Assembly (NCBI RefSeq): GCF_018614205.1 | Contig: NZ_JAGGOS010000047.1 | Location: 1 to 64,000 of the forward strand | DNA length: 64,000 nucleotides | Reading direction: 5' to 3' | Source of the DNA: Streptomyces sp. ISL-36 | Lineage (GTDB): Bacteria > Actinomycetota > Actinomycetes > Streptomycetales > Streptomycetaceae | In this document: piece after piece, positions 1 to 64,000 of the stretch | Layout of the letters: the number at the start of each line of letters is the position of its first letter | Numbering within the stretch: the stretch's first letter is position 1 | Notes under the pieces: generated by a model | The model's input: only the letters and a program-made list of their open reading frames with translations | What the model was told of the DNA's origin: nothing | The model's database searches: none | Program-made: the position numbers and the translations under genes

Positions 1-2
1 AC

Positions 3-242
3 CGGGCCCTGTGGGGTCAGGAGAGCGCCTGCGCGGCTGCGGCTCGCGTGGCGGGCGCCCAGGGGGCCGCCGTGGTGCGCTGCTCGGTGCGCGGCGACAT
101 CGCGGACGTGACCGTGACGGCGGGCCTGGGGCCGTACAGGCCGGCCGTCAGGGCGCGGGCGGGGCCTCCGGCCCCTCAGGGGTCCGAGGGGCCGCTGGTG
201 CCTCCAGGGGGCCTGTCGGGGCTTCCCGCAGCAGCTCCGTGA
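3..242 (+). CDS. C-terminal end of a TadE/Rv3654c-like protein (5' cut by window)
   Basis: An open frame enters from the left edge and stops at 240-242. The visible 79 residues contain CAAAARVAGAQGAAVVRC followed by a basic/proline-rich tail. An ACxAAxxVA(x)HGA-type stretch followed by a cysteine and a VRGDIADVTV strand is what I associate with the Rv3654c/TadE-like pilus-assembly proteins found beside actinobacterial Flp pilus genes. No start or membrane segment is visible because the gene is cut. Its last ~95 bases overlap the 3' end of the convergent helicase gene, which is unusual but plausible for GC-rich convergent pairs. Assignment is an inference from a short fragment. Confidence 0.5.
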   Translation, partial: RALWGQESACAAAARVAGAQGAAVVRCSVRGDIADVTVTAGLGPYRPAVRARAGPPAPQGSEGPLVPPGGLSGLPAAAP

Positions 243-2661
243 GGAGGCGTACGGCACCGCGCTTGTGGAGCGGGTCGTTGCCGTTGCCGCACTTGGGGGA
301 CTGGATGCAGGAGGGGCAGCCCGCCTCGCACTCGCAGGAGGCGATGGCCTCCCGGGTGGCCGTCAGCCACGCGCGGGCCGTGTGGAAGGCGCGCTCGGCG
401 AAGCCCGCGCCACCCGGATGGCCGTCGTAGACGAACACCGTCGGCAGCAGCGTGTCGGGGTGGAGCGGGACGGAGACCCCGCCGATGTCCCAGCGGTCAC
501 AGGTGGCGAAGAGCGGCAGCATGCCGATCGAGGCGTGTTCGGCGGCGTGCAGGGCGCCCCCGAGGATCTCCGGGTTGATCCGGGCGGCGTCCAGCTGGTC
601 CTCGGTGACCGTCCACCACACGGCCCGGGTGCGCAGGGTGCGGGGCGGAAGGTCGAGCTTGGTCTCGCCGAGCACCTCACCGGTGATCAGACGACGGCGC
701 AGGAAGGAGACGACCTGGTTGGTGACCTCGACGGAGCCGTAGCAGAGCCGGCCGGCGCCCCAGGGGATCTCGGTGTCGGTCTCCAGAACGGAGATGGAGG
801 TGGTGTCGCGGGCGGTGGTGGAGTACGGCGGACTGGCCTCCTCGACCAGGGCGACCGACTCCTTCAGGTCCAGGTTCCTGACCAGATAGGTCCGGCCCTG
901 GTGGAGGTGGACGGCCCCATCGTGGACGGCGGTGTGGGAGGCGGCCTCGTCCACCGTGCCGAGGAGGCGGCCGGTGGCGGCCTCGACGATCTGGACCGGG
1001 CTGCCGCCCCCGCCCCGGATGTCGGTCAGGTCGGCGGCCCGCTCACGCCGGGTCCAGTACCAGCCGGTGGAGCGCCGGCGCAGAAGCCCGGCGGCCTCCA
1101 GCTGAGGCAGCAGCTCGGGGACGGCAGGGCCGAAGAGCGCCAGGTCGGAATCGGTCAGCGGGAGCTCGGCGGCCGCGGCGCACAGATGGGGGGCGAGGAC
1201 GTAGGGGTTGTCGGGGTCCAGGACCGTCGACTCGACCGGCTGCTGGAAGAGAGCCTCGGGGTGGTGCACCAGGAAGGTGTCCAGGGGGTCGTCGCGGGCG
1301 ACGAGGATCGCCAGGGCGCCCTCGCCGGAGCGACCCGCCCGGCCCGCCTGCTGCCACAGGGAGGCCCGGGTGCCCGGGTAGCCGGCGATCACGACGGCGT
1401 CCAGGCCCGACACGTCCACGCCCAGCTCCAGGGCCGTCGTGGCGGCCAGGCCGAGCAGCTCGCCCGAGTGCAGGGCACGCTCCAGGGCCCGGCGCTCCTC
1501 GGGCAGGTAGCCGCCGCGGTAGGCGGCGACCCGGCGGGCCAGGGAGCGGTCGACCTCGGCGAGGCGTTCCTGCGCGATGACCGCGATCAGCTCGGCGCCG
1601 CGCCGGGAGCGGACGAAGGCGACCGAGCGGACGCCCTGGACGGTCAGGTCCGTGAGCAGGTCGGCGGTCTCCGCGGTGGCCGTCCGGCGCACCGGGGCGC
1701 CCTGCTCGCCGTGGAGCTCGGTCAGCGGCGGTTCCCAGAGGGCGAAGACCAGCTCGCCGCGTGGGGAGGCGTCGTCGGAGACCTCCGAGACCGGCAGGCC
1801 GGTCAGGCGGCCCGCGGCGAGGGCGGGCTCGGCCGAGGTGGCCGAGGCGAGGAGGAAGACCGGATCCGCGCCGTAGCGGGCGCAGACGCGGCGAAGCCGC
1901 CGCAGCACCTGGGCGACATGGGAGCCGAAGACGCCCCGGTAGGTGTGGCACTCGTCGATCACGACGTAGCGCAGGGAGCGCAGGAAGGAGGACCACCTGG
2001 GGTGGGAGGGGAGTATGCCCCGGTGCAGCATGTCGGGGTTGGTGAGCACGTAGTTCGCGTACTGGCGCACCCATTCGCGTTCCTCGACCGGCGTGTCGCC
2101 GTCGTAGACGGCGGGCCGGATCCGGTTCCCGAGCGGCGCGGCCAGCTCGCGCACCGCGCGGCGCTGGTCGGCGGCCAGGGCCTTGGTGGGGGCCAGATAC
2201 AGGGCGGTGGTGCCCCGGCCGTTCGCGGCCTCCGAGCCGTCCAGGAGCGTGGACAGGACCGGGGCGAGGTAGGCCAGCGACTTGCCCGAGGCGGTACCGG
2301 TGGCGATCACCACGGATTCCCCGTCCAGGGCGCGCTCGGCGGCCTCCGCCTGGTGGGCCCACGGGTGCTCGATGCCGGCCGACTGGATCGCGCCGATCAC
2401 TTCCGGCCGGATGCGATGCGGCCAGACGGCATGCCGACCCGCCCGGGCGGGCAAGTGCTCCGTATGAGTGATGCGCGCGGCCCGGCTCTCGCCCGACGAG
2501 AGCCGGTCGAGAACCATGGCGGGGGAGGGGCGGTTGCCCGTCTCCCCGGCAGGTCGACTGGGGCGGTGATTCTTGGCCATCGGCACCGAGTGTGTCACTG
2601 GCGTGACGGACAATGCTCCCAAGGCGTCGTGCATGGCTGCTGGTAAGTGATTGAATGCCAT
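148..2661 (-). CDS. DEAD/DEAH-box helicase with C-terminal zinc-binding (DUF1998/MrfA) domain
   Basis: About 837 residues. It is an SF2 helicase of the MrfA/Hrq1 group, thought to unwind DNA and take part in repair of bulky or cross-linked lesions. Visible motifs are GTASGKS (Walker A, motif I), VIDECHTYRG (DECH-type motif II), LLASATSAEP (motif III) and QQAGRAGRSGEGALA (motif VI). The C-terminus carries CECEAGCPSC followed by C(GNGN), the four-cysteine metal-binding set of the DUF1998/MZB domain. The ATG at 2661 is preferred because upstream in-frame sequence is not protein-like. It lies divergently next to bldG, the arrangement I recall from Streptomyces. The family call is firm; the repair role is family knowledge. 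Confidence 0.88.
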   Translation of the reverse strand: MAFNHLPAAMHDALGALSVTPVTHSVPMAKNHRPSRPAGETGNRPSPAMVLDRLSSGESRAARITHTEHLPARAGRHAVWPHRIRPEVIGAIQSAGIEHPWAHQAEAAERALDGESVVIATGTASGKSLAYLAPVLSTLLDGSEAANGRGTTALYLAPTKALAADQRRAVRELAAPLGNRIRPAVYDGDTPVEEREWVRQYANYVLTNPDMLHRGILPSHPRWSSFLRSLRYVVIDECHTYRGVFGSHVAQVLRRLRRVCARYGADPVFLLASATSAEPALAAGRLTGLPVSEVSDDASPRGELVFALWEPPLTELHGEQGAPVRRTATAETADLLTDLTVQGVRSVAFVRSRRGAELIAVIAQERLAEVDRSLARRVAAYRGGYLPEERRALERALHSGELLGLAATTALELGVDVSGLDAVVIAGYPGTRASLWQQAGRAGRSGEGALAILVARDDPLDTFLVHHPEALFQQPVESTVLDPDNPYVLAPHLCAAAAELPLTDSDLALFGPAVPELLPQLEAAGLLRRRSTGWYWTRRERAADLTDIRGGGGSPVQIVEAATGRLLGTVDEAASHTAVHDGAVHLHQGRTYLVRNLDLKESVALVEEASPPYSTTARDTTSISVLETDTEIPWGAGRLCYGSVEVTNQVVSFLRRRLITGEVLGETKLDLPPRTLRTRAVWWTVTEDQLDAARINPEILGGALHAAEHASIGMLPLFATCDRWDIGGVSVPLHPDTLLPTVFVYDGHPGGAGFAERAFHTARAWLTATREAIASCECEAGCPSCIQSPKCGNGNDPLHKRGAVRLLTELLREAPTGPLEAPAAPRTPEGPEAPPAP

Positions 2662-2740
2662 CGCGGCTGGCGTTCCGTCCCCCGACTCCGCCGGGGAGAC
2701 CCGAGGGGCGACCGCTCGATAGCAAGGTGCTGGAGGATCC

Positions 2741-3094
2741 GTGGACCTGTCCCTGTCGACTCGCAATGTGTCCGGCCCGAGTGGCGACCGTACGGTCGTC
2801 GAGGTCGGTGGCGAGATTGATGTGTATACCGCGCCCAAGCTGCGCGAGCAGTTGGTCGAGTTGGTGAACGACGGCAGCTACCACCTGGTTGTCGACATGG
2901 AGGGCGTGGACTTCCTCGACTCGACCGGCCTCGGTGTGCTGGTGGGTGGCCTGAAGCGCGTGCGCGCGCACGAGGGCTCGTTGCGCCTGGTCTGCAACCA
3001 GGAGCGCATTCTCAAGATTTTCCGTATCACCGGTCTGACCAAGGTGTTCCCCATCCACACCTCGGTCGACGAGGCCGTCAACGCCACCGACTGA
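2741..3094 (+). CDS. bldG: BldG, STAS-domain anti-anti-sigma factor
   Basis: A 117-residue STAS protein of the SpoIIAA/RsbV class. In Streptomyces BldG is needed for aerial hyphae and antibiotic production and acts by binding anti-sigma factors. The phosphorylation site motif [18 protein letters not shown] is present, with the acceptor serine in DSTG near residue 61, preceded by [15 protein letters not shown]. The GTG at 2741 is the most upstream reasonable start; a few residues shorter is possible. The adjacent downstream gene at 3203 encodes a HATPase anti-sigma factor, matching the bldG/SCO3548 pairing I recall. Sequence identity over the STAS core is essentially what I remember of BldG, so confidence is high. 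Confidence 0.95.
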
Positions 3095-3202
3095 CGACCG
3101 GCCGCGCGGGAAGCCGCCGGTGTCGGAAGAAGGGGCCAGGAGGGCCGGGCCGTGACGCCCGGTTCTCCGAGCTGCCCGCCCATACGTTCCTAGGGGGACC
3201 GC

Positions 3203-3661
3203 ATGGCCACCGTTGAACTCCGCTTCAGCGCCCAGCCCGAGCACGTCCGCACGGCCCGCCTGGTGGCGGCCGCGGTGGCGCGCCGGGCCGGGGTCGACGA
3301 GGCGGTCCTCGACGAGGTCAGACTCGCCGTCGGCGAGGCGTGCTCCCGCGCGGTCGGGCTGCATCGCAGCAACGGGGTCACCACCCCCGTCCGGGTCGTG
3401 CTGACCGAGGAGGAGAAGTCCTTCTCCATCGAGGTCGGCGACGAGGTGCCGGGCGCGGGGGTGGCGGCGGCCGATGCCGTCGGTGTCCCCGGAGCCCGCG
3501 GCGAGGCGCCGGCCGAGGAGTTCGACGACGCGGACGGCGAGGACGAGATGGGCCTCGCGGTGATCCGCGGGCTCGTCGACGACGTCGAGGTGAGAGCCGG
3601 CGAGGAGGGCGGAGTCATCCGCATGAGCTGGCCGACGACCACGGCGGCCATCCTCCCCTGA
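3203..3661 (+). CDS. Anti-sigma regulatory factor, HATPase (SpoIIAB/RsbW-like), BldG partner
   Basis: 152 residues. A GHKL-type serine kinase/anti-sigma fold: EVRLAVGEACSRAV is the N-box and DEMGLAVIRGLVDDVEV the G-box region of RsbW/SpoIIAB relatives. The middle (about residues 90-118) is an Ala/Glu/Asp-rich insert that replaces the usual DxGxG loop, so kinase activity may be weak or absent. It is preceded by a strong GGGGGACC ribosome site and follows bldG by 108 bases, followed by a clear terminator at 3678. Known work in Streptomyces pairs this gene product with BldG. Which sigma factor it binds is not shown by this sequence. Confidence 0.85.
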   Translation: MATVELRFSAQPEHVRTARLVAAAVARRAGVDEAVLDEVRLAVGEACSRAVGLHRSNGVTTPVRVVLTEEEKSFSIEVGDEVPGAGVAAADAVGVPGARGEAPAEEFDDADGEDEMGLAVIRGLVDDVEVRAGEEGGVIRMSWPTTTAAILP

Positions 3662-3677
3662 CGCGAAGAGAACCGAG

Positions 3678-3706
3678 AGAGGCCCTGCCGAGCAGGGCCT
3701 CTTTTC
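3678..3706 (+). terminator. Rho-independent terminator after bldG operon
   Basis: A perfect 11-bp stem (AGAGGCCCTGC, loop CGA, GCAGGGCCTCT) followed by a T run. It sits 17 bases after the anti-sigma gene stop and separates it from hppA. Confidence 0.85.
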
Positions 3707-3892
3707 ATTTCTCTAGATCATGGATCATCCGTCAATGCTTTTGCCCCATTACTGCTTCCGCACCGCTTCCGGTACTTCTTCCGGTGGGAAAAGTGAGACA
3801 ATGGGGAATTCCATTTGCGGCGCCCTGTTTTGATCAGGTTCCGCTCCCTACAATCCGTCCACATCTTGAGCTCGCAACGTCAAGGAGGACGA

Positions 3893-6352
3893 ATGGCGGG
3901 GCTCTTCAACCCAGAACTGACCGGACACCCCACTTCTCTCGCCGCGGCGGTACTCACCGACGAGAACCGAACCATCGTGATCGTCATCGCGGCCGTCGCG
4001 CTCGCGGCCCTGTTCGTCGCCCAGCTGCTGGTGCGTCAGGTGCTCGCGGCCGGTGAGGGCACCGATGCGATGAAGAAGATCGCCGCCGCCGTGCAGGAGG
4101 GCGCGAACGCCTATCTCGCACGCCAGTTGCGGACCCTCGGGATCTTCGCCGTCGTCGTGTTCGTCCTGCTGATGCTGTTGCCGGCCGACAACTGGTCGCA
4201 GCGCGCGGGGCGTTCTCTGTTCTTCCTGGTGGGTGCGCTTTTCTCGGCGGCCACCGGATACATCGGCATGCGGCTCGCCGTTCGGGCGAATGTGCGGGTG
4301 GCCGCCGCCGCGCGTGAGGCGACACCGGGGCCGGGGGAACCGGAAAAGGATCTGACCTCCGTCTCGCACAAGGCCATGAAGATCGCTTTCCGTACGGGCG
4401 GGGTCGTCGGCATGATCACCGTGGGCCTCGGCCTGCTCGGTGCCTCGTGCGTCGTCCTCGTCTACGCCGCCGACGCGCCCAAGGTCCTCGAGGGCTTCGG
4501 TCTGGGTGCCGCGCTGATCGCGATGTTCATGCGAGTCGGCGGCGGCATCTTCACCAAGGCCGCCGACGTCGGCGCCGACCTCGTCGGCAAGGTGGAGCAG
4601 GGCATCCCCGAGGACGACCCGCGCAACGCGGCCACCATCGCCGACAACGTGGGCGACAACGTCGGCGACTGCGCGGGCATGGCCGCCGACCTCTTCGAGT
4701 CGTACGCCGTCACGCTCGTCGCCGCGCTCATCCTCGGCAAGGCCGCCTTCGGCGACCTGGGCCTCGCCTTTCCCCTGATCGTTCCGGCGATCGGCGTGGT
4801 CACCGCGATGATCGGTATCTTCGCGGTCGCCCCGCGGCGCGCCGACCGCAGCGGAATGACCGCCATCAACCGCGGCTTCTTCATCTCCGCGGTGATCTCG
4901 CTCGCCCTGGTCGCCGTCGCCGTCTTCACCTACCTGCCGTCCTCCTACGCCGACCTCAAGGGCGTCACCGAGCCCGGCGTCCAGGCGCACGCAGGCGACC
5001 CGCGCATCCTCGCCCTGGTGGCCGTCGCCATCGGCATCGTCCTGGCCGCGCTGATCCAGCAGCTCACCGGCTACTTCACCGAGACCAGCCGGCGCCCGGT
5101 CAGGGACATCGGCAAGTCCTCGCTCACCGGTCCGGCCACCGTCGTCCTCGCGGGCATCTCCATCGGCCTGGAGTCCGCCGTCTACACCGCCCTGCTGATC
5201 GGCCTCGCCGTCTACGGGGCGTTCCTGCTCGGCGGCGCCTCCATCATGCTGGCGCTCTTCGCGGTCGCCCTGGCCGGCACCGGGCTGCTCACCACCGTCG
5301 GTGTGATCGTCGCCATGGACACCTTCGGACCGGTCTCCGACAACGCCCAGGGCATCGCCGAGATGTCCGGCGACGTCCAGGGTGCGGGCGCCCAGGTCCT
5401 CACCGACCTCGACGCCGTCGGCAACACCACCAAGGCCATCACCAAGGGCATCGCCATCGCCACCGCCGTCCTCGCGGCTGCGGCGCTCTTCGGCTCGTAC
5501 CGCGACGCGATCGCCACGGCGGTCGCCGACGTGGGGGCGAGGGCCACCGAGACGAACCTCGCGATGGACATCTCCCAGCCCAACAACCTCTTCGGGCTGA
5601 TCCTGGGCGCGTCGGTCGTCTTCCTCTTCTCGGGGCTGGCCATCAACGCGGTGTCGCGCTCGGCGGGAGCGGTGGTCTACGAGGTGCGGCGGCAGTTCCG
5701 CGAGCACCCCGGGATCATGGACTACACCGAGAAACCCGAGTACGGGCGCGTCGTCGACATCTGCACCAAGGACGCGCTGCGCGAACTCGCCACGCCCGGG
5801 CTGCTCGCCGTGATGGCGCCGATCGCGGTCGGCTTCTCGCTCGGCGTGGGTGCGCTCGGCGCGTACCTCGCGGGAGCCATCGGTACGGGCGCGTTGATGG
5901 CGGTCTTCCTCGCCAACTCCGGAGGGGCGTGGGACAACGCCAAGAAACTCGTCGAGGACGGCCACCACGGCGGCAAGGGCAGCGACGCCCATGCCGCGAC
6001 CGTCATCGGCGACACCGTCGGCGACCCGTTCAAGGACACCGCCGGACCGGCCATCAACCCGCTGCTGAAGGTGATGAACCTGGTCGCCCTGCTGATCGCG
6101 CCCGCCGTGGTGCAGTTCAGCTTCGGCGACGACGCGAGCCCCGGGCTACGGGCGTCGATCGCCGTCCTCGCGATCGTGGTCGTCGTCGGCGCGGTCTATG
6201 CCTCCAAGCGCCGTTCGGTGGCCGTGGGCGACGGGGACGGCTCTCAGGGCGGTTCCGCGGGCGGTTCTCAGGGCGGTTCCCAGGGTGACGCCCAGGGCGG
6301 TGCCGCGAAACGCTCGGCGGCCGCCTCCCCGGACGCGCCGGCGATCTCGTAA
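3893..6352 (+). CDS. hppA: K+-insensitive proton-pumping membrane pyrophosphatase
   Basis: 819 residues, multi-spanning. It couples pyrophosphate hydrolysis to proton export across the cytoplasmic membrane. Hallmarks seen are GGGIFTKAADVGADLVGKVE and DDPRNAATIADNVGDNVGD (substrate loops), DTFGPVSDNAQGIAEM, and GDTVGDPFKDTAGPAINPL near the C-terminus. The sequence GNTTKAITKG has lysine at the position that is alanine in K+-dependent enzymes, which by family knowledge predicts potassium independence. The ATG at 3893 follows AAGGAGG. The C-terminal ~45 residues are a hydrophilic Gly/Ser/Gln-rich tail with GGSQGG-type repeats, a lineage-specific addition of unknown purpose. It stands alone between two terminator-like hairpins. 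Confidence 0.97.
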   Translation: MAGLFNPELTGHPTSLAAAVLTDENRTIVIVIAAVALAALFVAQLLVRQVLAAGEGTDAMKKIAAAVQEGANAYLARQLRTLGIFAVVVFVLLMLLPADNWSQRAGRSLFFLVGALFSAATGYIGMRLAVRANVRVAAAAREATPGPGEPEKDLTSVSHKAMKIAFRTGGVVGMITVGLGLLGASCVVLVYAADAPKVLEGFGLGAALIAMFMRVGGGIFTKAADVGADLVGKVEQGIPEDDPRNAATIADNVGDNVGDCAGMAADLFESYAVTLVAALILGKAAFGDLGLAFPLIVPAIGVVTAMIGIFAVAPRRADRSGMTAINRGFFISAVISLALVAVAVFTYLPSSYADLKGVTEPGVQAHAGDPRILALVAVAIGIVLAALIQQLTGYFTETSRRPVRDIGKSSLTGPATVVLAGISIGLESAVYTALLIGLAVYGAFLLGGASIMLALFAVALAGTGLLTTVGVIVAMDTFGPVSDNAQGIAEMSGDVQGAGAQVLTDLDAVGNTTKAITKGIAIATAVLAAAALFGSYRDAIATAVADVGARATETNLAMDISQPNNLFGLILGASVVFLFSGLAINAVSRSAGAVVYEVRRQFREHPGIMDYTEKPEYGRVVDICTKDALRELATPGLLAVMAPIAVGFSLGVGALGAYLAGAIGTGALMAVFLANSGGAWDNAKKLVEDGHHGGKGSDAHAATVIGDTVGDPFKDTAGPAINPLLKVMNLVALLIAPAVVQFSFGDDASPGLRASIAVLAIVVVVGAVYASKRRSVAVGDGDGSQGGSAGGSQGGSQGDAQGGAAKRSAAASPDAPAIS

Positions 6353-6368
6353 CGCACGATCAGAGAGC

Positions 6369-6402
6369 GGGCGGACGGCATGAACTGACATGCCGTTCGC
6401 CC
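6369..6402 (+). terminator. Hairpin terminator after hppA
   Basis: GGGCGGACGGCATG and CATGCCGTTCGCCC form a 14-bp stem with one G-T pair and a 6-base loop, 17 bases after the hppA stop. There is no strong T run, as is common for Streptomyces terminators. Confidence 0.6.
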
Positions 6403-6550
6403 GTCGTCCGTCCCGCTCCCCAAGAAGCGTGAGGCGTGTCTCCCTGGTGCGAATGGCTGCAATAAGGGAGGAACCGGTCGCACGAAAGGTGGATGTCGCC
6501 CGCTCGGCGTGTATGTTCCGGGGCCGAGAGCCTTGGAAGGGACCGATCCG

Positions 6551-7252
6551 GTGAACAAGAAGCTTGCGGCCGCACTGTCCGGCGGCGCGGTACTCGTGCT
6601 CGCGCTGTCCGGGTGCAGCGACGACGGCGACAAGGTAAACGACTGGGCCAAGACGGTCTGCGACCAGGCGAAGCCGCAGATCCAGAAGCGGGCCAACGCC
6701 CAGCAGCTCATCATCTCCACGGCGGCGGACGGGAAACCGGCCGACATCCAGGCCGCGGACTCGAAGGCGTTCCAGGACATCGCCGACGCGGACCGGGCGC
6801 TCGCCGAGGCCATCCAGGGCGCCGGAGCGCCGCCCGTCGACAACGGCGAGAAGCTCCAGCAGGACGCGGTCAAAGAGCTCAACGCGACCGCCGTGGCGTA
6901 CGAGGGGCTGAAGAAGCAGGTCGACGCGCTCGACCCGGGCAACCAGCAGAAGTTCGCGGACGGTCTGCAGGGCGTCGCCGACGGTCTGAAGAAGATCGAG
7001 AAGATGGATCAGGACGCGCTGGCCAAGCTGCAGTCGGGCGAGGTGGGCCAGGCGATGGCGAAGCAGCCCGGGTGCCAGAAGGCGACGCCTTCGGTCGCAC
7101 CGAGCGGCTCGGCCTCGCCGAAGGCCGGCTCGACGGCATCGACCCAGTCGTCGGACAAGTCGTCGGACAAGCCGTCGCCCCAGCCGTCGACCCAGCCGTC
7201 GTCCCGGTCCTCGAACAAGCCCTCCGCCTCAGCGAGCAAGAAGGCCGAGTAG
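6551..7252 (+). CDS. Small secreted lipoprotein with charged helical core and Ser/Pro-rich tail
   Basis: 233 residues from a GTG start at 6551. The N-terminus is a lipoprotein signal, VNKKLAAALSGGAVLVLALSGC, with lipobox LSGC at about residues 19-22. The mature part (residues ~30-165) is predicted helical and rich in Lys, Gln, Asp and Ala (KVNDWAKTVCDQAKPQIQKR). The last ~50 residues are low-complexity Ser/Lys/Pro/Gln repeats (SSDKSSDKPSPQPS) typical of a cell-wall-spanning spacer. It belongs to the small conserved Streptomyces lipoproteins at this locus; no enzymatic motif is visible and function is unknown. It is separated from the downstream methyltransferase by 113 bases. Confidence 0.8.
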   Translation: MNKKLAAALSGGAVLVLALSGCSDDGDKVNDWAKTVCDQAKPQIQKRANAQQLIISTAADGKPADIQAADSKAFQDIADADRALAEAIQGAGAPPVDNGEKLQQDAVKELNATAVAYEGLKKQVDALDPGNQQKFADGLQGVADGLKKIEKMDQDALAKLQSGEVGQAMAKQPGCQKATPSVAPSGSASPKAGSTASTQSSDKSSDKPSPQPSTQPSSRSSNKPSASASKKAE

Positions 7253-7365
7253 AAGGTCCGGTAGGCACGTCGAGCGGGGAAGCCGAGCGGAACCGACGAG
7301 CAGGGCTTCGCGGAGGCGGGCGGGGCGGGCGGGGCAATGTCGGTGGCGGCGGTCACAATGGAGTG

Positions 7366-8904
7366 GTGAGTACGACCAGTCCGACCCCCAGCCTTCCGGC
7401 GCCCGCGCACGCCGCCCGCCTCCGCGAGGCCCTGCTCGCCGCCGACTTCACCGCCGACGGCCTGCTCGACCTGCTCGGTGCCCCCGCCTACGCCGCCCTC
7501 GCGCGCAGCGAGACCGTGCCCGCCCTGCGGGCCACCCGGGGGGACTCCCCGCTGGAGACCCTGGTGCGGCTCTTCCTGCTCCAAGAGGCCGTGGAGTACG
7601 GGCGGGTCGCCGCCGCCCTGCCGCTGGAGGAGGCCCTTGCCGACGGCTGGGTGGTCCGCGAGGACGACACGGTCCGGGCCACGGTGGACATCCGGCCGTA
7701 CGGCGGGCCGGACGGCGAGGACTGGTTCATCGCCTCCGACCTCGGCTGCGCGGTCGGAGGCGCCAGCGGCATCGGCCGCAAGGACGAAGGCGTCGTCCTG
7801 GGAGTCGGCGGGGCGTCCACGACGCTCGCCGGCATCACGGTCCGTACGCCCGTCTCCTCCGCGCTCGACCTCGGCACCGGCTCCGGGATCCAGGCCCTGC
7901 ACGCCGCCCAGCACGCCACCCTGGTGACCGCGACGGACCTCAACCCGCGCGCACTGGACTTCACCCGGCTCACGCTCGCCCTCTCGGGGGCCGGCGAGGC
8001 CGAGCTGCTCCAGGGCTCCCTCTTCGAACCGGTCGACGGCGACACGTACGACCTGATCGTCTCCAACCCGCCGTTCGTCATCTCCCCCGGCGCCCGGCTC
8101 ACGTACCGCGACGGCGGGATGGGCGGCGACGACCTGTGCCGCACGCTCGTGCAGGAGGCCGGGGAGCGGCTCAACGACGGCGGGTACGCCCAGTTCCTGG
8201 CCAACTGGCAGCACGTCGAGGGCGAGGAGTGGCAGGACCGGCTCCGCTCCTGGGTACCGCGCGGCTGCGACGCCTGGATCGTGCAGCGCGAGGTCCAGGA
8301 CATCACGCAGTACGCCGAGTTGTGGCTGCGGGACAGCGGCGACCACCGCGAGGACCCGCAGCGGTACGCAGAGCGGTACGCGGCGTGGCTCGACGAGTTC
8401 GAGGCCCGCAAGACCAGGGCGGTCGGCTTCGGCTGGATCACGCTGCGCAGGAACCCGGCCGTCGTCGCCGGCGCGGTCGAGCCGTCGATCGTGATCGAGG
8501 AGTGGCCGCACCCGGTCGAGCAGCCGCTGGGCGACACCGTACGGGCCCACTTCGAGCGCCAGGACTACCTGCGGGCGCACGACGACGCGGCCCTGCTCAC
8601 CGAGCACTTCACCCTCGCCCCCGAGGTGATGCAGGAGCAGGTCGGCCTGCCGGGCGCGGAGGACCCCGAGCATGTGGTGCTGCGGCAGAACCGGGGCATG
8701 CGGCGCGCCACCAAGGTGGACCACGTCGGGGCCGGCTTCGCGGGCGTGTGCGACGGGTCGCTCAGCGCGGGGCGGATCCTCGACGCGATCGGGCAGTTGA
8801 TGGGCGAGGACCCGGTGCTGCTGCGGGACCGTACCCCGCAGGCGATCCGGCTCCTCGTCGAGGAGGGCTTCCTGCTCCCGGCCGGAGAGGCCCGCGAGGG
8901 CTGA
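7366..8904 (+). CDS. Class I SAM-dependent methyltransferase, NPPF type
   Basis: About 512 residues. The central Rossmann fold has SALDLGTGSGIQALHAAQH (motif I, SAM binding), TATDLNPRALDFT (acidic loop) and DLIVSNPPFVISPG (motif IV, NPPF). An NPPF motif by family knowledge means transfer to a planar amide or exocyclic nitrogen, as in PrmC/HemK glutamine methylases and rRNA N-methylases. An all-helical ~150-residue N-terminal domain and a ~170-residue C-terminal domain flank it, as in the actinobacterial DUF7059-type methyltransferases. Two adjacent GTG codons (7363, 7366) could start it; 7366 is chosen arbitrarily. The substrate is not evident from sequence. Confidence 0.85.
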   Translation: MSTTSPTPSLPAPAHAARLREALLAADFTADGLLDLLGAPAYAALARSETVPALRATRGDSPLETLVRLFLLQEAVEYGRVAAALPLEEALADGWVVREDDTVRATVDIRPYGGPDGEDWFIASDLGCAVGGASGIGRKDEGVVLGVGGASTTLAGITVRTPVSSALDLGTGSGIQALHAAQHATLVTATDLNPRALDFTRLTLALSGAGEAELLQGSLFEPVDGDTYDLIVSNPPFVISPGARLTYRDGGMGGDDLCRTLVQEAGERLNDGGYAQFLANWQHVEGEEWQDRLRSWVPRGCDAWIVQREVQDITQYAELWLRDSGDHREDPQRYAERYAAWLDEFEARKTRAVGFGWITLRRNPAVVAGAVEPSIVIEEWPHPVEQPLGDTVRAHFERQDYLRAHDDAALLTEHFTLAPEVMQEQVGLPGAEDPEHVVLRQNRGMRRATKVDHVGAGFAGVCDGSLSAGRILDAIGQLMGEDPVLLRDRTPQAIRLLVEEGFLLPAGEAREG

Positions 8905-9034
8905 GACGGAGCGAGCGGCAGGAGGCCCAGCCCGGACCGGTCGGGGCCTCGACCGGCCGGGTTGACGTGCTGAGGCGACGACATGCTGAGGCGACGAGGG
9001 ACGCATCCCGCCCCGATCGCGTCCCCATCGCGCT

Positions 9035-9082
9035 CGCTCGTTTCATCGCTCGTTTCATCGCTCGCTTCTTAGCTCGCTTCAT
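9035..9082. repeat. 12-bp tandem repeat, four units, in an otherwise gene-poor gap
   Basis: Units of CGCTCGTTTCAT and close variants repeat with a 12-bp period four times (two exact, two with 2-3 changes) and then decay. They lie in 8905-9638, a 734-base stretch in which I see no convincing gene on either strand. The open frames there have arginine/proline-rich compositions typical of shadow frames. The repeat length is a multiple of three, but no ribosome site supports translation. Confidence 0.7.
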
Positions 9083-9638
9083 AGCTCGTGCCCTCGTTCG
9101 TGCCTGCGAGGTCACGGAGTGTTCCGTTTCGCTGCTTCCGCCCGGCCGCTCCTGGCCGGCGGAGCCCTCTCCCGCCGGGCCCTGCTCGCCCTGGGCGATC
9201 CCGCCCCTGCGCATCGGAAAACCGCTGGTCGGGCCATTGCCGCAGGTCTTCCTCCTCGCACCGCCCGGGCCGGAACCCGCTGCCGCCGACCACCGGTTCC
9301 GTAGGGCGGCGGCGCCACGCCGAGGGCTTCCGCCTCCGGCGTGGACACGGCACCCCGGCGAGGCGGCAGGCGTCGGGCCGCCCTCCATGCGATGTGACGA
9401 ATGCGACTGATGTGACGAGGTCGGGGTCAGTACCGGCCATCTTCGTGAACCCGTGGGGGAGTGTCCGCGCCGTTCACCGGGAATTCGCGCTCAGGACGCC
9501 GGGAGGTGTCAGCCTCGGTCCTGGGGCCGACCGTCGGCCGACCGGGGCCGGCCCCGGCGACCCGCCGACGCGCCGCGACGACACCGCGGCGGCGCGGCGA
9601 CGACGCCGCGGCGGCACGCGAAGGAACGGGGTACGGAC

Positions 9639-9836
9639 ATGGAGAGCGGGCCTGCGATCTTCGCCGGGACGGCGTTCGCGCTGTTCGGGGCCGCGCTGCT
9701 GCTGTGGACCGGGGTGCGGGTCTCGCAGCGCGAGCCCGTCGCGTACGGAGTCGCGGCGTCGGCGGCGGTCGCGCTGACGACGATCTTCGGCGCCGTCTTC
9801 CTTCTTCTCGGAGTCTGGTGCTTCGGACGGCTCTGA
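9639..9836 (+). CDS. Small two-helix membrane protein
   Basis: 65 residues, starting at the ATG preceded by GGAACGGGG. Two hydrophobic segments (about residues 4-24 and 36-61) suggest an integral membrane protein with a short polar hairpin between them (VRVSQREPVAYG). It lies just upstream of topA in the same direction with a 226-base gap. I recognise no family; it fits the small conserved hypothetical proteins found at this position in Streptomyces. Function unknown. Confidence 0.65.
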   Translation: MESGPAIFAGTAFALFGAALLLWTGVRVSQREPVAYGVAASAAVALTTIFGAVFLLLGVWCFGRL

Positions 9837-10062
9837 CGAGGGCCCTGCGCATCCCCTCGCCCCGCCGGACCGGGAGTCCGGGCGGCAGGAAGGCCAGGAC
9901 TCGGGTTACCGTTCGAGTGGCCGTTGCGGGCTTTTGCCGTTTGACACGGGGGCGGGTTGTACCGTCACACTCCGCAGCGACGACAGCGACACCGCACGTG
10001 CCGCTGCCATACGTGCCAGCACCGTACGTGCCACCGAGCGTCGACCGGAGAGAAGAGCGAAG

Positions 10063-12915
10063 TTGTCCCCGACCAGCGAGACCGCACAGGGCGGCCGCCG
10101 ACTCGTCATCGTCGAGTCGCCTGCCAAGGCGAAGACGATCAAGGGCTACCTCGGCCCCGGCTATGTCGTCGAGGCGAGCGTCGGGCACATCCGCGACCTC
10201 CCCAGCGGCGCCGCCGAAGTGCCCGAGAAGTACACCGGCGAGGTGCGCCGTCTCGGTGTCGACGTCGAGCACGACTTCCAGCCCATCTATGTCGTCAATG
10301 CCGACAAGAAGGCGCAGGTCAGGAAGCTCAAGGAGCAGCTGGCCGGGGTCGACGAGCTCTTCCTCGCCACCGATGAGGACCGCGAGGGCGAGGCCATCGC
10401 GTGGCACCTCCTGGAGGTTCTGAAGCCCAAGGTCCCGGTCCACCGGATGGTCTTCCACGAGATCACCAAGGACGCGATCCAGGCCGCCGTCGCCAACCCG
10501 CGCGAGCTGAACAAGCGGATGGTCGACGCGCAGGAGACCCGCCGCATCCTCGACCGTCTGTACGGCTACGAGGTCTCGCCGGTCCTGTGGAAGAAGGTCA
10601 TGCGCGGCCTCTCCGCAGGCCGTGTCCAGTCCGTCGCCACCCGGCTCGTCGTCGAGCGCGAGCGCGAGCGCATCGCCTTCCGCTCCGCCGAGTACTGGGA
10701 CCTGACCGGCACCTTCTCCACCGGCCGCGCCGGTGACCCGAGCGACCCGTCGTCGCTGGTCGCCCGGCTCGCGACGGTCGACGGCAGCCGGGTCGCCCAG
10801 GGCCGTGACTTCGGGTCGGACGGGCAGCTGAAGACCCAGAACGTGCTCCACCTGGACGAGGAGAAGGCCCGGGCGCTCGCCGCCTCGCTCGCCGACACCT
10901 CGTTCAGCGTCCGGTCCGTCGAGTCGAAGCCGTACCGCCGTTCCCCGTACGCCCCCTTCCGGACCACCACCCTCCAGCAGGAGGCGAGCCGGAAGCTGGG
11001 CTTCGGCGCGAAGGCGACCATGCAGGTCGCCCAGAAGCTGTACGAGAACGGCTTCATCACGTACATGCGTACGGACTCGACGATCCTGTCCGACACCGCC
11101 GTCGCGGCGGCCCGGGCGCAGGTCACGCAGCTGTACGGCGCCGACTACCTGCCGGAGAAGCCGCGCGTCTACGCCGGCAAGGTCAAGAACGCCCAGGAGG
11201 CGCACGAGGCGATTCGTCCTTCGGGTGATCGTTTCCGCACCCCTGCCGAGACCGGCCTCACCGGCGACCAGTTCCGGCTCTACGAGCTGATCTGGAAGCG
11301 GACCGTCGCCTCCCAGATGAAGGACGCGACCGGTAACTCGGTCACCGTGAAGATCGCCGGCGCGGCGGCGGACGGCCGGGACGTGGAGTTCAGCGCGTCC
11401 GGCAAGACGATCACCTTCCACGGCTTCATGAAGGCGTACGTGGAGGGGGCCGACGACCCCAACGCCGAGCTCGACGACCGTGAGCGCCGGCTGCCGCAGG
11501 TCGCCGAGGGCGACGCGCTGTCCGCCGAAGAGATCACCGTCGACGGCCACGCGACCAAGCCGCCGGCCCGCTACACCGAGGCCTCGCTGGTCAAGGAGCT
11601 GGAAGAGCGCGAGATCGGCCGCCCGTCGACGTACGCGTCGATCATCGGCACGATCCTGGACCGCGGCTACGTCTTCAAGAAGGGGACGGCGCTCGTTCCG
11701 TCCTTCCTCTCCTTCGCCGTCGTCAACCTGCTGGAGAAGCACTTCGGCCGGCTCGTCGACTACGACTTCACGGCCAAGATGGAGGACGACCTCGACCGCA
11801 TCGCGCGGGGCGAGGCGCAGGCCGTGCCGTGGCTGAAGCGCTTCTACTTCGGCAAGCGCGGCGAGGAGGCCGCGTCCGGTGGCGCCGCCGACGCCGGGAA
11901 CGGTGACGGCGACCACCTCGGCGGTCTCAAGGAGCTGGTGACCGACCTCGGCGCGATCGACGCCCGGGAGATCTCCTCCTTCCCCGTCGGCGACGGCATC
12001 ATGCTGCGCGTCGGCCGCTACGGCCCGTACGTCGAGCGCGGCGAGAAGGACTCCGAGGGGCATCAGCGCGCCGACGTCCCCGAGGACCTCGCTCCCGACG
12101 AGCTGACCGTCGCGTACGCCGAGGAGCTGCTGGCCAAGCCGAGCGGCGACTTCGAGCTGGGCGTGGACCCCGTCAGCGGGAACCAGATCGTGGCCAAGGA
12201 CGGCCGGTACGGCCCGTACGTCACCGAGATCCTGCCCGAGGACACCCCGAAGACCGGCAAGAACGCGGTGAAGCCGCGGACGGCCTCCCTCTTCAAGTCG
12301 ATGGCGCTCGACACGGTGACCCTGGAGGACGCGCTCAAGCTGATGTCCCTGCCGCGCGTGGTGGGCACCGACGCGGAGGGCGTCGAGATCACCGCGCAGA
12401 ACGGCCGCTACGGCCCGTACCTGAAGAAGGGCACGGACTCGCGGTCGCTCACCGACGAGGAGCAGCTCTTCACGATCACGCTGGAGGAGGCGCTCGCGAT
12501 CTACGCGCAGCCCAAGCAGCGTGGGCGGGCGGCCGCCAAGCCGCCGCTGAAGGAGCTGGGCGTCGACCCGGTCAGCGAGAGCCCGGTGGTCGTGAAGGAC
12601 GGCCGCTTCGGCCCGTACGTGACCGACGGCGAGACGAACGCGACCCTGCGCACCGGGGACAGCGTGGAGACCATCACGCCGGAGCGCGGCTTCGAGCTGC
12701 TGGCCGAGAAGCGGGCGAAGGCGCCGGCGAAGAAGACGGCCAAGAAGGCGCCCGCGAAGAAGACGGCGGCGAAGAAGACGACCGCCAAGAAGGCGGCGCC
12801 GGCGAAGAAGACGGCGGCCAAGAAGACGGCTGCGAAGAAGACGACGACGGCCACGACCGCCACGGCGAAGAAGACCGCCGCGAAGAAGACGGCGACGGCG
12901 TCGAAGCCGGAGTAG
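10063..12915 (+). CDS. topA: DNA topoisomerase I
   Basis: 950 residues. Type IA topoisomerase that relaxes negative supercoils. The TOPRIM domain begins RRLVIVESPAKAKTIKGYLG and includes ATDEDREGEAIAWHL. The catalytic tyrosine sits in ENGFITYMRTDST. Several C-terminal GRYGPYV repeats replace zinc fingers, and a lysine/alanine-rich tail (AKKTAAKK repeats, about the last 65 residues) ends the protein, as known in Streptomyces TopA, where it affects DNA binding and processivity. I start it at TTG 10063 (LSPTSETAQGGRR) because this matches the remembered N-terminus and GGAGAGAAG precedes it. The upstream region is where supercoiling-sensitive control would act. Confidence 0.97.
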   Translation: MSPTSETAQGGRRLVIVESPAKAKTIKGYLGPGYVVEASVGHIRDLPSGAAEVPEKYTGEVRRLGVDVEHDFQPIYVVNADKKAQVRKLKEQLAGVDELFLATDEDREGEAIAWHLLEVLKPKVPVHRMVFHEITKDAIQAAVANPRELNKRMVDAQETRRILDRLYGYEVSPVLWKKVMRGLSAGRVQSVATRLVVERERERIAFRSAEYWDLTGTFSTGRAGDPSDPSSLVARLATVDGSRVAQGRDFGSDGQLKTQNVLHLDEEKARALAASLADTSFSVRSVESKPYRRSPYAPFRTTTLQQEASRKLGFGAKATMQVAQKLYENGFITYMRTDSTILSDTAVAAARAQVTQLYGADYLPEKPRVYAGKVKNAQEAHEAIRPSGDRFRTPAETGLTGDQFRLYELIWKRTVASQMKDATGNSVTVKIAGAAADGRDVEFSASGKTITFHGFMKAYVEGADDPNAELDDRERRLPQVAEGDALSAEEITVDGHATKPPARYTEASLVKELEEREIGRPSTYASIIGTILDRGYVFKKGTALVPSFLSFAVVNLLEKHFGRLVDYDFTAKMEDDLDRIARGEAQAVPWLKRFYFGKRGEEAASGGAADAGNGDGDHLGGLKELVTDLGAIDAREISSFPVGDGIMLRVGRYGPYVERGEKDSEGHQRADVPEDLAPDELTVAYAEELLAKPSGDFELGVDPVSGNQIVAKDGRYGPYVTEILPEDTPKTGKNAVKPRTASLFKSMALDTVTLEDALKLMSLPRVVGTDAEGVEITAQNGRYGPYLKKGTDSRSLTDEEQLFTITLEEALAIYAQPKQRGRAAAKPPLKELGVDPVSESPVVVKDGRFGPYVTDGETNATLRTGDSVETITPERGFELLAEKRAKAPAKKTAKKAPAKKTAAKKTTAKKAAPAKKTAAKKTAAKKTTTATTATAKKTAAKKTATASKPE

Positions 12916-13044
12916 CCGAGTCGCCGGAGTAGCTGGGTAGTACGAGTCGGAGCACCGGCGGTACTGGTAGCGCGGCCCCTGTCGCCGTGCCGGTACCGGT
13001 ACCGGTGGCGCGGGCCGCACCACCGGCAGCACCAGTCACGGAGT

Positions 13045-13076
13045 GGGGGGGCGGAGGCAGTTGTCTCCGCCCCCCC
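13045..13076 (+). terminator. GC-rich terminator between topA and tmk
   Basis: A 12-bp perfect stem GGGGGGGCGGAG / CTCCGCCCCCCC with an 8-base loop, 130 bases after the topA stop and 57 bases before the next gene. Confidence 0.8.
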
Positions 13077-13132
13077 GACGTTTGTTCGGGTGGAGGCCAC
13101 GGGGAGTGAGGGGGTCCGGATAGGGTGGACGG

Positions 13133-16100
13133 ATGACGCGAGCAGAGCAGCCAGATTCCGATGCCGCCCTTGTCGCAGACTCCCGGGAGCGTGCCGTCCG
13201 CGCGCTTCTGCGCCACCAGCCGCTTCGACGGTTGTGGAGCGCGCAGTTCGTCGGGGGGGCCGGCGACGCCCTCGCCCTCCTGGTCCTGGTGCTGCTGGGG
13301 TACCAGGTCGCCGTGTCTGAGGGAGCCCTCGGCGGCGGTTACCGGGGAGCGGCGTTCGCCGTCGCCTCCGTGGTCGGCGCGCGACTGCTGGCCTCCGTGC
13401 TCTTCGGCGCCGTACTCCTCGGCCCGCTCACCGCGCTGACCGCGCCCGGCGGACCGCTCGACCGGCGCTGGACCATGATCGGAGCCGACGGCCTGCGGAT
13501 CGCGCTGCTCGTCGTCGCGCCGCTGTGGATCGACTGGACCCCGGACAAGGCCCTGTGGTTCCTGCTCGGCACCGTCTTCGTGACGGGCGCGGCGGAGCGG
13601 CTGTGGACCGTCGCCCGCGAGGGCGCGGCCCCCGCGCTGCTGCCCGCGCCACCGCTGGAGGGCGCCACCGTGCGGCCCCTGCCGGACCATCTGGACGCGC
13701 TGCGCCGGCTGTCCCTGCGCACGGGATTCCTCGCGGTCCCGGCCGCCGCCGCCGTGCTCCTCGTCGCCACGCTGATCGGCAACCTCCTCGGTACGGGCAT
13801 CGACTGGTTCTCGCTGCACCAGGCCGCCCTCGGCGCCTACGTCGCCGCCGGCCTGTTCGCCGCGTCCCTCTCCGTCCTGTACGCCGTCGAGCTGCCCGGC
13901 GGGCAGACGCCGAGGCCGCGTTCCCCCCTGGAGGGCCTGCGCCGCCCCACGAGGGAGAAGGGCCGCACGGGCGTCGTCCCGCTGCTCGTCCTCGCCTGCG
14001 CCACCGTCGCCGGAGCCGTCACCGCCGCCGCGGCGGTCGCCGTCCTGCACGCCCACGACCTCGGTGGCGGCCCCGTCGCCTTCGCGCTGCTGATCCTCGC
14101 GCTCAGCGGCGCCACCGGCGTCGGCATCCGCACGGCCGGCTCCGTGCTCACCGCGCTCTCCCGACGCCGGCTCCTCGCCCTCGCGATCACCCTCACCGGC
14201 CTCGCGCTGCTCGCGATGGGCCTGGTGCCGGACACGGCGACGGTCCTGTTCCTCGCCGTACTCGCCGGATACGCGGGCGGTGTCGCCGCCAACACCGGGC
14301 ACACCCTCATCGACCAGGAGACCGAGGAGGCCCGCCGCCCCCGCGTCACCGCGCATCTCCAGGCCGTCGCCCGGGTCGCCATGGCGCTGGGCGCGCTCGG
14401 CGCGCCGCTGCTCGCCGCCGCCATCGGTCCGCACCGCCTCGCCTCCGGCAGCTTCGTCTTCGCCCACGGCGGCGCCGCCTTCACCCTGATGCTCGTCGGC
14501 GCGCTGCTGCTGCCGGTCGCCGCCCTCGTCCTCGCCAAGACGGACGACCGCGCCGGCGTACCGCTGCGCCGTGATCTGCGGGACGCGCTGCGGGGCGCCG
14601 ACCCCGTCCAGGCGCCCTCCGCGACCGGCTTCTTCATCGCCCTGGAGGGCGGCGACGGCGCCGGCAAGTCCACCCAGGTCGAGGCGCTCGCGGAGTGGAT
14701 CCGCGCCAAGGGCCACGAGGTCGTCGTCACTCGCGAGCCGGGCGCGACCCCGGTCGGCAAGCGGCTGCGTTCGATCCTGCTCGACGTGTCGTCGGCCGGG
14801 CTCTCGAACCGCGCCGAGGCGCTGCTGTACGCCGCCGACCGCGCCGAGCACGTCGACTCCCTGGTCAAGCCGGCCCTGGAGCGGGGCGCGGTGGTGATCT
14901 CGGACCGGTACATCGACTCGTCCGTGGCCTACCAGGGCGCCGGACGCGACCTCTCCCCGACCGAGATCGCCCGGATCAACCGCTGGGCCACGGGCGGGCT
15001 CGTCCCGCACCTGACCGTGCTGCTCGACGTCGCGCCGGAGACCGCGAGGGAACGGTTCACCGAGGCCCCGGACCGGCTGGAGTCGGAGCCGCCGGAGTTC
15101 CACGCGCGCGTGCGGGCCGGTTTCCTCGCCCTGGCCGCCGGTGACCCGGGCCGCTACCTGGTCGTCGACGCCGGCCAGGAGCCCGAGGCGGTCACCACCG
15201 TCGTACGCCACCGGCTCGACCGGATGCTGCCGCTGTCCGAGGCCGAGGTGAAGGCCCAGGAGGAGGCGCGGCGCAAGGCCGAGGAGGAGGCGCGGCGACG
15301 CGCCGAGGAAGAGGCCGCGCGCAAGGCCGAGGAGGAGCGGCTGGAGCGCGAGCGCCAGGAGCAGCTCGCCAAGCTCCGTGCCGAGGAGGAGGAGCGCAGG
15401 CGCCGCGAGGAGGAAGAGGCGCGGCAGCGCGAGGCCGAACGGCAGGCGGAGGAGGCGCGTCGGCGGGCCGAGGAGGCCCGGCTGGCCGCCGAGGAGGAGC
15501 GCAAGCGGCGCGAGGCCGAGGAGAAGGCCCGCCGCGAGGAAGAGGAACGGCGCCGCAAGCAGGCCGAGGAGGAGGCCCGGCTGCGCGCGGAGGCGGAGGA
15601 GCGCCGCCGCGAGAAGCAGCGCAAGGCCGAGGAGGCGCTGCTGCGTGCCGAGGAGGCGCGACGGCTGGCCGAGGCCGCGGCGGCGAAGGCGGCGGAGGAG
15701 GCTGCGCGGAAGGCCGCGGCGGAGGCTGCGGAGAAGGCCGCTCAGGAGGCTGCCGCCGCGAAGGCCGCAGCTGCGGCCAGGGCGGCCGAAGCCGCGCGGG
15801 CCGCGGAGGCCACCAGGGCCGCTGAGGCCGCGGAGGCCGCGAGGGCCGCTGAGGTGGCGAAGGCCGTGGAGGAGTCGGCGAACGAGGTCACCGTCGCGAC
15901 GCCGATCGTGAAGCCGGAGGACGGGCGGCCCGCGACGGCGAGGCCCGGCGCGGTGAAGTCGGGCGCGGACGGGTCGGGTGTGGACGGGTCGGGCGCGGCG
16001 CCCGACGACGTGACGCAGACCGTCCCGATGGTCTCGCCGAACGAGATCACCGTCCCCACGCCGATCGTCAGGCCGCAGGACCTCCGGCCCGAGGAGGAGA

Positions 16101-16384
16101 CGGCGGTTCTGCCGCCGGTGCGGGACGCCGACGAGACCGCGGTGCTGCCGCCCGTACGGGGCGCCGATCCGGTCGACCGGGTGCCTCCGGGCTTCTTCCG
16201 CGACGAGGCGCCCGACGGCTCCGGCGACCGGACGCGGGAGCTGCCCCAGCTCGACGAGCAGGGCCGCCCGCGACGCCGCTCCGACTGGGCGGAGGAGACC
16301 CCGCTCGACGACCTCCCGACCCTGGCGGACGAACTGCTCGGCCCGCACGACGACGAGGACGACCGCCGCCGCCGTCGCGGCTAG
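13133..16384 (+). CDS. tmk: Fused MFS-like membrane protein / thymidylate kinase with coiled-coil tail
   Basis: 1083 residues in three parts. Residues ~1-475 are a multi-helix membrane region resembling a major facilitator protein. Residues ~499-700 are thymidylate kinase (dTMP to dTDP): GDGAGKST P-loop, TREPGATPVGKRLR, a YAADRAEHV region, and ISDRYIDSSVAYQGAGR. Residues ~703-912 are a highly charged Ala/Glu/Arg coiled coil, followed by a ~170-residue acidic tail with duplicated motifs (TVATPIVKPED / TVPTPIVRPQD and ETAVLPPVRDAD / ETAVLPPVRGAD). Free TMKs are ~210 residues, so the kinase is tethered to the membrane. I recall the same fusion at this locus in other Streptomyces. It lies upstream of holB. 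Confidence 0.93.
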   Translation: MTRAEQPDSDAALVADSRERAVRALLRHQPLRRLWSAQFVGGAGDALALLVLVLLGYQVAVSEGALGGGYRGAAFAVASVVGARLLASVLFGAVLLGPLTALTAPGGPLDRRWTMIGADGLRIALLVVAPLWIDWTPDKALWFLLGTVFVTGAAERLWTVAREGAAPALLPAPPLEGATVRPLPDHLDALRRLSLRTGFLAVPAAAAVLLVATLIGNLLGTGIDWFSLHQAALGAYVAAGLFAASLSVLYAVELPGGQTPRPRSPLEGLRRPTREKGRTGVVPLLVLACATVAGAVTAAAAVAVLHAHDLGGGPVAFALLILALSGATGVGIRTAGSVLTALSRRRLLALAITLTGLALLAMGLVPDTATVLFLAVLAGYAGGVAANTGHTLIDQETEEARRPRVTAHLQAVARVAMALGALGAPLLAAAIGPHRLASGSFVFAHGGAAFTLMLVGALLLPVAALVLAKTDDRAGVPLRRDLRDALRGADPVQAPSATGFFIALEGGDGAGKSTQVEALAEWIRAKGHEVVVTREPGATPVGKRLRSILLDVSSAGLSNRAEALLYAADRAEHVDSLVKPALERGAVVISDRYIDSSVAYQGAGRDLSPTEIARINRWATGGLVPHLTVLLDVAPETARERFTEAPDRLESEPPEFHARVRAGFLALAAGDPGRYLVVDAGQEPEAVTTVVRHRLDRMLPLSEAEVKAQEEARRKAEEEARRRAEEEAARKAEEERLERERQEQLAKLRAEEEERRRREEEEARQREAERQAEEARRRAEEARLAAEEERKRREAEEKARREEEERRRKQAEEEARLRAEAEERRREKQRKAEEALLRAEEARRLAEAAAAKAAEEAARKAAAEAAEKAAQEAAAAKAAAAARAAEAARAAEATRAAEAAEAARAAEVAKAVEESANEVTVATPIVKPEDGRPATARPGAVKSGADGSGVDGSGAAPDDVTQTVPMVSPNEITVPTPIVRPQDLRPEEETAVLPPVRDADETAVLPPVRGADPVDRVPPGFFRDEAPDGSGDRTRELPQLDEQGRPRRRSDWAEETPLDDLPTLADELLGPHDDEDDRRRRRG

Positions 16385-16684
16385 GCCTGCGCGGCGAGGC
16401 CTGCTGGGGGCGCGGCGGCCTGGGGAGGACGCTTTGGCCGCCCGCCGGCCCGCCGGTCCGGCTGCCCATCCGCCGGCCTGGCTGCCTCGCCCGGCCGCCC
16501 GCCCGCCGGTCCGGCGCCGGTGGCGTGGCGTCACACGCCCGTCAGCCCTGCCGGTCAACCCTGCCGGTCGGCGTTGCCGGTCAGCGCTGACGGTCGGGGT
16601 GCCGGCTCGAAGGGTCGGCCGGTGAGGGCAGTCGGGGGTGTCAGTCAGGTGCTCCACAATGGAGGGCGTACCTGAGGAGGGCAC
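16385..16684. other. 300-base gap with CCGGTC-rich imperfect repeats
   Basis: No gene seen. The stretch is very GC-rich with recurring CCGCCGGTCCGGC- and CCTGCCGGTCA-type units (for example near 16440-16520 and 16545-16600), probably simple-sequence drift. The holB ribosome site GAGGAGG lies at its right end. Confidence 0.55.
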
Positions 16685-17887
16685 ATGGCCGTATGGGACG
16701 ACCTGGTCGGACAGGAGCGCGTTCAGGAGCAGCTCGCCGCCGCCGCGCGTGATGCCGACGCGCTCGTGACCGCCCACGCCGCCGGCGGCCCCGCCCCCGA
16801 GGCGTCCAAGATGACCCACGCCTGGCTCTTTACCGGCCCTCCGGGCTCCGGCCGGGCGACCGCCGCGCGTGCCTTCGCCGCCGCGCTGCAGTGCGTGAGC
16901 CCCGACCGGGCGCTGGGCGGAGCGCCGGGATGCGGGTTCTGCGACGGTTGTCACACCGCCCTCGTCGGGACGCACGCCGATGTGGATGTCATCCGCACGG
17001 ACCTGCTCTCCATCGGTGTGAAGGAGACCCGCGAGCTCGTCCGGCGCGCCCAGCTCTCTCCCGCGGTCGGCCGCTGGCAGGTGATCGTCCTAGAGGACGC
17101 CGACCGGCTCACCGAGGGCGCGGGCAACGTCCTGCTGAAGGCGGTGGAAGAGCCCGCTCCGCGAACGGTCTGGCTGCTCTGCGCGCCCTCCCTGGAGGAC
17201 GTGCTGCCCACCATCCGCTCCCGCTGCCGCCTCCTGACCCTGCGGACGCCCCCCGTGGACGCGGTCGCCGACCTGCTCGTACGCCGGGACGGCATCGAGC
17301 CCCAGGTCGCCGCGGCGGCCGCCCGCGCCACCCAGGGCCACATCGACCGGGCCCGTCGGCTGGCCACCGACGAGCGGGCCCGTGCCCGCCGGTCCGTCGT
17401 GCTCAAGCTGCCGCTGCGGGTCGGCGACGTCGGCGGCTGCCTCAAGGCGGCCCAGGAGCTGATCGACGCGGCCGGCGAGGACGCCAAGCAGGTCGCCGAC
17501 GAGATCGACGTCAAGGAGACCGACGAGCTGAAGGCCGCACTCGGCGGGGGCCAGGGCGGGCGGATGCCGCGCGGCACGGCAGGGGCCATGAAGGAGCTGG
17601 AGGAGCGGCAGAAGCGACGTAAGACACGTACCCAGCGCGACAGTCTCGACCTCGCGCTGACCGACCTGACCGGCTTCTACCGCGATGTACTGACCCTCCA
17701 GCTGCGGGCGCGGACGCCGCTGGCCAACGAGGACGTGCGGGACTCGGTGGAGCGGATCGCCCGGGAAACCACCCCCGAGCGGACCCTGCGCCGGATCGAG
17801 GCGGTGCTCGCCTGCCGCGAGGCACTGGACCGCAACGTCGCCCCGCTGCTGGCGGTGGAGGCGATGACGATGTCCCTCCGCGACTGA
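16685..17887 (+). CDS. holB: DNA polymerase III delta prime subunit
   Basis: 400 residues, clamp-loader AAA+ subunit. It begins MAVWDDLVGQERVQEQL and has TGPPGSGRATAARAF as a degenerate Walker A (Arg in place of the usual Lys-Thr), a zinc-binding set CVSPDRALGGAPGCGFCDGC, VLEDADRLTEGAGNVLLKAVEEP (Walker B region) and IRSRCRLL (SRC motif). The degenerate P-loop fits delta prime, which does not hydrolyse ATP, rather than gamma/tau. The start is preceded by GAGGAGGGCAC. Together with tmk upstream it forms the tmk-holB pairing common in bacteria. Confidence 0.93.
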   Translation: MAVWDDLVGQERVQEQLAAAARDADALVTAHAAGGPAPEASKMTHAWLFTGPPGSGRATAARAFAAALQCVSPDRALGGAPGCGFCDGCHTALVGTHADVDVIRTDLLSIGVKETRELVRRAQLSPAVGRWQVIVLEDADRLTEGAGNVLLKAVEEPAPRTVWLLCAPSLEDVLPTIRSRCRLLTLRTPPVDAVADLLVRRDGIEPQVAAAAARATQGHIDRARRLATDERARARRSVVLKLPLRVGDVGGCLKAAQELIDAAGEDAKQVADEIDVKETDELKAALGGGQGGRMPRGTAGAMKELEERQKRRKTRTQRDSLDLALTDLTGFYRDVLTLQLRARTPLANEDVRDSVERIARETTPERTLRRIEAVLACREALDRNVAPLLAVEAMTMSLRD

Positions 17888-17972
17888 GGCCGCGCCCGGC
17901 AGGTCTCCTGGCCGTCCACAGGGACGGGGCCGGATTGGACACCTTATGTACCCCTCCGGATACCCTCCCGGA

Positions 17973-19526
17973 ATGGACTCCAGGCGCTTGCTCCGTACGT
18001 CCGCCACGGCCCTCGCCGCTGCCGGTCTGATCCTCTCCGGCTGCACGAGCGGCAGCGACGCCGCAGGGACCCCGGCGTCGTCCACGAAGGCGAAACCGGC
18101 GACGGCCCCGACGCCCGACCCCGCCCTGCGCGGCTACTACGCGCAGAAGCTCACCTGGCGCGACTGCGGTGTCCCCACGTTCCAGTGCGCCACCCTCCGC
18201 GTGCCGCTCGACTACGCGAAGCCGGACGCCGGGGAGATCCGGCTGGCCGTCTCCCGGGCCAAGGCCACGGGTCCGGGCAAGCGCATCGGCTCGCTCCTGG
18301 TCAACCCCGGCGGTCCCGGCGGCTCCGCCGTCGGCTACCTCCAGGGGTACGCGGGCATCGGCTACCCGGCCCCCATCCGCGCCCGGTACGACGTGGTGGC
18401 CGTCGACCCGCGCGGAGTGGCCCGCAGCGAGCCCGTCGAGTGCCTGACAGGCCCGCAGATGGACGCGTACACCCAGGTCGACCAGACCCCGGACGACCAG
18501 CGGGAGACGGCGCTGCTCAGGGCCTCCTTCCAGCAGTTCGCGGCCGGCTGCGAGAAGCGCTCCGGGAAGATCCTTCCGCACGTCTCGACGGTGGAGACGG
18601 CCCGTGACATGGACGTCCTGCGGGCGGTGCTCGGCGACGAGAAGCTAAACTACGTGGGGGCGTCGTACGGGACCTTCCTCGGCGCCACGTACGCCGAGCT
18701 GTTCCCCGGCCGTGTCGGGCGGCTGGTCCTGGACGGGGCGATGGACCCGTCGCTGCCGGCGGTCGACCTCAACCGCGACCAGACCGCCGGCTTCGAGACG
18801 GCCTTCCGGGCCTTCGCGGCGGACTGTGTGAAGAAGACCGACTGCCCGCTCGGTACGGAGTCGGTCGCCGCGGCCACCGAGAACCTGAAGACCTTCTTCC
18901 GGGACGTCGACGCCAAGCCGGTGCCGACCGGCGAGAGCCGCGACCTGGGGGAGTCCCTGGCCACGACCGGGGTGATCGCCGCCATGTACGACGAGGGGGC
19001 CTGGCCCCAGCTGCGTGAGGCGCTGACGCGGGCGATCGGAGGCGAGGGCTCGGGCCTGCTCGCCCTGGCCGACAGCTACTACGAACGCGAGCCGGACGGC
19101 ACGTACGCGAACCTGATGTCCGCCAACGCCGCCGTGAACTGCCTGGACTCCCCGGCCTCCTTCGCGAGCCCCGCCGATGCGGAGAAGGCGGTGCCCTCCT
19201 TCGAGAAGGCGTCCCCGGTCTTCGGCGCCGGCCTGGCCTGGGCCGCCTTGAACTGCACCTACTGGCCGACCCCCGCGACCGGCCGCCCCCACCGCATCAC
19301 CGCCGAGGGCGCCGCCCCGATCGTCGTGGTCGGCACCACCCGCGACCCGGCCACCCCGTACAAGTGGGCCCAGTCCCTGGCCGACCAGCTGGCCTCCGGC
19401 ACGCTGCTGACCTACGAGGGCGACGGCCACACGGCGTACGGCAGGGGCAGCGACTGCATCGACACCGCGATCAACACCTACCTCCTGGAGGGCACCGCCC
19501 CCAAGGACGGCAAGCGCTGCACGTGA
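17973..19526 (+). CDS. Secreted alpha/beta hydrolase, tripeptidyl-aminopeptidase-like lipoprotein
   Basis: 517 residues. The N-terminus MDSRRLLRTSATALAAAG leads into ILSGC, a lipobox, so it is predicted to be anchored outside the membrane. The hydrolase core has LLVNPGGPGGSA (oxyanion region), VDPRGVARSEPVEC, the nucleophile elbow GASYGTFLGATYAELFPGRV, and a C-terminal TAP-like domain with VVGTTRDPATPYKWAQ and the histidine in YEGDGHTAYGRGSDC. By family this is a peptidase of the SlpD/SlpE/TAP group that removes short peptides from N-termini. An ATG 27 bases upstream is also in frame; 17973 gives the better signal peptide. It is the last core gene before the tRNA. Confidence 0.88.
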   Translation: MDSRRLLRTSATALAAAGLILSGCTSGSDAAGTPASSTKAKPATAPTPDPALRGYYAQKLTWRDCGVPTFQCATLRVPLDYAKPDAGEIRLAVSRAKATGPGKRIGSLLVNPGGPGGSAVGYLQGYAGIGYPAPIRARYDVVAVDPRGVARSEPVECLTGPQMDAYTQVDQTPDDQRETALLRASFQQFAAGCEKRSGKILPHVSTVETARDMDVLRAVLGDEKLNYVGASYGTFLGATYAELFPGRVGRLVLDGAMDPSLPAVDLNRDQTAGFETAFRAFAADCVKKTDCPLGTESVAAATENLKTFFRDVDAKPVPTGESRDLGESLATTGVIAAMYDEGAWPQLREALTRAIGGEGSGLLALADSYYEREPDGTYANLMSANAAVNCLDSPASFASPADAEKAVPSFEKASPVFGAGLAWAALNCTYWPTPATGRPHRITAEGAAPIVVVGTTRDPATPYKWAQSLADQLASGTLLTYEGDGHTAYGRGSDCIDTAINTYLLEGTAPKDGKRCT

Positions 19527-19623
19527 GGGGTGGCGCGGGCCCTCGGGAGGGTGGTCAGGAGCACCCTCGGAAACTGTGTAGACTTGGCGACGCCGCTGCG
19601 CCCACCATGGGACCGCATGGCAT

Positions 19624-19697
19624 GCCGCCTTAGCTCAGTTGGCCAGAGCAACGCACTCGTAATGCGTAGGTCTCGGGTTCGAATCCCGAAGGCGGCT
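19624..19697 (+). tRNA. tRNA-Thr (anticodon CGU)
   Basis: A 74-base cloverleaf. The acceptor is GCCGCCT paired with AGGCGGC, the D arm contains TTAGCTCAGTTGG, the anticodon stem-loop GCACTCGTAATGC carries CGT at its centre, and the T arm is GGGTTCGAATCCC. CCA is not encoded. An integrase gene lies directly downstream in the opposite direction, so the 3' part of this tRNA is the probable attachment site of the element that follows. The exact core cannot be defined because no second copy of the T-arm/acceptor sequence was seen in the window. Confidence 0.97.
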
Positions 19698-19702
19698 CCG
19701 GC

Positions 19703-19737
19703 AAAGGCCAGGTCACATAGCCCGTGACCTGGCCTTT
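19703..19737 (+). terminator. Strong terminator after tRNA-Thr
   Basis: A 14-bp perfect stem AAAGGCCAGGTCAC / GTGACCTGGCCTTT with a 7-base loop, followed by T. It begins 6 bases after the tRNA. Because the likely attachment core is the tRNA 3' end, this hairpin probably belongs to the integrated element or marks the old chromosomal flank. Confidence 0.85.
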
Positions 19738-19825
19738 TGTGTTGCTCGGGGTATGACGCGTTACGCGGCCGGGGTGCCGCGAGATGGCTTGCGTGAGCGA
19801 TGCGTGAGCGGAGCGGTCCGGTGCC

Positions 19826-21430
19826 CTACTTCTTGGGCTTCTTCCGCTTGGCCTTCTTCTTGGCCCTAGCCTCGGCTTTCGCCTTGGCCGCCGCCTTCTT
19901 GGCGGCCTTACGGGCGGCCTCCTCCGCCTCGGTCTTCCGCTGAAGCGGGACCAGCCTGGCGGTGGCCTCGGCCGCGTTCTTGCCGACCTGCGGCAGAACG
20001 CTCTGGTAAATGTCCCGCGTAATGCGGGTGTCGCTGTGCCCGAGTGTGTCCGACACGATCTTCACGTCGATGCCGGCGGCGAGCATGAGCGTGGCCGCCC
20101 CGTGCCGGAGGTCGTGCAGCCGGATCGGCGGGAGTCCGGAGGCGGCGACGAGGCGCTCGAAGAGGTCGGTCACCTTGCCCGGATGGAGCCAGGAGCCGTC
20201 TTCCTGGGTGAAGACCATGCCGGTCTCGACCCAGGCTGATCCCCACTCCTCGCGGTCCGCGTCCTGCTGTTCGCGGTGCCGCTTCAGGACGTTGACGGTG
20301 TCGTCGTCGAGCGCGACCACGCGGAAGCCGCTGTCCGTCTTGGGCTCGGAGGTCTCGACCTCCCACCCGTCCTGGACGAGCTGGGCGGAGACGGTCAGGG
20401 AGTGGTCATCGAGGTTGGTCTCCGACCAGGGCTGCGCGCATGCCTCGCCCCGCCGCAGGCCGCGGAAGGCGATCAGGTGCCACATCGCGTACAGCCGGTC
20501 CTCCGCAAGGAAGTCGAGGAACGCTCCGGTCTGTTCGGGCGTCCAGACCATGACGGGGGAGGGCTTCTCGCCCGTCTGCTCCCACCTGGCGACCCGCGCG
20601 TCGGTCCACACCAGGGCCTTCGGCTTGCGCACAGGATCGAGCTCGACATGCGCCGCCGGGTTGAAGGTGAGGATCTGCTGGCCGATCGCGTCGTTCAACG
20701 CAGACCGGAGCGTGGCCTTGATGCGCAGCCGGGTGGCCGGGCCGGTCACACGCCGGAACGGCGGCATGGCATCGATCGCTGTCTTCATCACCTTGCGGCG
20801 GGCGCGGTTGTCCAGGCCCTTCCACGGCACGGTGGCCAGCTCCTCGACCGCGGCACGGCGCTGGGCGTTCTGCTCCAGGATCTCGGCATTGCCGTCGGAG
20901 ATGGCCGTGAACATCTCGCTGAGATGGCTCACGCGCAGCCGATCGAGGCGGTGGTGGCCGATCCGAGGCTTCAAATGGAACCGGATATCGGTCTCGTAGC
21001 GGCTGAGTCCCGACTTGCGGATGCGCTTGCCGTCGAGCCACCGGTCGAGCCACTCGCCGACGGTCAGGCGGCCGATCAGGTCCTGACCGGACTTCAGGCG
21101 CCGCCGGGTCTCCTCGACATCCGGCAGCGGCGACTTCTCGTCGCCGACCTCTTCCAGCATGGCGGCGATCAGCGCCATGCCCTCGGGGTCGTCGGTGTCG
21201 GCGAGGCCGAGCAGCGCGCGTATGTGGTCGAGGTCGGCCTGGGCCGCCTTGAGGCTCTCGTAGCCGGCGCGGCTGAAGGAGCGGCGGGTGCCGTCTTCGC
21301 GGGGCGGGAGTTCCTGGCGTATGGAGTACGAGCCGTGCTTGCGGCTGGAGAGCTTCGGGCACTGCTTACCGAGCGGCTTCCCAGTGTGTGGGTCGCGGCA
21401 GTAGCAGCGGCGGTGGGTGGAACCCTTCAA
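19826..21430 (-). CDS. int: Tyrosine recombinase (integrase)
   Basis: 534 residues. It is the site-specific recombinase for the element at tRNA-Thr. The N-terminal arm-binding region (1-75) is followed by a SAM-like core-binding domain and the catalytic domain with R in AFRGLRRGEA, HDLRHGAATLML, LGHSDTRIT, and the nucleophile Tyr in RDIYQSV. Start is TTG at 21430 (LKGSTHRR) with GAGGAGA about 7 bases upstream; the TTG overlaps the stop of the short upstream frame (TTGA), suggesting coupling. The last ~45 residues are a Lys/Ala-rich tail (AAKKAAAKAKAEARAKKK), unusual for phage integrases and reminiscent of histone-like tails. Confidence 0.93.
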   Translation of the reverse strand: MKGSTHRRCYCRDPHTGKPLGKQCPKLSSRKHGSYSIRQELPPREDGTRRSFSRAGYESLKAAQADLDHIRALLGLADTDDPEGMALIAAMLEEVGDEKSPLPDVEETRRRLKSGQDLIGRLTVGEWLDRWLDGKRIRKSGLSRYETDIRFHLKPRIGHHRLDRLRVSHLSEMFTAISDGNAEILEQNAQRRAAVEELATVPWKGLDNRARRKVMKTAIDAMPPFRRVTGPATRLRIKATLRSALNDAIGQQILTFNPAAHVELDPVRKPKALVWTDARVARWEQTGEKPSPVMVWTPEQTGAFLDFLAEDRLYAMWHLIAFRGLRRGEACAQPWSETNLDDHSLTVSAQLVQDGWEVETSEPKTDSGFRVVALDDDTVNVLKRHREQQDADREEWGSAWVETGMVFTQEDGSWLHPGKVTDLFERLVAASGLPPIRLHDLRHGAATLMLAAGIDVKIVSDTLGHSDTRITRDIYQSVLPQVGKNAAEATARLVPLQRKTEAEEAARKAAKKAAAKAKAEARAKKKAKRKKPKK

Positions 21431-21654
21431 AGATCATTCTCCTCATCGGTGTTGCCGACGGGTGGGTCGACGTCGGCGAGTTCTGGTGGCAGGTGCGGTG
21501 GTGTGCCGCCGTCTTCGTGGATGAAGGCGCGGGCGCTGCGGAGCCGGTACTTGGCTTCCAACACCCTTTCGGCGTAGTCGGCTTGGGCGAGTGCGGCTTC
21601 CTCGCGTTCGGCCTGGTTGGGTGCCGTCTCGGCCTTCCAGCGCTCGTGTTTCTC
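21427..21654 (-). pseudogene. 3' fragment of a small gene upstream of int
   Basis: About 75 codons of protein-like sequence (EKHERWKAETAPNQAEREEA onward, ending GNTDEENDL) in a helical, charged style, ending in a TGA that overlaps the TTG start of int. There is no usable start codon near its apparent 5' end, and upstream translation turns abruptly into arginine-rich shadow sequence at about 21655. In comparable elements an excisionase often occupies this position, but no helix-turn-helix is visible here. I treat it as the remnant of a gene whose 5' part was lost in the rearrangement that also truncated the divergent DUF3631 gene. Confidence 0.5.
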
Positions 21655-21656
21655 TG

Positions 21657-22253
21657 CGCCGCCGGGCCGAGGGCGAGAGCGTGAAGCCCTTCCGCTCCCG
21701 CCGCGACACCCCGGCCCCTCACGACCTGCGCGACCGCATCGCCGCATGGGCCCGGCCGCAGCTCGACGAGGCCGCCGACCTGGAACCGGCGATGCCGGTG
21801 GAGGACCGCGCCGCCGACACCTGGGAACCCCTGGTGATCGTCGCCGACCTCGCCGCCGGCCCCTGGCCACGCCTCGCCCGCGCGGCGTGCGCGCAGATGG
21901 TGACGGCCGAAGCGGAGGCCGAGGAGGACCACCCCAGCTCAGCGCGGATCCTGGCCGACATCCGCCGGGTCTTCGTAGCCCAGCGCGAGGTCGACAGCCT
22001 CTCCACCGACGAACTCCTGCACCACCTGCGCCAGGACCTGGAAGGCCCGTGGGCGGAGTGGGGGCGCAAGGGACTGGGCCCGCGTGAGCTCGGCTCGCTG
22101 CTGCGCGCCTTCGACATCAGGCCCGGCAACGTCCGCCTCGCCGACGGCACCCAGCGCAAGGGCTACACGCGCAACAAGTTCCTCGACGCATGGCGGCGCT
22201 ACTGCCCGACCGTCCACCCGGTCGACACCGGCCCCGGGCGCAGCGAGGGCTGA
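21657..22253 (+). pseudogene. Truncated DUF3631 (element replication/helicase-type) gene
   Basis: About 198 codons matching the C-terminal DUF3631 domain of actinobacterial plasmid and integrative-element replication proteins: RRRAEGESVKPFRSRRD, LRDRIAAWA, PAMPVEDRAADTWEPLV, then RPGNVRLADGTQRKGYTR and FLDAWRRYCP at the end. Normal family members are several hundred residues with an upstream ATPase domain (Walker motifs, DEAD-like segment). That whole part is missing. Similarity begins exactly where the opposite-strand fragment ends (about 21655), marking a deletion or inversion joint. The GTG at 21681 could start a short product, but a functional helicase is impossible. Confidence 0.75.
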
Positions 22254-22270
22254 GACCCACCCAGTCCCCG

Positions 22271-22620
22271 GTTGCCGTCCTTGCCGTCCCTGCCGTAATC
22301 CCGCAGGTCAAACGATATGCAGGCAAGACGGCAACCGGGGCCAGGACGGCAACACGATCACGACCGACGTTGCCGCCCGCCGGGACGCCGCCCACATCCG
22401 TCTTGTGCCGTCCCGGACGTCCCCGCCGTATCACCGCAGGTCACAGCACATGCGGCCGGGACGGCAAGACGGATGCGATCCGTCCGCGGCCACCGAAGCG
22501 CAGCACTCGCCGCGCGTGCGTGCCCCCAGGACGCGCCGCCGTCGGCCAAGACGGAACACCGCCCCCCCTGCCGTACCGGCCCTGACCTGCGCTTGCAACG
22601 GCCGGGACGGCAAAGACGGA
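22271..22620. repeat. Iteron-like repeat block upstream of DUF2637/mob genes
   Basis: Within the 397-base gap 22254-22650 the nonamer CGCAGGTCA occurs at about 22302 and 22435, and its reverse complement TGACCTGCG at about 22583. Each is accompanied by GACGGCAA/TTGCCGTC elements (for example 22278-22290, 22323-22335, 22459-22470, 22605-22618). The second and third copies share GGCCGGGACGGCAA. Spacing is roughly 130-150 bases. This looks like a set of direct and inverted protein-binding sites, such as replication iterons, a transfer origin region, or operator sites, rather than coding sequence. Confidence 0.55.
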
Positions 22621-22650
22621 CCACGCCACACCACCCCAGGAGAACCCCGC

Positions 22651-23517
22651 TTGACCACCCTCTCCACACCCACCCACCGGGACCGTCGCCCTGGCGAAGG
22701 ACGGCCGATGACGAGCAAGCAGGCTGCTGAGCGGTACGCGCTCGTCGCGGCGGGCGTTGTCATCGTGGCGCTCACCGCCGGCGGATTCTGGCTGTCGTAC
22801 GCGCACCTCGCAGAGGTCGCCGGACAGCACGGCCTCAAGAACTCCCCGGTCCGCCAGTGGGCCTGGCCCGCGACCCTGGACGCCTTCATCGTCGCGGGCG
22901 AACTCCTCATGCTCCGCGCGGGTCTGCGCCGCGTTGCCGACGGCTGGGCCATCGCCCTCACCGCCACCGGATCGATCGGTTCCATCGCCCTCAACGTGGC
23001 CGGGGTCAGCGGCACAGGCAACGCCAGCGCCGTGCCTTTCCTCGACTACGTGGTCGCCGCGGTTCCCCCGACAGCCGCGCTTCTGGCCTTCGGCGTCCTG
23101 ATGCGGCAGATCCACCAGCTCGTCGCCGACCCACCCGACGCCACCGAACGCCACAACGGTCTCCCGCAGCCAGCCGGTCTCGACGTGGCGGACGGTCAGG
23201 CCGACGTGGCTCGGGGTGCTGCCGAGGTGGCGCAGGGCCCCGCCACTATGACGGAAACCCCGCAGTCTTCCGCCGAGCCGGAAGACCAGAAGCCCCGCGC
23301 TGTGTCCGACGAGTACCTCGCGATTGCCCGTACCGCGCCACTGGGACGCGGAGACCGTGCCTCGCGCCGCCACATCGAAGCGACGATCCGCGGCAAGGGC
23401 CTCCCGATCGGCAGGGCCGACGCGGAAAAGCTCAAGGACGTCCTGCAAGCCGAACTCGATGAGGCCGCCTCTCAGCGGCAGGACGACCTCGACATGACCC
23501 CCGCCGGCGCTCCCTGA
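22651..23517 (+). CDS. DUF2637 membrane protein (SpdB-like, element transfer/replication associated)
   Basis: 288 residues. Residues ~20-150 form a DUF2637-type membrane domain with about four helices (YALVAAGVVIVALTAGGFWL, then LAEVAGQHGL and SPVRQWAWPATLDAFIVAGE). The C-terminal ~130 residues are soluble, with an Ala/Glu linker and a helical segment (RASRRHIEATIRGKGLPIGR) that looks DNA- or partner-binding. TTG 22651 is chosen because AGGAGA lies 7 bases upstream; ATG 22708 is the alternative. Family members are common in Streptomyces integrative elements and plasmids, often beside mobilization genes as here. A precise role is not established. Confidence 0.8.
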   Translation: MTTLSTPTHRDRRPGEGRPMTSKQAAERYALVAAGVVIVALTAGGFWLSYAHLAEVAGQHGLKNSPVRQWAWPATLDAFIVAGELLMLRAGLRRVADGWAIALTATGSIGSIALNVAGVSGTGNASAVPFLDYVVAAVPPTAALLAFGVLMRQIHQLVADPPDATERHNGLPQPAGLDVADGQADVARGAAEVAQGPATMTETPQSSAEPEDQKPRAVSDEYLAIARTAPLGRGDRASRRHIEATIRGKGLPIGRADAEKLKDVLQAELDEAASQRQDDLDMTPAGAP

Positions 23518-23704
23518 GCCCCCGCGCTCCCATCGCTCCGGTGCAACTCGCATCGCTCGTCCCCGCGCAGGTCCGCGGGGACGAGCGACCGCACCGCAAC
23601 GAGTCAACCCGACACCGCCGCTCCACCCGTCCTCGCCCTGACAGGTATGGGACGAGGTCGACCGGTCACTGACCAGCCATCAACACCCCATGGAGAACCA
23701 CCTC

Positions 23705-24358
23705 ATGCACAACCAGCACCACGAACCCCCATCGCACCAGAAGGAGATGACCACTACCCCAGCCACCAGTGCGCCAGCAAGGTATCCCGCTGGACCGTCC
23801 AAGGACGGCCGCAATGGGGAAGCCTCCGCCCCGGGGGTGGCGGAGGACCTCGGGCGCCAGGGGGCACCCGAGGAGGAACAGATCGCCGACACCGTCGCCG
23901 CCCAGCTGCCGCGCGCCGCCGAAGCCGCCGCACTGCACCGTGTCGCCCGACGCCGCAAGCCTGACCCGAACGGCCAGCGCAAGGAGCGTGTCGATGCCCG
24001 CTACAGCGTCGACGAGAAGACCGAGATCCTCGCCATGGCGCGGTCGCTGAACATCGCCGGCGCCCACTATGTCGGCGCTGTCGTCATGGCCCACGTTCAG
24101 GGCGACCTCGCCCTGCCAGGCCAGCGCACCCTGCTCGACGATTACATCGACGAGCTGACCGCCCTGCGGGGCGAGGTTGCCAAGATCGGCCACAACATCA
24201 ACCAGATCGCCAAGAAGCTCAACTCCGGCGGCCGTCCACAACCTGGGGATACCGCGCTCCTGACCCAGGCCGAACGCACCCTAACCGCGGTCGGCGCCAC
24301 CGTCCGCCACATCGCGGCAGCCGCGAACCAGGCCGTCACCAAGAAGGCCGCCCGATGA
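23705..24358 (+). CDS. MobC-like mobilization accessory protein
   Basis: 217 residues. The N-terminal ~85 residues are low-complexity; the core (RKERVDARYSVDEKTEIL, then AGAHYVGAVVMAHV) is a ribbon-helix-helix-like DNA-binding region. The stretch ALRGEVAKIGHNINQIAKKL is the signature helix of bacterial MobC proteins, which help the relaxase open the transfer origin. The ATG at 23705 is chosen for its GGAG spacing. Its stop overlaps the relaxase start by four bases (ATGA), so the two are translationally coupled. Confidence 0.85.
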   Translation: MHNQHHEPPSHQKEMTTTPATSAPARYPAGPSKDGRNGEASAPGVAEDLGRQGAPEEEQIADTVAAQLPRAAEAAALHRVARRRKPDPNGQRKERVDARYSVDEKTEILAMARSLNIAGAHYVGAVVMAHVQGDLALPGQRTLLDDYIDELTALRGEVAKIGHNINQIAKKLNSGGRPQPGDTALLTQAERTLTAVGATVRHIAAAANQAVTKKAAR

Positions 24359-26073
24359 TCGCGAAGATCCGCAGCGGCAAGGAAACCGCCGGACTGATCC
24401 GGTACCTGTTCGACACGAAGAAGGCCAAGGATCACACCGACCCCCATCTGGTCGCCTCCTGGGACGGCTTCGCCCCCGACCCCGGCCACGCCGACGACTT
24501 CGACGCCACCAGGAAGCTCCTCGTGGCCGACCTGGACCTGCACGTCAAGCAGGCCCGGAGGCTCGGCCGCGCGCCCGAGCAGCACGTGTGGCACTGCTCG
24601 ATCCGAGCCGCCGAGAGTGACCGCATCCTCAGCGACGAGGAGTGGGCCGACATCGCCCGCCGCGTTGTGACGGCCACCGGCATAGCACCGCAAGGCGATT
24701 CGGACGGATGCCGCTGGGTCGCCGTCCGCCACGCCCCCGACCACATCCACATCGCCGCCACCAAGGTCCGGGCGGATCTACGCACCGCACGCCACTGGAA
24801 CGACTACCACACCGCCGACCGCGAACTCGCCGCCATCGAGAAGGAATACGGCCTGCTCCAAGTCGTACGCGGTGACCGCACCGCCGCGAAGCGGACCACC
24901 CGTGCCGAGCAGGAGAAGGCCCGCCGCGCCGGCCAGGAGAAGCCTGCCCGCGAACGTCTGCGCGCCACCGTGCGCACCGCTGTGGCCGCCGCCACCAGCG
25001 TGGAGGAGTTCGTCCACCTGCTCAACCACCTCGACGGCGTGCTCGTGGAGGTCGTCCACTTCCCCTCGGGTGACGTGCGCGGCTACAAGGTCGCCAGAGA
25101 AGACACCACCACCGCCGACAATGAGCCCGTCTGGTTCTCCGGCTCCGAACTCGCCCCGGACCTCTCCTTCCCAAAGATCCAAAAGCGCCTGGAGAGCATT
25201 GACCCACAATCCGCTGACAAGCCAGGCCGGCGCAGGCTCAACCCCTGGCACCAGGCCACCGCCGCCGCCGAACGCATCCCCCACCACCTCGACCAGACGG
25301 ACGACGAAGCCTCCCAGGCCCACCTCGCCGCCTTCGGTGAAGCCCTCGACGCCCTCCCCCTCCTCGCCCCCCAGCCCCTACGCCCCCAACTCCGAGAGGC
25401 AGCGACCGAGTTCGAGCGCGCCACCCGCTCTCGCATCCGGGCCGAACACCACCACGCCCGCGCCCTACGCGGCGCCGTACGCGCCATGCTCCGCGAGCCC
25501 GCCCCCAAGGACGGCGCCGCCCTGGCGATGTTCCTAGACGCGGCGATCCTCGTGGTCGTTGCCGCTGCCCGCTGGCACCAGCTCCGCCACCACGACCAGC
25601 AGGTCGCCGCCGCCCACCAGACCCTGCTCCACCTCCAGGCCGCCTACGACCAAGCCGCAGCCGCACCCCTGGCCTCCCTCGCGCAGCGCCAGCCACCCCA
25701 GCAGGCCGTGGAACGGCAGATCCGCCGCCTACGCCAAGTCGTGCCCGAGCACGCGGAGCAGATCATCGAAGACCCCGCTTTCGCGGCTCTCACCACCGCC
25801 CTCTCCGAGGCAGAAGCAGCCGGACACGACCCGGAACAGCTCCTCCAGCAGGTCACCGACCAGCGCGCCCTGAACGACGCGCGCCGCCCCGCCCGGGTCC
25901 TGGCCTGGCGCATCCAACGCCTCAGCGAAAGGCCGGCACCCAGCGCACAGGCCCGCGCAGCACAAGCCCACAGCCCAGCCTGGGCCGACAGCGCGGCACG
26001 GCGCCCCGACGCTCCAGAGCACACGGCAGCAGCCGCCCCGGCCCCGCAGCCGTCACAGGCACGACGGCGCTGA
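24355..26073 (+). CDS. Relaxase / mobilization nuclease
   Basis: 572 residues. The N-terminal ~200 residues are a MobA/VirD2-type relaxase beginning MIAKIRSGKETAGLIRYLF. The metal-binding histidine motif is RHAPDHIHIAATKVR at about residues 125-138. The remainder is helical (Ala/Arg/Gln-rich), with no helicase motifs. It nicks the transfer origin and pilots DNA during mobilization. Paired with MobC and lacking any neighbouring DNA translocase in this window, it implies transfer that depends on another element's machinery. The origin of transfer is probably in or near the repeat block at 22.3-22.6 kb or the 23518-23704 gap. Confidence 0.88.
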   Translation: MIAKIRSGKETAGLIRYLFDTKKAKDHTDPHLVASWDGFAPDPGHADDFDATRKLLVADLDLHVKQARRLGRAPEQHVWHCSIRAAESDRILSDEEWADIARRVVTATGIAPQGDSDGCRWVAVRHAPDHIHIAATKVRADLRTARHWNDYHTADRELAAIEKEYGLLQVVRGDRTAAKRTTRAEQEKARRAGQEKPARERLRATVRTAVAAATSVEEFVHLLNHLDGVLVEVVHFPSGDVRGYKVAREDTTTADNEPVWFSGSELAPDLSFPKIQKRLESIDPQSADKPGRRRLNPWHQATAAAERIPHHLDQTDDEASQAHLAAFGEALDALPLLAPQPLRPQLREAATEFERATRSRIRAEHHHARALRGAVRAMLREPAPKDGAALAMFLDAAILVVVAAARWHQLRHHDQQVAAAHQTLLHLQAAYDQAAAAPLASLAQRQPPQQAVERQIRRLRQVVPEHAEQIIEDPAFAALTTALSEAEAAGHDPEQLLQQVTDQRALNDARRPARVLAWRIQRLSERPAPSAQARAAQAHSPAWADSAARRPDAPEHTAAAAPAPQPSQARRR

Positions 26074-26328
26074 TCTCGATCTCAGATGCGTGCGGTGACG
26101 CGCTGGGAGACGCCAGAACAAGGCACCGCAGCACGAAGCCGGGCTCCCCCAACTGGGAGGCCCGGCTTCACCGCGTGGGAGGCCCTGGAACTGCTGGAGC
26201 GTCCAGGAGTCGGTCGAATGTGCCCTCCGACAGCACCCGGCGCAGCACCGGTGCACTGGAACTGAGGGAATCGGCGAACACGGCGACAAAGTCATGCGCG
26301 CCGGCGCCGCACGACGCCGACAGGGAGG

Positions 26329-27027
26329 TCACAAGGCTGCCTGCGCCTTGTCGAGCGCCTTCTCCAGGTTGGCGTCCACAAGTCCCGGCGCGCCCGAGAC
26401 GAGCACAAGGACGTTGCCGATTCGGATCGCCGTCTGCTTGACGACGCTGCGCTGCCCACCGATCGAATAGGTGAGCAGCTGGCTCCACTGCTCGTTGCCC
26501 AGGTCGGGGGCGGGCGTCACCTGCGTGCCCACCGTGACGACGGTGTTGCCCGACACCACCTGGTACGTGGGGCAGGAGACCATCGCATCGAAGATCTCCC
26601 CAATGCCCTTGGACAGCTTCGCCGCGCTGTCGCTGTACAGCTCCTCGGCCAGCTCGGAGTTGCTGCCGCCGGCGTAGGCGAAGGACGCCTTCGCCTTGCG
26701 GGGGAAGGCGAGGCTTGTGCCGGTCGCGGTGTCGCCGCCGAGTTTCTCCATGGCCGGGCAGCCCACCACAGCCACGTCGTCGTGCGCCGCGGGGCGCTGT
26801 GGCGTGCGGGTGTAGCCCCCGCCGAGGTCGCTCTCGTCCAAGAGGAGCTTGGCCAGCGCGGTCGAGGACAGTGAGGCGAGCGCCGGGGCACTCTCGCCGT
26901 CCGGGTGCACCGGGACGGTCGGGGAGGACATCGGACCGGAAGCGGCGGCGCTGCCGTCGGAACAGCCCGCCAGGGCCAAGATAGCGAGGGCGCTGAGGCT
27001 GAGGACGGTCGTGGCGTGAAGGCGCAT
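26329..27027 (-). CDS. Secreted lipoprotein of unknown function
   Basis: 232 residues. The signal peptide MRLHATTVLSLSALAILALAGC contains lipobox LAGC. The mature protein has a Ser/Pro linker followed by a globular domain with LLLDESDLGGGYTRTP, a cysteine pair (VGCPAMEKL and VSCPTYQVV, likely a disulfide), and a C-terminal VRIG/VLVLVSG strand region. The layout resembles the sensor-like or PknH-like extracellular domains of actinobacterial lipoproteins, but I cannot name the family. It is transcribed towards the relaxase (convergent) and may be passenger cargo of the element. Confidence 0.75.
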   Translation of the reverse strand: MRLHATTVLSLSALAILALAGCSDGSAAASGPMSSPTVPVHPDGESAPALASLSSTALAKLLLDESDLGGGYTRTPQRPAAHDDVAVVGCPAMEKLGGDTATGTSLAFPRKAKASFAYAGGSNSELAEELYSDSAAKLSKGIGEIFDAMVSCPTYQVVSGNTVVTVGTQVTPAPDLGNEQWSQLLTYSIGGQRSVVKQTAIRIGNVLVLVSGAPGLVDANLEKALDKAQAAL

Positions 27028-27130
27028 CGGAAACCCCTTTTTGGCCTGTTGTGGCCTGCGTAGCGGACGGTCTGACCAGGCCGGCCCTCCGGGCGCCGGC
27101 GGTGCGAAGGGGAGTGGGGGTTTCGGGAGG

Positions 27131-27601
27131 TCAATGGCCGAGGTGGCGCAGGCCCTCTTCGAGAGTGGAGTGGAACTGGTCGACGGGACCGGAGTGGCGG
27201 TTGAACCAGACCGCATCCAGGCCGGGCTCCTTCGTCTCGTGGCTCGCCCGGCAGCGCAGCCATATCGAGTCGTCCCGCGTGCAGAAGACGATCCAGTCCC
27301 GGTACGCGCCGCACTCGGGGCACGTACGGACCTCGCCGTCGACGACGAGCGGCTGCAGCCAGCGCATCATCACCCCGGCCACCTCCTGGCGCGACGGCAC
27401 CCGCAGTTCCGGCGGCAGGAAGTCGGGCACAACCTCTTCCCCTGGGGCGGGGGCTTGTGGGGTCGGCTCGGGGAAGTCGGGCCACGGCATCGTGGCCTGC
27501 AGCTGCAGGAGCAGCGCGTGACCCGCACGCTGGGCTTCACGGAACTCGCGGTCCTCGCGAGCGCGTCGGAACAAGAACAAGGCACTCTCCTTCTCTGTCA
27601 T
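27131..27601 (-). CDS. Hypothetical protein with zinc-ribbon-like motif
   Basis: 156 residues from ATG 27601. The N-terminal third is helical (MTEKESALFLFRRAREDREF), the middle is Pro/Glu-rich, and residues ~105-135 contain CPECGAYRDWIVFC and a later RCRASH, suggesting a zinc ribbon. The text following (FNRHSGPVDQFHSTLEEGL) is conserved-looking. Codon use is normal. The gene lies downstream of the DUF317 gene on the same strand with a 95-base gap. No function can be assigned. Confidence 0.6.
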   Translation of the reverse strand: MTEKESALFLFRRAREDREFREAQRAGHALLLQLQATMPWPDFPEPTPQAPAPGEEVVPDFLPPELRVPSRQEVAGVMMRWLQPLVVDGEVRTCPECGAYRDWIVFCTRDDSIWLRCRASHETKEPGLDAVWFNRHSGPVDQFHSTLEEGLRHLGH

Positions 27602-27696
27602 CTGGCGGGCGCGGTGGCGCGCCTCGTCTGAGCTGTTGCCACTCGGGAGATCGGCAACGAGCCGCTTACGACAGCGGCTCCTCTGGGCAGGCACCG

Positions 27697-28490
27697 TCAG
27701 CTGCAGCGGAGGACGGTGAGCCGCCCTTCGGCGCTCGCAGGGACGGTTCGGCGGGGCACCGGGACCGGTGACGCGAGCGAGGAGGCGAATGCCGCCACCA
27801 GCTCGTGGGGGACGCTGGCGCTGAAGCTGGCACACCACAGATAGGGGGCGCTGACGACGGGTTCCGCCCATGCCTGCCAGCCCACCAGGTCGGGGCGCGG
27901 GTCGGCGTCTTGGATGAGTGGCGGCAGCATCTCCAAGGAGACGCTGCAGGAGAATCCGGGGTCCGTGGCGGTGGTGCGGGGGCGGTCCACGTCGCGGATC
28001 CAGCCTCGGGCACTCAGTGCGTTGAGAACCGTCCCCGGCGCCTCGAAGCCGACGTCGGGCGCCTCGCGGGTGTCGATCGCCACGAGGAGATCGGCGAGCG
28101 CTTCGTACGGGACGCCGGCCGTGAAATACGCGTTCCACGCAGGCACCACGGAGGTGGCATCCTGGCGGGCGCTCAGCTGCCAGGCAACCGGGAGGCCGCC
28201 CAGTTCGAACGGGTAGGCCGCGAGGGTCCATTCGGCACCGCGCAGCTCATCTGGGCTGACGTACAGCAGGGTGTGGCGGGAGGTAGGCCACATGCGCCAG
28301 CCGAGGCCAGCCAGGGTGTCGCCGATCCGTTCGGCGAGGGCCCCGTCGTCACCCGCCAGATGGCGCGGGGTGACCCAGTACACCGGGTCTGGCGAGTTGG
28401 GATGGGAGGGTTCGCTGGGGTGGTGCGGGTGCAGGGGCGCCTCCGTGGGATCAGAGGGAAGGTCTTCCTCAGGGCGTTGTACGTTGGCAT
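27697..28490 (-). CDS. DUF317 protein (start uncertain, possible 5' frameshift)
   Basis: About 260 residues with two W-rich DUF317-type repeats: DPVYWVTPRHLAGDDG followed by WTLAAYPFELGGLPVAW, and later LVGWQAWAEPVVSAPYLWCA. DUF317 proteins are abundant in Streptomyces, especially near mobile elements; their role is unknown. The frame has no start codon near the conserved region: upstream it stays open but turns into antisense-like sequence. An ATG at 28490 exists in a neighbouring frame (MPTYNALRKTFPL). Either a single-base change has broken the N-terminus or translation uses an unusual start. Coordinates of the 5' end are therefore approximate. Confidence 0.6.
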
Positions 28491-28741
28491 GGTTTGCAGC
28501 AGCACACCAGCCCTTGCGGGATCTTTCCTGTCTGCCCCCGGCGAACTTGCTCTCCCTGGGCCATTCGATCGATGCGACTGACAGTGAACCCAGCAGTTTC
28601 GTCCTTTGTGACAGCGAACCTATTCGTGAGGCGTGAGCACGCTGGGACCACGCCCCGTGCGTCTGCCGTACGGGGGAACACACACCGAGCGCCGCCCTCA
28701 AACGCGTGGCCTTGGGGCAGCCATTCGCAACAATCGCCGCT

Positions 28742-29212
28742 ATGACGTCGATGACGCAGACCTTCCGCCAGGGCCTGCAGACTGCGCTGGCCAGCCGGAA
28801 GACGGTGAGCATCCGCAGCACCCTGATCGAGATGCTGGAACGGGATCCCTCCAAGGCAGAGATCTCGGCAGCCAACAAGGCGGCCCGAAGGATCGCCGAG
28901 GACGGGGACGCGGTCCTCATCTCCCTGCTTCCCGACCAAGCCGGCACCGACGCGTACGTGCCTGCGGCCCGTGGCGCCAGGGGGCGTGCGTCGAACTACC
29001 TGACCCTGGACGAGAAGATCATCAAGGACTTGCCCTGCCGCGTCGAGCTCGCCACGGAGAAGTGGGACGCGCTCATCGACGAAGGCACGCGGTCCACTCA
29101 ACAGAAGATCGAAAGCGACCCAGGTCTGTCGGCGTTCCTGCCCGACTGGAAAGCCGAACCGCGTGCCGAGAAGCGGGCCCGCCTCATAGCGGAGGCGGCA
29201 GAAACCAGCTGA
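28742..29212 (+). CDS. Hypothetical helical protein
   Basis: 156 residues from ATG 28742 (a second Met three codons on). It is mostly helical and charged (FRQGLQTALASRKTVSIRST, EMLERDPSKAEISAANKAAR), with a central LTLDEKIIKDLPCRVELATE segment and a basic C-terminus (AEKRARLIAEAAE). The balanced composition and absence of shadow-frame bias support coding. I do not recognise a family; the N-terminal helices could be DNA-binding. It is divergent from the DUF317 gene, sharing a ~250-base intergenic region. Confidence 0.55.
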   Translation: MTSMTQTFRQGLQTALASRKTVSIRSTLIEMLERDPSKAEISAANKAARRIAEDGDAVLISLLPDQAGTDAYVPAARGARGRASNYLTLDEKIIKDLPCRVELATEKWDALIDEGTRSTQQKIESDPGLSAFLPDWKAEPRAEKRARLIAEAAETS

Positions 29213-29466
29213 CCCGCTGTTCAGCGTGCCTTTTCCGATACCGGCCTGCATCGCCGCATCGGTTCAATGGCGTCCGCCTGGATGCGGGCACCGGGCCGTC
29301 CACGACCCGGGGAAGGTCCTCCTGGACGGTCGCCCTCGCGGTAGCGCTGGGCGGGACTGCCTTGCCGATGTGGGCATGCTACGGGCGGAGCCGGCCGTGT
29401 TCGGGCCGGTGGCCTCCGCCCCGACGGTCTCCCGCCTGATCGGCCAGCTGGCCGCCCGCCAGATAG

Positions 29467-30567
29467 CTAATCCCACGATGCCAGAGCATCGTTTACCGAA
29501 GGAGCGTTCTTCGCCAGGGTCGTCCGCCAGTCAAGGTGACCGCGGTGCTGAAGGTGACCGACGATAACGATGCGCGCCACGCCAAGCTCAACGGCCATCT
29601 GATTGACCCAACGCGCACCGATACGATCTGGGACGTCAGGAATGCCGTGCGGGAAAACCCACTCCGCCGCCTCCGCGTCTGCGTCCTTCTCCCATTTCGT
29701 TTCATTGCCTTGAGTCTCATCGAGCCCCTCGACGATGAGGTGTTCAGCGTCGACGTGGTCAAGCAAGATATGCGCAATCTCATGCAAAAGAGTAAATAGG
29801 ATCTTGTCGAGTCTTTTGCCACGACCAGACAAGCCAATAACTGGATATCCGTCGACCAGCATCGAGCACCCGTCAATCTTGGCGCCCGGAAGCGATTCGA
29901 CATATACCAGACGCACACCAACTGCACTAAAAAGGTCAGGTAGGTCCTCGAAGTCAGCGGCCGACTTGAGTGTGCGCGAAAGAGTGCCTGCAAGCTCCCT
30001 CAGACGTTTCGCGCAGTATCTCTCCTGAGGCGGAAGCTTACGTGCTTCCCTTCTAATACACGCGACCCATGCTCGCTGCAGCGAGCTGATATCTTCGCTA
30101 CGGTTGGCTCGTCTAGCAGCCGCTGCGAATCCGGGCTCGTCATCAAGGGAATCCAGCTCGAAAAGTTCCTTCACCTCGGCCTCGAGGGCATCCAAGGTGG
30201 CGCCGGTGAGAAAGCCGCGCCTCTTCAATAGCTGGATTGGCCCCTTGTCGTTTAGGCGGGCACGCCGACGCACCTCGTCCAACTTTACCTGGGCGTTCTC
30301 ATTCTTGAACTGCTCGGCGAGTAGGTACTGGTCCTGAAGGTTGAGCCAGTACTCAGCTGTATGACCAAGGGCCGCGCCGATCTGCGCCGCCGACTCCCTG
30401 GTGATCTCCTTTTTGCCGGTGACGATCTCGGAGACGAACTGAGTCGGGCGATCCAGAACCGCAGCGAAATCAGCCTGAGACCAGTCCCTGGCCTCGAGCT
30501 CCCTCCCGAGGAGTTCGCCAACCGGCACCTGGGCGATCGGCAGCGGGTCGTGTGGAGGGGTGCTCAT
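29467..30567 (-). CDS. XRE-family regulator fused to ImmA/IrrE metalloprotease (antitoxin-like)
   Basis: 366 residues. Residues ~13-70 form a HigA-type helix-turn-helix (LEARDWSQADFAAVLDRPTQ, then EIVTGKKEITRESAAQIGAA). Residues ~180-320 are an ImmA/IrrE domain with the zinc-protease motif LLHEIAHILLDH and a downstream acidic helix DADAEAAEWVF. Proteins of this build act as antitoxins or as repressors inactivated by proteolysis. The GTG/ATG region overlaps the stop of the upstream HigB-like gene by four bases, so the two form one operon. It probably binds the two palindromes at 30888 and 30979. GC content is lower than the core. Confidence 0.85.
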   Translation of the reverse strand: MSTPPHDPLPIAQVPVGELLGRELEARDWSQADFAAVLDRPTQFVSEIVTGKKEITRESAAQIGAALGHTAEYWLNLQDQYLLAEQFKNENAQVKLDEVRRRARLNDKGPIQLLKRRGFLTGATLDALEAEVKELFELDSLDDEPGFAAAARRANRSEDISSLQRAWVACIRREARKLPPQERYCAKRLRELAGTLSRTLKSAADFEDLPDLFSAVGVRLVYVESLPGAKIDGCSMLVDGYPVIGLSGRGKRLDKILFTLLHEIAHILLDHVDAEHLIVEGLDETQGNETKWEKDADAEAAEWVFPHGIPDVPDRIGARWVNQMAVELGVARIVIVGHLQHRGHLDWRTTLAKNAPSVNDALASWD

Positions 30568-30890
30568 CGCGAGGCTTCCATCTCTGGAGTCAATAGCTCG
30601 AAGATCACGGCACTGTGGCTCTCTGTGCTCTTGAACGTCAAGTTGATAACGCGGCCTGAACTCAACTTCGCCCGCGCCTTGTTCAGGTCATGGGTGTCAC
30701 CGGGGTGGATGCGCAACATGCGCGAGTTCCGCAGGTCGGCGTCGAGCCGAGCTGCACGCGCGCACTGAACGAGGACGCGAAAGTCCGAGACCTCCCGGGC
30801 GCTCCAGCCTTGCGGCCGGAATCCGGGGTCCGTAGCGAGGCGATACAACTCCTCATCCATGTACTCCCGGTCCACGTGCCTGTTCTCCAT
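30564..30890 (-). CDS. HigB/RelE-like toxin candidate
   Basis: 108 residues from ATG 30890. It is small and basic, lies immediately upstream of and overlapping the XRE-ImmA gene, and has the length and position of the HigB-type mRNA interferase in higBA modules. Sequence such as LVQCARAARLDADLRNSR, LRIHPGDTHDLNKARAKL and RVINLTFKSTESHSAVI shows the alternating helix/strand order of the RelE fold, but catalytic residues cannot be assigned by eye. The start codon lies inside palindrome 1 (30888-30906), consistent with autorepression. It could instead be a regulatory partner rather than a toxin. Confidence 0.55.
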   Translation of the reverse strand: MENRHVDREYMDEELYRLATDPGFRPQGWSAREVSDFRVLVQCARAARLDADLRNSRMLRIHPGDTHDLNKARAKLSSGRVINLTFKSTESHSAVIFELLTPEMEASR

Positions 30891-30906
30891 CACCCATCGG
30901 CTGATG
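30888..30906. promoter_or_regulatory. Operator-like palindrome 1
   Basis: CATCACCCATCGGCTGATG: 8-base arms around a 3-base spacer with one arm mismatch. It overlaps the start of the HigB-like gene and matches palindrome 2 at 17 of 19 positions. Confidence 0.65.
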
Positions 30907-30978
30907 ACGCTTCTACCTACTTCGCGCGGATTCTACAGGCATCACCGAATTTCTGGGCCGCCAACCTCGCATCTACCC

Positions 30979-30997
30979 CATCACCCATGGGGTGATG
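30979..30997. promoter_or_regulatory. Operator-like palindrome 2
   Basis: CATCACCCATGGGGTGATG: perfect 8-base arms CATCACCC / GGGTGATG around ATG. Its centre is 91 bases from palindrome 1 and 75 bases upstream of the ubiquitin-like gene start, placing it in the shared divergent control region. Confidence 0.7.
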
Positions 30998-31062
30998 ATG
31001 TTGATGCTACACTCGCATCCGAGCCCGTCGATCAGCGGAGGGCGCCATGGAAGGGGACTGTC

Positions 31063-31341
31063 ATGACTGCACCCAGTAACGAGCAGGAGCATGACAAGAG
31101 GGATAAAGGGTTCGAAGTGATCATCAACGGCACAATGGTCACCCTCGACCACGACACCGTGACCTATGACGAACTTGGGCAGCTCGCGTACCCCGGCCAC
31201 GACCCGCAGGCGATGTTCACCGTCACCTACAAGAACGCCATTGCACCCCATGGCGGGGACGGCATCCTGGTCGCCGGCGAGTCCGTGAAGGTCAAGAAGA
31301 AGGGCACGTACTTCCATGTCCGGCTCACGACTCGTTCGTAG
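31063..31341 (+). CDS. Bacterial ubiquitin-like protein (Multi_ubiq-type, single domain)
   Basis: 92 residues from ATG 31063, with AAGGGGA 7 bases upstream. After a ~16-residue charged leader the domain reads FEVIINGTMVTLDHDTVTYD, then ELGQLAYPG, FTVTYKNAI, a GESVKVKKKG turn, and ends YFHVRLTTRS. This is the beta-grasp pattern of the prokaryotic multi-ubiquitin family, including the terminal F-x-V-x-x-T-x-x-S. There is no Gly-Gly tail, which is normal for this family. Only one Ubl unit is present, whereas many relatives have several. It is the presumed modifier activated by the ThiF protein whose gene overlaps it by 26 bases. Confidence 0.85.
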   Translation: MTAPSNEQEHDKRDKGFEVIINGTMVTLDHDTVTYDELGQLAYPGHDPQAMFTVTYKNAIAPHGGDGILVAGESVKVKKKGTYFHVRLTTRS

Positions 31342-32587
31342 TAGCGCCGACCTGGCCCGTCTGGTGCAAGACGGGTACTCCGTCCGCGTCGTCAACGGGT
31401 TCCTCGTAATCGACGACATTCCGTTCGTGGACGATGCCGCCCAGGTTCAGTGGGGATCCTTCATCTGCCCGCTGGATCTGAGCGGCGACACCGCGACGGC
31501 TCCGAGTAGCCACGTTATGTGTTTCGTTGGCGGCGTACCCCGCAACAAGAATGGCGAGCCCATCGACGGGCTCGTAAACGATGGCGTTCAGAAGTGGTCT
31601 GCCAGCCCGGAGCTCACCGCGAGCTGCGGCTTCTCCCAGAAACCCGCGGGCGGCTATCCAGATTATTACGAAAAGGTCACCCAGTACGCCGCGATGGTCA
31701 TCGGGCCAGCCCAGGCCATCGACCCCGAGGCGACCCCGCTGACCTTCAAGCCTGTCGAGACCGACGAAGACGATGGTGTGTTCCGCTACCTCGACACATT
31801 CTCCAGCAGGGCTGGCATCACCGAGGTCAACGCGCGCCTCGCGCTGAAGAAGGTTGTGATCGTCGGTCTCGGGGGTACTGGCGCATACCTGCTCGACCTG
31901 CTCGCCAAGACCCCGATACACGCGCTTCATCTCTACGACGGCGACGTCCTCCGCACGCATAACGCCTTCCGGGCCCCCGGTGCCGCGAGCCTTGCGGACC
32001 TACAGGAGGGCCTGAAGAAGGTCGAGTACTTCACACGGATGTATTCGCAGATGCGTCGTCACATCGAGGCTCACCCGGTGAACGTCACCTCTGAAAACGT
32101 CGGCGAACTCCTCGACGCCGATTTTGTGTTCCTTGCGATGGACACGGGCCCGGACAAAAAGGCCATCATCGAGGCGCTGACCGTCAACGGTATCCCATTC
32201 ATCGATACTGGTGTTGGGGTCAGCAAGGATGCCGAATGCATCGACGGGCAAATTCGCATCACGACGTCTCTTCCGGGTCGCGTGGAGCATATTGAGCGAG
32301 ATGGGCTCATCTCGTACTTCGCCGGGGAGGGCGCCGAGTACGACACCAACTTGCAGGTAGCCGAGCTGAACTCCTCCACTGCGAACTTGGCAATCTTCCG
32401 GTATAAGAAGTACCTCGGTTTTTATGCTGACACTGAGAACGAGCTGCACACCGTGTATGCGGTCGGCTCGAATGATCTCTACAACCGCTACGGCACCTCT
32501 ACCAACCAAGACGAGGGCATCGGACTGGGCGCCGAGCCGGTCCCGGCCAGCGCTGATGCTGGGGACGGGTCGGAGGCCGCCGCGTGA
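31316..32587 (+). CDS. E1-like ThiF-family adenylyltransferase with N-terminal E2-like/DUF6791-type region
   Basis: 423 residues. Residues ~180-330 are a ThiF/E1 Rossmann fold: KKVVIVGLGGTGAYLLDLLA binds ATP, LYDGDVLRTHN supplies the adenylation Asp, and LLDADFVFLAMDTGPDKKAI contains the metal-binding Asp. Residues ~1-170 (SFICPLDLSGD, SSHVMCFVGGVPRNKNGEPI) resemble the domain that precedes ThiF in Ubl operons, labelled DUF6791 in my memory and possibly E2-like. A cysteine in SKDAECIDGQIR is a candidate thioester or structural residue. It presumably adenylates the Ubl tail. It overlaps the Ubl gene by 26 bases and the next gene by four. Confidence 0.85.
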   Translation: MSGSRLVRSSADLARLVQDGYSVRVVNGFLVIDDIPFVDDAAQVQWGSFICPLDLSGDTATAPSSHVMCFVGGVPRNKNGEPIDGLVNDGVQKWSASPELTASCGFSQKPAGGYPDYYEKVTQYAAMVIGPAQAIDPEATPLTFKPVETDEDDGVFRYLDTFSSRAGITEVNARLALKKVVIVGLGGTGAYLLDLLAKTPIHALHLYDGDVLRTHNAFRAPGAASLADLQEGLKKVEYFTRMYSQMRRHIEAHPVNVTSENVGELLDADFVFLAMDTGPDKKAIIEALTVNGIPFIDTGVGVSKDAECIDGQIRITTSLPGRVEHIERDGLISYFAGEGAEYDTNLQVAELNSSTANLAIFRYKKYLGFYADTENELHTVYAVGSNDLYNRYGTSTNQDEGIGLGAEPVPASADAGDGSEAAA

Positions 32588-33012
32588 GAGCTCGATCCTT
32601 GATGCCGGTGTTCATCGAGCACATCCCGGCCGAACCCGAGCCGGGTAAGCTGTACATCTCGATGCAGTTCGAAACCGCAGTCCATCTGTGCGCGTGCGGA
32701 TGTGGTGCGAAGGTCGTCACACCATTCGGACCGCACGACTGGACCCTGACCTTCGATGGCACCGTGTCCCTGCGACCGTCCGTTGGAAACGGACAACAGC
32801 GGTGTAGGTCGCACTACTACGTCCGCAGCGACCGTATCGACTGGTTGCCGCGAATCTCAGCGGCAGCCACTCGAGTCGCTAGCTCCCGCGACCGCGCCGC
32901 GCACATCGAGGCCATCCCTCAACCTCTGGCGGGACAAGCGTCTTGGTGGCGCCGGATTTGGAACCGAATGCGACGCTCCTTTGGCACCAGCCGTAGCAAA
33001 CGGGATGAATAA
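32584..33012 (+). CDS. DUF6527 protein of ubiquitin-like operon
   Basis: 142 residues, GTG start inside the preceding stop (GTGA). Signature elements are HLCACGCGAKVVTPFGPHDW and SLRPSVGN, followed by QQRCRSHYYVRSDRIDWLP: a CxCGC metal-type cluster, then a P-S-x-G-N and C-x-S-H-Y core. This is the DUF6527 family, which I know as a recurring member of multi-ubiquitin/ThiF operons, where a ligase, carrier or protease role has been proposed. The C-terminal ~45 residues are basic. It is the last gene of the three-gene Ubl operon. Confidence 0.85.
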   Translation: MRARSLMPVFIEHIPAEPEPGKLYISMQFETAVHLCACGCGAKVVTPFGPHDWTLTFDGTVSLRPSVGNGQQRCRSHYYVRSDRIDWLPRISAAATRVASSRDRAAHIEAIPQPLAGQASWWRRIWNRMRRSFGTSRSKRDE

Positions 33013-33238
33013 ATCGTCCCAGCGAGCTGGGATAACGTCTGAAGAATCGATGCCAAGCACGTCGTTGCAACGACCAGGAGCTTTCAGCACCAGACGGTCT
33101 TGCATAACAGCACACCGTCTCTCCGGGTGTGCCCTGGCCGCCCACACCTCCGAAAGCAACACTCCTCCACGGCATCGCCCGCCATCAGCGCCTCTCCAGG
33201 ATCGCGCGGCTGGCGGGTCGCATCGAGTGCAAACAGAA

Positions 33239-33270
33239 CGGCGCCGACTCACGATGGTGAGTCGGCGCCG
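33239..33270. terminator. Bidirectional terminator between Ubl operon and tyrS operon
   Basis: A 13-bp perfect stem CGGCGCCGACTCA / TGAGTCGGCGCCG with loop CGATGG, 9 bases past the tyrS stop on the minus strand and ~230 bases after the DUF6527 gene. On the minus strand it is followed by a T-rich run. The rest of 33013-33238 shows no gene. Confidence 0.85.
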
Positions 33271-33279
33271 CGCCTGATC

Positions 33280-34683
33280 TCAGACGTCGATGCGGGCGAC
33301 CTTACGGCCGACCTTCAGGTACAGCTCGGCACCTTCGAGTGCCCCAACCTCGCTCACGACCTCACCGAGCGTCTGCTGCACGGACGCCTCGGTGAGCGGC
33401 GTAGGTGCCTGCTCTCCGTCCGCCTCAAGGATCAGACGAAGACCCTTCTGCTGAGCCACACGGCGCACGGCGGAGATGCTGGGAGCGAAGTCCAGCGTGC
33501 GGCTGATCAGCGCCCCGAGTGTGTCCTGGCCGTGGTCCTTCAGGGAGATGACGGGGAGGTTCTGGGTGCCCGCGAAAGAGCGCTTGGAGAAGCGCGCCGT
33601 GAACTCCGCGCGAGCGGCGGCAGCAGCGTCCAGGCCGTGGAGGGCGGCCACCACCTCGCCGGCGAGGATGCGCTTGATCGCCATCGGGTGCGCGGTCCCT
33701 TCCTCCAGGCGCTTGGTGACCACGCGGATCTCGTCGTCCGTCCACTCGGTGAGCAGCTGGAGGTACGGCTCGGTCAGGTGGTCGGGGATGGACATCAGCC
33801 GGCCGTAGACGTCATCAGGCGACGCCGTCAGGCCCACGTAGTTGCCCTTGCTCTTGCTCATCTTGGTGCCCGTGCCGTCGGTGCCCTCGATGAGCGGGGT
33901 GGTGATGACGACCTCGGGGTCCTGCTCCGAGATCTCCATGACCTTGCGGCACATCTGGAGGTTCAACAGCTGGTCTACACCGCCGAGTTCGACGTCGGCG
34001 TCGATGGCCACGGAGTCCCATGCCATGACGACGGAGTAGACGAACTCGGCGACGGACAGCCCATGGCCATCGGCCAGCCGGGTGCGGAAGTCCTCGCGCT
34101 GGAGCGACATGGAGACCGGCACCCGGGCAAGAACCCCGACGAGCTCCGGCAGAGTGACCTTGTTCAGCCACTCGCCGTTGAAGCGCAGGTCGGCACGCTC
34201 GAAGTCGATGAACGGCGTGACCTGTTGCTGGTAGCCGCTCAGGTTGCGGGCGATGTCCTCGTCGGTGAGGGGCGGTCGATCCGAGGACCGTCCCGACGGG
34301 TCACCGATCTTGGCCGTCACGTCACCGATGATGAAGACGACGTGGTGGCCCATCCGCTGGAACCGGCTGGCGATGATGATCGGTACCGCGTGGCCCAGGT
34401 GGACGTCGGGCGAGGTCGGGTCGATGCCGTACTTGACGACGAACGGGCGTCCGGCGGCCTGCGCGGCTTCGATCTTCTCGGCGAGCACCGCGGCCGAGGG
34501 GATCAGGTGGTTCGCACGCCCCTCGACCAGTGCGGCCTGCTCCTCGGGGGAGAGGTCGGAGAGGTCCAGGGAGCGCCGTGCCGTTGTCTCGCTGAGCAGC
34601 TGCGCGGCCGTATAGTCCGCGCCCAGGTCCGCCCCATCGAGGATGTGCATGACACGGGTGACAGACTCACTCAAACGGCTCAT
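33280..34683 (-). CDS. tyrS: Tyrosyl-tRNA synthetase (accessory copy?)
   Basis: 467 residues. Class I synthetase: HIGH signature in PDVHLGHAVP (residues ~92-100), active-site strand GDVTAKIGDPSGRSSDRPPL, the VELGGVDQLLNLQ region and KMSKSKGNYVGL (~residue 274). The C-terminal ~70 residues form an S4-like RNA-binding domain. All catalytic motifs are intact, so it should charge tRNA-Tyr. The ~60-residue helical N-terminus is unusual. Its place at the end of a biosynthetic-looking operon, next to a defence module, differs from the usual housekeeping locus; I suspect a second tyrS serving self-resistance or precursor activation. ATG 34683 with AGGAG ~12 bases upstream. Confidence 0.9.
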   Translation of the reverse strand: MSRLSESVTRVMHILDGADLGADYTAAQLLSETTARRSLDLSDLSPEEQAALVEGRANHLIPSAAVLAEKIEAAQAAGRPFVVKYGIDPTSPDVHLGHAVPIIIASRFQRMGHHVVFIIGDVTAKIGDPSGRSSDRPPLTDEDIARNLSGYQQQVTPFIDFERADLRFNGEWLNKVTLPELVGVLARVPVSMSLQREDFRTRLADGHGLSVAEFVYSVVMAWDSVAIDADVELGGVDQLLNLQMCRKVMEISEQDPEVVITTPLIEGTDGTGTKMSKSKGNYVGLTASPDDVYGRLMSIPDHLTEPYLQLLTEWTDDEIRVVTKRLEEGTAHPMAIKRILAGEVVAALHGLDAAAAARAEFTARFSKRSFAGTQNLPVISLKDHGQDTLGALISRTLDFAPSISAVRRVAQQKGLRLILEADGEQAPTPLTEASVQQTLGEVVSEVGALEGAELYLKVGRKVARIDV

Positions 34684-34780
34684 GGCGCTTATACGCTCCT
34701 GGGTCGGACAACTGGCCGGACCAGTAGGGATTGGAAGCGGCGATTTTATCATCGCCACCCCCGTCGAATCACCGAAATGA

Positions 34781-35692
34781 TCACGGTTCAGCCCGCTCTC
34801 CCTGGGTCGTCGAGAGCTGTACCAGCGGCCGGCCCACGATCGCACTGGAGAGGGAGCGGAGCCACGGGGCTATTGGGTCTCGGGCTCGGAGCGTGGCGAT
34901 GAGCATCCCCGGAAGGAAGATCATGGCGGGGAGGTGCTTCTTTCGCTGCAGCGCGGATTCCACTCTGTGCCCGGAAGCGAGTACGCGGAAATGCTGGGAG
35001 ATCCCCCTGAGCTGGCGAGTGGTCGCCCAGGTGGGAGGGTTCCCATCCATCATGCGGAGCCGATCCGAGAGTCCCAGACACACCTCGGCCCGATAATCCT
35101 GCGACAGGCCGGGCGTACTTCGGTCGGTCATGCTGTGCGAGTGGACCCGATAGAAGGTCAACGGGTCCTGGAGGACGGCACCGCGGCCAGCCTCGCGCAG
35201 CGCGTGGAAGAAGATCTCGTTGGTCACCGGCAGGAGGCTGAGGGCAGCCTCGCGATGGACCACCAACGTGCTCGTGTTTCCGCCCGGGTGTGGGCCTTTC
35301 AGCTTGGGGTTTCCGTTGGAGTCGACGACGTTCTCCCAGTGCTCGATGAACAGCGTTTCACCCGTCATCGCCTCGGCGCATGTACGGAGCTTCGATGGGT
35401 GGAACCAGTCATCGGCGTCGAGCGGAGCCACCCAGTCGCCTGTGCTGAGGAGAAAGGCGTCGGTCAAGGTTTGGCCGAAACCTTGCTGGCTCCTCCGGAT
35501 GACCTTGACGTTCTTTTCGTGGCGACGGCATACCTCCTCAGTTTTGTCGTTGGATCCGTCGTCGATGACGATGATTTCGTGAAGGACGAAGTTTCCAGGC
35601 TCCTGTTCCAGACAGCTTGTTATGGCCTGGTCGAGATATCGGCCGTAGTTGTGGCACAGGATCACGCACGAAATACGCGGAATGGCGCTCAC
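34781..35692 (-). CDS. Family 2 glycosyltransferase (GT-A)
   Basis: 303 residues. The N-terminus SAIPRISCVILCHNYGRYLD and HEIIVIDDGSNDKTEEVCRR bind the nucleotide-sugar, and APLDADDWFHPSKL is the DxD metal motif. No membrane helix is apparent. It overlaps the preceding glycosyltransferase stop by four bases (ATGA) and precedes tyrS by 97 bases. Sugar donor and acceptor are not deducible; within this operon it likely decorates the pathway product. Confidence 0.85.
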   Translation of the reverse strand: MSAIPRISCVILCHNYGRYLDQAITSCLEQEPGNFVLHEIIVIDDGSNDKTEEVCRRHEKNVKVIRRSQQGFGQTLTDAFLLSTGDWVAPLDADDWFHPSKLRTCAEAMTGETLFIEHWENVVDSNGNPKLKGPHPGGNTSTLVVHREAALSLLPVTNEIFFHALREAGRGAVLQDPLTFYRVHSHSMTDRSTPGLSQDYRAEVCLGLSDRLRMMDGNPPTWATTRQLRGISQHFRVLASGHRVESALQRKKHLPAMIFLPGMLIATLRARDPIAPWLRSLSSAIVGRPLVQLSTTQGERAEP

Positions 35693-36780
35693 CGGTCACC
35701 CCCGTACACGCGGGCGTAGTCGTCCAGGATCGTCCTGTGTTCCTGGGTCCTGTAGTCGAGGAACTCGCGGTCGAGGCGGCGGGGCCTGGAGCCGAGCCGT
35801 GCTGCCGCGTTCTCCAGCGCGGTCAGGAACTTCTCTCCGAAGAGGTTGGGATGCCCCTGCGACCAATCGAACCATTCGGGTTCCTCGACGAATCCCTTGT
35901 GCCGCTCGTACTGCTCGGGCAAGTGCCCTGTGAGGGAGCAGACCGGAAGCAGGTTCAGGTCGAAGGCCAGTTCCAGCTGCCCGGAGTGACTCCCCCAGAG
36001 GTACGGCAGCAGCAGGGAGTCCGAAGCCAGCCCGGCTCTGACCACTTCGTCGTCCGTGGGATACGGGCGCATGGTGAGGCGGATACGCGGATCGTGCCGG
36101 GCCGTCTCCAGGAGCAGCGGGGCGCGGCCGGCGTCAGCGAAGTCCGCAGGGCTGAGCGCGCGCAGGAGGACGTGGAGCGTGCTGTGGGGATCCGTGATCC
36201 CCAGGCTCCAGTTGGCCATGGTGGACAACTGGTCCCGGCTGGCCCGGGAGGCACCGAACATGAGGTACCTGGTCCCCGGGCCCCTCGCCTCGCGCTCCAG
36301 GTCAGCCAGCGACTCCGGGGCAGCGACGTATCCGTGGGGGATGACCGTTGCAGGGACCCGCTCGCCGAGGACCTCCGTCAGCTTCGTGACGGATCCCTCA
36401 GTGAGACAGACCCAGCTGACCTCTGCAGATCGGAGCAGCCGCAGCCGCTCGACGAAGCCTTCGGCGTTGCCGACCATGGGCCGGGTGTCATGGGCGGTGA
36501 AGACCACGTTGACCCCGTAGCCCAGGCACGCGTCCAGCAGGCGCTCCAGGGTGGCGATGTCCTCGAAGTCGATGTGGTGCAGGTGCAGGACGTCGAGCCA
36601 CGTGAGAGGGCCGTGTTCGAGGAGCCATGCGGCGCTGACCGCCTCTGGCACAGTCTCGCCCGTGGGAATCTCCGTCCCGTTCAGGATGTGGAAGTCAGGG
36701 CTCTGGAGCTTCCACGCGTACGGGGTACGAGCCGGCAGGTGAACGACACGCAGGCCCCTGGACCGGGGAACCGCCGTCAC
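35689..36780 (-). CDS. GT-B family glycosyltransferase
   Basis: 363 residues from GTG 36780, which overlaps the methyltransferase stop (GTGA). The N-terminal half (RVVHLPARTPYAWKLQSP, LDVLHLHHIDFEDIATLERL, VVFTAHDTRPMV) and ATVIPHGYVAAP fit family 4-type GT-B enzymes. The C-terminal donor-binding half is less typical (LLPYLWGSHSGQLELAFDL, where the E/DxGxxxE-like segment is SGQLELA). No signal peptide. It works in the same operon as the GT2 enzyme, suggesting two sugar additions or a disaccharide. Confidence 0.75.
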   Translation of the reverse strand: MTAVPRSRGLRVVHLPARTPYAWKLQSPDFHILNGTEIPTGETVPEAVSAAWLLEHGPLTWLDVLHLHHIDFEDIATLERLLDACLGYGVNVVFTAHDTRPMVGNAEGFVERLRLLRSAEVSWVCLTEGSVTKLTEVLGERVPATVIPHGYVAAPESLADLEREARGPGTRYLMFGASRASRDQLSTMANWSLGITDPHSTLHVLLRALSPADFADAGRAPLLLETARHDPRIRLTMRPYPTDDEVVRAGLASDSLLLPYLWGSHSGQLELAFDLNLLPVCSLTGHLPEQYERHKGFVEEPEWFDWSQGHPNLFGEKFLTALENAAARLGSRPRRLDREFLDYRTQEHRTILDDYARVYGGDR

Positions 36781-37541
36781 TGCTCTCCCACCTCCGTCCC
36801 TCCCACGCCGACGAGGAGCAGCTGGGTGGACAGACCGTTGGAGGCGTCGTCGCTTCGGGTGAGGCCCGCGTAGTGGATCTCGAATCCGGATTCCCGCAGC
36901 AGCGCCTGGAACTCGTCGCTTGCCCACTCCCGCACATGGCTGGGGTTGCGCGGCGGTCCAGGGGTGTCGTAGCCGCTGCGGCACTCACGGGCCGGTGTCG
37001 ACAGGACGGCAGCAGCGCTGCCCTCCCGCAGCAGGGCCAGGATGAGGGACAGGGCCGGGGCCGGGTCCACCAGGTGCTCGATCACGTCGGAGCAGATCAC
37101 CACCGACCGGCGAACGAGGTCCGGGTCGAGCGGCAGCCGCTCTGCCGATTCGAGGTCCGCCTCCACCCACTGTCCGAAGGGGTGGTTGTCGTGGCACCAG
37201 CGCAGGTTGTCCCCGAAGTCCACGCCGACGAAGGTCCAGTCGGGGTGCGCGACGGCGAGCGAGGCCAACTTGCCCGCCTGCCCGCAGCCGATGTCGATCA
37301 CGACGTCACGGCCGAGCTCCTTGGCCCGCTCGGCGGCGTAGGGGTACACGTCGGGCTGCCAGGTGACGGTGTCGTCCGTCTCGTCAAGGAAGTACTCGAC
37401 CTCGCTCCGGCTGCGGTAGCCGCGGCGAATGAAGAAGGTCTCGGGGCCGCCTATCGGCTGCGAGGACTCGGAGAGGGCCGGGAGCTGCGGGGCATCGGGG
37501 CCGGTCAGGGGCTGTGATGTGGTCGTGGTGTCCGCGTGCAC
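36777..37541 (-). CDS. Class I SAM-dependent methyltransferase
   Basis: 254 residues from GTG 37541, chosen because AAGGAG sits 7 bases upstream; an ATG further upstream lacks a ribosome site. The fold shows VVIDIGCGQAGKLASLAVAH (motif I), FVGVDFGDNLRWC, and VVICSDVIEHLVDP (motif IV region of O/N/C small-molecule methylases). A ~55-residue low-complexity leader precedes the domain. It starts the downstream half of the operon and overlaps the GT-B gene by four bases. Confidence 0.8.
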   Translation of the reverse strand: MHADTTTTSQPLTGPDAPQLPALSESSQPIGGPETFFIRRGYRSRSEVEYFLDETDDTVTWQPDVYPYAAERAKELGRDVVIDIGCGQAGKLASLAVAHPDWTFVGVDFGDNLRWCHDNHPFGQWVEADLESAERLPLDPDLVRRSVVICSDVIEHLVDPAPALSLILALLREGSAAAVLSTPARECRSGYDTPGPPRNPSHVREWASDEFQALLRESGFEIHYAGLTRSDDASNGLSTQLLLVGVGGTEVGEQ

Positions 37542-37634
37542 AGTCAGACTCCTTGCTTGCTCGGGTGTGTGGTGCGGCAGAGGGCACACGGCCTGCTACA
37601 GCCGCGAGTTCGGCGCTCCCCCGGAGGGGGCCTG

Positions 37635-38651
37635 CTACTTCGGCCAGCAGGAGAACAGCGTGATCAGGCGTTCGACGAGCTCCTCGCGGATCACACGCCA
37701 CTCCCGGTCTCCGGCGCGCCGCGCGGCGGAGGCGCGGTCGTACTCCGCCTGGCCGACCTCGGGCAGACACGCGTACATCTGGAGCAGGGCCGACCCGTCG
37801 TCGGAGGGTGCCGAGTCGGTGTCCGCCGCCAGCAGGGCCCTGATGTCCTCGGCGGGCATGGAGCCGTCGATTCCGGAGCCGGGGATGCTCTTACTCATCT
37901 TCGGCAGGCCCCCGAGGCCCGGGATCATCTTGGTGTAGATGCCGGCCAGCCGGTCTGCGGGCAGACCCCAGCGTTCCGCCCCGCGCCGGGCGAGGGCGAC
38001 GTACTTGTGCTCGTCGACGCCCAGGGACACCAGCAGGTGCCGTCCTTCGCGCAGCAGGTGCACGAAGTCAGCGGCCATCAGCAACGTGGCCTGCTTCATG
38101 CCGTAGTTGAGGTGGTCGAAGACGCCGTGGTTGCGGTAGAGGCCGGCGAGGTCCTCCTCCGCCCAGTGGAAGTCGTCGTCGTCCAGATGGCGCGAGAGCA
38201 GGAACGCTGTGGCCATGACGTCGGTCTCGCCCTCCTGCCGGCGCAGTACACCGCGCCCTGGGTCGAAGCCGAGCCCAAGCGCGAACTCCTCGTACTGGTC
38301 GGCCAGGCGGCGCACCGCGTCCAGCGGCGTGCGACGCGCGTTGTAGGAGTCGAGGTCGCCGAGCACGATCTGCACGTCGAGCCCGCACTGCTGGAGCTTG
38401 ACTGCGCGCAGCAGCTGGAACAGAGTGCCGGCGTGCGGCGGCCCGCCGAGCCCGACGCCAGTGGTGACGATCGTCGGCCGACCCGCCGAGACGGCGTCCG
38501 CGAACTCCCGCGCACCGGTGTGGCACACCCACTTCGTGTGCAGGTCGCCAGGGCTCATCCCCGCGAGGGCGAAGTCGATGGTGCCGAGGCCAAGGTGCTC
38601 GTACTGGTGCTGGTCGATGACGCTCTCGTAGTAAGCGGTGTCGAACTTCAT
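37635..38651 (-). CDS. Tryptophanyl-tRNA synthetase-like class I enzyme
   Basis: 338 residues. Two class I synthetase signatures are intact: GVGLGGPPHAGTLFQLLRAV (HIGH-like) and GLPKMSKSIPGSGI (KMSKS, archaeal/TrpRS style with following IPGSGI). It also has LVSLGVDEHKYVALARR, which resembles the amino-acid pocket helix. The length matches a minimal TrpRS catalytic domain plus a short helical C-terminus; N-terminal residues 1-60 are atypical (MKFDTAYYESVIDQHQYEHL). A free-standing, operon-embedded TrpRS paralog suggests adenylation of an amino acid for the pathway, or a resistant copy. It overlaps the radical SAM gene by four bases. Confidence 0.8.
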   Translation of the reverse strand: MKFDTAYYESVIDQHQYEHLGLGTIDFALAGMSPGDLHTKWVCHTGAREFADAVSAGRPTIVTTGVGLGGPPHAGTLFQLLRAVKLQQCGLDVQIVLGDLDSYNARRTPLDAVRRLADQYEEFALGLGFDPGRGVLRRQEGETDVMATAFLLSRHLDDDDFHWAEEDLAGLYRNHGVFDHLNYGMKQATLLMAADFVHLLREGRHLLVSLGVDEHKYVALARRGAERWGLPADRLAGIYTKMIPGLGGLPKMSKSIPGSGIDGSMPAEDIRALLAADTDSAPSDDGSALLQMYACLPEVGQAEYDRASAARRAGDREWRVIREELVERLITLFSCWPK

Positions 38652-39544
38652 GCCATCCCCTCCAACTGAGGCTGCTCTCGTATGGCGAAGGCTCGGCGGA
38701 CCAGTGGCTCGAAGCCGTCGGCCAGCAGGTCCCCGATCACGGCGTTGCGGGGCGCGGCCACGCTGCCGAGGTCCGCAGTGACCGTTCCGTCGGCGAGGAC
38801 CCAGACGCGGAACGGGTACGGGTCCTCGGGCGCCCGTGTGGGTTGGGCGAAGATCTCCACCGGGGCGACGGCACCGCGCACCCCGTCCACGGCTCGGACG
38901 AAGTCATCCCGCTCGAAGCCGTAGAGCTCCGCCTTGCCCGCGCTGGCACGGCCGATGGGCCTGTACTGGGAGATCAGCCAGTACTCGACCTCCGTGCGGT
39001 CAGCGATGCCGGCGACGAACTCCGCGAGCCGCGGCAGCTCCCGCGCGGACGCGGCCGTGGTGAACGTGTTGAAGGCGAGTCGGCGCCGGTCGGCGACGAG
39101 GAACTCGACGTTGGACCGGAACCGTTCGAAGTAGCCCTGCCCGCGGAACCAGTCGGCCGAGTCCGCCTCCGGACCATCGATGGCCAGGGAGTAGAGGGTC
39201 ACGTGGTCGCGCACCCCCGCATAACGGTCGCTCAGGAGCAGCCCGTTGGTGTGGAGATTGGTTTCGAAGCCGGCTTCCCGTGCGTGCCGGAGGGCGACCT
39301 CCAGGTGGTTGTCGTAGGGCATCACGGGGTCGCCGCCGGTGAACACGACCCGGTGGGCTTCGGACTCGGCGCGGACCTGGTCGATGACCCTCCGTACGGT
39401 GTCCGCGTCCGTCTTGACCCGGTTGCGCTCCCGGTAGCAGAACCGGCATACACCCGGTGAATTGCTGGTCGGTGCCAGGTCCCAGGCGTTGCAGTCGGTG
39501 TTGAGGACCAGGTGAACGATCGCGAGTTCGTCGTGCGTCAGCAT
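38648..39544 (-). CDS. Radical SAM enzyme with expanded CX14CX2C cluster motif
   Basis: 298 residues. Iron-sulfur ligands appear as Cys in NTDCNAWDL then VCRFCYRERN, giving C-X14-C-X2-C rather than the canonical CX3CX2C. VVFTGGDPVMPY is the GGEP-like SAM-binding motif (GGDP) and ETNLHTNGLLL a typical following strand. There is no SPASM-type C-terminal cysteine cluster (only three cysteines are visible). Expanded spacings occur in a few radical SAM branches such as Elp3. The reaction could be a C-C bond formation or epimerization in the operon's product. Start ATG 39544 overlaps the TrpD-like stop. Confidence 0.82.
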   Translation of the reverse strand: MLTHDELAIVHLVLNTDCNAWDLAPTSNSPGVCRFCYRERNRVKTDADTVRRVIDQVRAESEAHRVVFTGGDPVMPYDNHLEVALRHAREAGFETNLHTNGLLLSDRYAGVRDHVTLYSLAIDGPEADSADWFRGQGYFERFRSNVEFLVADRRRLAFNTFTTAASARELPRLAEFVAGIADRTEVEYWLISQYRPIGRASAGKAELYGFERDDFVRAVDGVRGAVAPVEIFAQPTRAPEDPYPFRVWVLADGTVTADLGSVAAPRNAVIGDLLADGFEPLVRRAFAIREQPQLEGMA

Positions 39545-40689
39545 GGGGCCTTCTCCTTGTTGCCAGGGCTGACCAGGAGGGCTGTCGGGGAGACGGGCCG
39601 CAGGAGCGAGCGGAGCTTGTCCGGGGCACCGCCGGTGAGGCGTACGAACTGCTGTAACGTGTCCAGACCCGCGCCGGCGTCGATGATCGTGAGTGCCGTG
39701 TCGATGCCGGATCGGACGGTGGGCACCGTCTCCGACATCACCATGAGCAAAGCCGCGTTGAGGGCGACCGCGTTCCGCGCCTGACTGGTGTCATGGCCTG
39801 CCAGTACGCGTATTGCCGCGGCGACGTTCTCCCGAGGGTCCTCGTGCTGGGTGACGGACATCAGGTCCTGCGGCATCGAGGACGCGCCCTTGCGTACTTC
39901 GTCGTTGAAGGTCAGGTCCTCGTCGCCGGCGTTGATGCGGCAGGCTCGCACGGTGCTTCCGGGGATCAGTTCGTCGACCTGGACCGCTTTGCCGAGGCTG
40001 GAGTTGATGACCGTCACGTCGGGCAGGCCGAGTCTGGAGAGCAGCCGGGCGGAAGCGCCGACCGCGGGGTGCGAGAGGCCGTACACGTAGGCGGGGCAGG
40101 TGACCGGGCTGAGGAGGGCGGGGAACGCCAGGCTGAGGGCGTGCACGGCCTGGAACCTGCCGCCGTAGCGACGGTCGAACTCAGGCACGCGGTTCTCGAT
40201 GGAGAAGAACCCGAAGCCGGTCTCCGCCGTGATGTCGACCATCTCCTGGTGCGGCACCGTGTCGCTCGTCGCCCCCACGAGGTCGATGAAGTCGCGGGAC
40301 CCGGTCTTCGACGACGCACTTCGCGATCCGAGCTTCGCGACGTGTGCTCCCCCTGTGGCCGCCACCAGCGCGGCGGCGGTACTGAGGTTGATCGTCTTGA
40401 AGGTCTTCTTCCCGCTGCCCGTGTAGCCGACGAACCGCATGCCCCCCGGCGGCTGGTGGAAGTCCCAGTTGCTTCGGTCCAGGGATGTCGCGGCCTGGAC
40501 AGCGGCCTCGACCTCCTCCAACCGTGGCCCCCGCAGGAGCAGTCCCGTCAGGACGCTTCCCAGCATCACGTCGCGCGTGTGGCCCTCCGGTAAGGCGAGG
40601 ATGCGCGTGATCCCGTCGTGGACGTCCTGGGGTGAAATGTCGGCAGGTGAGTTGATCTTGTGGGCCAGCAATGGCGTTGTGACCGCCAT
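39538..40689 (-). CDS. TrpD-like (anthranilate phosphoribosyltransferase/nucleoside phosphorylase superfamily) protein
   Basis: 383 residues from ATG 40689 (GGAAGGAG upstream). The pattern TINLSTAAALVAATGG, then HVAKLGSRSASSKTGSRDF follows the NxSTxxA...VxKhGnRs-ssk-Gs-D motifs of TrpD and pyrimidine phosphorylases. The PRPP loop, normally GTGGD, reads VGYTGSGKKTFKT, with extra residues, so the substrate or reaction may differ. The C-terminal half has NSSLGKAVQVDELIPG and DEDLTFNDEVRKG. It likely joins or removes a phosphoribosyl or ribosyl unit. The genes around it contain no other Trp-biosynthesis gene, arguing against housekeeping. Confidence 0.78.
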   Translation of the reverse strand: MAVTTPLLAHKINSPADISPQDVHDGITRILALPEGHTRDVMLGSVLTGLLLRGPRLEEVEAAVQAATSLDRSNWDFHQPPGGMRFVGYTGSGKKTFKTINLSTAAALVAATGGAHVAKLGSRSASSKTGSRDFIDLVGATSDTVPHQEMVDITAETGFGFFSIENRVPEFDRRYGGRFQAVHALSLAFPALLSPVTCPAYVYGLSHPAVGASARLLSRLGLPDVTVINSSLGKAVQVDELIPGSTVRACRINAGDEDLTFNDEVRKGASSMPQDLMSVTQHEDPRENVAAAIRVLAGHDTSQARNAVALNAALLMVMSETVPTVRSGIDTALTIIDAGAGLDTLQQFVRLTGGAPDKLRSLLRPVSPTALLVSPGNKEKAPC

Positions 40690-40706
40690 GGTGCGGGCTC
40701 CTTCCG

Positions 40707-41708
40707 TCACGTGTCGGATGTGAGCAGGACCTTGAAGGGGCGATGACGGGCTTCGTTGTTCAGGGCCTCCAGTCCCTGCGGCAGTTCGCCGAGGGGAAAT
40801 CGATCTCGGGTCATGAGGGCGGCCCAGTCGCCGCCCTTGGCGATGACGTCGATGGCGTCTCGGAAGTCGTCATCGCCGTCCGCGCGGCAGTACGAGAAGG
40901 AGCCGCGCAGGGTGATCGAGCGACGGAAGACATCCCGCAGGGGGACCGAGAGAACGACACGGGGCGCGTAGGCGTTCTGGACGAGAACCGTTCCCCCGTC
41001 ACGAACAGCCTTCAGCGCCTGGCGTATGGGGGCGTCGCTGTGACCAGACGCGGCGTCCACGACGGCGTCGCACGCCGGCAGCTCGGCAGAGTGGAGAGTG
41101 ATGTGCCGGTCGAGGACGTAGCGCAGTTGATGCGATCGCGAAGGTTCCCTGACCAGCATGTGCACGTCCCACCCCGCCTCTGCCGCGCAGATGGCCGTAC
41201 ACACCGCAAGGACGCCGCCCCCGATGATGCCGAGCCGCCCCATGGGCACACGTAGCCCGCAGCGGACTCCGTGCAGGGCGACCGCCATCGGATCGGCGAG
41301 GACTCCGTGCGCGGGATCGTGCAGGTGGCGAAGCGGGACGATGCTGTCGCGGGGCGCCCGTACGCAGTCGGCGAGACCTCCGGGAAGATCCCACCCGATG
41401 CGCTGGAGTCGTGGGCAGAGGTGGACATGGCCGCGGTCGCAGTAGTGGCACGAGCGGCAGGAGATTAGCGGGTCGATTGCGACCCAGTCACCCGTCTCCG
41501 TGTCGACACCGACGATCTCGTGCCCGGGGTACCACGGTTCCGGCAACTGTCCTTGCCAAGGGTGATTGAGCTTCGCGACGTCGCTTCCGCACAATCCTGA
41601 GAAGCGTGTCTCGACGAGCGTCGTGTCGCGTGCCGAGGACATGGCGACCGGAGCGGGGAGTCGGCAGAGGACTCCGTTCTCAACTGCCCACGAGTACGGG
41701 CCGGTCAT
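40707..41708 (-). CDS. Zinc-dependent medium-chain alcohol dehydrogenase
   Basis: 333 residues. GroES-like domain with SGLCGSDVAKL (catalytic zinc Cys), WYPGHEIVGVD, and a structural zinc set CRSCHYCDRGHVHLC; Rossmann domain with LGIIGGGVLAVCTAICAAE for NAD(P). It oxidizes an alcohol or polyol in the pathway; sugar-alcohol relatives are plausible. Start ATG 41708 lies within the stop of the upstream HAD gene (ATGA). The stop is followed 18 bases later by the TrpD-like start. Confidence 0.88.
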   Translation of the reverse strand: MTGPYSWAVENGVLCRLPAPVAMSSARDTTLVETRFSGLCGSDVAKLNHPWQGQLPEPWYPGHEIVGVDTETGDWVAIDPLISCRSCHYCDRGHVHLCPRLQRIGWDLPGGLADCVRAPRDSIVPLRHLHDPAHGVLADPMAVALHGVRCGLRVPMGRLGIIGGGVLAVCTAICAAEAGWDVHMLVREPSRSHQLRYVLDRHITLHSAELPACDAVVDAASGHSDAPIRQALKAVRDGGTVLVQNAYAPRVVLSVPLRDVFRRSITLRGSFSYCRADGDDDFRDAIDVIAKGGDWAALMTRDRFPLGELPQGLEALNNEARHRPFKVLLTSDT

Positions 41709-42514
41709 CGCTGCCCCCATCTGTCCAGCAAGGTGGGGAGAGCTTCCACGTCGGGTATCGCTCTGCCGGACCAAGCGGTCTCGCCGAACGCGAGGCCACT
41801 CGGCCCGCCCCGACGTTCCACGCGCACGGCACGCATGCCGGCCCGCTCTGCGCCGGCAAGCTCGTCACCGCCGCCGTCGCCGCAGTAGAGGGCCTGCTGC
41901 GGGGCGACACCGAGGTCTCGGAGGACCGTGCGGAAGAGCAGACGGTCGGGCTTCACCGCCCCCGCCCGGCAGCTGAACACGACAGCGTCGAAGTGTGGCG
42001 CGAGGTCGCTTGCGCTCCACGCTTCGGCGATGTCCGGTGACGCGTCGCTGAGGACGGCCAGCCTGGTGCCACCGCGCCGAAGCTGCTCCAGCGCCCGCAG
42101 GAGAGAGGCATCGGCCTGGAGACGGACATGGGCGAGCCGGGTCAGGAGCACTTCCAGCTCATTCACACAGGCCGCAGAGGCGTCGCAGCGGGCGACGAGG
42201 TGAACCGCCACCTCGGTGGTGGACGCCATCTGCCCGTCGTGCCTCGCCTGCCAACTGTCGGACAGCACCGACTCGGCGACCGCCGGGGACACGCGCAGTA
42301 TCGCGGCGAACTGGGCAGCGGCAGCCCTCCGCTCGACCACAATCGGGGCTGCGACGAGCGTGCCGAATAGATCGAGTATCACTGCGGTCGGGCGTGGAGC
42401 CGGAGCAGCAGAACTCCGCTGCGGTGAAGGGCCAAGCAGTACGTCGCCCACTGGATGTGTGGCGGGCGCGGACAGGCTCGTCGACATGGAGGTGCCCGTC
42501 GGCGGATAGCGCAT
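41705..42514 (-). CDS. HAD-superfamily hydrolase (phosphatase)
   Basis: 269 residues from ATG 42514. It shows VILDLFGTLVA (motif I with Leu where the second Asp normally stands), LAVLSDASPD (motif II), KPDRLLF (motif III Lys) and YCGDGGGDELAGAERAGMRAV (motif IV). The motif I change DLFGT is common in haloacid dehalogenase-like and some phosphatase members. It is the first gene of the operon, so its promoter should lie in 42515-42688. It probably dephosphorylates a sugar or ribosyl phosphate formed in the pathway. Confidence 0.82.
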   Translation of the reverse strand: MRYPPTGTSMSTSLSAPATHPVGDVLLGPSPQRSSAAPAPRPTAVILDLFGTLVAAPIVVERRAAAAQFAAILRVSPAVAESVLSDSWQARHDGQMASTTEVAVHLVARCDASAACVNELEVLLTRLAHVRLQADASLLRALEQLRRGGTRLAVLSDASPDIAEAWSASDLAPHFDAVVFSCRAGAVKPDRLLFRTVLRDLGVAPQQALYCGDGGGDELAGAERAGMRAVRVERRGGPSGLAFGETAWSGRAIPDVEALPTLLDRWGQR

Positions 42515-42688
42515 GGTGAGGCTCCATCGGTAGATCGGTGATCTCGTGCAGAACCGAACTCTCCGGCTGGCTGGGCTGCGGCCAGATGACGCCTTCTCGG
42601 GCGTCCGACAGACGAGGAAGGTGGACTTGGCTGCCACCAGGTCGAGGCCGCGCTGGGTCGCCAGGGCCCGGTGATGCCGCCGGCGCGC

Positions 42689-42886
42689 TCACAGCCGTAG
42701 CCCTGACAGCAAGCTGGCGACCGACGCCGTGACGTCCTTCACGAACGGGCCGACGGTGTGGGTCCCGGCGAGATACAGACCGAAAACCGAGCACACAACG
42801 GCGTGACCCGCCTTGAGCCCACCTCCGCGGCACAAGAAGACGATCACGATGCCGAGGAGCAGCAGGACAGCAACATCGACAGCCAC
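42689..42886 (-). CDS. Small two-helix membrane protein, element-associated family
   Basis: 65 residues from GTG 42886 (AGGGGGC upstream). Hydrophobic helix ~2-20, then GGGLKAGHAVVCSVFGLYLA and a second hydrophobic stretch. The G-x-x-K-x-G-H-A-x-x-C-x-x-F-G-x-Y-L-A pattern recurs in small membrane proteins I associate with Streptomyces integrative elements. Role unknown. It marks the boundary between the biosynthetic operon and the kinase genes. Confidence 0.75.
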   Translation of the reverse strand: MAVDVAVLLLLGIVIVFLCRGGGLKAGHAVVCSVFGLYLAGTHTVGPFVKDVTASVASLLSGLRL

Positions 42887-43098
42887 CGTGGAGCCCCCTT
42901 CGATCTCGGACGAATAGTGGAGACCGAGGCGGGTACTGGGACGACCGCGTCGGTGTGACCATGACAGCGGCTCGGAGCTGTGCGGAGTATCACAAGCCGT
43001 TCCTGAAGCTGCTCATCAGCAGCTCATGGCTGGCCGACCTGACTTTTCAACATCCGCTTACACACGGGTTCATGACAGGCAGACTTAGGCTCCGGATC

Positions 43099-44139
43099 AT
43101 GACCAGGGATGGGCAGGCGGTAGGCGCGGTGGGTAAGAGTCGCCCGGGGTGGCGCCCGGACAAGTTGAGACAACAACGCGAAGCTCACGGCCTGACGCTC
43201 GAAGGCGCGGGCGAGCAGCTGCGCGAGGTGGCCCGGGCCGCGGGGCTCACGGTGCCGGCGGCCAACTTTCAGACGCTGTGGCAGCACGAGCAGGGAGAGG
43301 TCTATCCCGGACCGCACTACCGTCGCGCGTACTGCCTTCTGTACCGCGCGACCGAGCCCGAGCTCGGTTTCCGTAACGCTCTGCCCGACGAGGCCACGAA
43401 GCTCAAGTTCACCGCGTCGAGCGAACCGCAGAACGGCGCCCACGTCCTGGCCGTGGAACGGGCGTTGCACCAGCTGGCGCCGAGTGCGGAGGACGCCGAC
43501 GGCTTGGGCGTCCAGCAGCGAATCCTCGACGCTTGGAAGCGGCGTCATACCGGCGGTGATCCGAACCGGCCGACACTGATGATGGTCGGAGGCTACGCGG
43601 GCAGCGGGAAGTCGGAGTTCGCCCGCTTCGTATCGCAACTCACTGGATGGCCTGTCCTCGATAAGGACCCGATCACGCGCCCGCTCGTGGAGCGGCTCCT
43701 TGTTGAAATGGGCAGCGAGCCCAACGACCGGCACACCGACCTCTACCGGGAGAAGGTCCGCCCGCTGGAGTACCAGTGCCTGCTGGAGACCGCGTACGCG
43801 AACGTCGACTGCGCGATTAGCACCGTCCTCTCCGCACCCTTCATCGCCGAGACCACAGACCCTCGGTGGATGCGGCGCCTGATCAACCGCTGCGAAGCCC
43901 GTGGCGTCACCGTGGCTGTCGTCTGGATTCAGTGCGACCTCGACACGATGCACGAGTACATCAGCTTCCGGTCCGCCGCCCGGGACAGCTGGAAACTCCA
44001 GAACTGGGACACGTACGCCGCCGGGATCGATCTTGAGCTGCGGCCCGTCGTGCCGCACTTGGTTGTCGATAACCGGCTCGGCTCCGCGATATCGCTCACA
44101 GACCAGGTGCGCCAGGTCTTCGGGACGGTGTTCCAGTGA
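43099..44139 (+). CDS. P-loop ATPase/kinase-like protein with N-terminal helix-turn-helix
   Basis: About 346 residues; the start could also be 43072 or GTG 43129. Residues ~25-85 look like an XRE-type DNA-binding region (DKLRQQREAHGLTLEGAGEQ and LWQHEQGEVYPGPHYRRAYC). Residues ~165-345 are a P-loop domain: LMMVGGYAGSGKSEFARFVS (Walker A) and later VAVVWIQCDLDTMHEYISFR, resembling polynucleotide- or zeta-toxin-like kinases. The gene overlaps the next kinase by four bases. A regulator that couples DNA binding to phosphorylation of a small molecule is one reading; no substrate can be inferred. Confidence 0.65.
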   Translation: MTRDGQAVGAVGKSRPGWRPDKLRQQREAHGLTLEGAGEQLREVARAAGLTVPAANFQTLWQHEQGEVYPGPHYRRAYCLLYRATEPELGFRNALPDEATKLKFTASSEPQNGAHVLAVERALHQLAPSAEDADGLGVQQRILDAWKRRHTGGDPNRPTLMMVGGYAGSGKSEFARFVSQLTGWPVLDKDPITRPLVERLLVEMGSEPNDRHTDLYREKVRPLEYQCLLETAYANVDCAISTVLSAPFIAETTDPRWMRRLINRCEARGVTVAVVWIQCDLDTMHEYISFRSAARDSWKLQNWDTYAAGIDLELRPVVPHLVVDNRLGSAISLTDQVRQVFGTVFQ

Positions 44140-44699
44140 GGCAGGGCATCCTGCTGTACGGGCCGCCGGCGGCGGGCAAGGACACGATCACGGCGGCGCT
44201 CACCGAACTCGACGAGCGGTACGTACTGTTCACCCGGCTGAAGATCGGGACCGGGAAGACCAGGGGCTACCGGATGGGTACGCCAGAGCAGCTGACCGCC
44301 TTAGAGGCACGCGGCGATGTCATCTACCGCAACGACCGGTACGGCAACATTTACGTCGTCGACCGCCCCGGCCTCGACCAGGCGGCCATGGAGGGCGGCA
44401 AGACCCCCGTCGTCCACCTCGGCCAGATGGCGGGGATCGAGAAGGTGACCGCCCTCTACCCCGCGCGCTGGGTGCGCGTTCTGCTGTGGTGCTCCAAGGA
44501 GACCACCGCTCGCCGCTCACCACAGCGCGGTGACACCGACACGGCGGCCCGACTAGCCGCGTGGGACGCCACTCTGGCCGATCTTGCGGCTCATCCGCGG
44601 GCTCAGTGGGAACTGCGCGTGGAGACGGACGCGACGGCACCCCATGAAACCGCACAGAGGATCGACGACATCGTCCGCACCACGCCACCTCGCTCCTGA
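44136..44699 (+). CDS. Guanylate-kinase-like P-loop protein containing a TTA codon
   Basis: 187 residues, GTG start within the previous stop. MRQGILLYGPPAAGKDTITA is the Walker A loop with a Lys-Asp pair; the following TRLKIGTGKTRGYRMGTPEQ and DRYGNIYVVDRPGL fit the NMP-binding region of guanylate kinase-like proteins. Leu56 is encoded by TTA (44301-44303), so in Streptomyces translation should depend on the bldA tRNA. The pair with the upstream ATPase is translationally coupled and may form a small-molecule phosphorylation module. Confidence 0.72.
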   Translation: MRQGILLYGPPAAGKDTITAALTELDERYVLFTRLKIGTGKTRGYRMGTPEQLTALEARGDVIYRNDRYGNIYVVDRPGLDQAAMEGGKTPVVHLGQMAGIEKVTALYPARWVRVLLWCSKETTARRSPQRGDTDTAARLAAWDATLADLAAHPRAQWELRVETDATAPHETAQRIDDIVRTTPPRS

Positions 44700-44736
44700 C
44701 GGTCAGGACGTCAGCGCCCCAGCGGATGCGCCCTGC

Positions 44737-45594
44737 TCAACTCGGGTTGTCCAGGTCCCGCTCAAGGCGCAGAGCTTCCAGGGCCTCAGCGATATCCAGC
44801 CGCTCGTCTCTGTTCCCGTCCCACCGGGCAAGCGTCGCGGCAGCCGCGTGCATAAGGGAGTCCGGCAACCCGGCGTCGGCGAGAAGGGCCGCCGCGTCCT
44901 CAAGCTCTGGGCCCCAACGCCAGGCGCGGGCAGCGGTTTTGGGGATGTAGTCGGTCTCCACGAGGTAGCTGCGGGTGCGCTTGGCCGCGATCACCAGCAG
45001 TTCGTCCGCGACCCCGTACGTGTCCGCCGCCCCGTAGGCCACGGCAGCCAGCACTCGGGAGACCTTCTGGTAGCTGGAGTACGCGAGCTTGAGTGCGGAG
45101 GCTTTGCCGATGCTGTCGCCCAGGACGTGGGTCCGCACATCGGTGCCGGCGAAAAGTTCGGCGATCCGGTCGGCCTGCTCGACGGCGCCGGAAAGGTAGA
45201 GCGTCGGGGACTTGCCGCCCACCGGAGGCGATCCGACCACCGCGGCATCCATGACCGGCATCGGGGCCAGGCGGTCGGCGATACTCACCACGCGCGACGG
45301 TGAGACGGCGTTCGCGTCGACATAGATCGTGCCCGCTTCGGACATGCCGAGCTCGGCTACCTGGCCGGCGGTCTCCTCCGCTGCGGCGGGAGGGCACAGG
45401 GAGAGCAGCACATCGGAGCGGGAGACAAGCTCGGGCAGCGCCGCGCCTTCGAGGCCCGAGCGCTCCGCCCGGCGACGAGTCGCGTCGCTACGTCCGTCGG
45501 GGCACCACAGCACTGTGTGGCCACGGGCGCGCAGCTGGGCGCCGAAGGCGGATCCCATGCTGCCGGGGTGCAACAGCCCAACGGTGCTCGTCAT
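44737..45594 (-). CDS. NAD(P)-binding 6PGDH-family dehydrogenase with DUF1932-type C-terminus
   Basis: 285 residues. N-terminus TSTVGLLHPGSMGSAFGAQL is the Rossmann glycine loop of the beta-hydroxyacid dehydrogenase group, with TIYVDANAVSPSRV as the following substrate-side strand. The C-terminal ~110 residues (SALKLAYSSYQKVSRVLAAV) look like DUF1932, which replaces the usual catalytic half. It overlaps the upstream HAD gene's stop (ATGA) and lies convergent to the kinase pair. Enzymes of this type reduce or oxidize hydroxyacids or imines; the substrate is unknown. Confidence 0.8.
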   Translation of the reverse strand: MTSTVGLLHPGSMGSAFGAQLRARGHTVLWCPDGRSDATRRRAERSGLEGAALPELVSRSDVLLSLCPPAAAEETAGQVAELGMSEAGTIYVDANAVSPSRVVSIADRLAPMPVMDAAVVGSPPVGGKSPTLYLSGAVEQADRIAELFAGTDVRTHVLGDSIGKASALKLAYSSYQKVSRVLAAVAYGAADTYGVADELLVIAAKRTRSYLVETDYIPKTAARAWRWGPELEDAAALLADAGLPDSLMHAAAATLARWDGNRDERLDIAEALEALRLERDLDNPS

Positions 45595-46274
45595 GCCGTG
45601 GTCCTTGTGCGGTCGGCGGAGTGCAAAAGCAGCAGGTCGATGGCGGCGCGTGCATGCGGCACCACGTGGTCCGGCTCGGGATCGTCCGGCGGCCAGGAGC
45701 GGCCGTTGCCGATCCAGACGGTGCGCAGTCCTGCGGAGCGTCCGCCGCCGATGTCGTTGACCGGGTTGTCCCCGACCATCCAGCCACCGTCGCCCAGCAC
45801 GGTGCCGCAGCGGGACGCCGCCAGGGCGAAGTGCCGGGTCTGCGGCTTGCGCGCGTCAGCCTCCTCGGAGATGAAGACGCCGTCCACGCGCTCGGAGATA
45901 CCGGTGGCCCGCAGCTTGGCGCGCTGGATATCCGCCGCACCGTTGGTCGCCACCCCCACCCGCCAGCCGGCCGCACGCAACTCCTCCAAGCCGTTGAGGA
46001 TCCCGGCGTGGCACGACACCAAGGCCGCGATGTCCGTGCAGTACGTGTGCCACAACTCCGCAGTCGACACGGGCAGTCGGTACCGAGTGCGGATCGCCTC
46101 AAAAGTGGATGGATAGGCCCGCTCGGCCACCATGTCTAGGACGTTCGCCTGATCTTCGTCCTCCAGGCCGTGCTGGGCGGTGAACTCTGCGGCCCAGCCG
46201 GCGAGCGTTCCCCGCCGGTCCACGAGGGTGTTGTCGAGGTCGAAGAGAACGAGAGGCGGCTGCACATCCCGCAC
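45591..46274 (-). CDS. HAD-superfamily phosphatase
   Basis: 227 residues. PPLVLFDLDNTLVDRRGT is a textbook motif I (DLDNT), VGVATNGAA motif II, KPQTRHF motif III, and LGDGGWMVGDNPVNDIGGGR motif IV. The cap domain is helical. Overlapping and co-transcribed with the DUF1932 dehydrogenase, it may dephosphorylate the substrate or product of that enzyme. The gene ends the 42.7-46.3 kb satellite block. Confidence 0.88.
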   Translation of the reverse strand: MRDVQPPLVLFDLDNTLVDRRGTLAGWAAEFTAQHGLEDEDQANVLDMVAERAYPSTFEAIRTRYRLPVSTAELWHTYCTDIAALVSCHAGILNGLEELRAAGWRVGVATNGAADIQRAKLRATGISERVDGVFISEEADARKPQTRHFALAASRCGTVLGDGGWMVGDNPVNDIGGGRSAGLRTVWIGNGRSWPPDDPEPDHVVPHARAAIDLLLLHSADRTRTTA

Positions 46275-46398
46275 CTTAATGCGCGGCGGTCAGCTGTGTG
46301 CTCGGGGCTGCGGGGCGGGTCGAGTGCCCTTCCCGCTGCGCTCTGCGCCGCGCATCGTTCCTTCATGCTGCCAAAGTGATCAATCTAGACCGATGCGC

Positions 46399-49300
46399 CT
46401 ACGGCTGCGCCGAGCCCAGGGCGGCATCCTTGTTCCGGCCGGCCCAGCCGTTGTGGGTGCGCCAGAGGAGGTGGACACCGTAGACGGCGAGCAGAGTTTC
46501 GGCGGACCAGTCCTCGGCCGGAGGCTCGGTGAGGACCAGGTAGAGACGGTCGGCGGGGGCGGCCAGGGTGTGGTTGATCTCCAGGAGGCGGGCGGCACCC
46601 GAGCGGAGGTCGGTGTAGGCGGAGTGACCGGCGCCGAGGATCTCGTATAGGAAGTCGCCATCTTCGGCCGTGCGGCTGACATCTACGACTTGGGATGACG
46701 TCGCCTGTTCGTCGGCCTCGAACAAGGCCGACATCAGGGCGTGGCGCACCGCTTCGTGCTTCTTGCACGTGCGGTCGGCGGCCGCGGTGGTCTCCAGCGT
46801 GTGCAGAAGATTCGTCGCGGAAGGTGTCGTTACGGCGGTGTCCTCGGCGGATGCCATGGGCTCGGCTGCTTCCTGCTCGGGCTGCGGTGCGGAGGGTGTG
46901 GGTGCGGTCTCGGCTGTCGGCTCGGTCAAGGTGGTCATGCGGTGCTGAAGCGTCTCCCGGGCCTGGACCAGAGAGGGGGACCAGTCCGTTCGCGCCAGGT
47001 TCTCGCGGAGACGACTCACGTCCAGGCTGTCGTCCTTGAGGGCGCGATTGGTTTCGGCGGCGAGGTCACGCAAGAGGTTCAGACTCTGTCTGTCGGGTGA
47101 GCCGAGCACTCGTCTTACGTCCACCCAATCCGCCTGGTCGCGGCGGAGTACGCGGTTGGCCATGCCCTTGAGCTCGGAGAGCCGTTCACGGGCGTTCTCC
47201 GGTAGGGCGACGCCGTCGGCGGTCAGTTCGTCGAACACGCCGAGCGCCGCCAGGTAGCGCTCGGCCATCTTCGCCGAGATGGGCTGGCGTCCACGCTGGT
47301 CCGTCGTGAGCAGGCAGTGGTTCCTCTCCTGCGCGAAGACCCAGCAGTCCAGCTTCTCGCCGGGGCGGGGCGGAGTCGATCCGTGGCGGACGGTCAGGAT
47401 TAGCGGGACCTTGACCGGCGGGGAGAGCGCTTTGACCTTGTAGCGGCCGCCTGTACCCCGGTCGAGGACGCGGACACGAATGTCGGTGCCGATCTCGGGG
47501 ACGTCAGCGGCCGCCATCGACGGCTCGGTGGGGGTGGTTCCAGGCCCGGGAGTATCGGTGGTGTCCATGAGGGCATCCGGGAGCGGGGAGGTGTGCAGGA
47601 CGGTCAGGCTCTGGGTGCTGCGGGTGAGAGCGACGTAGAGCTGGCGCAGTCCGGCTGGCCCGCGGTCGGCGATGGTGGCGGGTTCGACGACGAGGACGTG
47701 GTCGTACTCCATGCCCTTCGCCTGGGCGGCGGCGAGAACCGACACGGCCGCGCGGCGCTCTTCGGTGAGGCCGGCGGTCTGATCCAGATGACGGTTGATC
47801 TCGTCGAGCCAGCTGGAGTCGTCGGGGACGATGACGGCCACGGAGCGCAGGGTGTGTCCGTCGCTGGTGCCAATGAGCTGAGTCGTCTGGGCGACGGTGT
47901 CATCGAGCAGTGTCCACGGTTCGACTGCCATCGTCCGGACACTGTCGGCGCCTGCTTCGCGTACCGCTTGCGGGTAGGGGAGCGAGGGGGCGATTGTGCG
48001 AGCCAGGGGTGCGACGAACTCCATGATTTCCGCCGGTACGCGGTAACTGGTGTTCAGTTCGGCGACGTGCCAGTCGCCGTGGTCGGACAGCAGGGTGCCG
48101 AGGCGGTCCCAGTCGGCGTAGGCATGCGGACCCGTGGCTTGGGCGAGATCGCCGAGTACGGTCATGGAGCCGTTGACCGCGATGCGTCGGCGCAGTGAGC
48201 GTGCCTGCATGGGGGTCAGGTCCTGGGCCTCGTCGATGACGATGTGCCCGTAGCGTTGTGGAGTCTCTCCAGTGATGAGGTAGCGCAGCTCTTCCAGGCA
48301 GACGCGGTCGTCGAGGGTCCAGAGGTCGGCGTCCGCCGTGGCTGCCCTCGGACGGTGAAGGGCTGCCTGCTCCTCCGGGTCGAGGACGCCGTCGGCGCAG
48401 GTGCGCAGGAGTTCGGGGGAGTCGTAGAGGCTTCGGAGGGCTTCCCTGTCACCGGGCGACTGCCAGACGCGTTCGATCAGCCGCTCGACCTGGCGGTTGC
48501 GTTCCAGGTCCCGGCGGATCGTGTCTCCTTGGCTGCGGCGTGGGGCCAGAGCAACGAGTTCCTGCAGCAGGCGGTCCACGAGCAGACTGCGGAAGCGGTT
48601 GCGGCGCTCTCGGTAGGAGCCGTCGCCCTCGCGTGCCTCCTGGAGAAGGACACATCGCCGTCCCAGAGGCGGTTCATCTGAACCGCGTTGATGTTCCGGG
48701 TGCCGAGGGTCGGGAGGACCTGGCCGACGTAATCGAGGAAGCGCTCGTGCGGGCCGATGACCAGGACATCCTGCGCCTTGAAGTGGTCGTTGTTGACGAG
48801 CCACGTCACGCGGTGCAGGCCGACCGCGGACTTTCCGGTGCCCGGGCCGCCCTGCACGACAAGGATGTCGGCGGGAGAACCGGTGACGAGATCCATCTGA
48901 TCGCGGCGGATGGTCTCGACGATGTCCCGCATGCTGCCACTGCGGGAGCGCTGGAGCTCTCGCAGGAGGAAGTCATCGGGCGGCTGTTGTCTCTGCCGAT
49001 GGAGCTGGGCGACATCGGACGGGGTAGGAGCCGACGGGACCGCTGGCGTCTCGGACGCCGCGACCTTGGAATCGTCCTGGACCCCCGCTTGGGGCTCGGT
49101 GCCATCGATGACAGACGGCGTGGTGGGAGAAACGACGGAGATTTCATCGACGTACGCTTCGACGACGTTCTTCGCGCAGCGCAACTGTCTCCGCAGGAGC
49201 ACTTCACCTGGCGCCTCGGGCAGGGCCTTCGCCCACTTCTCCGCCACCGGGGCGGTCCACAGCACTACGACGGTCTCGCGGGTCTCGACGTCGGAAACGG

Positions 49301-49568
49301 CACGGCGGCCGATGTAGAAGGTGTCCGACTCTTCGCCCGGCTGGACCTTGACGCGGCTGACGACCAGCGACGCGTCCCCGAGGCCGGCGTATTCTGCGGC
49401 CTTCTGCTCGGCGTCCTTCCGGTTGGCGACGCTGTCCTTGCCGCTGGCGGAGGCCGCGGCGATCGAGCCGCCGCTCAGTTCGGCCAGTCGCTTCTCATAG
49501 CAGTCGTAGGCGCGGTCCACCGCCTTCTGCTCTTCGGCGATGATCTCGTCGCGCGTGGTGGTGCTCAT
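46399..49568 (-). pseudogene. HelD/UvrD-like DNA helicase split by a frameshift
   Basis: Two reading frames together make one ~1056-residue protein. The first frame runs from ATG 49568 to about 48650 (helical N-terminus, FYIGRRAVSDVETRETVVVL, Walker A VVQGGPGTGKSAVGLHRVTW near residue 240, QMNRLWDGDVSF). The second continues from about 48650 to 46399 (LLQEAREGDGSYRERRNRFR, HIVIDEAQDLTPMQARSLRR, LRQLYVALTRSTQSLTVLHT). One missing base near 48650 accounts for the break. HelD relatives displace stalled RNA polymerase and are ~700-750 residues; this one has ~300 extra C-terminal residues. A sequencing error would make it intact; otherwise it is inactive. Confidence 0.8.
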
Positions 49569-49675
49569 GTACGTCCCCTCCCCCTGCGGCGCTCCAAGAG
49601 ACGCCGCGCGCCGGGCATATGCCCGGCCCCCGGCAAAAGACTTATCAGACGCATGGGCCAGCTGTGAATATTCGG

Positions 49676-50050
49676 TCAACGAGGCAATTCCCGTACTAGT
49701 TCGCTGACTTCCGCACGCCATGAGTGGACCTGGTCTCGGGTAGGACCGATCTCGTACTGGTGGTAGTGGCACCCGAGGCAGAGGTGCGACCAGACGGCGT
49801 TGGCCCTGCGGGCGATGGTCGCGGCGGTGTAGCAGCGCAGGCAGAGCATCTTCGCCCGCGTGGTGATGCCGGCCAGTCCCGGCATCGCGGCGTCGAGCGT
49901 GCGGTCGACCGCGATCTCCAGGGCGGTCCGCAGCGCTAGGGAGGCTCCACGGTGCCGACCGGCCGCCGAGGCTTCGACGCTGGGGTCGGAGAGCAACTGG
50001 TCGGCTGTCAGCAGCAGCTCGTCGATCGAAGTACTTGCGGCGCCGGTCAC
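49676..50050 (-). CDS. Small zinc-finger-like protein coupled to Rad50-like ATPase
   Basis: 124 residues from GTG 50050, overlapping the ATPase stop by four bases (GTGA). The N-terminal 75 residues are helical (ASTSIDELLLTADQLL, ALRTALEIAVDRTLDAA). The C-terminal half has CLRCYTAATIARRANAVWSH then CLGCHYHQYEIGP: two CxxC pairs 20 residues apart with adjacent histidines, a likely zinc-binding knuckle. It is not a standard HNH motif, though HNH degeneration cannot be excluded. Coupling implies it works in stoichiometric partnership with the ATPase, possibly as its nuclease, adaptor or sensor. Confidence 0.7.
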   Translation of the reverse strand: MTGAASTSIDELLLTADQLLSDPSVEASAAGRHRGASLALRTALEIAVDRTLDAAMPGLAGITTRAKMLCLRCYTAATIARRANAVWSHLCLGCHYHQYEIGPTRDQVHSWRAEVSELVRELPR

Positions 50051-52506
50051 TTTGCCACCTCCGTCTTGCGCACCTTCTGCGCGAGCTCGCTGATCTCGGT
50101 CACGAAGCGGTGCGCGTCGACGATGCGGGTTCCCGTGGCGTGGGCACCGCTCTGACACTGCTTGAGGAGGTCCACCGCACGCGGGCCGCAACGGGTGCGG
50201 AGCTCCCGGTAGACATCGCCGGTGCGGCCGATGTCGCCGAAGAAGGCCAGCGCGGCCATCTTCATGAGCTTGTCCGCGTCGGCCATGGCGGACTGCAGAT
50301 CGTGCTCGGAGCCCCCGGAGCGGAGGTGCTGCACCCAGGCCGCCTCGACGAAGGCGTTCTCCAGCGCGATCCTGCACAGTGCGGGGAGCACGTGGGTGCG
50401 GGCCGCCTCCGGAAGACTCTCGGTACTGGCGAGAGCCCTGGCATCCGCGATCGCCTGGCGGACCGGATCGGTCACCGCCTTGACGTTCACCTTGGACGCC
50501 TTGCCCCGCTCGACCTCGAACACCGTGACCGGCAGCTCCTGGGTCGTGAAAGCGCGCTGAAGCCGGGTGTCGTGGGTGAACACGACCACCTGCCGGTGCT
50601 CGCCGAGCTCGTGCAGGACCTGGGCGAGCCCGTTGACCTTGGCCGGGTCCATGGACTGCACGGGGTCATCAATGACGATGAAGCCGAACGGGCTGTCGGC
50701 GGTGGCCGCACGGGGCAGGAACAAGGACAGCGCGAGAGAGTGCTGCTCTCCCTGGCTCATGACGCTCAGCGCCGAAGCCTCCTCCCCGTCGACGGTGACG
50801 TCCATGACAAGCTTGCGGACGTTGGCCCTTTCGCTGCCCTGGAGGCTCACCGACTGGAGGTCAATGTCGCTCTCCTGGCGAAGCTTCTCCCAGATGCGCT
50901 GGGAGTGGCCGGTGAAGCCCTCCATACGCCTCTCCCGCAGCTCCGCGGTGAGCGTCTTGACCCAGGTGCGGGCCTTCCTTACAAGGCCGAGTCGGGGCTC
51001 GGCGTCTGCCGCGGTGCGGGCCATTTCCGTCCAGCTCGCCAGGCGCGTGACGAGCTGACGCCACCGTTCGTCCCGCTTCTCCAGCTCCCGGACGGCGTTG
51101 TCCTTCACGGCGGCGCAGGCGGCGGCCAGGGTCAAGGCGGTGTCGTGGAAGCGCTGCACGAGCTGAGCCGGATCGCTGATCGCACGGCAGGCAAGCCATT
51201 CGTTCCAGGGATCGGTCAGGGCGGCCGGGATCCGCTGAGGCGTCTCGATGAGGTTCTGAGCCGCCCGTGCCGCCGACCGCAGTTCGCTGCGCGCGTCCTC
51301 GGCGGTCTTCGCCTCCTTCCGGAGCAGGGCGATCTGGGCACCGGCGTCGGCGGCCCACGCGGCGTCGAGGACCCGTTCCGTGCCACAGACCGGGCAGGAC
51401 CCTTCGTCGGGATGACGGTTGCTGTGGGCCAGGGCCTTCTCCAGCAGGCCGGCGCGCTGCAACGCGTCCTCGGCCCCGCTCAGGCGCACGTCCTCGACTC
51501 CGGCGAGTGCCTCGCGCAGCCGGTCCACCGCTGCTCCGACCTGCTCCAGGTCAGGGCCCCGCATGTCGACCGCGGCACGCAGTTCGGTGAGGAGACCGTC
51601 ATCGTCGGAGGGCAGGCCCGCCACGAGTCCGTCCAGCGCCTCGAAGTCAGGCCGGCCCTTCGTCTCAATGGCGACGAGCGCCTGGACCGCACGCTCGTCG
51701 TCCTCGAGTGCGTACAGCGCGGCCGTGATTTCCGGCAGCTCGTTCTTCGCCGCCTTGACCGCGTCGCCCAGCGCCTTCTCCTGCAGCCCAAGGTGGTTGT
51801 ACGCGGCGCTCAGGTGCCCGAGTCCGAGGATCGTGGCGATGGAGTCATACATCTGGGAGGGCTTGCCGCTGATCATCCGGCCGAGGTCGACGTACGACAG
51901 AAAGGGACGGTAGTCCGTCAGGGCCTGCTTCCACGCCGCCTGGTCGAGGGGGACTGCGCCGTGTCCCGGACGCCGGAACGTGCCCACGCAGTCCGTGATG
52001 TCGTGGCCGGTCCAGGCGCGAGTGAGCGTGCTCCGGCCGGAGTCGCCCTCTACGGCGAGCTTGACCTCGATCTCCGTCTTGGCCCCGTCGTGAAGGTTGC
52101 GCCAGTTGCTGGTGCGCGTCGCGTCCTGCCCGAGCCAACGCATGTTCGTGCCGGTGAACGCCGTCTCGATGGCTTCGGCGATGCTGGACTTCCCCGAGCC
52201 GTTGCGGCCCACGACGAGCGTGACACCCGGGCGGGGGCTGAGGTTCAGCCAGGCCCGGGGGCCGATGCCGCGGAAACCTTCCACAGAGACGGAGTCGAGA
52301 AAGATCCGGCCCATGGGCGAGTTCCCCGGGGTCTGCGCGCTGCCGAGTGCCTCGGTCAGGAGTGCCTTCACGGGCTCGCCGAGGGGCGCGGCAGCCAGAC
52401 GTGTCTCCACCAGGTCTGCGAGCGGCACGGACTCGGTGGCAGGGGCCTGTTGGGCGAGGGGCGCGGAAGGGGACGCGGCAGGCTCGTTCTGTTCCGAACT
52501 GGTCAT
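50047..52506 (-). CDS. Rad50/SMC-like ATPase with zinc-hook CPVC motif
   Basis: 819 residues, ATG 52506 with AAGGAG 8 bases upstream. ABC-ATPase parts are split at the ends: VTLVVGRNGSGKSSIAEAIE (Walker A, residue ~100), signature SQGEQHSLALSL (~583), Walker B/D-loop FGFIVIDDPVQSMDPAK (~605). Between them lie long helical coiled-coil segments and near residue 370 GSCPVCGTERVL, the CxxC zinc hook typical of Rad50/SbcC-type proteins. The N-terminal ~65 residues are disordered. Such single-chain RecF/Rad50-like ATPases are common cores of phage-defence systems when paired with a small effector, as here. Confidence 0.82.
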   Translation of the reverse strand: MTSSEQNEPAASPSAPLAQQAPATESVPLADLVETRLAAAPLGEPVKALLTEALGSAQTPGNSPMGRIFLDSVSVEGFRGIGPRAWLNLSPRPGVTLVVGRNGSGKSSIAEAIETAFTGTNMRWLGQDATRTSNWRNLHDGAKTEIEVKLAVEGDSGRSTLTRAWTGHDITDCVGTFRRPGHGAVPLDQAAWKQALTDYRPFLSYVDLGRMISGKPSQMYDSIATILGLGHLSAAYNHLGLQEKALGDAVKAAKNELPEITAALYALEDDERAVQALVAIETKGRPDFEALDGLVAGLPSDDDGLLTELRAAVDMRGPDLEQVGAAVDRLREALAGVEDVRLSGAEDALQRAGLLEKALAHSNRHPDEGSCPVCGTERVLDAAWAADAGAQIALLRKEAKTAEDARSELRSAARAAQNLIETPQRIPAALTDPWNEWLACRAISDPAQLVQRFHDTALTLAAACAAVKDNAVRELEKRDERWRQLVTRLASWTEMARTAADAEPRLGLVRKARTWVKTLTAELRERRMEGFTGHSQRIWEKLRQESDIDLQSVSLQGSERANVRKLVMDVTVDGEEASALSVMSQGEQHSLALSLFLPRAATADSPFGFIVIDDPVQSMDPAKVNGLAQVLHELGEHRQVVVFTHDTRLQRAFTTQELPVTVFEVERGKASKVNVKAVTDPVRQAIADARALASTESLPEAARTHVLPALCRIALENAFVEAAWVQHLRSGGSEHDLQSAMADADKLMKMAALAFFGDIGRTGDVYRELRTRCGPRAVDLLKQCQSGAHATGTRIVDAHRFVTEISELAQKVRKTEVAK

Positions 52507-52816
52507 TGGGAAGCTCCTTGATCCGGTACTTGACTGGGAGGTGGCGCAACAGCTGTGCTGCGGGGGCGTCGGGTTATCCGCGTGCGTCGGTTCCGATGAG
52601 CTCGACACCCAGAGATGTCGGAGATGACGAAGTCGACAGGGGCGGCGGTCGGTCGCCGATGGCGTGCGCGCGTCGCACGTACGCCGGTGGGCGGTTCCCC
52701 GTCAGCGGTCAGCCGCCGAGGGTGTACTCGAGGCCGTCTGCTCGAAGGGCGGCCTCCGCGTGAGAGCGCCGTCTCGGGACACCTCTCAGGCGGCCGGGGA
52801 GGGAGACTCCTCGACG
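52507..52816. other. 310-base gap upstream of the ATPase
   Basis: No gene seen on either strand. It should hold the ATPase promoter on the minus strand and the 3' flank of the downstream-facing membrane protein gene. Confidence 0.5.
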
Positions 52817-53449
52817 TCAGCCGACCTTCTGCCAGTCCTGGCAGCCGCTGGTCTTGAAGTACTCGCCCTTGTTGACGGTGACGCGGCCCTGGCCCTGGAT
52901 GTTGTCGTTGGCGATGATCGCGTCGAACTCGCCGGAGGCGTTCTTCAGGCGCGCCCAGTAGCAGTTGGGGATGATGCTGTCCTTCTCCGGGCCAGAGGTC
53001 CGGTAAGTGCCGGCCTGGATGTCCTCGCCCACGAGGTACTGGCCTTCGCCCGAGAAGCCGCTCGGGGGGCCGGACTCCTTCACCGGCTTCGGTTTGGCGG
53101 TGACCGTCGCCTTGACCGTCTCGGTGACAGTCACGGCTGGCTTCGGTTCGCCCGCGGCGGCCTTGGTGACCGTGACGGCCGGGGCGGGACCCGAGGAGCC
53201 CGCCGTAGCGCCGGACTCTCCGCCGCCACCTATCGAGGCACCGAGGATCAGCGCGACGAGCGCCGTCGCGCCGTGGGTGAGCCAGACCTTGCGGCGCGAA
53301 GGCGTGCGCCCGGCGGGCGGCAGGCCCGGCACGGGCGGCTGGGTGAACGTGTGCGGCGTCGCTTGCGGAGGCACCGTTGCCCAGCCGGGGCCGGCGCCCA
53401 TGCCTTCCGACGGCTGGTGGGCGGGCGGCATCGAGGACATGTCAGTCAT
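52817..53449 (-). CDS. Single-pass membrane protein with extracellular C-terminal domain
   Basis: 210 residues from ATG 53449 (GGAGG upstream). A Pro/Gly-rich cytoplasmic leader of ~55 residues, one hydrophobic helix THGATALVALILGASIGGG, a Val/Thr/Lys-rich stalk, then a ~75-residue C-terminal domain: GEGQYLVGEDIQAGTYRTSG with NCYWARLKNASGEFDAIIAN and GCQDWQKVG, whose two cysteines may pair. I have seen this VGxDIxxGxYRTxG type of domain in many actinobacterial surface proteins of unknown role. It is not obviously linked to the flanking defence genes. Confidence 0.75.
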   Translation of the reverse strand: MTDMSSMPPAHQPSEGMGAGPGWATVPPQATPHTFTQPPVPGLPPAGRTPSRRKVWLTHGATALVALILGASIGGGGESGATAGSSGPAPAVTVTKAAAGEPKPAVTVTETVKATVTAKPKPVKESGPPSGFSGEGQYLVGEDIQAGTYRTSGPEKDSIIPNCYWARLKNASGEFDAIIANDNIQGQGRVTVNKGEYFKTSGCQDWQKVG

Positions 53450-53682
53450 GGGGAGACCTCCGGATCGCGACTGCGGCGAGCACCGGGTGTCGGTGCGCCG
53501 AACGAGCACCAGAGTGGGACCGGAAGGCTCAGAAATTTGTTGGAGATGCTGATAACCGGGGTTATCAACTTTCCCCTCTTACTCCTTTCCCCTTCGCTGT
53601 AGGGTTCTGCCTGCCTCGGTGGCCGCTGATCGGCCGGTGAGGATGCCCGAACAGGACCGGGACGGAAGGGGGAGTGGAGCGA

Positions 53683-55824
53683 GTGACCAGCACACGCGAA
53701 GGGGCCGTGTCGCCCATCGTGCCCGAGCCGCGGACCTGGCGGATCACATATGCGGAAATCGCCACCCTCGCCCAGGTGCGTCGGCCCGTCCCCACCACCT
53801 GGAGCCGCAGGCACCCGGACTTTCCCGCTCCCGTCGCCCACGAAGAAGGGCGGCCCCTGTTCGACGCGCGCGCGGTCGTCGACTGGCTGACGACGACGGG
53901 TCGCGGCAACGCCGAACCCCGCCGCCTGCAGGCCGAACTGGCCCTGTACACCCTCGCCGCCTGGCGGACGCCTGCCCTTTGCGCCTCCGTTCTGGTGGGG
54001 GCGCTGACCGCGCTGATCTGCCTGCGCCAACAACTTGACGTTCCTCTCTCGGGCCAGAGCTGGGACGCGGTCCTCACCCAGGCCGACGAGCTCGATCCCG
54101 AGGACACGTACATGTCGGCCGAGTTGAAGGCCGTCCCGGAGTCGGACCGCCTCGGTCCCGAGCTGGCCGCGTTGGCCGACGAGCTGACCGAGGCCGCCTA
54201 CACCCCCGCCGAGGCTTTCGACTGGGTCCTGGAGGCCCGCCGCCGCCTCGGCTCCCACGACCTGGCCGCCGACGAGCCCACCCCGGCCGTGGTACGCGCC
54301 CTCGCTGCCCTGTCCGGCGTCGACACCCTTGACGAAGGCTCCGTCGTCGCCACCCCGCACGCGCGCTCCGGCGACCTGCTCGCCGCCCTGCACGCCCGGG
54401 CCGCCGAGGACTCCGGCCACACCTACCTCGCGGCCGACCCCGACCCGGTGCGGGCCCGCCTGGTCCGCCGCCGGATGCTCGTCCGAGGCGTGAACGAGTT
54501 CGACCTCGGCGTCACCGAAGGGGAGGACCTGCCCGTCGACGACTGGGGATATCCCCATCTGCTGGTCTCCGTCCTCCCCTACGAGTCGGGGGAGAACCGC
54601 AGCCCACAGGTCGTCCTGGAACAGGTACAGGCACTCACCGACTACCTCGACGAAGGCTCGACAGCCGTCGTTCTCGGCCCCGCCGACGTGCTCGTACGCC
54701 CGTTCCCCCGGCACAGCGAGGCCGACCGTCTGCGCCGGTCCTTCCTCCGGGACGGTTTACTCAAGGCCGCGGTGAGCCTGCCCGACGGCGCGTTCCCCTA
54801 CCGTCCCGGCTACCGCACCGCCCTCTGGGTGCTGGCCCGCACCTCGGCGGAACACCGCACGGGCCTGGTCCTCCTCGCCGATTACTCTGCGCAGCCGCTC
54901 ACCGACACGGTCCTTGACGTGCTCGCCGAGGACATCGCCATCTGGCGCGCCGCCCCCTGGCGTGGCGACCGCCGCCACGAACCCCGCCACGCGGTGATCG
55001 TCCCCGCGAAGGACCTCGACGACCGGCCGGGCGCCGCCTTCACCACCCAGCACCGCCCGCCCATGGCCCGCTACTCCCGGGGGATCATCGAGCGTCCGGT
55101 CCGCATCAGCGCCCTGGAGCAGCGCGTGACGGAGTTGCACGAGCAGGCCCGGCAGCGCGCCGACCTGCGCACGGCACTGAGCACTCAGGCCGTGCTGCGC
55201 CCCGATGACCAGCCGGTGCGGCGTACCACCGTCCGCCGGCTCCTCGACGATCGGCGCCTGCGCCGACGCCCCGGGCACCGTTTCGCCGACGAACACCTCA
55301 CGGCAGACGGCCACTACACCGTGCTCACCCCCGACGAGGTCCTCGGCATCGCACGCCCGGGCGGACGCCGCATCGACCGCGGAGTCCTCCTCACCGGCTA
55401 CGAACACGCCCTGTTCACCGAGCCGGGCGACATCGTCGTCACCACGAGCCCCCGCTTCGGCACCTACGTCGACGAAGCGGGCCTGTCCCTGGTGGCTGCC
55501 CCGGCCCGTATCCTCCGTGTCCCCCCCGACGCCGACCCTCCGGTGCTGCCACGGGTACTCGCAGCACTGCTGCGGGCGGCCGCCGCTGAGTACGCGCGTA
55601 CCAGTGGCGCGGTGCGGGCCTCCCGAGGTATCGAAGACCTCCTCATCCCCGACCTGAGCAGGCGCGAGGCCGAGCGCTTCGACTCCGTGCTCGCGGAGAT
55701 CGAGATCCGCGCGCACCTCCTGCGGGAGCAGTCCGCCGCTCTCGACGACCTGGTCCGCCTCACCGCCGCCGGCATCGCCGACGGCACGCTCACCCTCCAG
55801 AACCTCCCCGGAACCGACGACTGA
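53683..55824 (+). CDS. Degenerate HsdM-like / specificity-like fusion leading the type I R-M operon
   Basis: 713 residues from GTG 53683 (GGGGGA 9 bases upstream; GTG 53674 is possible). N-terminal ~75 residues look like a helix-turn-helix (TYAEIATLAQVRRPVPTTWS). The middle resembles the helical and catalytic domains of an N6-adenine methylase, but the NPPY/F site is replaced by LLVSVLPYESGENRSP and the SAM glycine motif is unclear, so activity seems lost. The C-terminal ~200 residues (YEHALFTEPGDIVVTTSPRF, PARILRVPPD) resemble a target-recognition domain. A TTA codon lies at 54757. Only 17 bases separate it from hsdM, so it is probably a structural or regulatory subunit. Confidence 0.65.
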   Translation: MTSTREGAVSPIVPEPRTWRITYAEIATLAQVRRPVPTTWSRRHPDFPAPVAHEEGRPLFDARAVVDWLTTTGRGNAEPRRLQAELALYTLAAWRTPALCASVLVGALTALICLRQQLDVPLSGQSWDAVLTQADELDPEDTYMSAELKAVPESDRLGPELAALADELTEAAYTPAEAFDWVLEARRRLGSHDLAADEPTPAVVRALAALSGVDTLDEGSVVATPHARSGDLLAALHARAAEDSGHTYLAADPDPVRARLVRRRMLVRGVNEFDLGVTEGEDLPVDDWGYPHLLVSVLPYESGENRSPQVVLEQVQALTDYLDEGSTAVVLGPADVLVRPFPRHSEADRLRRSFLRDGLLKAAVSLPDGAFPYRPGYRTALWVLARTSAEHRTGLVLLADYSAQPLTDTVLDVLAEDIAIWRAAPWRGDRRHEPRHAVIVPAKDLDDRPGAAFTTQHRPPMARYSRGIIERPVRISALEQRVTELHEQARQRADLRTALSTQAVLRPDDQPVRRTTVRRLLDDRRLRRRPGHRFADEHLTADGHYTVLTPDEVLGIARPGGRRIDRGVLLTGYEHALFTEPGDIVVTTSPRFGTYVDEAGLSLVAAPARILRVPPDADPPVLPRVLAALLRAAAAEYARTSGAVRASRGIEDLLIPDLSRREAERFDSVLAEIEIRAHLLREQSAALDDLVRLTAAGIADGTLTLQNLPGTDD

Positions 55825-55841
55825 AGGAGACGGTCTGCCCC

Positions 55842-57464
55842 ATGGCTACCGCTGCGAAGAAACCCACCGAACAGGCGGAGTTGTTCAGCGCCTCCACCGC
55901 CAAGGAGATCCAGGCGATCCTGTGGAAGGCCGCTGACAAGCTGCGCGGCTCTATCGACGCCGCGCAGTACAAGGAGTTCGTCCTTGGTTTGATCTTCCTG
56001 AAGTACGTCTCCGACGCCTTCGACGAGCGCCGTTCCGAGCTCGCCGCGGAACTCGCCGATGACGGCATCACCGAGGACCGGATGGACGACTTCTTGGAGG
56101 ACCGGGACGAGTACACCGGTGCCCACGTCTTCTGGGTACCGGAGACCGCCCGATGGACGTGGATCGCCACCCACGCCAAGAGCCAGGGCGTCGGCAAGCT
56201 CCTCGACGACGCGATGGACGCCGTCATGCGCGAGAACGCCTCGCTCACGGGCGTCCTGCCGAAAATTTTCAACCGCGACAACGTGGACCAGAAGCGCCTC
56301 GGCGAACTCGTCGACCTCATCAGCGACGCCCGCTTCGGCGGCAGCGGAGACAAGCTCGCGCAGGATGTGCTGGGTGAGGTGTACGAGTACTTCCTCGGCA
56401 ACTTCGCGCGGGCCGAGGGCAAGCGGGGCGGCGAATTCTACACCCCGCAGTCCGTTGTCCGGCTGATCGTGGAGATCCTGGAGCCGTACGAGGGACGGGT
56501 CTACGACCCGGCGTGCGGCTCGGGCGGCATGTTCGTCCAGGCGGCCAAGTTCATCGAGGCGCACGCCGGGCGCGCCCACAAGGCCGACATCTCGGTGTTC
56601 GGCCAGGAGCTCAACGAGCGCACCTGGCGCCTGGGCAAGATGAACCTCGCCATCCACGGCATTGACGGTAACCTCGCCCCCCGCTGGGGTGACACCTTCG
56701 CGGACGACAAGCACCCCGACCTCAAGGCCGATTTCGTCATGGCCAACCCGCCCTTCAACATCAAAGACTGGGCGAGGGACGAGAGCGACCCGAGGTGGAG
56801 GTACGGGGTACCGCCGAAGAGCAACGCCAACTACGCCTGGCTCCAGCACATGATCTCTAAGTTGGGCGAGCGGGGCACCGCTGGCATCGTCCTGGCCAAC
56901 GGCTCCATGAGCTCCCAGCAGAGCGGCGAGGGCGAGATCCGCCAGGCGCTGGTGGAGGCCGACCTGGTGGCCTGCATGGTCGCCATGCCCTCCCAGCTGT
57001 TCCGCACGACACAGATCTCGGCTTGCCTGTGGTTCCTGGCCAAGGACAAGACCCCGCAGGGCGCGAAGCGCCTGGACGACCGACGCGGAGAGATCCTGTT
57101 CATCGACGCCCGGAACATGGGCGAGATGGTGGACCGGACGGAGCGCGTACTGACGGAGGCTGACCTCGCGAAGATCGCCGGGACGTATCACGCGTGGCGG
57201 GGTACAGCGTCGGCGCATGAGGCGGGGCTGACGTACGCGGACGAGGCCGGATTCTGCTTCTCGGCCGACCTGGAGACCGTGCGGGGGCACGGGTATGTGC
57301 TGACGCCCGGGCGGTATGTGGGGGCTGTCGAGGCGGAGGAAGAGGGGGCGGAGGCTGTGGCGGAGAGGATCGCTAGCCTGACGGAGGAGCTGTACGGACT
57401 CTTCGAGAAGTCGGCGGAGCTGGAGAAGACGGTTCAGGAGCAGTTGGGGAGGATCGATGTCTGA
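55842..57464 (+). CDS. hsdM: Type I restriction-modification system methylase subunit
   Basis: 540 residues. The N-terminal HsdM helical domain (FLKYVSDAFDERRSEL, LSDARFGGSGDK) precedes a SAM-dependent methylase: YDPACGSGGMFVQAAKFIEA (motif I) and ADFVMANPPFNIKDW (motif IV, NPPF, residue ~301), which marks N6-adenine transfer. The C-terminal helices bind HsdS. It follows the pseudo-methylase by 17 bases and overlaps hsdS by eight. Intact, active-looking. Confidence 0.95.
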   Translation: MATAAKKPTEQAELFSASTAKEIQAILWKAADKLRGSIDAAQYKEFVLGLIFLKYVSDAFDERRSELAAELADDGITEDRMDDFLEDRDEYTGAHVFWVPETARWTWIATHAKSQGVGKLLDDAMDAVMRENASLTGVLPKIFNRDNVDQKRLGELVDLISDARFGGSGDKLAQDVLGEVYEYFLGNFARAEGKRGGEFYTPQSVVRLIVEILEPYEGRVYDPACGSGGMFVQAAKFIEAHAGRAHKADISVFGQELNERTWRLGKMNLAIHGIDGNLAPRWGDTFADDKHPDLKADFVMANPPFNIKDWARDESDPRWRYGVPPKSNANYAWLQHMISKLGERGTAGIVLANGSMSSQQSGEGEIRQALVEADLVACMVAMPSQLFRTTQISACLWFLAKDKTPQGAKRLDDRRGEILFIDARNMGEMVDRTERVLTEADLAKIAGTYHAWRGTASAHEAGLTYADEAGFCFSADLETVRGHGYVLTPGRYVGAVEAEEEGAEAVAERIASLTEELYGLFEKSAELEKTVQEQLGRIDV

Positions 57465-58671
57465 GTGGCCCAGCACAAAGCTCGAAGATCTGGCGGCGCC
57501 GAGTAAGAACGCCCTTGCAACTGGCCCGTTCGGCTCCTCAATCGGCTCACGTTTCTTTCGCGACCAAGGCGTTCCTGTAATCCGCGGCAGCAACCTCAGT
57601 CTCAAAGTAGGCGAGCGCCTCATCGATGAGGGCATCGTGTTCGTGGATGAGCAGAAGGCCGATGAATTCCCTCGCAGCGTAGCGCAGAGGGGTGACCTCG
57701 TATTCACATGCTGGGGAACGATTGGGCAGGTCGGGCTAATCGATGAAAATTCGCGATTCGACCGCTACATTGTTTCCAACAAGCAGATGAAGCTGACGCC
57801 TGATTCGGGTCGAGTTGATTCGCTTTTTTTGTACTACGCCTTGTCCTCCCCTCATATGATGGAGCAGGTGCAGGGGATGTCGATTGGCAGTTCGGTACCG
57901 GGATTCAACCTCACACAGCTTCGGCAGCTTGAGGTCCCCTTCCCTTTGCTTGCTGTTCAGAAGGCCGTAGCGTCGCTACTCGGGGCGTTGGATGACAAGA
58001 TCGCGGTTAATGAGCGCATCGCGACCACCGCTGACGAACTCATGCGGGCGATCTATCGAGAAGCAGATGGGAATTCTGCCGAATCAATCACCATTGGTGA
58101 ACTTGGCAGGCTTATCCGTGATGGGGTATCCGCCTCTTCCCTAAATGGTGGCGAGCACTACATCGGCCTAGAGCACATGCCGCGACGGAACGTGTGGCTT
58201 TCCGGATGGGAGGAAAATGCTGAGCTGGCAAGCGGAAAGTTCGCATTCCGTTCGAATGACGTACTCTTCGGCAAGCTGCGTCCATATTTTCACAAGGTGG
58301 GCCTGGCGCTAACGTCTGGGATCTGTTCCACAGACATTCTCGTGGTCCGCCCTACGGAATCGGACCGCCTCGGCTGGCTGCTGCTTGCACTCTCAAGCGA
58401 TGAAGTCGTAGCGCATGCCTCAGCAGTTGGCGATGGGACTCGGATGCCCCGCGCCAAGTGGAAGGATCTTGAGTCTTTTGTTGTCCCCTGGCCTGGAAAT
58501 GCAGAGGCAGCTCGGCTCGATCAAGTGGTCCGCTCGATGGCCGCTCGGGTTCAGGCTTCGGTTCAGGAGTCCCGCACCCTTGCCGTCCTCCGCGACACTC
58601 TCCTCCCCCAGCTCATGTCCGGCCGGCTGCGCGTCAAGGACGCCGAGAAGATTGTCGAGGACCACGCATGA
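57457..58671 (+). CDS. hsdS: Type I restriction-modification specificity subunit
   Basis: 404 residues. Two target-recognition halves: the first starts WPSTKLEDLAAPSKNALATG and includes FRDQGVPVIRGSNLSLKVGE; it is followed by a central helical spacer (QKAVASLLGALDDKIAVNER), the second half (SITIGELGRLIRDGVSASS, LFGKLRPYFHKVGLALTSG), and a final helix-rich end. Local base composition is more AT-rich than its neighbours, as expected for rapidly exchanged recognition domains. The recognised DNA sequence cannot be read from the protein. Overlaps hsdM by eight bases and hsdR by four. Confidence 0.93.
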   Translation: MSEWPSTKLEDLAAPSKNALATGPFGSSIGSRFFRDQGVPVIRGSNLSLKVGERLIDEGIVFVDEQKADEFPRSVAQRGDLVFTCWGTIGQVGLIDENSRFDRYIVSNKQMKLTPDSGRVDSLFLYYALSSPHMMEQVQGMSIGSSVPGFNLTQLRQLEVPFPLLAVQKAVASLLGALDDKIAVNERIATTADELMRAIYREADGNSAESITIGELGRLIRDGVSASSLNGGEHYIGLEHMPRRNVWLSGWEENAELASGKFAFRSNDVLFGKLRPYFHKVGLALTSGICSTDILVVRPTESDRLGWLLLALSSDEVVAHASAVGDGTRMPRAKWKDLESFVVPWPGNAEAARLDQVVRSMAARVQASVQESRTLAVLRDTLLPQLMSGRLRVKDAEKIVEDHA

Positions 58672-61600
58672 CGCACCACGACGGAAGCGACAGAAGCCAG
58701 AACCACCGCCCCCTGGAAGCCGACTGGGAGTTGCTCGCCCTCGATGAGCTCGCCGAGCTGGCCTGGCTGCCCGCCTCCGGGAACGAGTTCGCCCCCGGCT
58801 CCGGGCACCGCAAGTCTTGGGACGACCTGATCCTCTACCCCGACCTCCGCGAGGCGATCGAGCGGCTCAACCCCGAGCTGCCCCCGGACGCCGTACGCGA
58901 CGCCATCGCCGCCGCGGCGACCCCGGAGTCGCAGGACACGTACGAGGAGAACCGCACCGCCCACGGTTACCTGACAACCGGCATCCGCTCCGTCGTCTAC
59001 ACCGACGCCTTTGGTGCCGAGCACAACCCGACCATCCGCCTCGTCGACCTGGTGGACCCAGACGGGAACACGTACCGCGCGCTGAACCAGGTCACCGTCG
59101 TCGACGGCGAGAAGCGGCGCCGGTTCGACATCGTCCTGTACGTCAACGGACTCCCGCTCGCCGTACTGGAGTTGAAGCGCGCCGGCGACGAGAACGCCAC
59201 GCTCCAGGACGCGCACTCCCAGGTCTCCCGGTACGTAAAGGAGTTCCCGACCGCCTTCCGCTACAACGCGGTGGTGCTGCTCTCCGACGGCATCACGGCG
59301 AAGTACGGCACGCCCTTCACCCCGTACGAGCACTTCGCGCCGTGGAACACGGACGAGACCGGAGCCCGTGTCGACCCGTTCACCGCGGACGGCAATGGGG
59401 TGGCCGACTCGGGCCAGAACCTGGCGCTGCACGGGCTGTTCACCCAGCCCCGGTTCCTCTCCCTGTGCCGGTCCTTCATCAACTTCGTCCCGTCCAAGCA
59501 GATGAAGCGCATCGCGAAGCCGCACCAGTACTTCGCGGTGACCCGGGCCGCGGAGAAGGTGCGGGAGGCGGCAGCCGGTGACGGGAAAGCCGGTGTCGTC
59601 TGGCACACGCAGGGCTCGGGCAAGTCCGAGGAGATGGTGCTCACCACGGCGATGGTAATGAGCGACCCGGCCCTGCTGAACCCAACCATCGTCGTCATCA
59701 CCGACCGCAACGACCTCGACGACCAGCTGTACTCCACCTTCCTGGAGAGCGAGATCCTCCCGGGTACGCCCCTTCAGGTCGCGACCCGGGCCAAGCTGCG
59801 GGAGGAGCTCGCGGCCAAGCGGACCGGCGGCATCCTCTTCACCACCCTGCAGAAGTTCGGCAAGACCAAGGAGGAGAAGGAGGCAGGGTCCGACCACCCG
59901 CTGCTCTCCGACCGGCGCAACATCGTGGTCGTCGTCGACGAGGCCCACCGCAGCCACTACGACAACCTCGACGGCTACGCCCGTCACCTCCGCGACGCCC
60001 TCCCGCACGCCACGCTCCTCGCCTTCACCGGAACGCCGATCTCCGAGGCCGACCGCAACACCCGCCAGGTCTTCGGTGGCTACATCGACATCTACGACCT
60101 CAAGAGGGCCGCAGACGACGGCGCGACGGTCAAGGTCTTCCACGAGGGCCGGGTCATCAAGCTCGTCCTTGGCAAAGATGTCGACCCGACGAAGATCGAC
60201 GAGGAGGCCGACCGCATCACCGACGGCCTCGACGACACCGAACGCCGCCGGGTCGAGACGGCCGTCGCCACGATGAATGCCATGTACGGCTTGCCGGCCC
60301 GTGTCAAGGATCTCGCCGAGGACCTAGTGGCGCACTGGGAGGAGCGGCGCGAGCGGATGCGACCGTTCGTCGGCGTCTCCGAGAAGGGCGGGGCGGCCGG
60401 CAAGGCGATGGTCGTCTGCGCGACCCGCGAGATCTGTGTCCGGGTCTACGACGCCCTGCGCGAGCTGCGGCCGGAGTGGCACAGCGACGAGCCGTCCAAG
60501 GGCGCGATGAAGATCGTCTTCTCCTCGAACTCCCGCAAGGACGAGGACCACCTGCTCGACCACGCGCTGCCCGACGGCCAGCGCAAGGCGGTCATCAACC
60601 GGGCCAAGGACCCCGACGACGAGCTGGAGCTGCTCATCGTCAACAACATGCTACTGACCGGCTTCGACGCCCCGCCGGTCCACACCATGTACCTGGACCG
60701 TCCACTCAAGGGCGCCAACCTGATGCAGGCCCTCGCCCGGGTCAACCGCCGCTTCCGCGGCAAGGAGGACGGTCTGCTCGTCGGCTACGCGCCGCTGACG
60801 GAGAACCTGCAGAAAGCGATCGCCGAGTACACGGACGCCGACCAGGAGGACCGCACCCTCGGCCAGGACCTCGACCGCGCACTGGACGAGCTGCGCAACG
60901 AGTACGACATCCTCAGCGACATCCTGCGCGGCTTCAACTGGCGTGCGCGTCTTGAACAGCCGACCGCGAAGGCGTTCGTCAACGCCGCAGGCGGGGCCGC
61001 CGAGTACCTCCGAAACCCGCGTACCCCCGGCAACGACCCGGAGAAACTCGACGACCCCCGCCAGACCGTCGGCCGGCGCTTCCGCGATCACTCCCACCGC
61101 CTGGAGCGCTTCTACGCGCTGTCCGCCAGCGCCACGAACATCGGCGAGCGATTCCCGGACCACCCGACATGGCGCCGGGACATCCAGTTCTTCGTCGAGG
61201 TCCGCGCCTACATGGCCAAACTCGACGCGGCGGACCGCGAGGCCCGCGGCCTACCCGTAGCTCGCGATGTCGAGCTGTACCTCGACCAGCTGACCTCGTC
61301 CGTGGTCGAGACCGGCGGGATATCCGACCTGTTCGCCGAGGCCGGCCTGGAGATGGCCGACCTGACACACCTCAACGACGCACTCGTCGCCAAGCTCCAG
61401 GGCAGCGACACCCCTCACCTCGCGGCGGAGGCACTGCGGCGGCTCATCGAGCAGAAGATGCGCGAGGTCACGCGTCACAACATCGTCCGCCGCACGGCCT
61501 TCTCCGACCGTCTGCAGGACCTGATGATCCGGTACACGCGGCAGCAGTACACGAGTGCCGAACTCATCGCCAAGCTGGTCGAGATGGCCAAGGAGGTGGT

Positions 61601-61940
61601 CGAAGACGCTCGGCGCGGCGAGAAGTTCGATCCGCCGCTGAACTGGCGCGAGCTCGCCTTCTACGACGCAGTGGCCGAGCACGACTCGGCGCAGGAACTC
61701 ATGGGCGATGAGATCCTGGCGAGCATAGCCCGCGACCTCGTCGCGGAGGTCCAGAAGAAACTCAAGCCCGACTGGATCGCCCGCGAGCCGGTCCGCGCTG
61801 GTCTCCGTAGCGCCATCAAGCGCCTGCTGGCTCGCCACGGCTACCCGCCGGACCGTCGTGCGGAGGCGGTGAACCTGGTCCTGAAGCAGATGGAGCACTT
61901 CGCCGACGAGTGGGCCACCACCGGTATGCCGGACAGCTGA
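58668..61940 (+). CDS. hsdR: Type I restriction endonuclease subunit
   Basis: 1090 residues. N-terminal nuclease of PD-(D/E)xK type with RRFDIVLYVNGLPLAVLELK (D and E-x-K). Helicase motifs: VVWHTQGSGKSEEMVLTTAM (motif I, ~residue 312), VVVVDEAHRSHYDNLDGYAR (DEAH, ~423), LLAFTGTPISEADRNTRQVF (motif III), plus MYLDRPLKGANLMQALARVN (motif V/VI region). It translocates and cuts unmodified DNA with HsdM and HsdS. The C-terminal helical domain binds the methylase. Complete and free of frameshifts. Confidence 0.95.
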   Translation: MTHHDGSDRSQNHRPLEADWELLALDELAELAWLPASGNEFAPGSGHRKSWDDLILYPDLREAIERLNPELPPDAVRDAIAAAATPESQDTYEENRTAHGYLTTGIRSVVYTDAFGAEHNPTIRLVDLVDPDGNTYRALNQVTVVDGEKRRRFDIVLYVNGLPLAVLELKRAGDENATLQDAHSQVSRYVKEFPTAFRYNAVVLLSDGITAKYGTPFTPYEHFAPWNTDETGARVDPFTADGNGVADSGQNLALHGLFTQPRFLSLCRSFINFVPSKQMKRIAKPHQYFAVTRAAEKVREAAAGDGKAGVVWHTQGSGKSEEMVLTTAMVMSDPALLNPTIVVITDRNDLDDQLYSTFLESEILPGTPLQVATRAKLREELAAKRTGGILFTTLQKFGKTKEEKEAGSDHPLLSDRRNIVVVVDEAHRSHYDNLDGYARHLRDALPHATLLAFTGTPISEADRNTRQVFGGYIDIYDLKRAADDGATVKVFHEGRVIKLVLGKDVDPTKIDEEADRITDGLDDTERRRVETAVATMNAMYGLPARVKDLAEDLVAHWEERRERMRPFVGVSEKGGAAGKAMVVCATREICVRVYDALRELRPEWHSDEPSKGAMKIVFSSNSRKDEDHLLDHALPDGQRKAVINRAKDPDDELELLIVNNMLLTGFDAPPVHTMYLDRPLKGANLMQALARVNRRFRGKEDGLLVGYAPLTENLQKAIAEYTDADQEDRTLGQDLDRALDELRNEYDILSDILRGFNWRARLEQPTAKAFVNAAGGAAEYLRNPRTPGNDPEKLDDPRQTVGRRFRDHSHRLERFYALSASATNIGERFPDHPTWRRDIQFFVEVRAYMAKLDAADREARGLPVARDVELYLDQLTSSVVETGGISDLFAEAGLEMADLTHLNDALVAKLQGSDTPHLAAEALRRLIEQKMREVTRHNIVRRTAFSDRLQDLMIRYTRQQYTSAELIAKLVEMAKEVVEDARRGEKFDPPLNWRELAFYDAVAEHDSAQELMGDEILASIARDLVAEVQKKLKPDWIAREPVRAGLRSAIKRLLARHGYPPDRRAEAVNLVLKQMEHFADEWATTGMPDS

Positions 61941-62096
61941 GCCGCGCGGCCGCGTTGGTGCAAGAGCAGTGCACCCACATCCCGACCGGGTCGGGGCCGA
62001 GGTCTCCCGCCTTTGGAAGACCTCGACCGCGGCCCGGCGATCACTCTGCGAACTCCGACCACCTTCGACGGCGAGAAGCCACTTCAGGAGCGGACC

Positions 62097-63353
62097 ATGG
62101 ACAACGAGATTCAGCTGATCAGCGACGGGGATGGGCTGACAGTCATGGGGAGCGCGAAGGATGTCGAAAACTTCCTCGCTTCGGAGGGACTGCCGTCCAA
62201 GAGCCTCGGACCGCGATGGTACAAGTGCGTCTTCGCCACGGGTGCTGCAGTCGCCGAGGCAGGATCGGAGATCGCCGCCAACTCCGCTCACTGGGTGAAG
62301 CTGACCCCGAAATCGGCGCTGCTTCTCAAGAAGTATGGCCTGAGGGAGAGCGCGAAGACGGGGCTCAGCACGGGTGCGCTGAAGGGGCAGAAGGGTCAGA
62401 TCAAGGGATTCCTCGAGTTCGCGCACGCGCCCCGATCGCTCCTGTCCAACCCGGCGACTCTTGCCAACGCCGGGAAGTTCATGGCGCAGGTTGCGATGCA
62501 ACAGACCATGGACGAGATCACTGACTATCTCGCCGCGATCGACAAGAAGGTCGACGACGTACTGCGTGCCCAGAAGGACGCTGTGTTGGCCCGCATGATC
62601 GGAGTGGGCTTCGTGATCGAGGAGGCCATGACCATCCGAGAGAAGCGGGGCAGGGTCGACGAGGTCACCTGGTCGAAGGTGCACGCCGCGCCGGCGACGA
62701 TCGCGGAGACGCAGGCGTACGCGCTGCGTCAACTCGACGCGCTCGCGGAGAACATGGAGCGTCAGACCAAGATCGGCGATCTCGCCACGATGGTCAAGGA
62801 GGCTGAGGGCATCATTCGAGAATGGCTCGCCGTTCTGGCTCGCTGTTTCCAGTTGCAGGACGCGATCGCCGTACTCGAACTCGACAGGGTGCTGGACGCG
62901 TCCCCCGATGAGCTCAACGGGCATCGCCTCGGCCTGAAGGCCGCCCGGCAGGGCCGGCTGGAGCACATCTCGCGGAGCACCGAAACTCTGCTGGCCAGGA
63001 TGAACGCCGCTGCTGGCGTGGCCAACGCGAAGGTGTTGCTGCACCCGACCACATCCCCGGCTGTAGTCCAGTCGAGCAACCAGGTCGCGACCGGCGTCCA
63101 TGACTTTCACGTGCGGCTCGGAATCGAGTCCGGTGGCGACTCATCTGAGGCGAGGCGATGGACGGAAGCTGCCCTGGAGGTGAGGGACAGAGCGTTGGAA
63201 AAAGGAGTAAATGGTGTTGGTGCTGCCCGAAGCCTGGGCAACGAGACCCTCGACCGGGCCAACTCGGTGAAGAACAAGCTCTCCAGCGGTATCGCCGAGC
63301 GAGCGCGTCGTCTGCGCGGGAACGACGAGCAAGGCGAGAAGAAGACTGAGTGA
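62097..63353 (+). CDS. Hypothetical helical protein downstream of hsdR
   Basis: 418 residues from ATG 62097 (CAGGAG upstream). After a short N-terminal region (MDNEIQLISDGDGLTVMGSA) it is almost entirely helical: AGKFMAQVAMQQTMDEITDY, then KKVDDVLRAQKDAVLARMIG, and a basic C-terminal tail (AERARRLRGNDEQGEKKTE). No catalytic motif is visible. It follows hsdR by 156 bases on the same strand, possibly in the same transcript. Such proteins at the end of R-M operons can be anti-restriction, effector or phage-derived. I cannot name the family. Confidence 0.7.
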   Translation: MDNEIQLISDGDGLTVMGSAKDVENFLASEGLPSKSLGPRWYKCVFATGAAVAEAGSEIAANSAHWVKLTPKSALLLKKYGLRESAKTGLSTGALKGQKGQIKGFLEFAHAPRSLLSNPATLANAGKFMAQVAMQQTMDEITDYLAAIDKKVDDVLRAQKDAVLARMIGVGFVIEEAMTIREKRGRVDEVTWSKVHAAPATIAETQAYALRQLDALAENMERQTKIGDLATMVKEAEGIIREWLAVLARCFQLQDAIAVLELDRVLDASPDELNGHRLGLKAARQGRLEHISRSTETLLARMNAAAGVANAKVLLHPTTSPAVVQSSNQVATGVHDFHVRLGIESGGDSSEARRWTEAALEVRDRALEKGVNGVGAARSLGNETLDRANSVKNKLSSGIAERARRLRGNDEQGEKKTE

Positions 63354-63494
63354 GCGCCGACCATCCTGGTATGCCGGACGACTAACGCACCCTCCTGCCG
63401 GCTCTGCACCAGAAGGATCACCCGTCCGGCCCTGAGCCGGGTGGTCGGCATGGCTTCCCGCCGCGTCGGGCATGTGGCGGGAGACGTCACTCGT

Positions 63495-63935
63495 CTAGCG
63501 TGGCCAGTAGGCTGGCGGTGAGACGGACGGGTCCACACGCTCGAAGCGGTGCTTGCTCACCGGGTTCAAGCCCTTGATGTGAATCAGCTGCTGTGTGTCT
63601 GCTTCGTTGAGCTCGCCGACGATCAGGGGCATGGCTGCTACCACCGCGCCCATAGCCAGGCCCAGACCGGCCATGCCCTTGTGCGCCTGGCTGAAGCGGA
63701 TGTGGTGCATGCCCGACTTCTTGATGGCCTCTGTCTCCGACGGATCCTCCAGCTGTCGGGCGTCCCTGGTCAGGAATATGTCGAAACCTTTTCTCGCAGC
63801 ATCGGGGAGAAGCGTGAGATCCTTCTTGCCCGCCCACTTGATCTCGCTGACGTGCTTGACCTCATGACCGGGCAGGATCCGTCTGAGCATCTCCAGCACC
63901 TGGACGGGGACGTTCTCGTCGATGAGGATCCGCAT
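63495..63935 (-). CDS. DUF5615-type PIN-like protein (toxin candidate)
   Basis: 146 residues. N-terminus MRILIDENVPVQVLEMLRRI with IDEN, then HEVKHVSEIKWAGKKDLTLL and FDIFLTRDARQLEDPSETEA give the D...D/E..D pattern of DUF5615 PIN-like nucleases, usually partnered with an upstream DUF433 antitoxin. C-terminal ~50 residues form a hydrophobic then polar extension (GLAMGAVVAAMPLIVGELNE). The start ATG overlaps the stop of the truncated gene on its left side (TGATG), a toxin-antitoxin-like arrangement. Confidence 0.75.
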   Translation of the reverse strand: MRILIDENVPVQVLEMLRRILPGHEVKHVSEIKWAGKKDLTLLPDAARKGFDIFLTRDARQLEDPSETEAIKKSGMHHIRFSQAHKGMAGLGLAMGAVVAAMPLIVGELNEADTQQLIHIKGLNPVSKHRFERVDPSVSPPAYWPR

Positions 63936-64000
63936 CAGGCAGCGCGCGCTCCCGTGCTGTAGCTGTCCACGTAGAGCGCGAAGGAAGCAGCGTCACGTGC
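63935..64000 (-). CDS. C-terminal end of upstream partner of the PIN-like gene (cut by window)
   Basis: 21 codons visible, ending ARDAASFALYVDSYSTGARA then A and TGA, with the TGA overlapping the PIN-like start (TGATG). Probably the antitoxin half of the pair; too short to classify. Confidence 0.5.
   Translation of the reverse strand, partial: ARDAASFALYVDSYSTGARAA

Follow-up and report, generated by a model that had tools for sequence, protein, structure and literature searches.

A compact Ubl-E1-DUF6527 operon of Streptomyces sp. ISL-36 with a serine-ended ubiquitin-like protein and probably unusual tagging chemistry

The usual account of ubiquitin-type tagging rests on a C-terminal glycine of the tag and a chain of cysteine thioesters. 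The chemistry of the Bub operons is reportedly non-cysteine or oxyester. These operons encode a ubiquitin-like protein (Ubl), BubA, an E2, BubB, and a JAB-E1 protein, BubCD (PDB 9ea4, 9eae and 9eav); in the parts of the literature available on them, protection against phage is not demonstrated. The type 6e polyUbl operons of Iyer 2006 (PMC1779556) include, in the accessible part of that account, a branch in which another domain replaces the JAB; a Frankia case is marked there with this 'domain X', and Amac is listed with a solo Ubl. The original prediction was right that Ubl-E1-DUF6527 sets are already known. By its sequence features, the operon described here is a member of this JAB-less 'domain X' branch of the type 6e operons, sister to the Bub operons; we infer that DUF6791 corresponds to domain X and DUF6527 to protein Y. 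It lies in a 64,000-nucleotide stretch of Streptomyces sp. ISL-36 DNA, the whole of which we call the window, and comprises the following features:

31063-31341, plus strand: Ubl gene, 92 aa, one Multi_ubiq domain, C-terminus ...FHVRLTTRS
31336-31338, plus strand: codon (TCG) of the Ubl C-terminal serine, a residue that is Ser in 33/33 loci
31316-31341, plus strand: overlap of the Ubl and E1 genes, 26 nt
31316-32587, plus strand: E1-like gene, 423 aa, DUF6791 (aa 11-161) followed by a ThiF adenylation domain (from about aa 165)
32584-33012, plus strand: DUF6527 gene, 142 aa, putative zinc site C36, C38, C40, C74, H77

All three open reading frames were recovered with the predicted coordinates, strand and overlaps, the second of which, between E1 and DUF6527, is 4 bases. 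The family assignments held as well, with every Pfam match above its curated cut-off: in the profile check the 92-residue protein matches Multi_ubiq (PF14452, E=6.9e-13), the E1-like protein matches DUF6791 (PF20590, E=2.4e-49) and ThiF (E=1.4e-12), and the 142-residue protein matches DUF6527 (PF20137, E=2.8e-22). Neither of the two findings that the original prediction named as fatal to it occurred. The E1-like protein also matches NCBIfam PRK06153.1-4 (E=5.1e-128).

Our comparisons rest on 33 aligned loci, that of Streptomyces sp. ISL-36 included, which form 31 clusters at 90% E1 identity and 21 at 60%. Two loci were left out, L001 as the same DNA as the ISL-36 locus and L012 as below the cut-off and carrying internal stop codons; the viral-contig loci L035-L037 stand outside these counts and served only for modelling and spot checks. 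The record of L019 is without annotation, and its genes were read by ORF search. The gene order Ubl-E1-DUF6527 is kept in all 33 loci; the Ubl/E1 overlap is 26 nt in 30 and 41 nt in the other three, and it is also 26 nt in the viral-contig loci L036 and L037. For the operon, dN/dS is 0.15-0.40 against L003, L004 and L013, where dS frequently approaches or exceeds 1; against L002, which is nearly identical, the ratio is 0.26-0.56. The Ubl gene by itself gives 0.26-0.36 against L003, L004 and L013. These values indicate that the three ORFs are maintained genes and not chance frames.

The Ubl ends in serine in all 33 loci, the named ones of which come from five phyla, and this serine is the sole invariant column of the Ubl. 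It is encoded by TCG, TCA, TCT, TCC or AGC, and the E1 residue read over the same codon is Arg in 13 loci, His in seven, Leu in seven, Pro in five and Ala in one; since the serine is fixed while the overlapping E1 residue varies, selection acts on the Ubl frame. The orphan Ubl of viral-contig locus L036 ends in Ala. In the last ~80 Ubl residues no column has Cys in four or more of the 33 loci. The Ubl profile of these loci matches PDB 9cd2, a 'multi-ubiquitin domain protein', with E=3.1e-19. Judged from the sequences, the C-terminal serine argues against the standard Gly-dependent thioester route.

In the E1-like protein, the adenylation residues G184, G186, G187, G189, D208, D210, H215, R219 and K235 are present in 33/33 loci, with D276 in 31 and N216 in 29. 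Cysteines are scattered: the commonest column, after P75, is occupied in 19 of the 33 loci (Streptomyces sp. ISL-36 has R76 there) and the second commonest in 12, and the E1s of L008 and L029 have no Cys anywhere. The family, as its alignment reads, keeps the adenylation residues and lacks a conserved catalytic cysteine. With a tag that ends in Ser and not Gly, and an E1 without a conserved Cys, the system probably works by chemistry different from that of ordinary ubiquitin. Our E1 model is of moderate quality (pLDDT 68.5, built from 7 sequences) and gives Z 20-23 to E1, ThiF and MoeB structures; its ThiF part (167-388) ranks BubCD (9ea4) first, at Z 23.2 with rmsd 2.5 over 210 aligned residues, only narrowly ahead of the human SUMO E1 (Z 22.2) and ThiF (Z 21.7). 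Y342 was considered as the exact equivalent of BubCD Y370 and rejected, as the alignment places the two in different columns of a gappy region.

The DUF6791 domain has H66, S107, K120 and Y124 in all 33 loci and K109 in 32. Its profile finds nothing significant among PDB sequences (best E 1.3), and a literature search by domain name returned no publication for DUF6791 or DUF6527. Two identities tried for it gained no support: a hidden E2 (hhalign against the Bub E2, probability 0.3 on a 0-100 scale; 64/100 block shuffles score as high against the E2 profile locally and 44/100 globally) and a JAB relative (hhalign probability 0.1 on the same scale). The predicted order of its elements and an S-x-K motif resembled the WSRH loop of BubB, a likeness unsupported by profile comparison. 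Within the operon, strongly conserved cysteines were found only in the DUF6527 protein, which has C36, C40, C74 and H77 in 33/33 loci and C38 in 32. Its model had no Foldseek match at E <= 0.001, and its VIA-align scores did not exceed Z 2.4, which does not imply a new fold.

The E1 matches 117 plasmid records, 108 of these over at least 80% of its length, and named plasmids with the cassette come from Actinomycetota, Pseudomonadota, Bacteroidota, Cyanobacteriota and Bacillota. Twenty-two of the 117 records, hand-picked for spread of organisms and identity, were examined. The Bub E2 family (Prok-E2_E) occurs in 0/22 DUF6791-branch plasmids vs 6/6 JAB-type ones, and a JAB at the cassette in 0/22 vs 5/6, by the same Prok-JAB model; in the sixth JAB-type record, L057, that model matches only elsewhere on the plasmid, and the N-terminal region nevertheless aligns with other JABs. 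In Streptomyces sp. ISL-36 itself, no Prok-E2_E was found in the genome, in a search whose 14 controls were silent and for which the positives come from the plasmid search; Pfam finds no JAB in the E1, and the single Prok-JAB match of the genome lies on another contig. The expectation of an operon with no separate E2 or JAB was borne out. The idea that its one-Ubl version is exceptionally minimal was not: one-domain-sized Ubl genes occur in 18 of the 33 loci (the Ubls of ISL-36 and L002 being measured from their ATG), and having neither E2 nor JAB is the usual state of the branch. Among 50,697 phage records tblastn gave no E1 match; in viral contigs a first scan found no E1, and a second, with a profile, found L035-L037 and the partial match L038.

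Upstream of the operon lies a divergent gene pair with putative operators, and farther upstream are the genes of a mobile element:

19624-26073: element genes, with tRNA-Thr by ARAGORN
19826-21430, minus strand: tyrosine integrase (Phage_integrase 4.2e-18)
23690-24358: MobC (MobC 3.8e-7)
24355-26073: relaxase (Relaxase 8e-9)
29467-30567, minus strand: Xre/HigA-type HTH fused to an ImmA/IrrE-like peptidase, 366 aa (PADLOC PD-Lambda-2_B 9.4e-29)
30564-30893, minus strand: HigB/RelE-like small protein, 109 aa, divergent from the Ubl operon
30887-30907, plus strand: putative operator copy 1, a 21-nt repeat at the start of the HigB-like gene
30978-30998, plus strand: putative operator copy 2, ATCACCC-ATG-GGGTGAT, about 65 nt upstream of the Ubl start

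The HTH-ImmA protein matches TIGR02607 antidote_HigA just below cut-off (2.1e-12), with Pfam HTH_3 and Peptidase_M78 also below cut-off, and has counterparts in L002, L003, L004 and L013. The HigB/RelE-like protein has no convincing HMM match of its own and no PADLOC match; it shares 32.6% identity across 92 aa with a Micrococcus protein in the same position, annotated as a RelE/ParE toxin. The two operator copies are 90% identical, and the pattern written from both is expected 0.01 times in shuffles. Similar repeat pairs, 97-103 nt apart, precede the Ubl gene in L003, L004 and L013, the pair in L004 being inverted. Four related loci likewise carry the HigB-like/HTH-ImmA pair and its duplicated operator (29467-30998 in ISL-36) together with the cassette. 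The integrase and relaxase genes beside the operon probably belong to an integrated mobilizable element; for its right end, a short-word blastn search found no repeat of the tRNA-Thr 3' end within the window. A type I restriction-modification set lies about 23-29 kb downstream of the operon, so the surroundings agree with the predicted ones, element genes on one side and a second defence set nearby. An immune role read from this genomic context is plausible.

We propose that the operon is a ubiquitin-like conjugation system, the DUF6791 branch of the 6e/Bub group, with direct adenylation of the Ser-ended Ubl and cysteine-independent transfer, a reading to which we give roughly even chances. 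Stress, probably DNA damage or phage attack, would activate the ImmA-type protein and derepress both divergent promoters, and translation of the Ubl and E1 genes would be coupled through their 26-nt overlap. The E1 would then adenylate the Ubl's own C-terminal serine without proteolytic maturation, and the Ubl would reach its target with no cysteine thioester formed on the E1, either directly or via an oxygen nucleophile; candidates for the latter are S107 of DUF6791, with H66, K109 and K120, and Y342 of the crossover region. The zinc-type DUF6527 protein, which also occurs in JAB-type Bub operons, may recruit or position the target as an E3-like partner. As DUF6791 does not significantly resemble the E2 or JAB profiles, the transfer step is one that we infer. 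Counterpoints to the proposal include the narrow lead of BubCD among the structural matches, the misaligned Y342, the moderate quality of the E1 model, the Ala end of the orphan Ubl in L036 and the lack of demonstrated phage protection in the available Bub descriptions. In addition, DUF6527 could provide a catalytic cysteine in trans, namely C38, and the Cys after P75 is present in the E1 of most loci, though not that of Streptomyces sp. ISL-36.

Other chemistries have to be weighed against this. MccB acts on the microcin C7 precursor, and the substrates of MccB and PaaA, both ThiF-fold enzymes, are peptides. Both are among the profile and structure matches of the E1, which may likewise alter the Ubl's own C-terminus by adenylating the terminal serine, so that a nucleotidylated or otherwise altered Ubl is a signal or toxin and no protein is conjugated. 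An invariant non-Gly terminal residue suits such residue-specific chemistry, as do an E1 with no conserved Cys and a cassette with no Bub-type E2 and no JAB; however, the top structural match is BubCD, in complex with BubB and BubA according to the PDB titles, and DUF6527 is annotated in 5/6 JAB-type loci, all six of which have the E2 family. We consider this reading unlikely. A thioester route in which DUF6527, acting like an E2, accepts the Ubl on C38 from Ubl-AMP formed by the E1 would account for the concentration of conserved cysteines in DUF6527 and for C38, which is extra to the CxxxC...CxxH set and nearly always kept. It is quite unlikely, considering that L009 and the JAB-type L059 have Ser in place of C38, that the DUF6527 model has no convincing PDB match, and that some viral contigs contain a DUF6527 gene standing alone, no E1 being found within the fetched flanks.

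Equally low is the probability that DUF6791 takes over the role of JAB in processing or deconjugation, an E2 not being needed. The domain occupies the place of JAB before ThiF and has its own invariant H66, S107, K120 and Y124, and the accessible text of Iyer 2006 (PMC1779556) speculated so for domain X, noting conserved charged residues; yet it has no profile similarity to JAB, and the Ubl already ends at its invariant residue, with nothing beyond to trim. A sulfur-carrier pair of the ThiS/MoaD type, suggested by ThiF homology, has hardly any likelihood: the Ubl has a C-terminal Ser and no Gly in 33/33 loci, and the column of ThiF Cys184 is Leu in the ISL-36 E1, in a gappy part of the alignment. 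Compatible with any chemistry, the cassette might be a stability or stress module of plasmids and integrated elements and not an antiphage system. The 117 plasmid matches, the toxin-antitoxin-like divergent pair and the lack of demonstrated phage blocking in the available Bub descriptions favour this, but the WYL and HTH+ImmA regulators that lie near some relatives belong to types which the accessible part of PMC13373217 describes for immune operons, and we hold it to be somewhat unlikely.

Taken as a whole, the cysteine-independent conjugation that we prefer would amount to a widespread Ubl branch without an E1 or E2 cysteine thioester, in which a Ser-ended tag is activated directly, oxygen chemistry takes place on the E1-fused DUF6791, the zinc DUF6527 selects targets and the stress switch of this actinobacterial group is a HigB/HTH-ImmA pair; we offer this full picture tentatively, at somewhat under even chances. 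If it is true, a branch in at least five phyla has kept the activation site, dropped the cysteine and given its tag a Ser end, and tagging logic can run on other chemistry. If there is no conjugation, the operon would be a clear case of the E1 fold put to another purpose. The three-gene set is small enough for test-tube reconstitution.

Among known systems, PD-lambda-2 (Vassallo et al. 2022, PMC9519451) shares with the upstream module a HigB-like protein next to an Xre-HTH-peptidase fusion. PADLOC matched its second component here and not its first; in the accessible text its third component, a P4-antitoxin relative, is required for defence, whereas the neighbour here is the divergent Ubl operon. 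The last 74 residues of PDB 9cd2 ('ZDHYS365 multi-ubiquitin domain protein') are those that match the Ubl profile, and the protein ends ...TDKS; it has 222 aa, compared with 92 here. The Bub operons share the Multi_ubiq Ubl, the E1 fold and, in most JAB-type loci, the DUF6527 gene. They differ in having Prok-E2_E and a JAB where this operon has DUF6791, and in a Ubl that, after processing, probably ends in Gly where ours ends in Ser; PDB 9eav uses BubA(155-229), and the close BubA homologue in L055 reads NNG at 227-229, so that one construct boundary and one homologue suggest Gly as the terminal residue of the JAB branch. A further close relative is the 'domain X' subset of type 6e (PMC1779556), with which, in the part of that account available, the operon shares a Ubl protein with 1-3 domains, a non-JAB N-terminal domain on the E1 and a small, putatively metal-binding protein. 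The zinc signature given there is C-x3-C-x35-38-H-x2-C, compared with C36-x3-C40-x33-C74-x2-H77 here, and a JAB gene is said there to be generally fused or adjacent in 6e, in contrast to its absence from the cassette in the 22 DUF6791-branch plasmids. The operon type, as the same source indicates, has been known from sequence since 2006; the accessible text contains neither a C-terminal Ser nor an E1 cysteine analysis, and the present work measured the Ser end and the missing conserved E1 Cys over 33 loci.

The original prediction of overlapping ubiquitin-like (Ubl), E1-like and DUF6527 genes is borne out; the three open reading frames lie where predicted, with overlaps of 26 and 4 bases:

31063-31341, + strand, Ubl gene (92 residues)
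31316-32587, + strand, E1 gene (423 residues)
32584-33012, + strand, DUF6527 gene (142 residues)

The families also agree with it: the 92-residue protein matches Multi_ubiq (Pfam, 6.9e-13), the E1-like protein matches DUF6791 (2.4e-49) and ThiF (1.4e-12), and the third protein matches DUF6527 (2.8e-22). NCBIfam assigns the E1 to PRK06153.1-4, and its matches to the PADLOC E1-E2 models are modest (best 6.7e-10); the Ubl and DUF6527 proteins have no PADLOC match. The operon belongs to a kind known since its description by Iyer and colleagues in 2006 (PMC1779556).

We aligned 33 loci, namely the window, 22 plasmid loci and 10 others, forming 31 clusters at 90% E1 identity and 21 at 60%; the named ones come from Actinomycetota, Alpha-, Beta- and Gammaproteobacteria, Bacteroidota, Cyanobacteriota and Bacillota. 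The order Ubl, E1, DUF6527 is the same in all 33. The Ubl and E1 genes overlap by 26 nt in 30 loci and by 41 nt in three; the E1 and DUF6527 genes overlap by 4 nt in 16 of 33, using the DUF6527 start closest to the E1 end. The Ubl gene is one domain in size at 18 of 33 loci (16 stop-to-stop frames of at most 123 residues, plus the window and the homologous locus L002, both measured from ATG). The Bub E2 family is absent from all 22 whole plasmids of this DUF6791 branch and was detected in all six JAB-type control plasmids. JAB matches occur on 4 of the 22, one under the cut-off, but none at the cassette, where the same model detects JAB in 5 of 6 JAB-type controls. Thus, a single Ubl without E2 or JAB, which had been taken for a minimal version, is the rule for the cassette.

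The last residue of the Ubl is Ser in 33/33 loci, the sole invariant column of the alignment; Thr at -4 (30/33), Val at -7 (32/33) and Phe at -9 (30/33) are also kept. The terminal Ser is encoded by TCG (13), TCA (7), TCT (7), TCC (5) or AGC (1), and the E1-frame residue over this codon is R (13), H (7), L (7), P (5) or A (1). As both codon and overlapping E1 residue vary, the Ser is conserved as Ubl product, not as E1 or DNA. One exception was seen: just past its complete cassette, locus L036 carries an additional, orphan Ubl gene in the reverse orientation (L036:7516-7743, -), whose product ends in NNA; the operon Ubls of this locus and of L037 are Ser-ended.

All 33 E1s keep the glycine loop, D208, D210, H215, R219 and K235, and most keep N216 (29/33) and D276 (31/33). 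With adenylation roles as in MoeB/ThiF, this would be the residue set that an active adenylating enzyme requires. The commonest E1 Cys column reaches 19/33 (Arg, R76, in the window) and the next 12/33; two E1 proteins (L008 and L029) contain no Cys. At the position of E. coli ThiF Cys184, where the alignment is gappy, the window E1 has Leu. No column in the last ~80 Ubl residues has at least four Cys across the 33 loci. This family-wide combination, a tag that ends in Ser and an activating enzyme free of cysteine, is what raises the operon above routine. Two residues are candidate oxygen nucleophiles: S107 of DUF6791 (33/33), with nearby K109 in 32/33, and Y342 (32/33). H66, K120 and Y124 of DUF6791 are also invariant. 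JAB-type E1s have a conserved Tyr (Y370 numbering; 6/6 by eye in the alignment), which is mutated to Phe in PDB 9eav; its exact equivalence to Y342 was rejected, as the two tyrosines are not directly aligned.

The E1 model (pLDDT 68.5, built from 7 sequences) best matches Citrobacter BubCD over its ThiF part only (Z 23.2, rmsd 2.5, 210 residues, model 167-388); the lead is narrow, with SUMO E1 at Z 22.2 and ThiF at Z 21.7. The DUF6527 model has a good core (mean pLDDT 86) and no convincing match among solved structures.

DUF6791 is sporadic in genomes and common on plasmids. It occurs in 1 of 61 related genomes, namely the window's own, and, counting that genome (~8 Mb), in 3 of 396 of the phylum sample and 7 of 394 of the class sample, one under the family cut-off. 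On plasmids, tblastn with the E1 gives 117 matching records, and in 108 of these the match spans 80% or more of the protein. The nearest of three named contigs carrying the E1, from Streptomyces pseudovenezuelae, is 96% identical to the window across 13.3 kb round the operon, which suggests a Streptomyces-like host.

The operon lies 5 kb past a relaxase gene and downstream of a tyrosine integrase gene that adjoins tRNA-Thr; the element's right end was not found in the window. Further downstream, at 55.8-61.9 kb, are type I restriction-modification genes. Beside them, at 46399-52608 (-), a partial GajB-like helicase match and the ORF adjoining it lie with a gene for an SMC-like AAA ATPase, possibly a further defence system. 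The genome's stronger tyrS match is on another contig, and the gene at 33280-34845 (-) encodes a second, divergent tyrosyl-tRNA synthetase; its neighbours (glycosyltransferase, methyltransferase, second class I synthetase-like, radical SAM and phosphorylase-type genes) perhaps form with it a biosynthetic cluster.

Two genes upstream run divergently from the operon; one encodes a HigB-like protein, the other a fusion of HTH and ImmA that matches PD-Lambda-2_B (PADLOC, 9.4e-29). Both genes are colinear with the operon in L002, L003 and L004, and L013 has counterparts of both. Two 21-nt repeats, 91 nt apart, mark the ends of the intergenic space (2 in the window versus 0.01 expected from shuffles, with a pattern derived from these same copies); similar pairs, 97-103 nt apart, occur in L003, L004 and L013. 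Among 21 annotated plasmid loci, four have a WYL gene near the cassette (L015, L025, L027, L030) and four an HTH and ImmA/IrrE pair (L016, L026, L029, L031). CapW or CapH+CapP, called DNA-damage responsive, adjoin 219 of 544 Bub operons, the DUF6791 branch not necessarily among them (PMC13373217).

Other genes accompany related loci. On four plasmids (L018, L020, L021, L024), a UvrD-helicase gene directly precedes the Ubl gene and shares its strand; in L030 a RecB-like nuclease gene takes this place. In a Bub-like operon of JAB type from Bradyrhizobium, a phosphotransferase-like gene (L058:3279-4883) separates E1 from DUF6527. IMG/VR viral contigs (L041-L053) carry DUF6527 genes (e.g. L041:4007-4279), and no Ubl or E1 was found in the flanks examined, which were at most 4 kb long. 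In some of these DUF6527 proteins the C74 ligand is missing, with YHAHY replacing CxSHY. It is possible that the domain is used on the phage side.

According to a general statement by Iyer and colleagues, a JAB is fused to or adjoins such E1s (PMC1779556); this does not hold in our 22 plasmids. A solved multi-ubiquitin protein, PDB 9cd2, is also Ser-ended (TDKS). The JAB branch appears to differ, as a Gly end is suggested to be exposed there by the NNG at 227-229 of L055, which is closely homologous to the PDB proteins, together with the boundary of the PDB construct, BubA(155-229).
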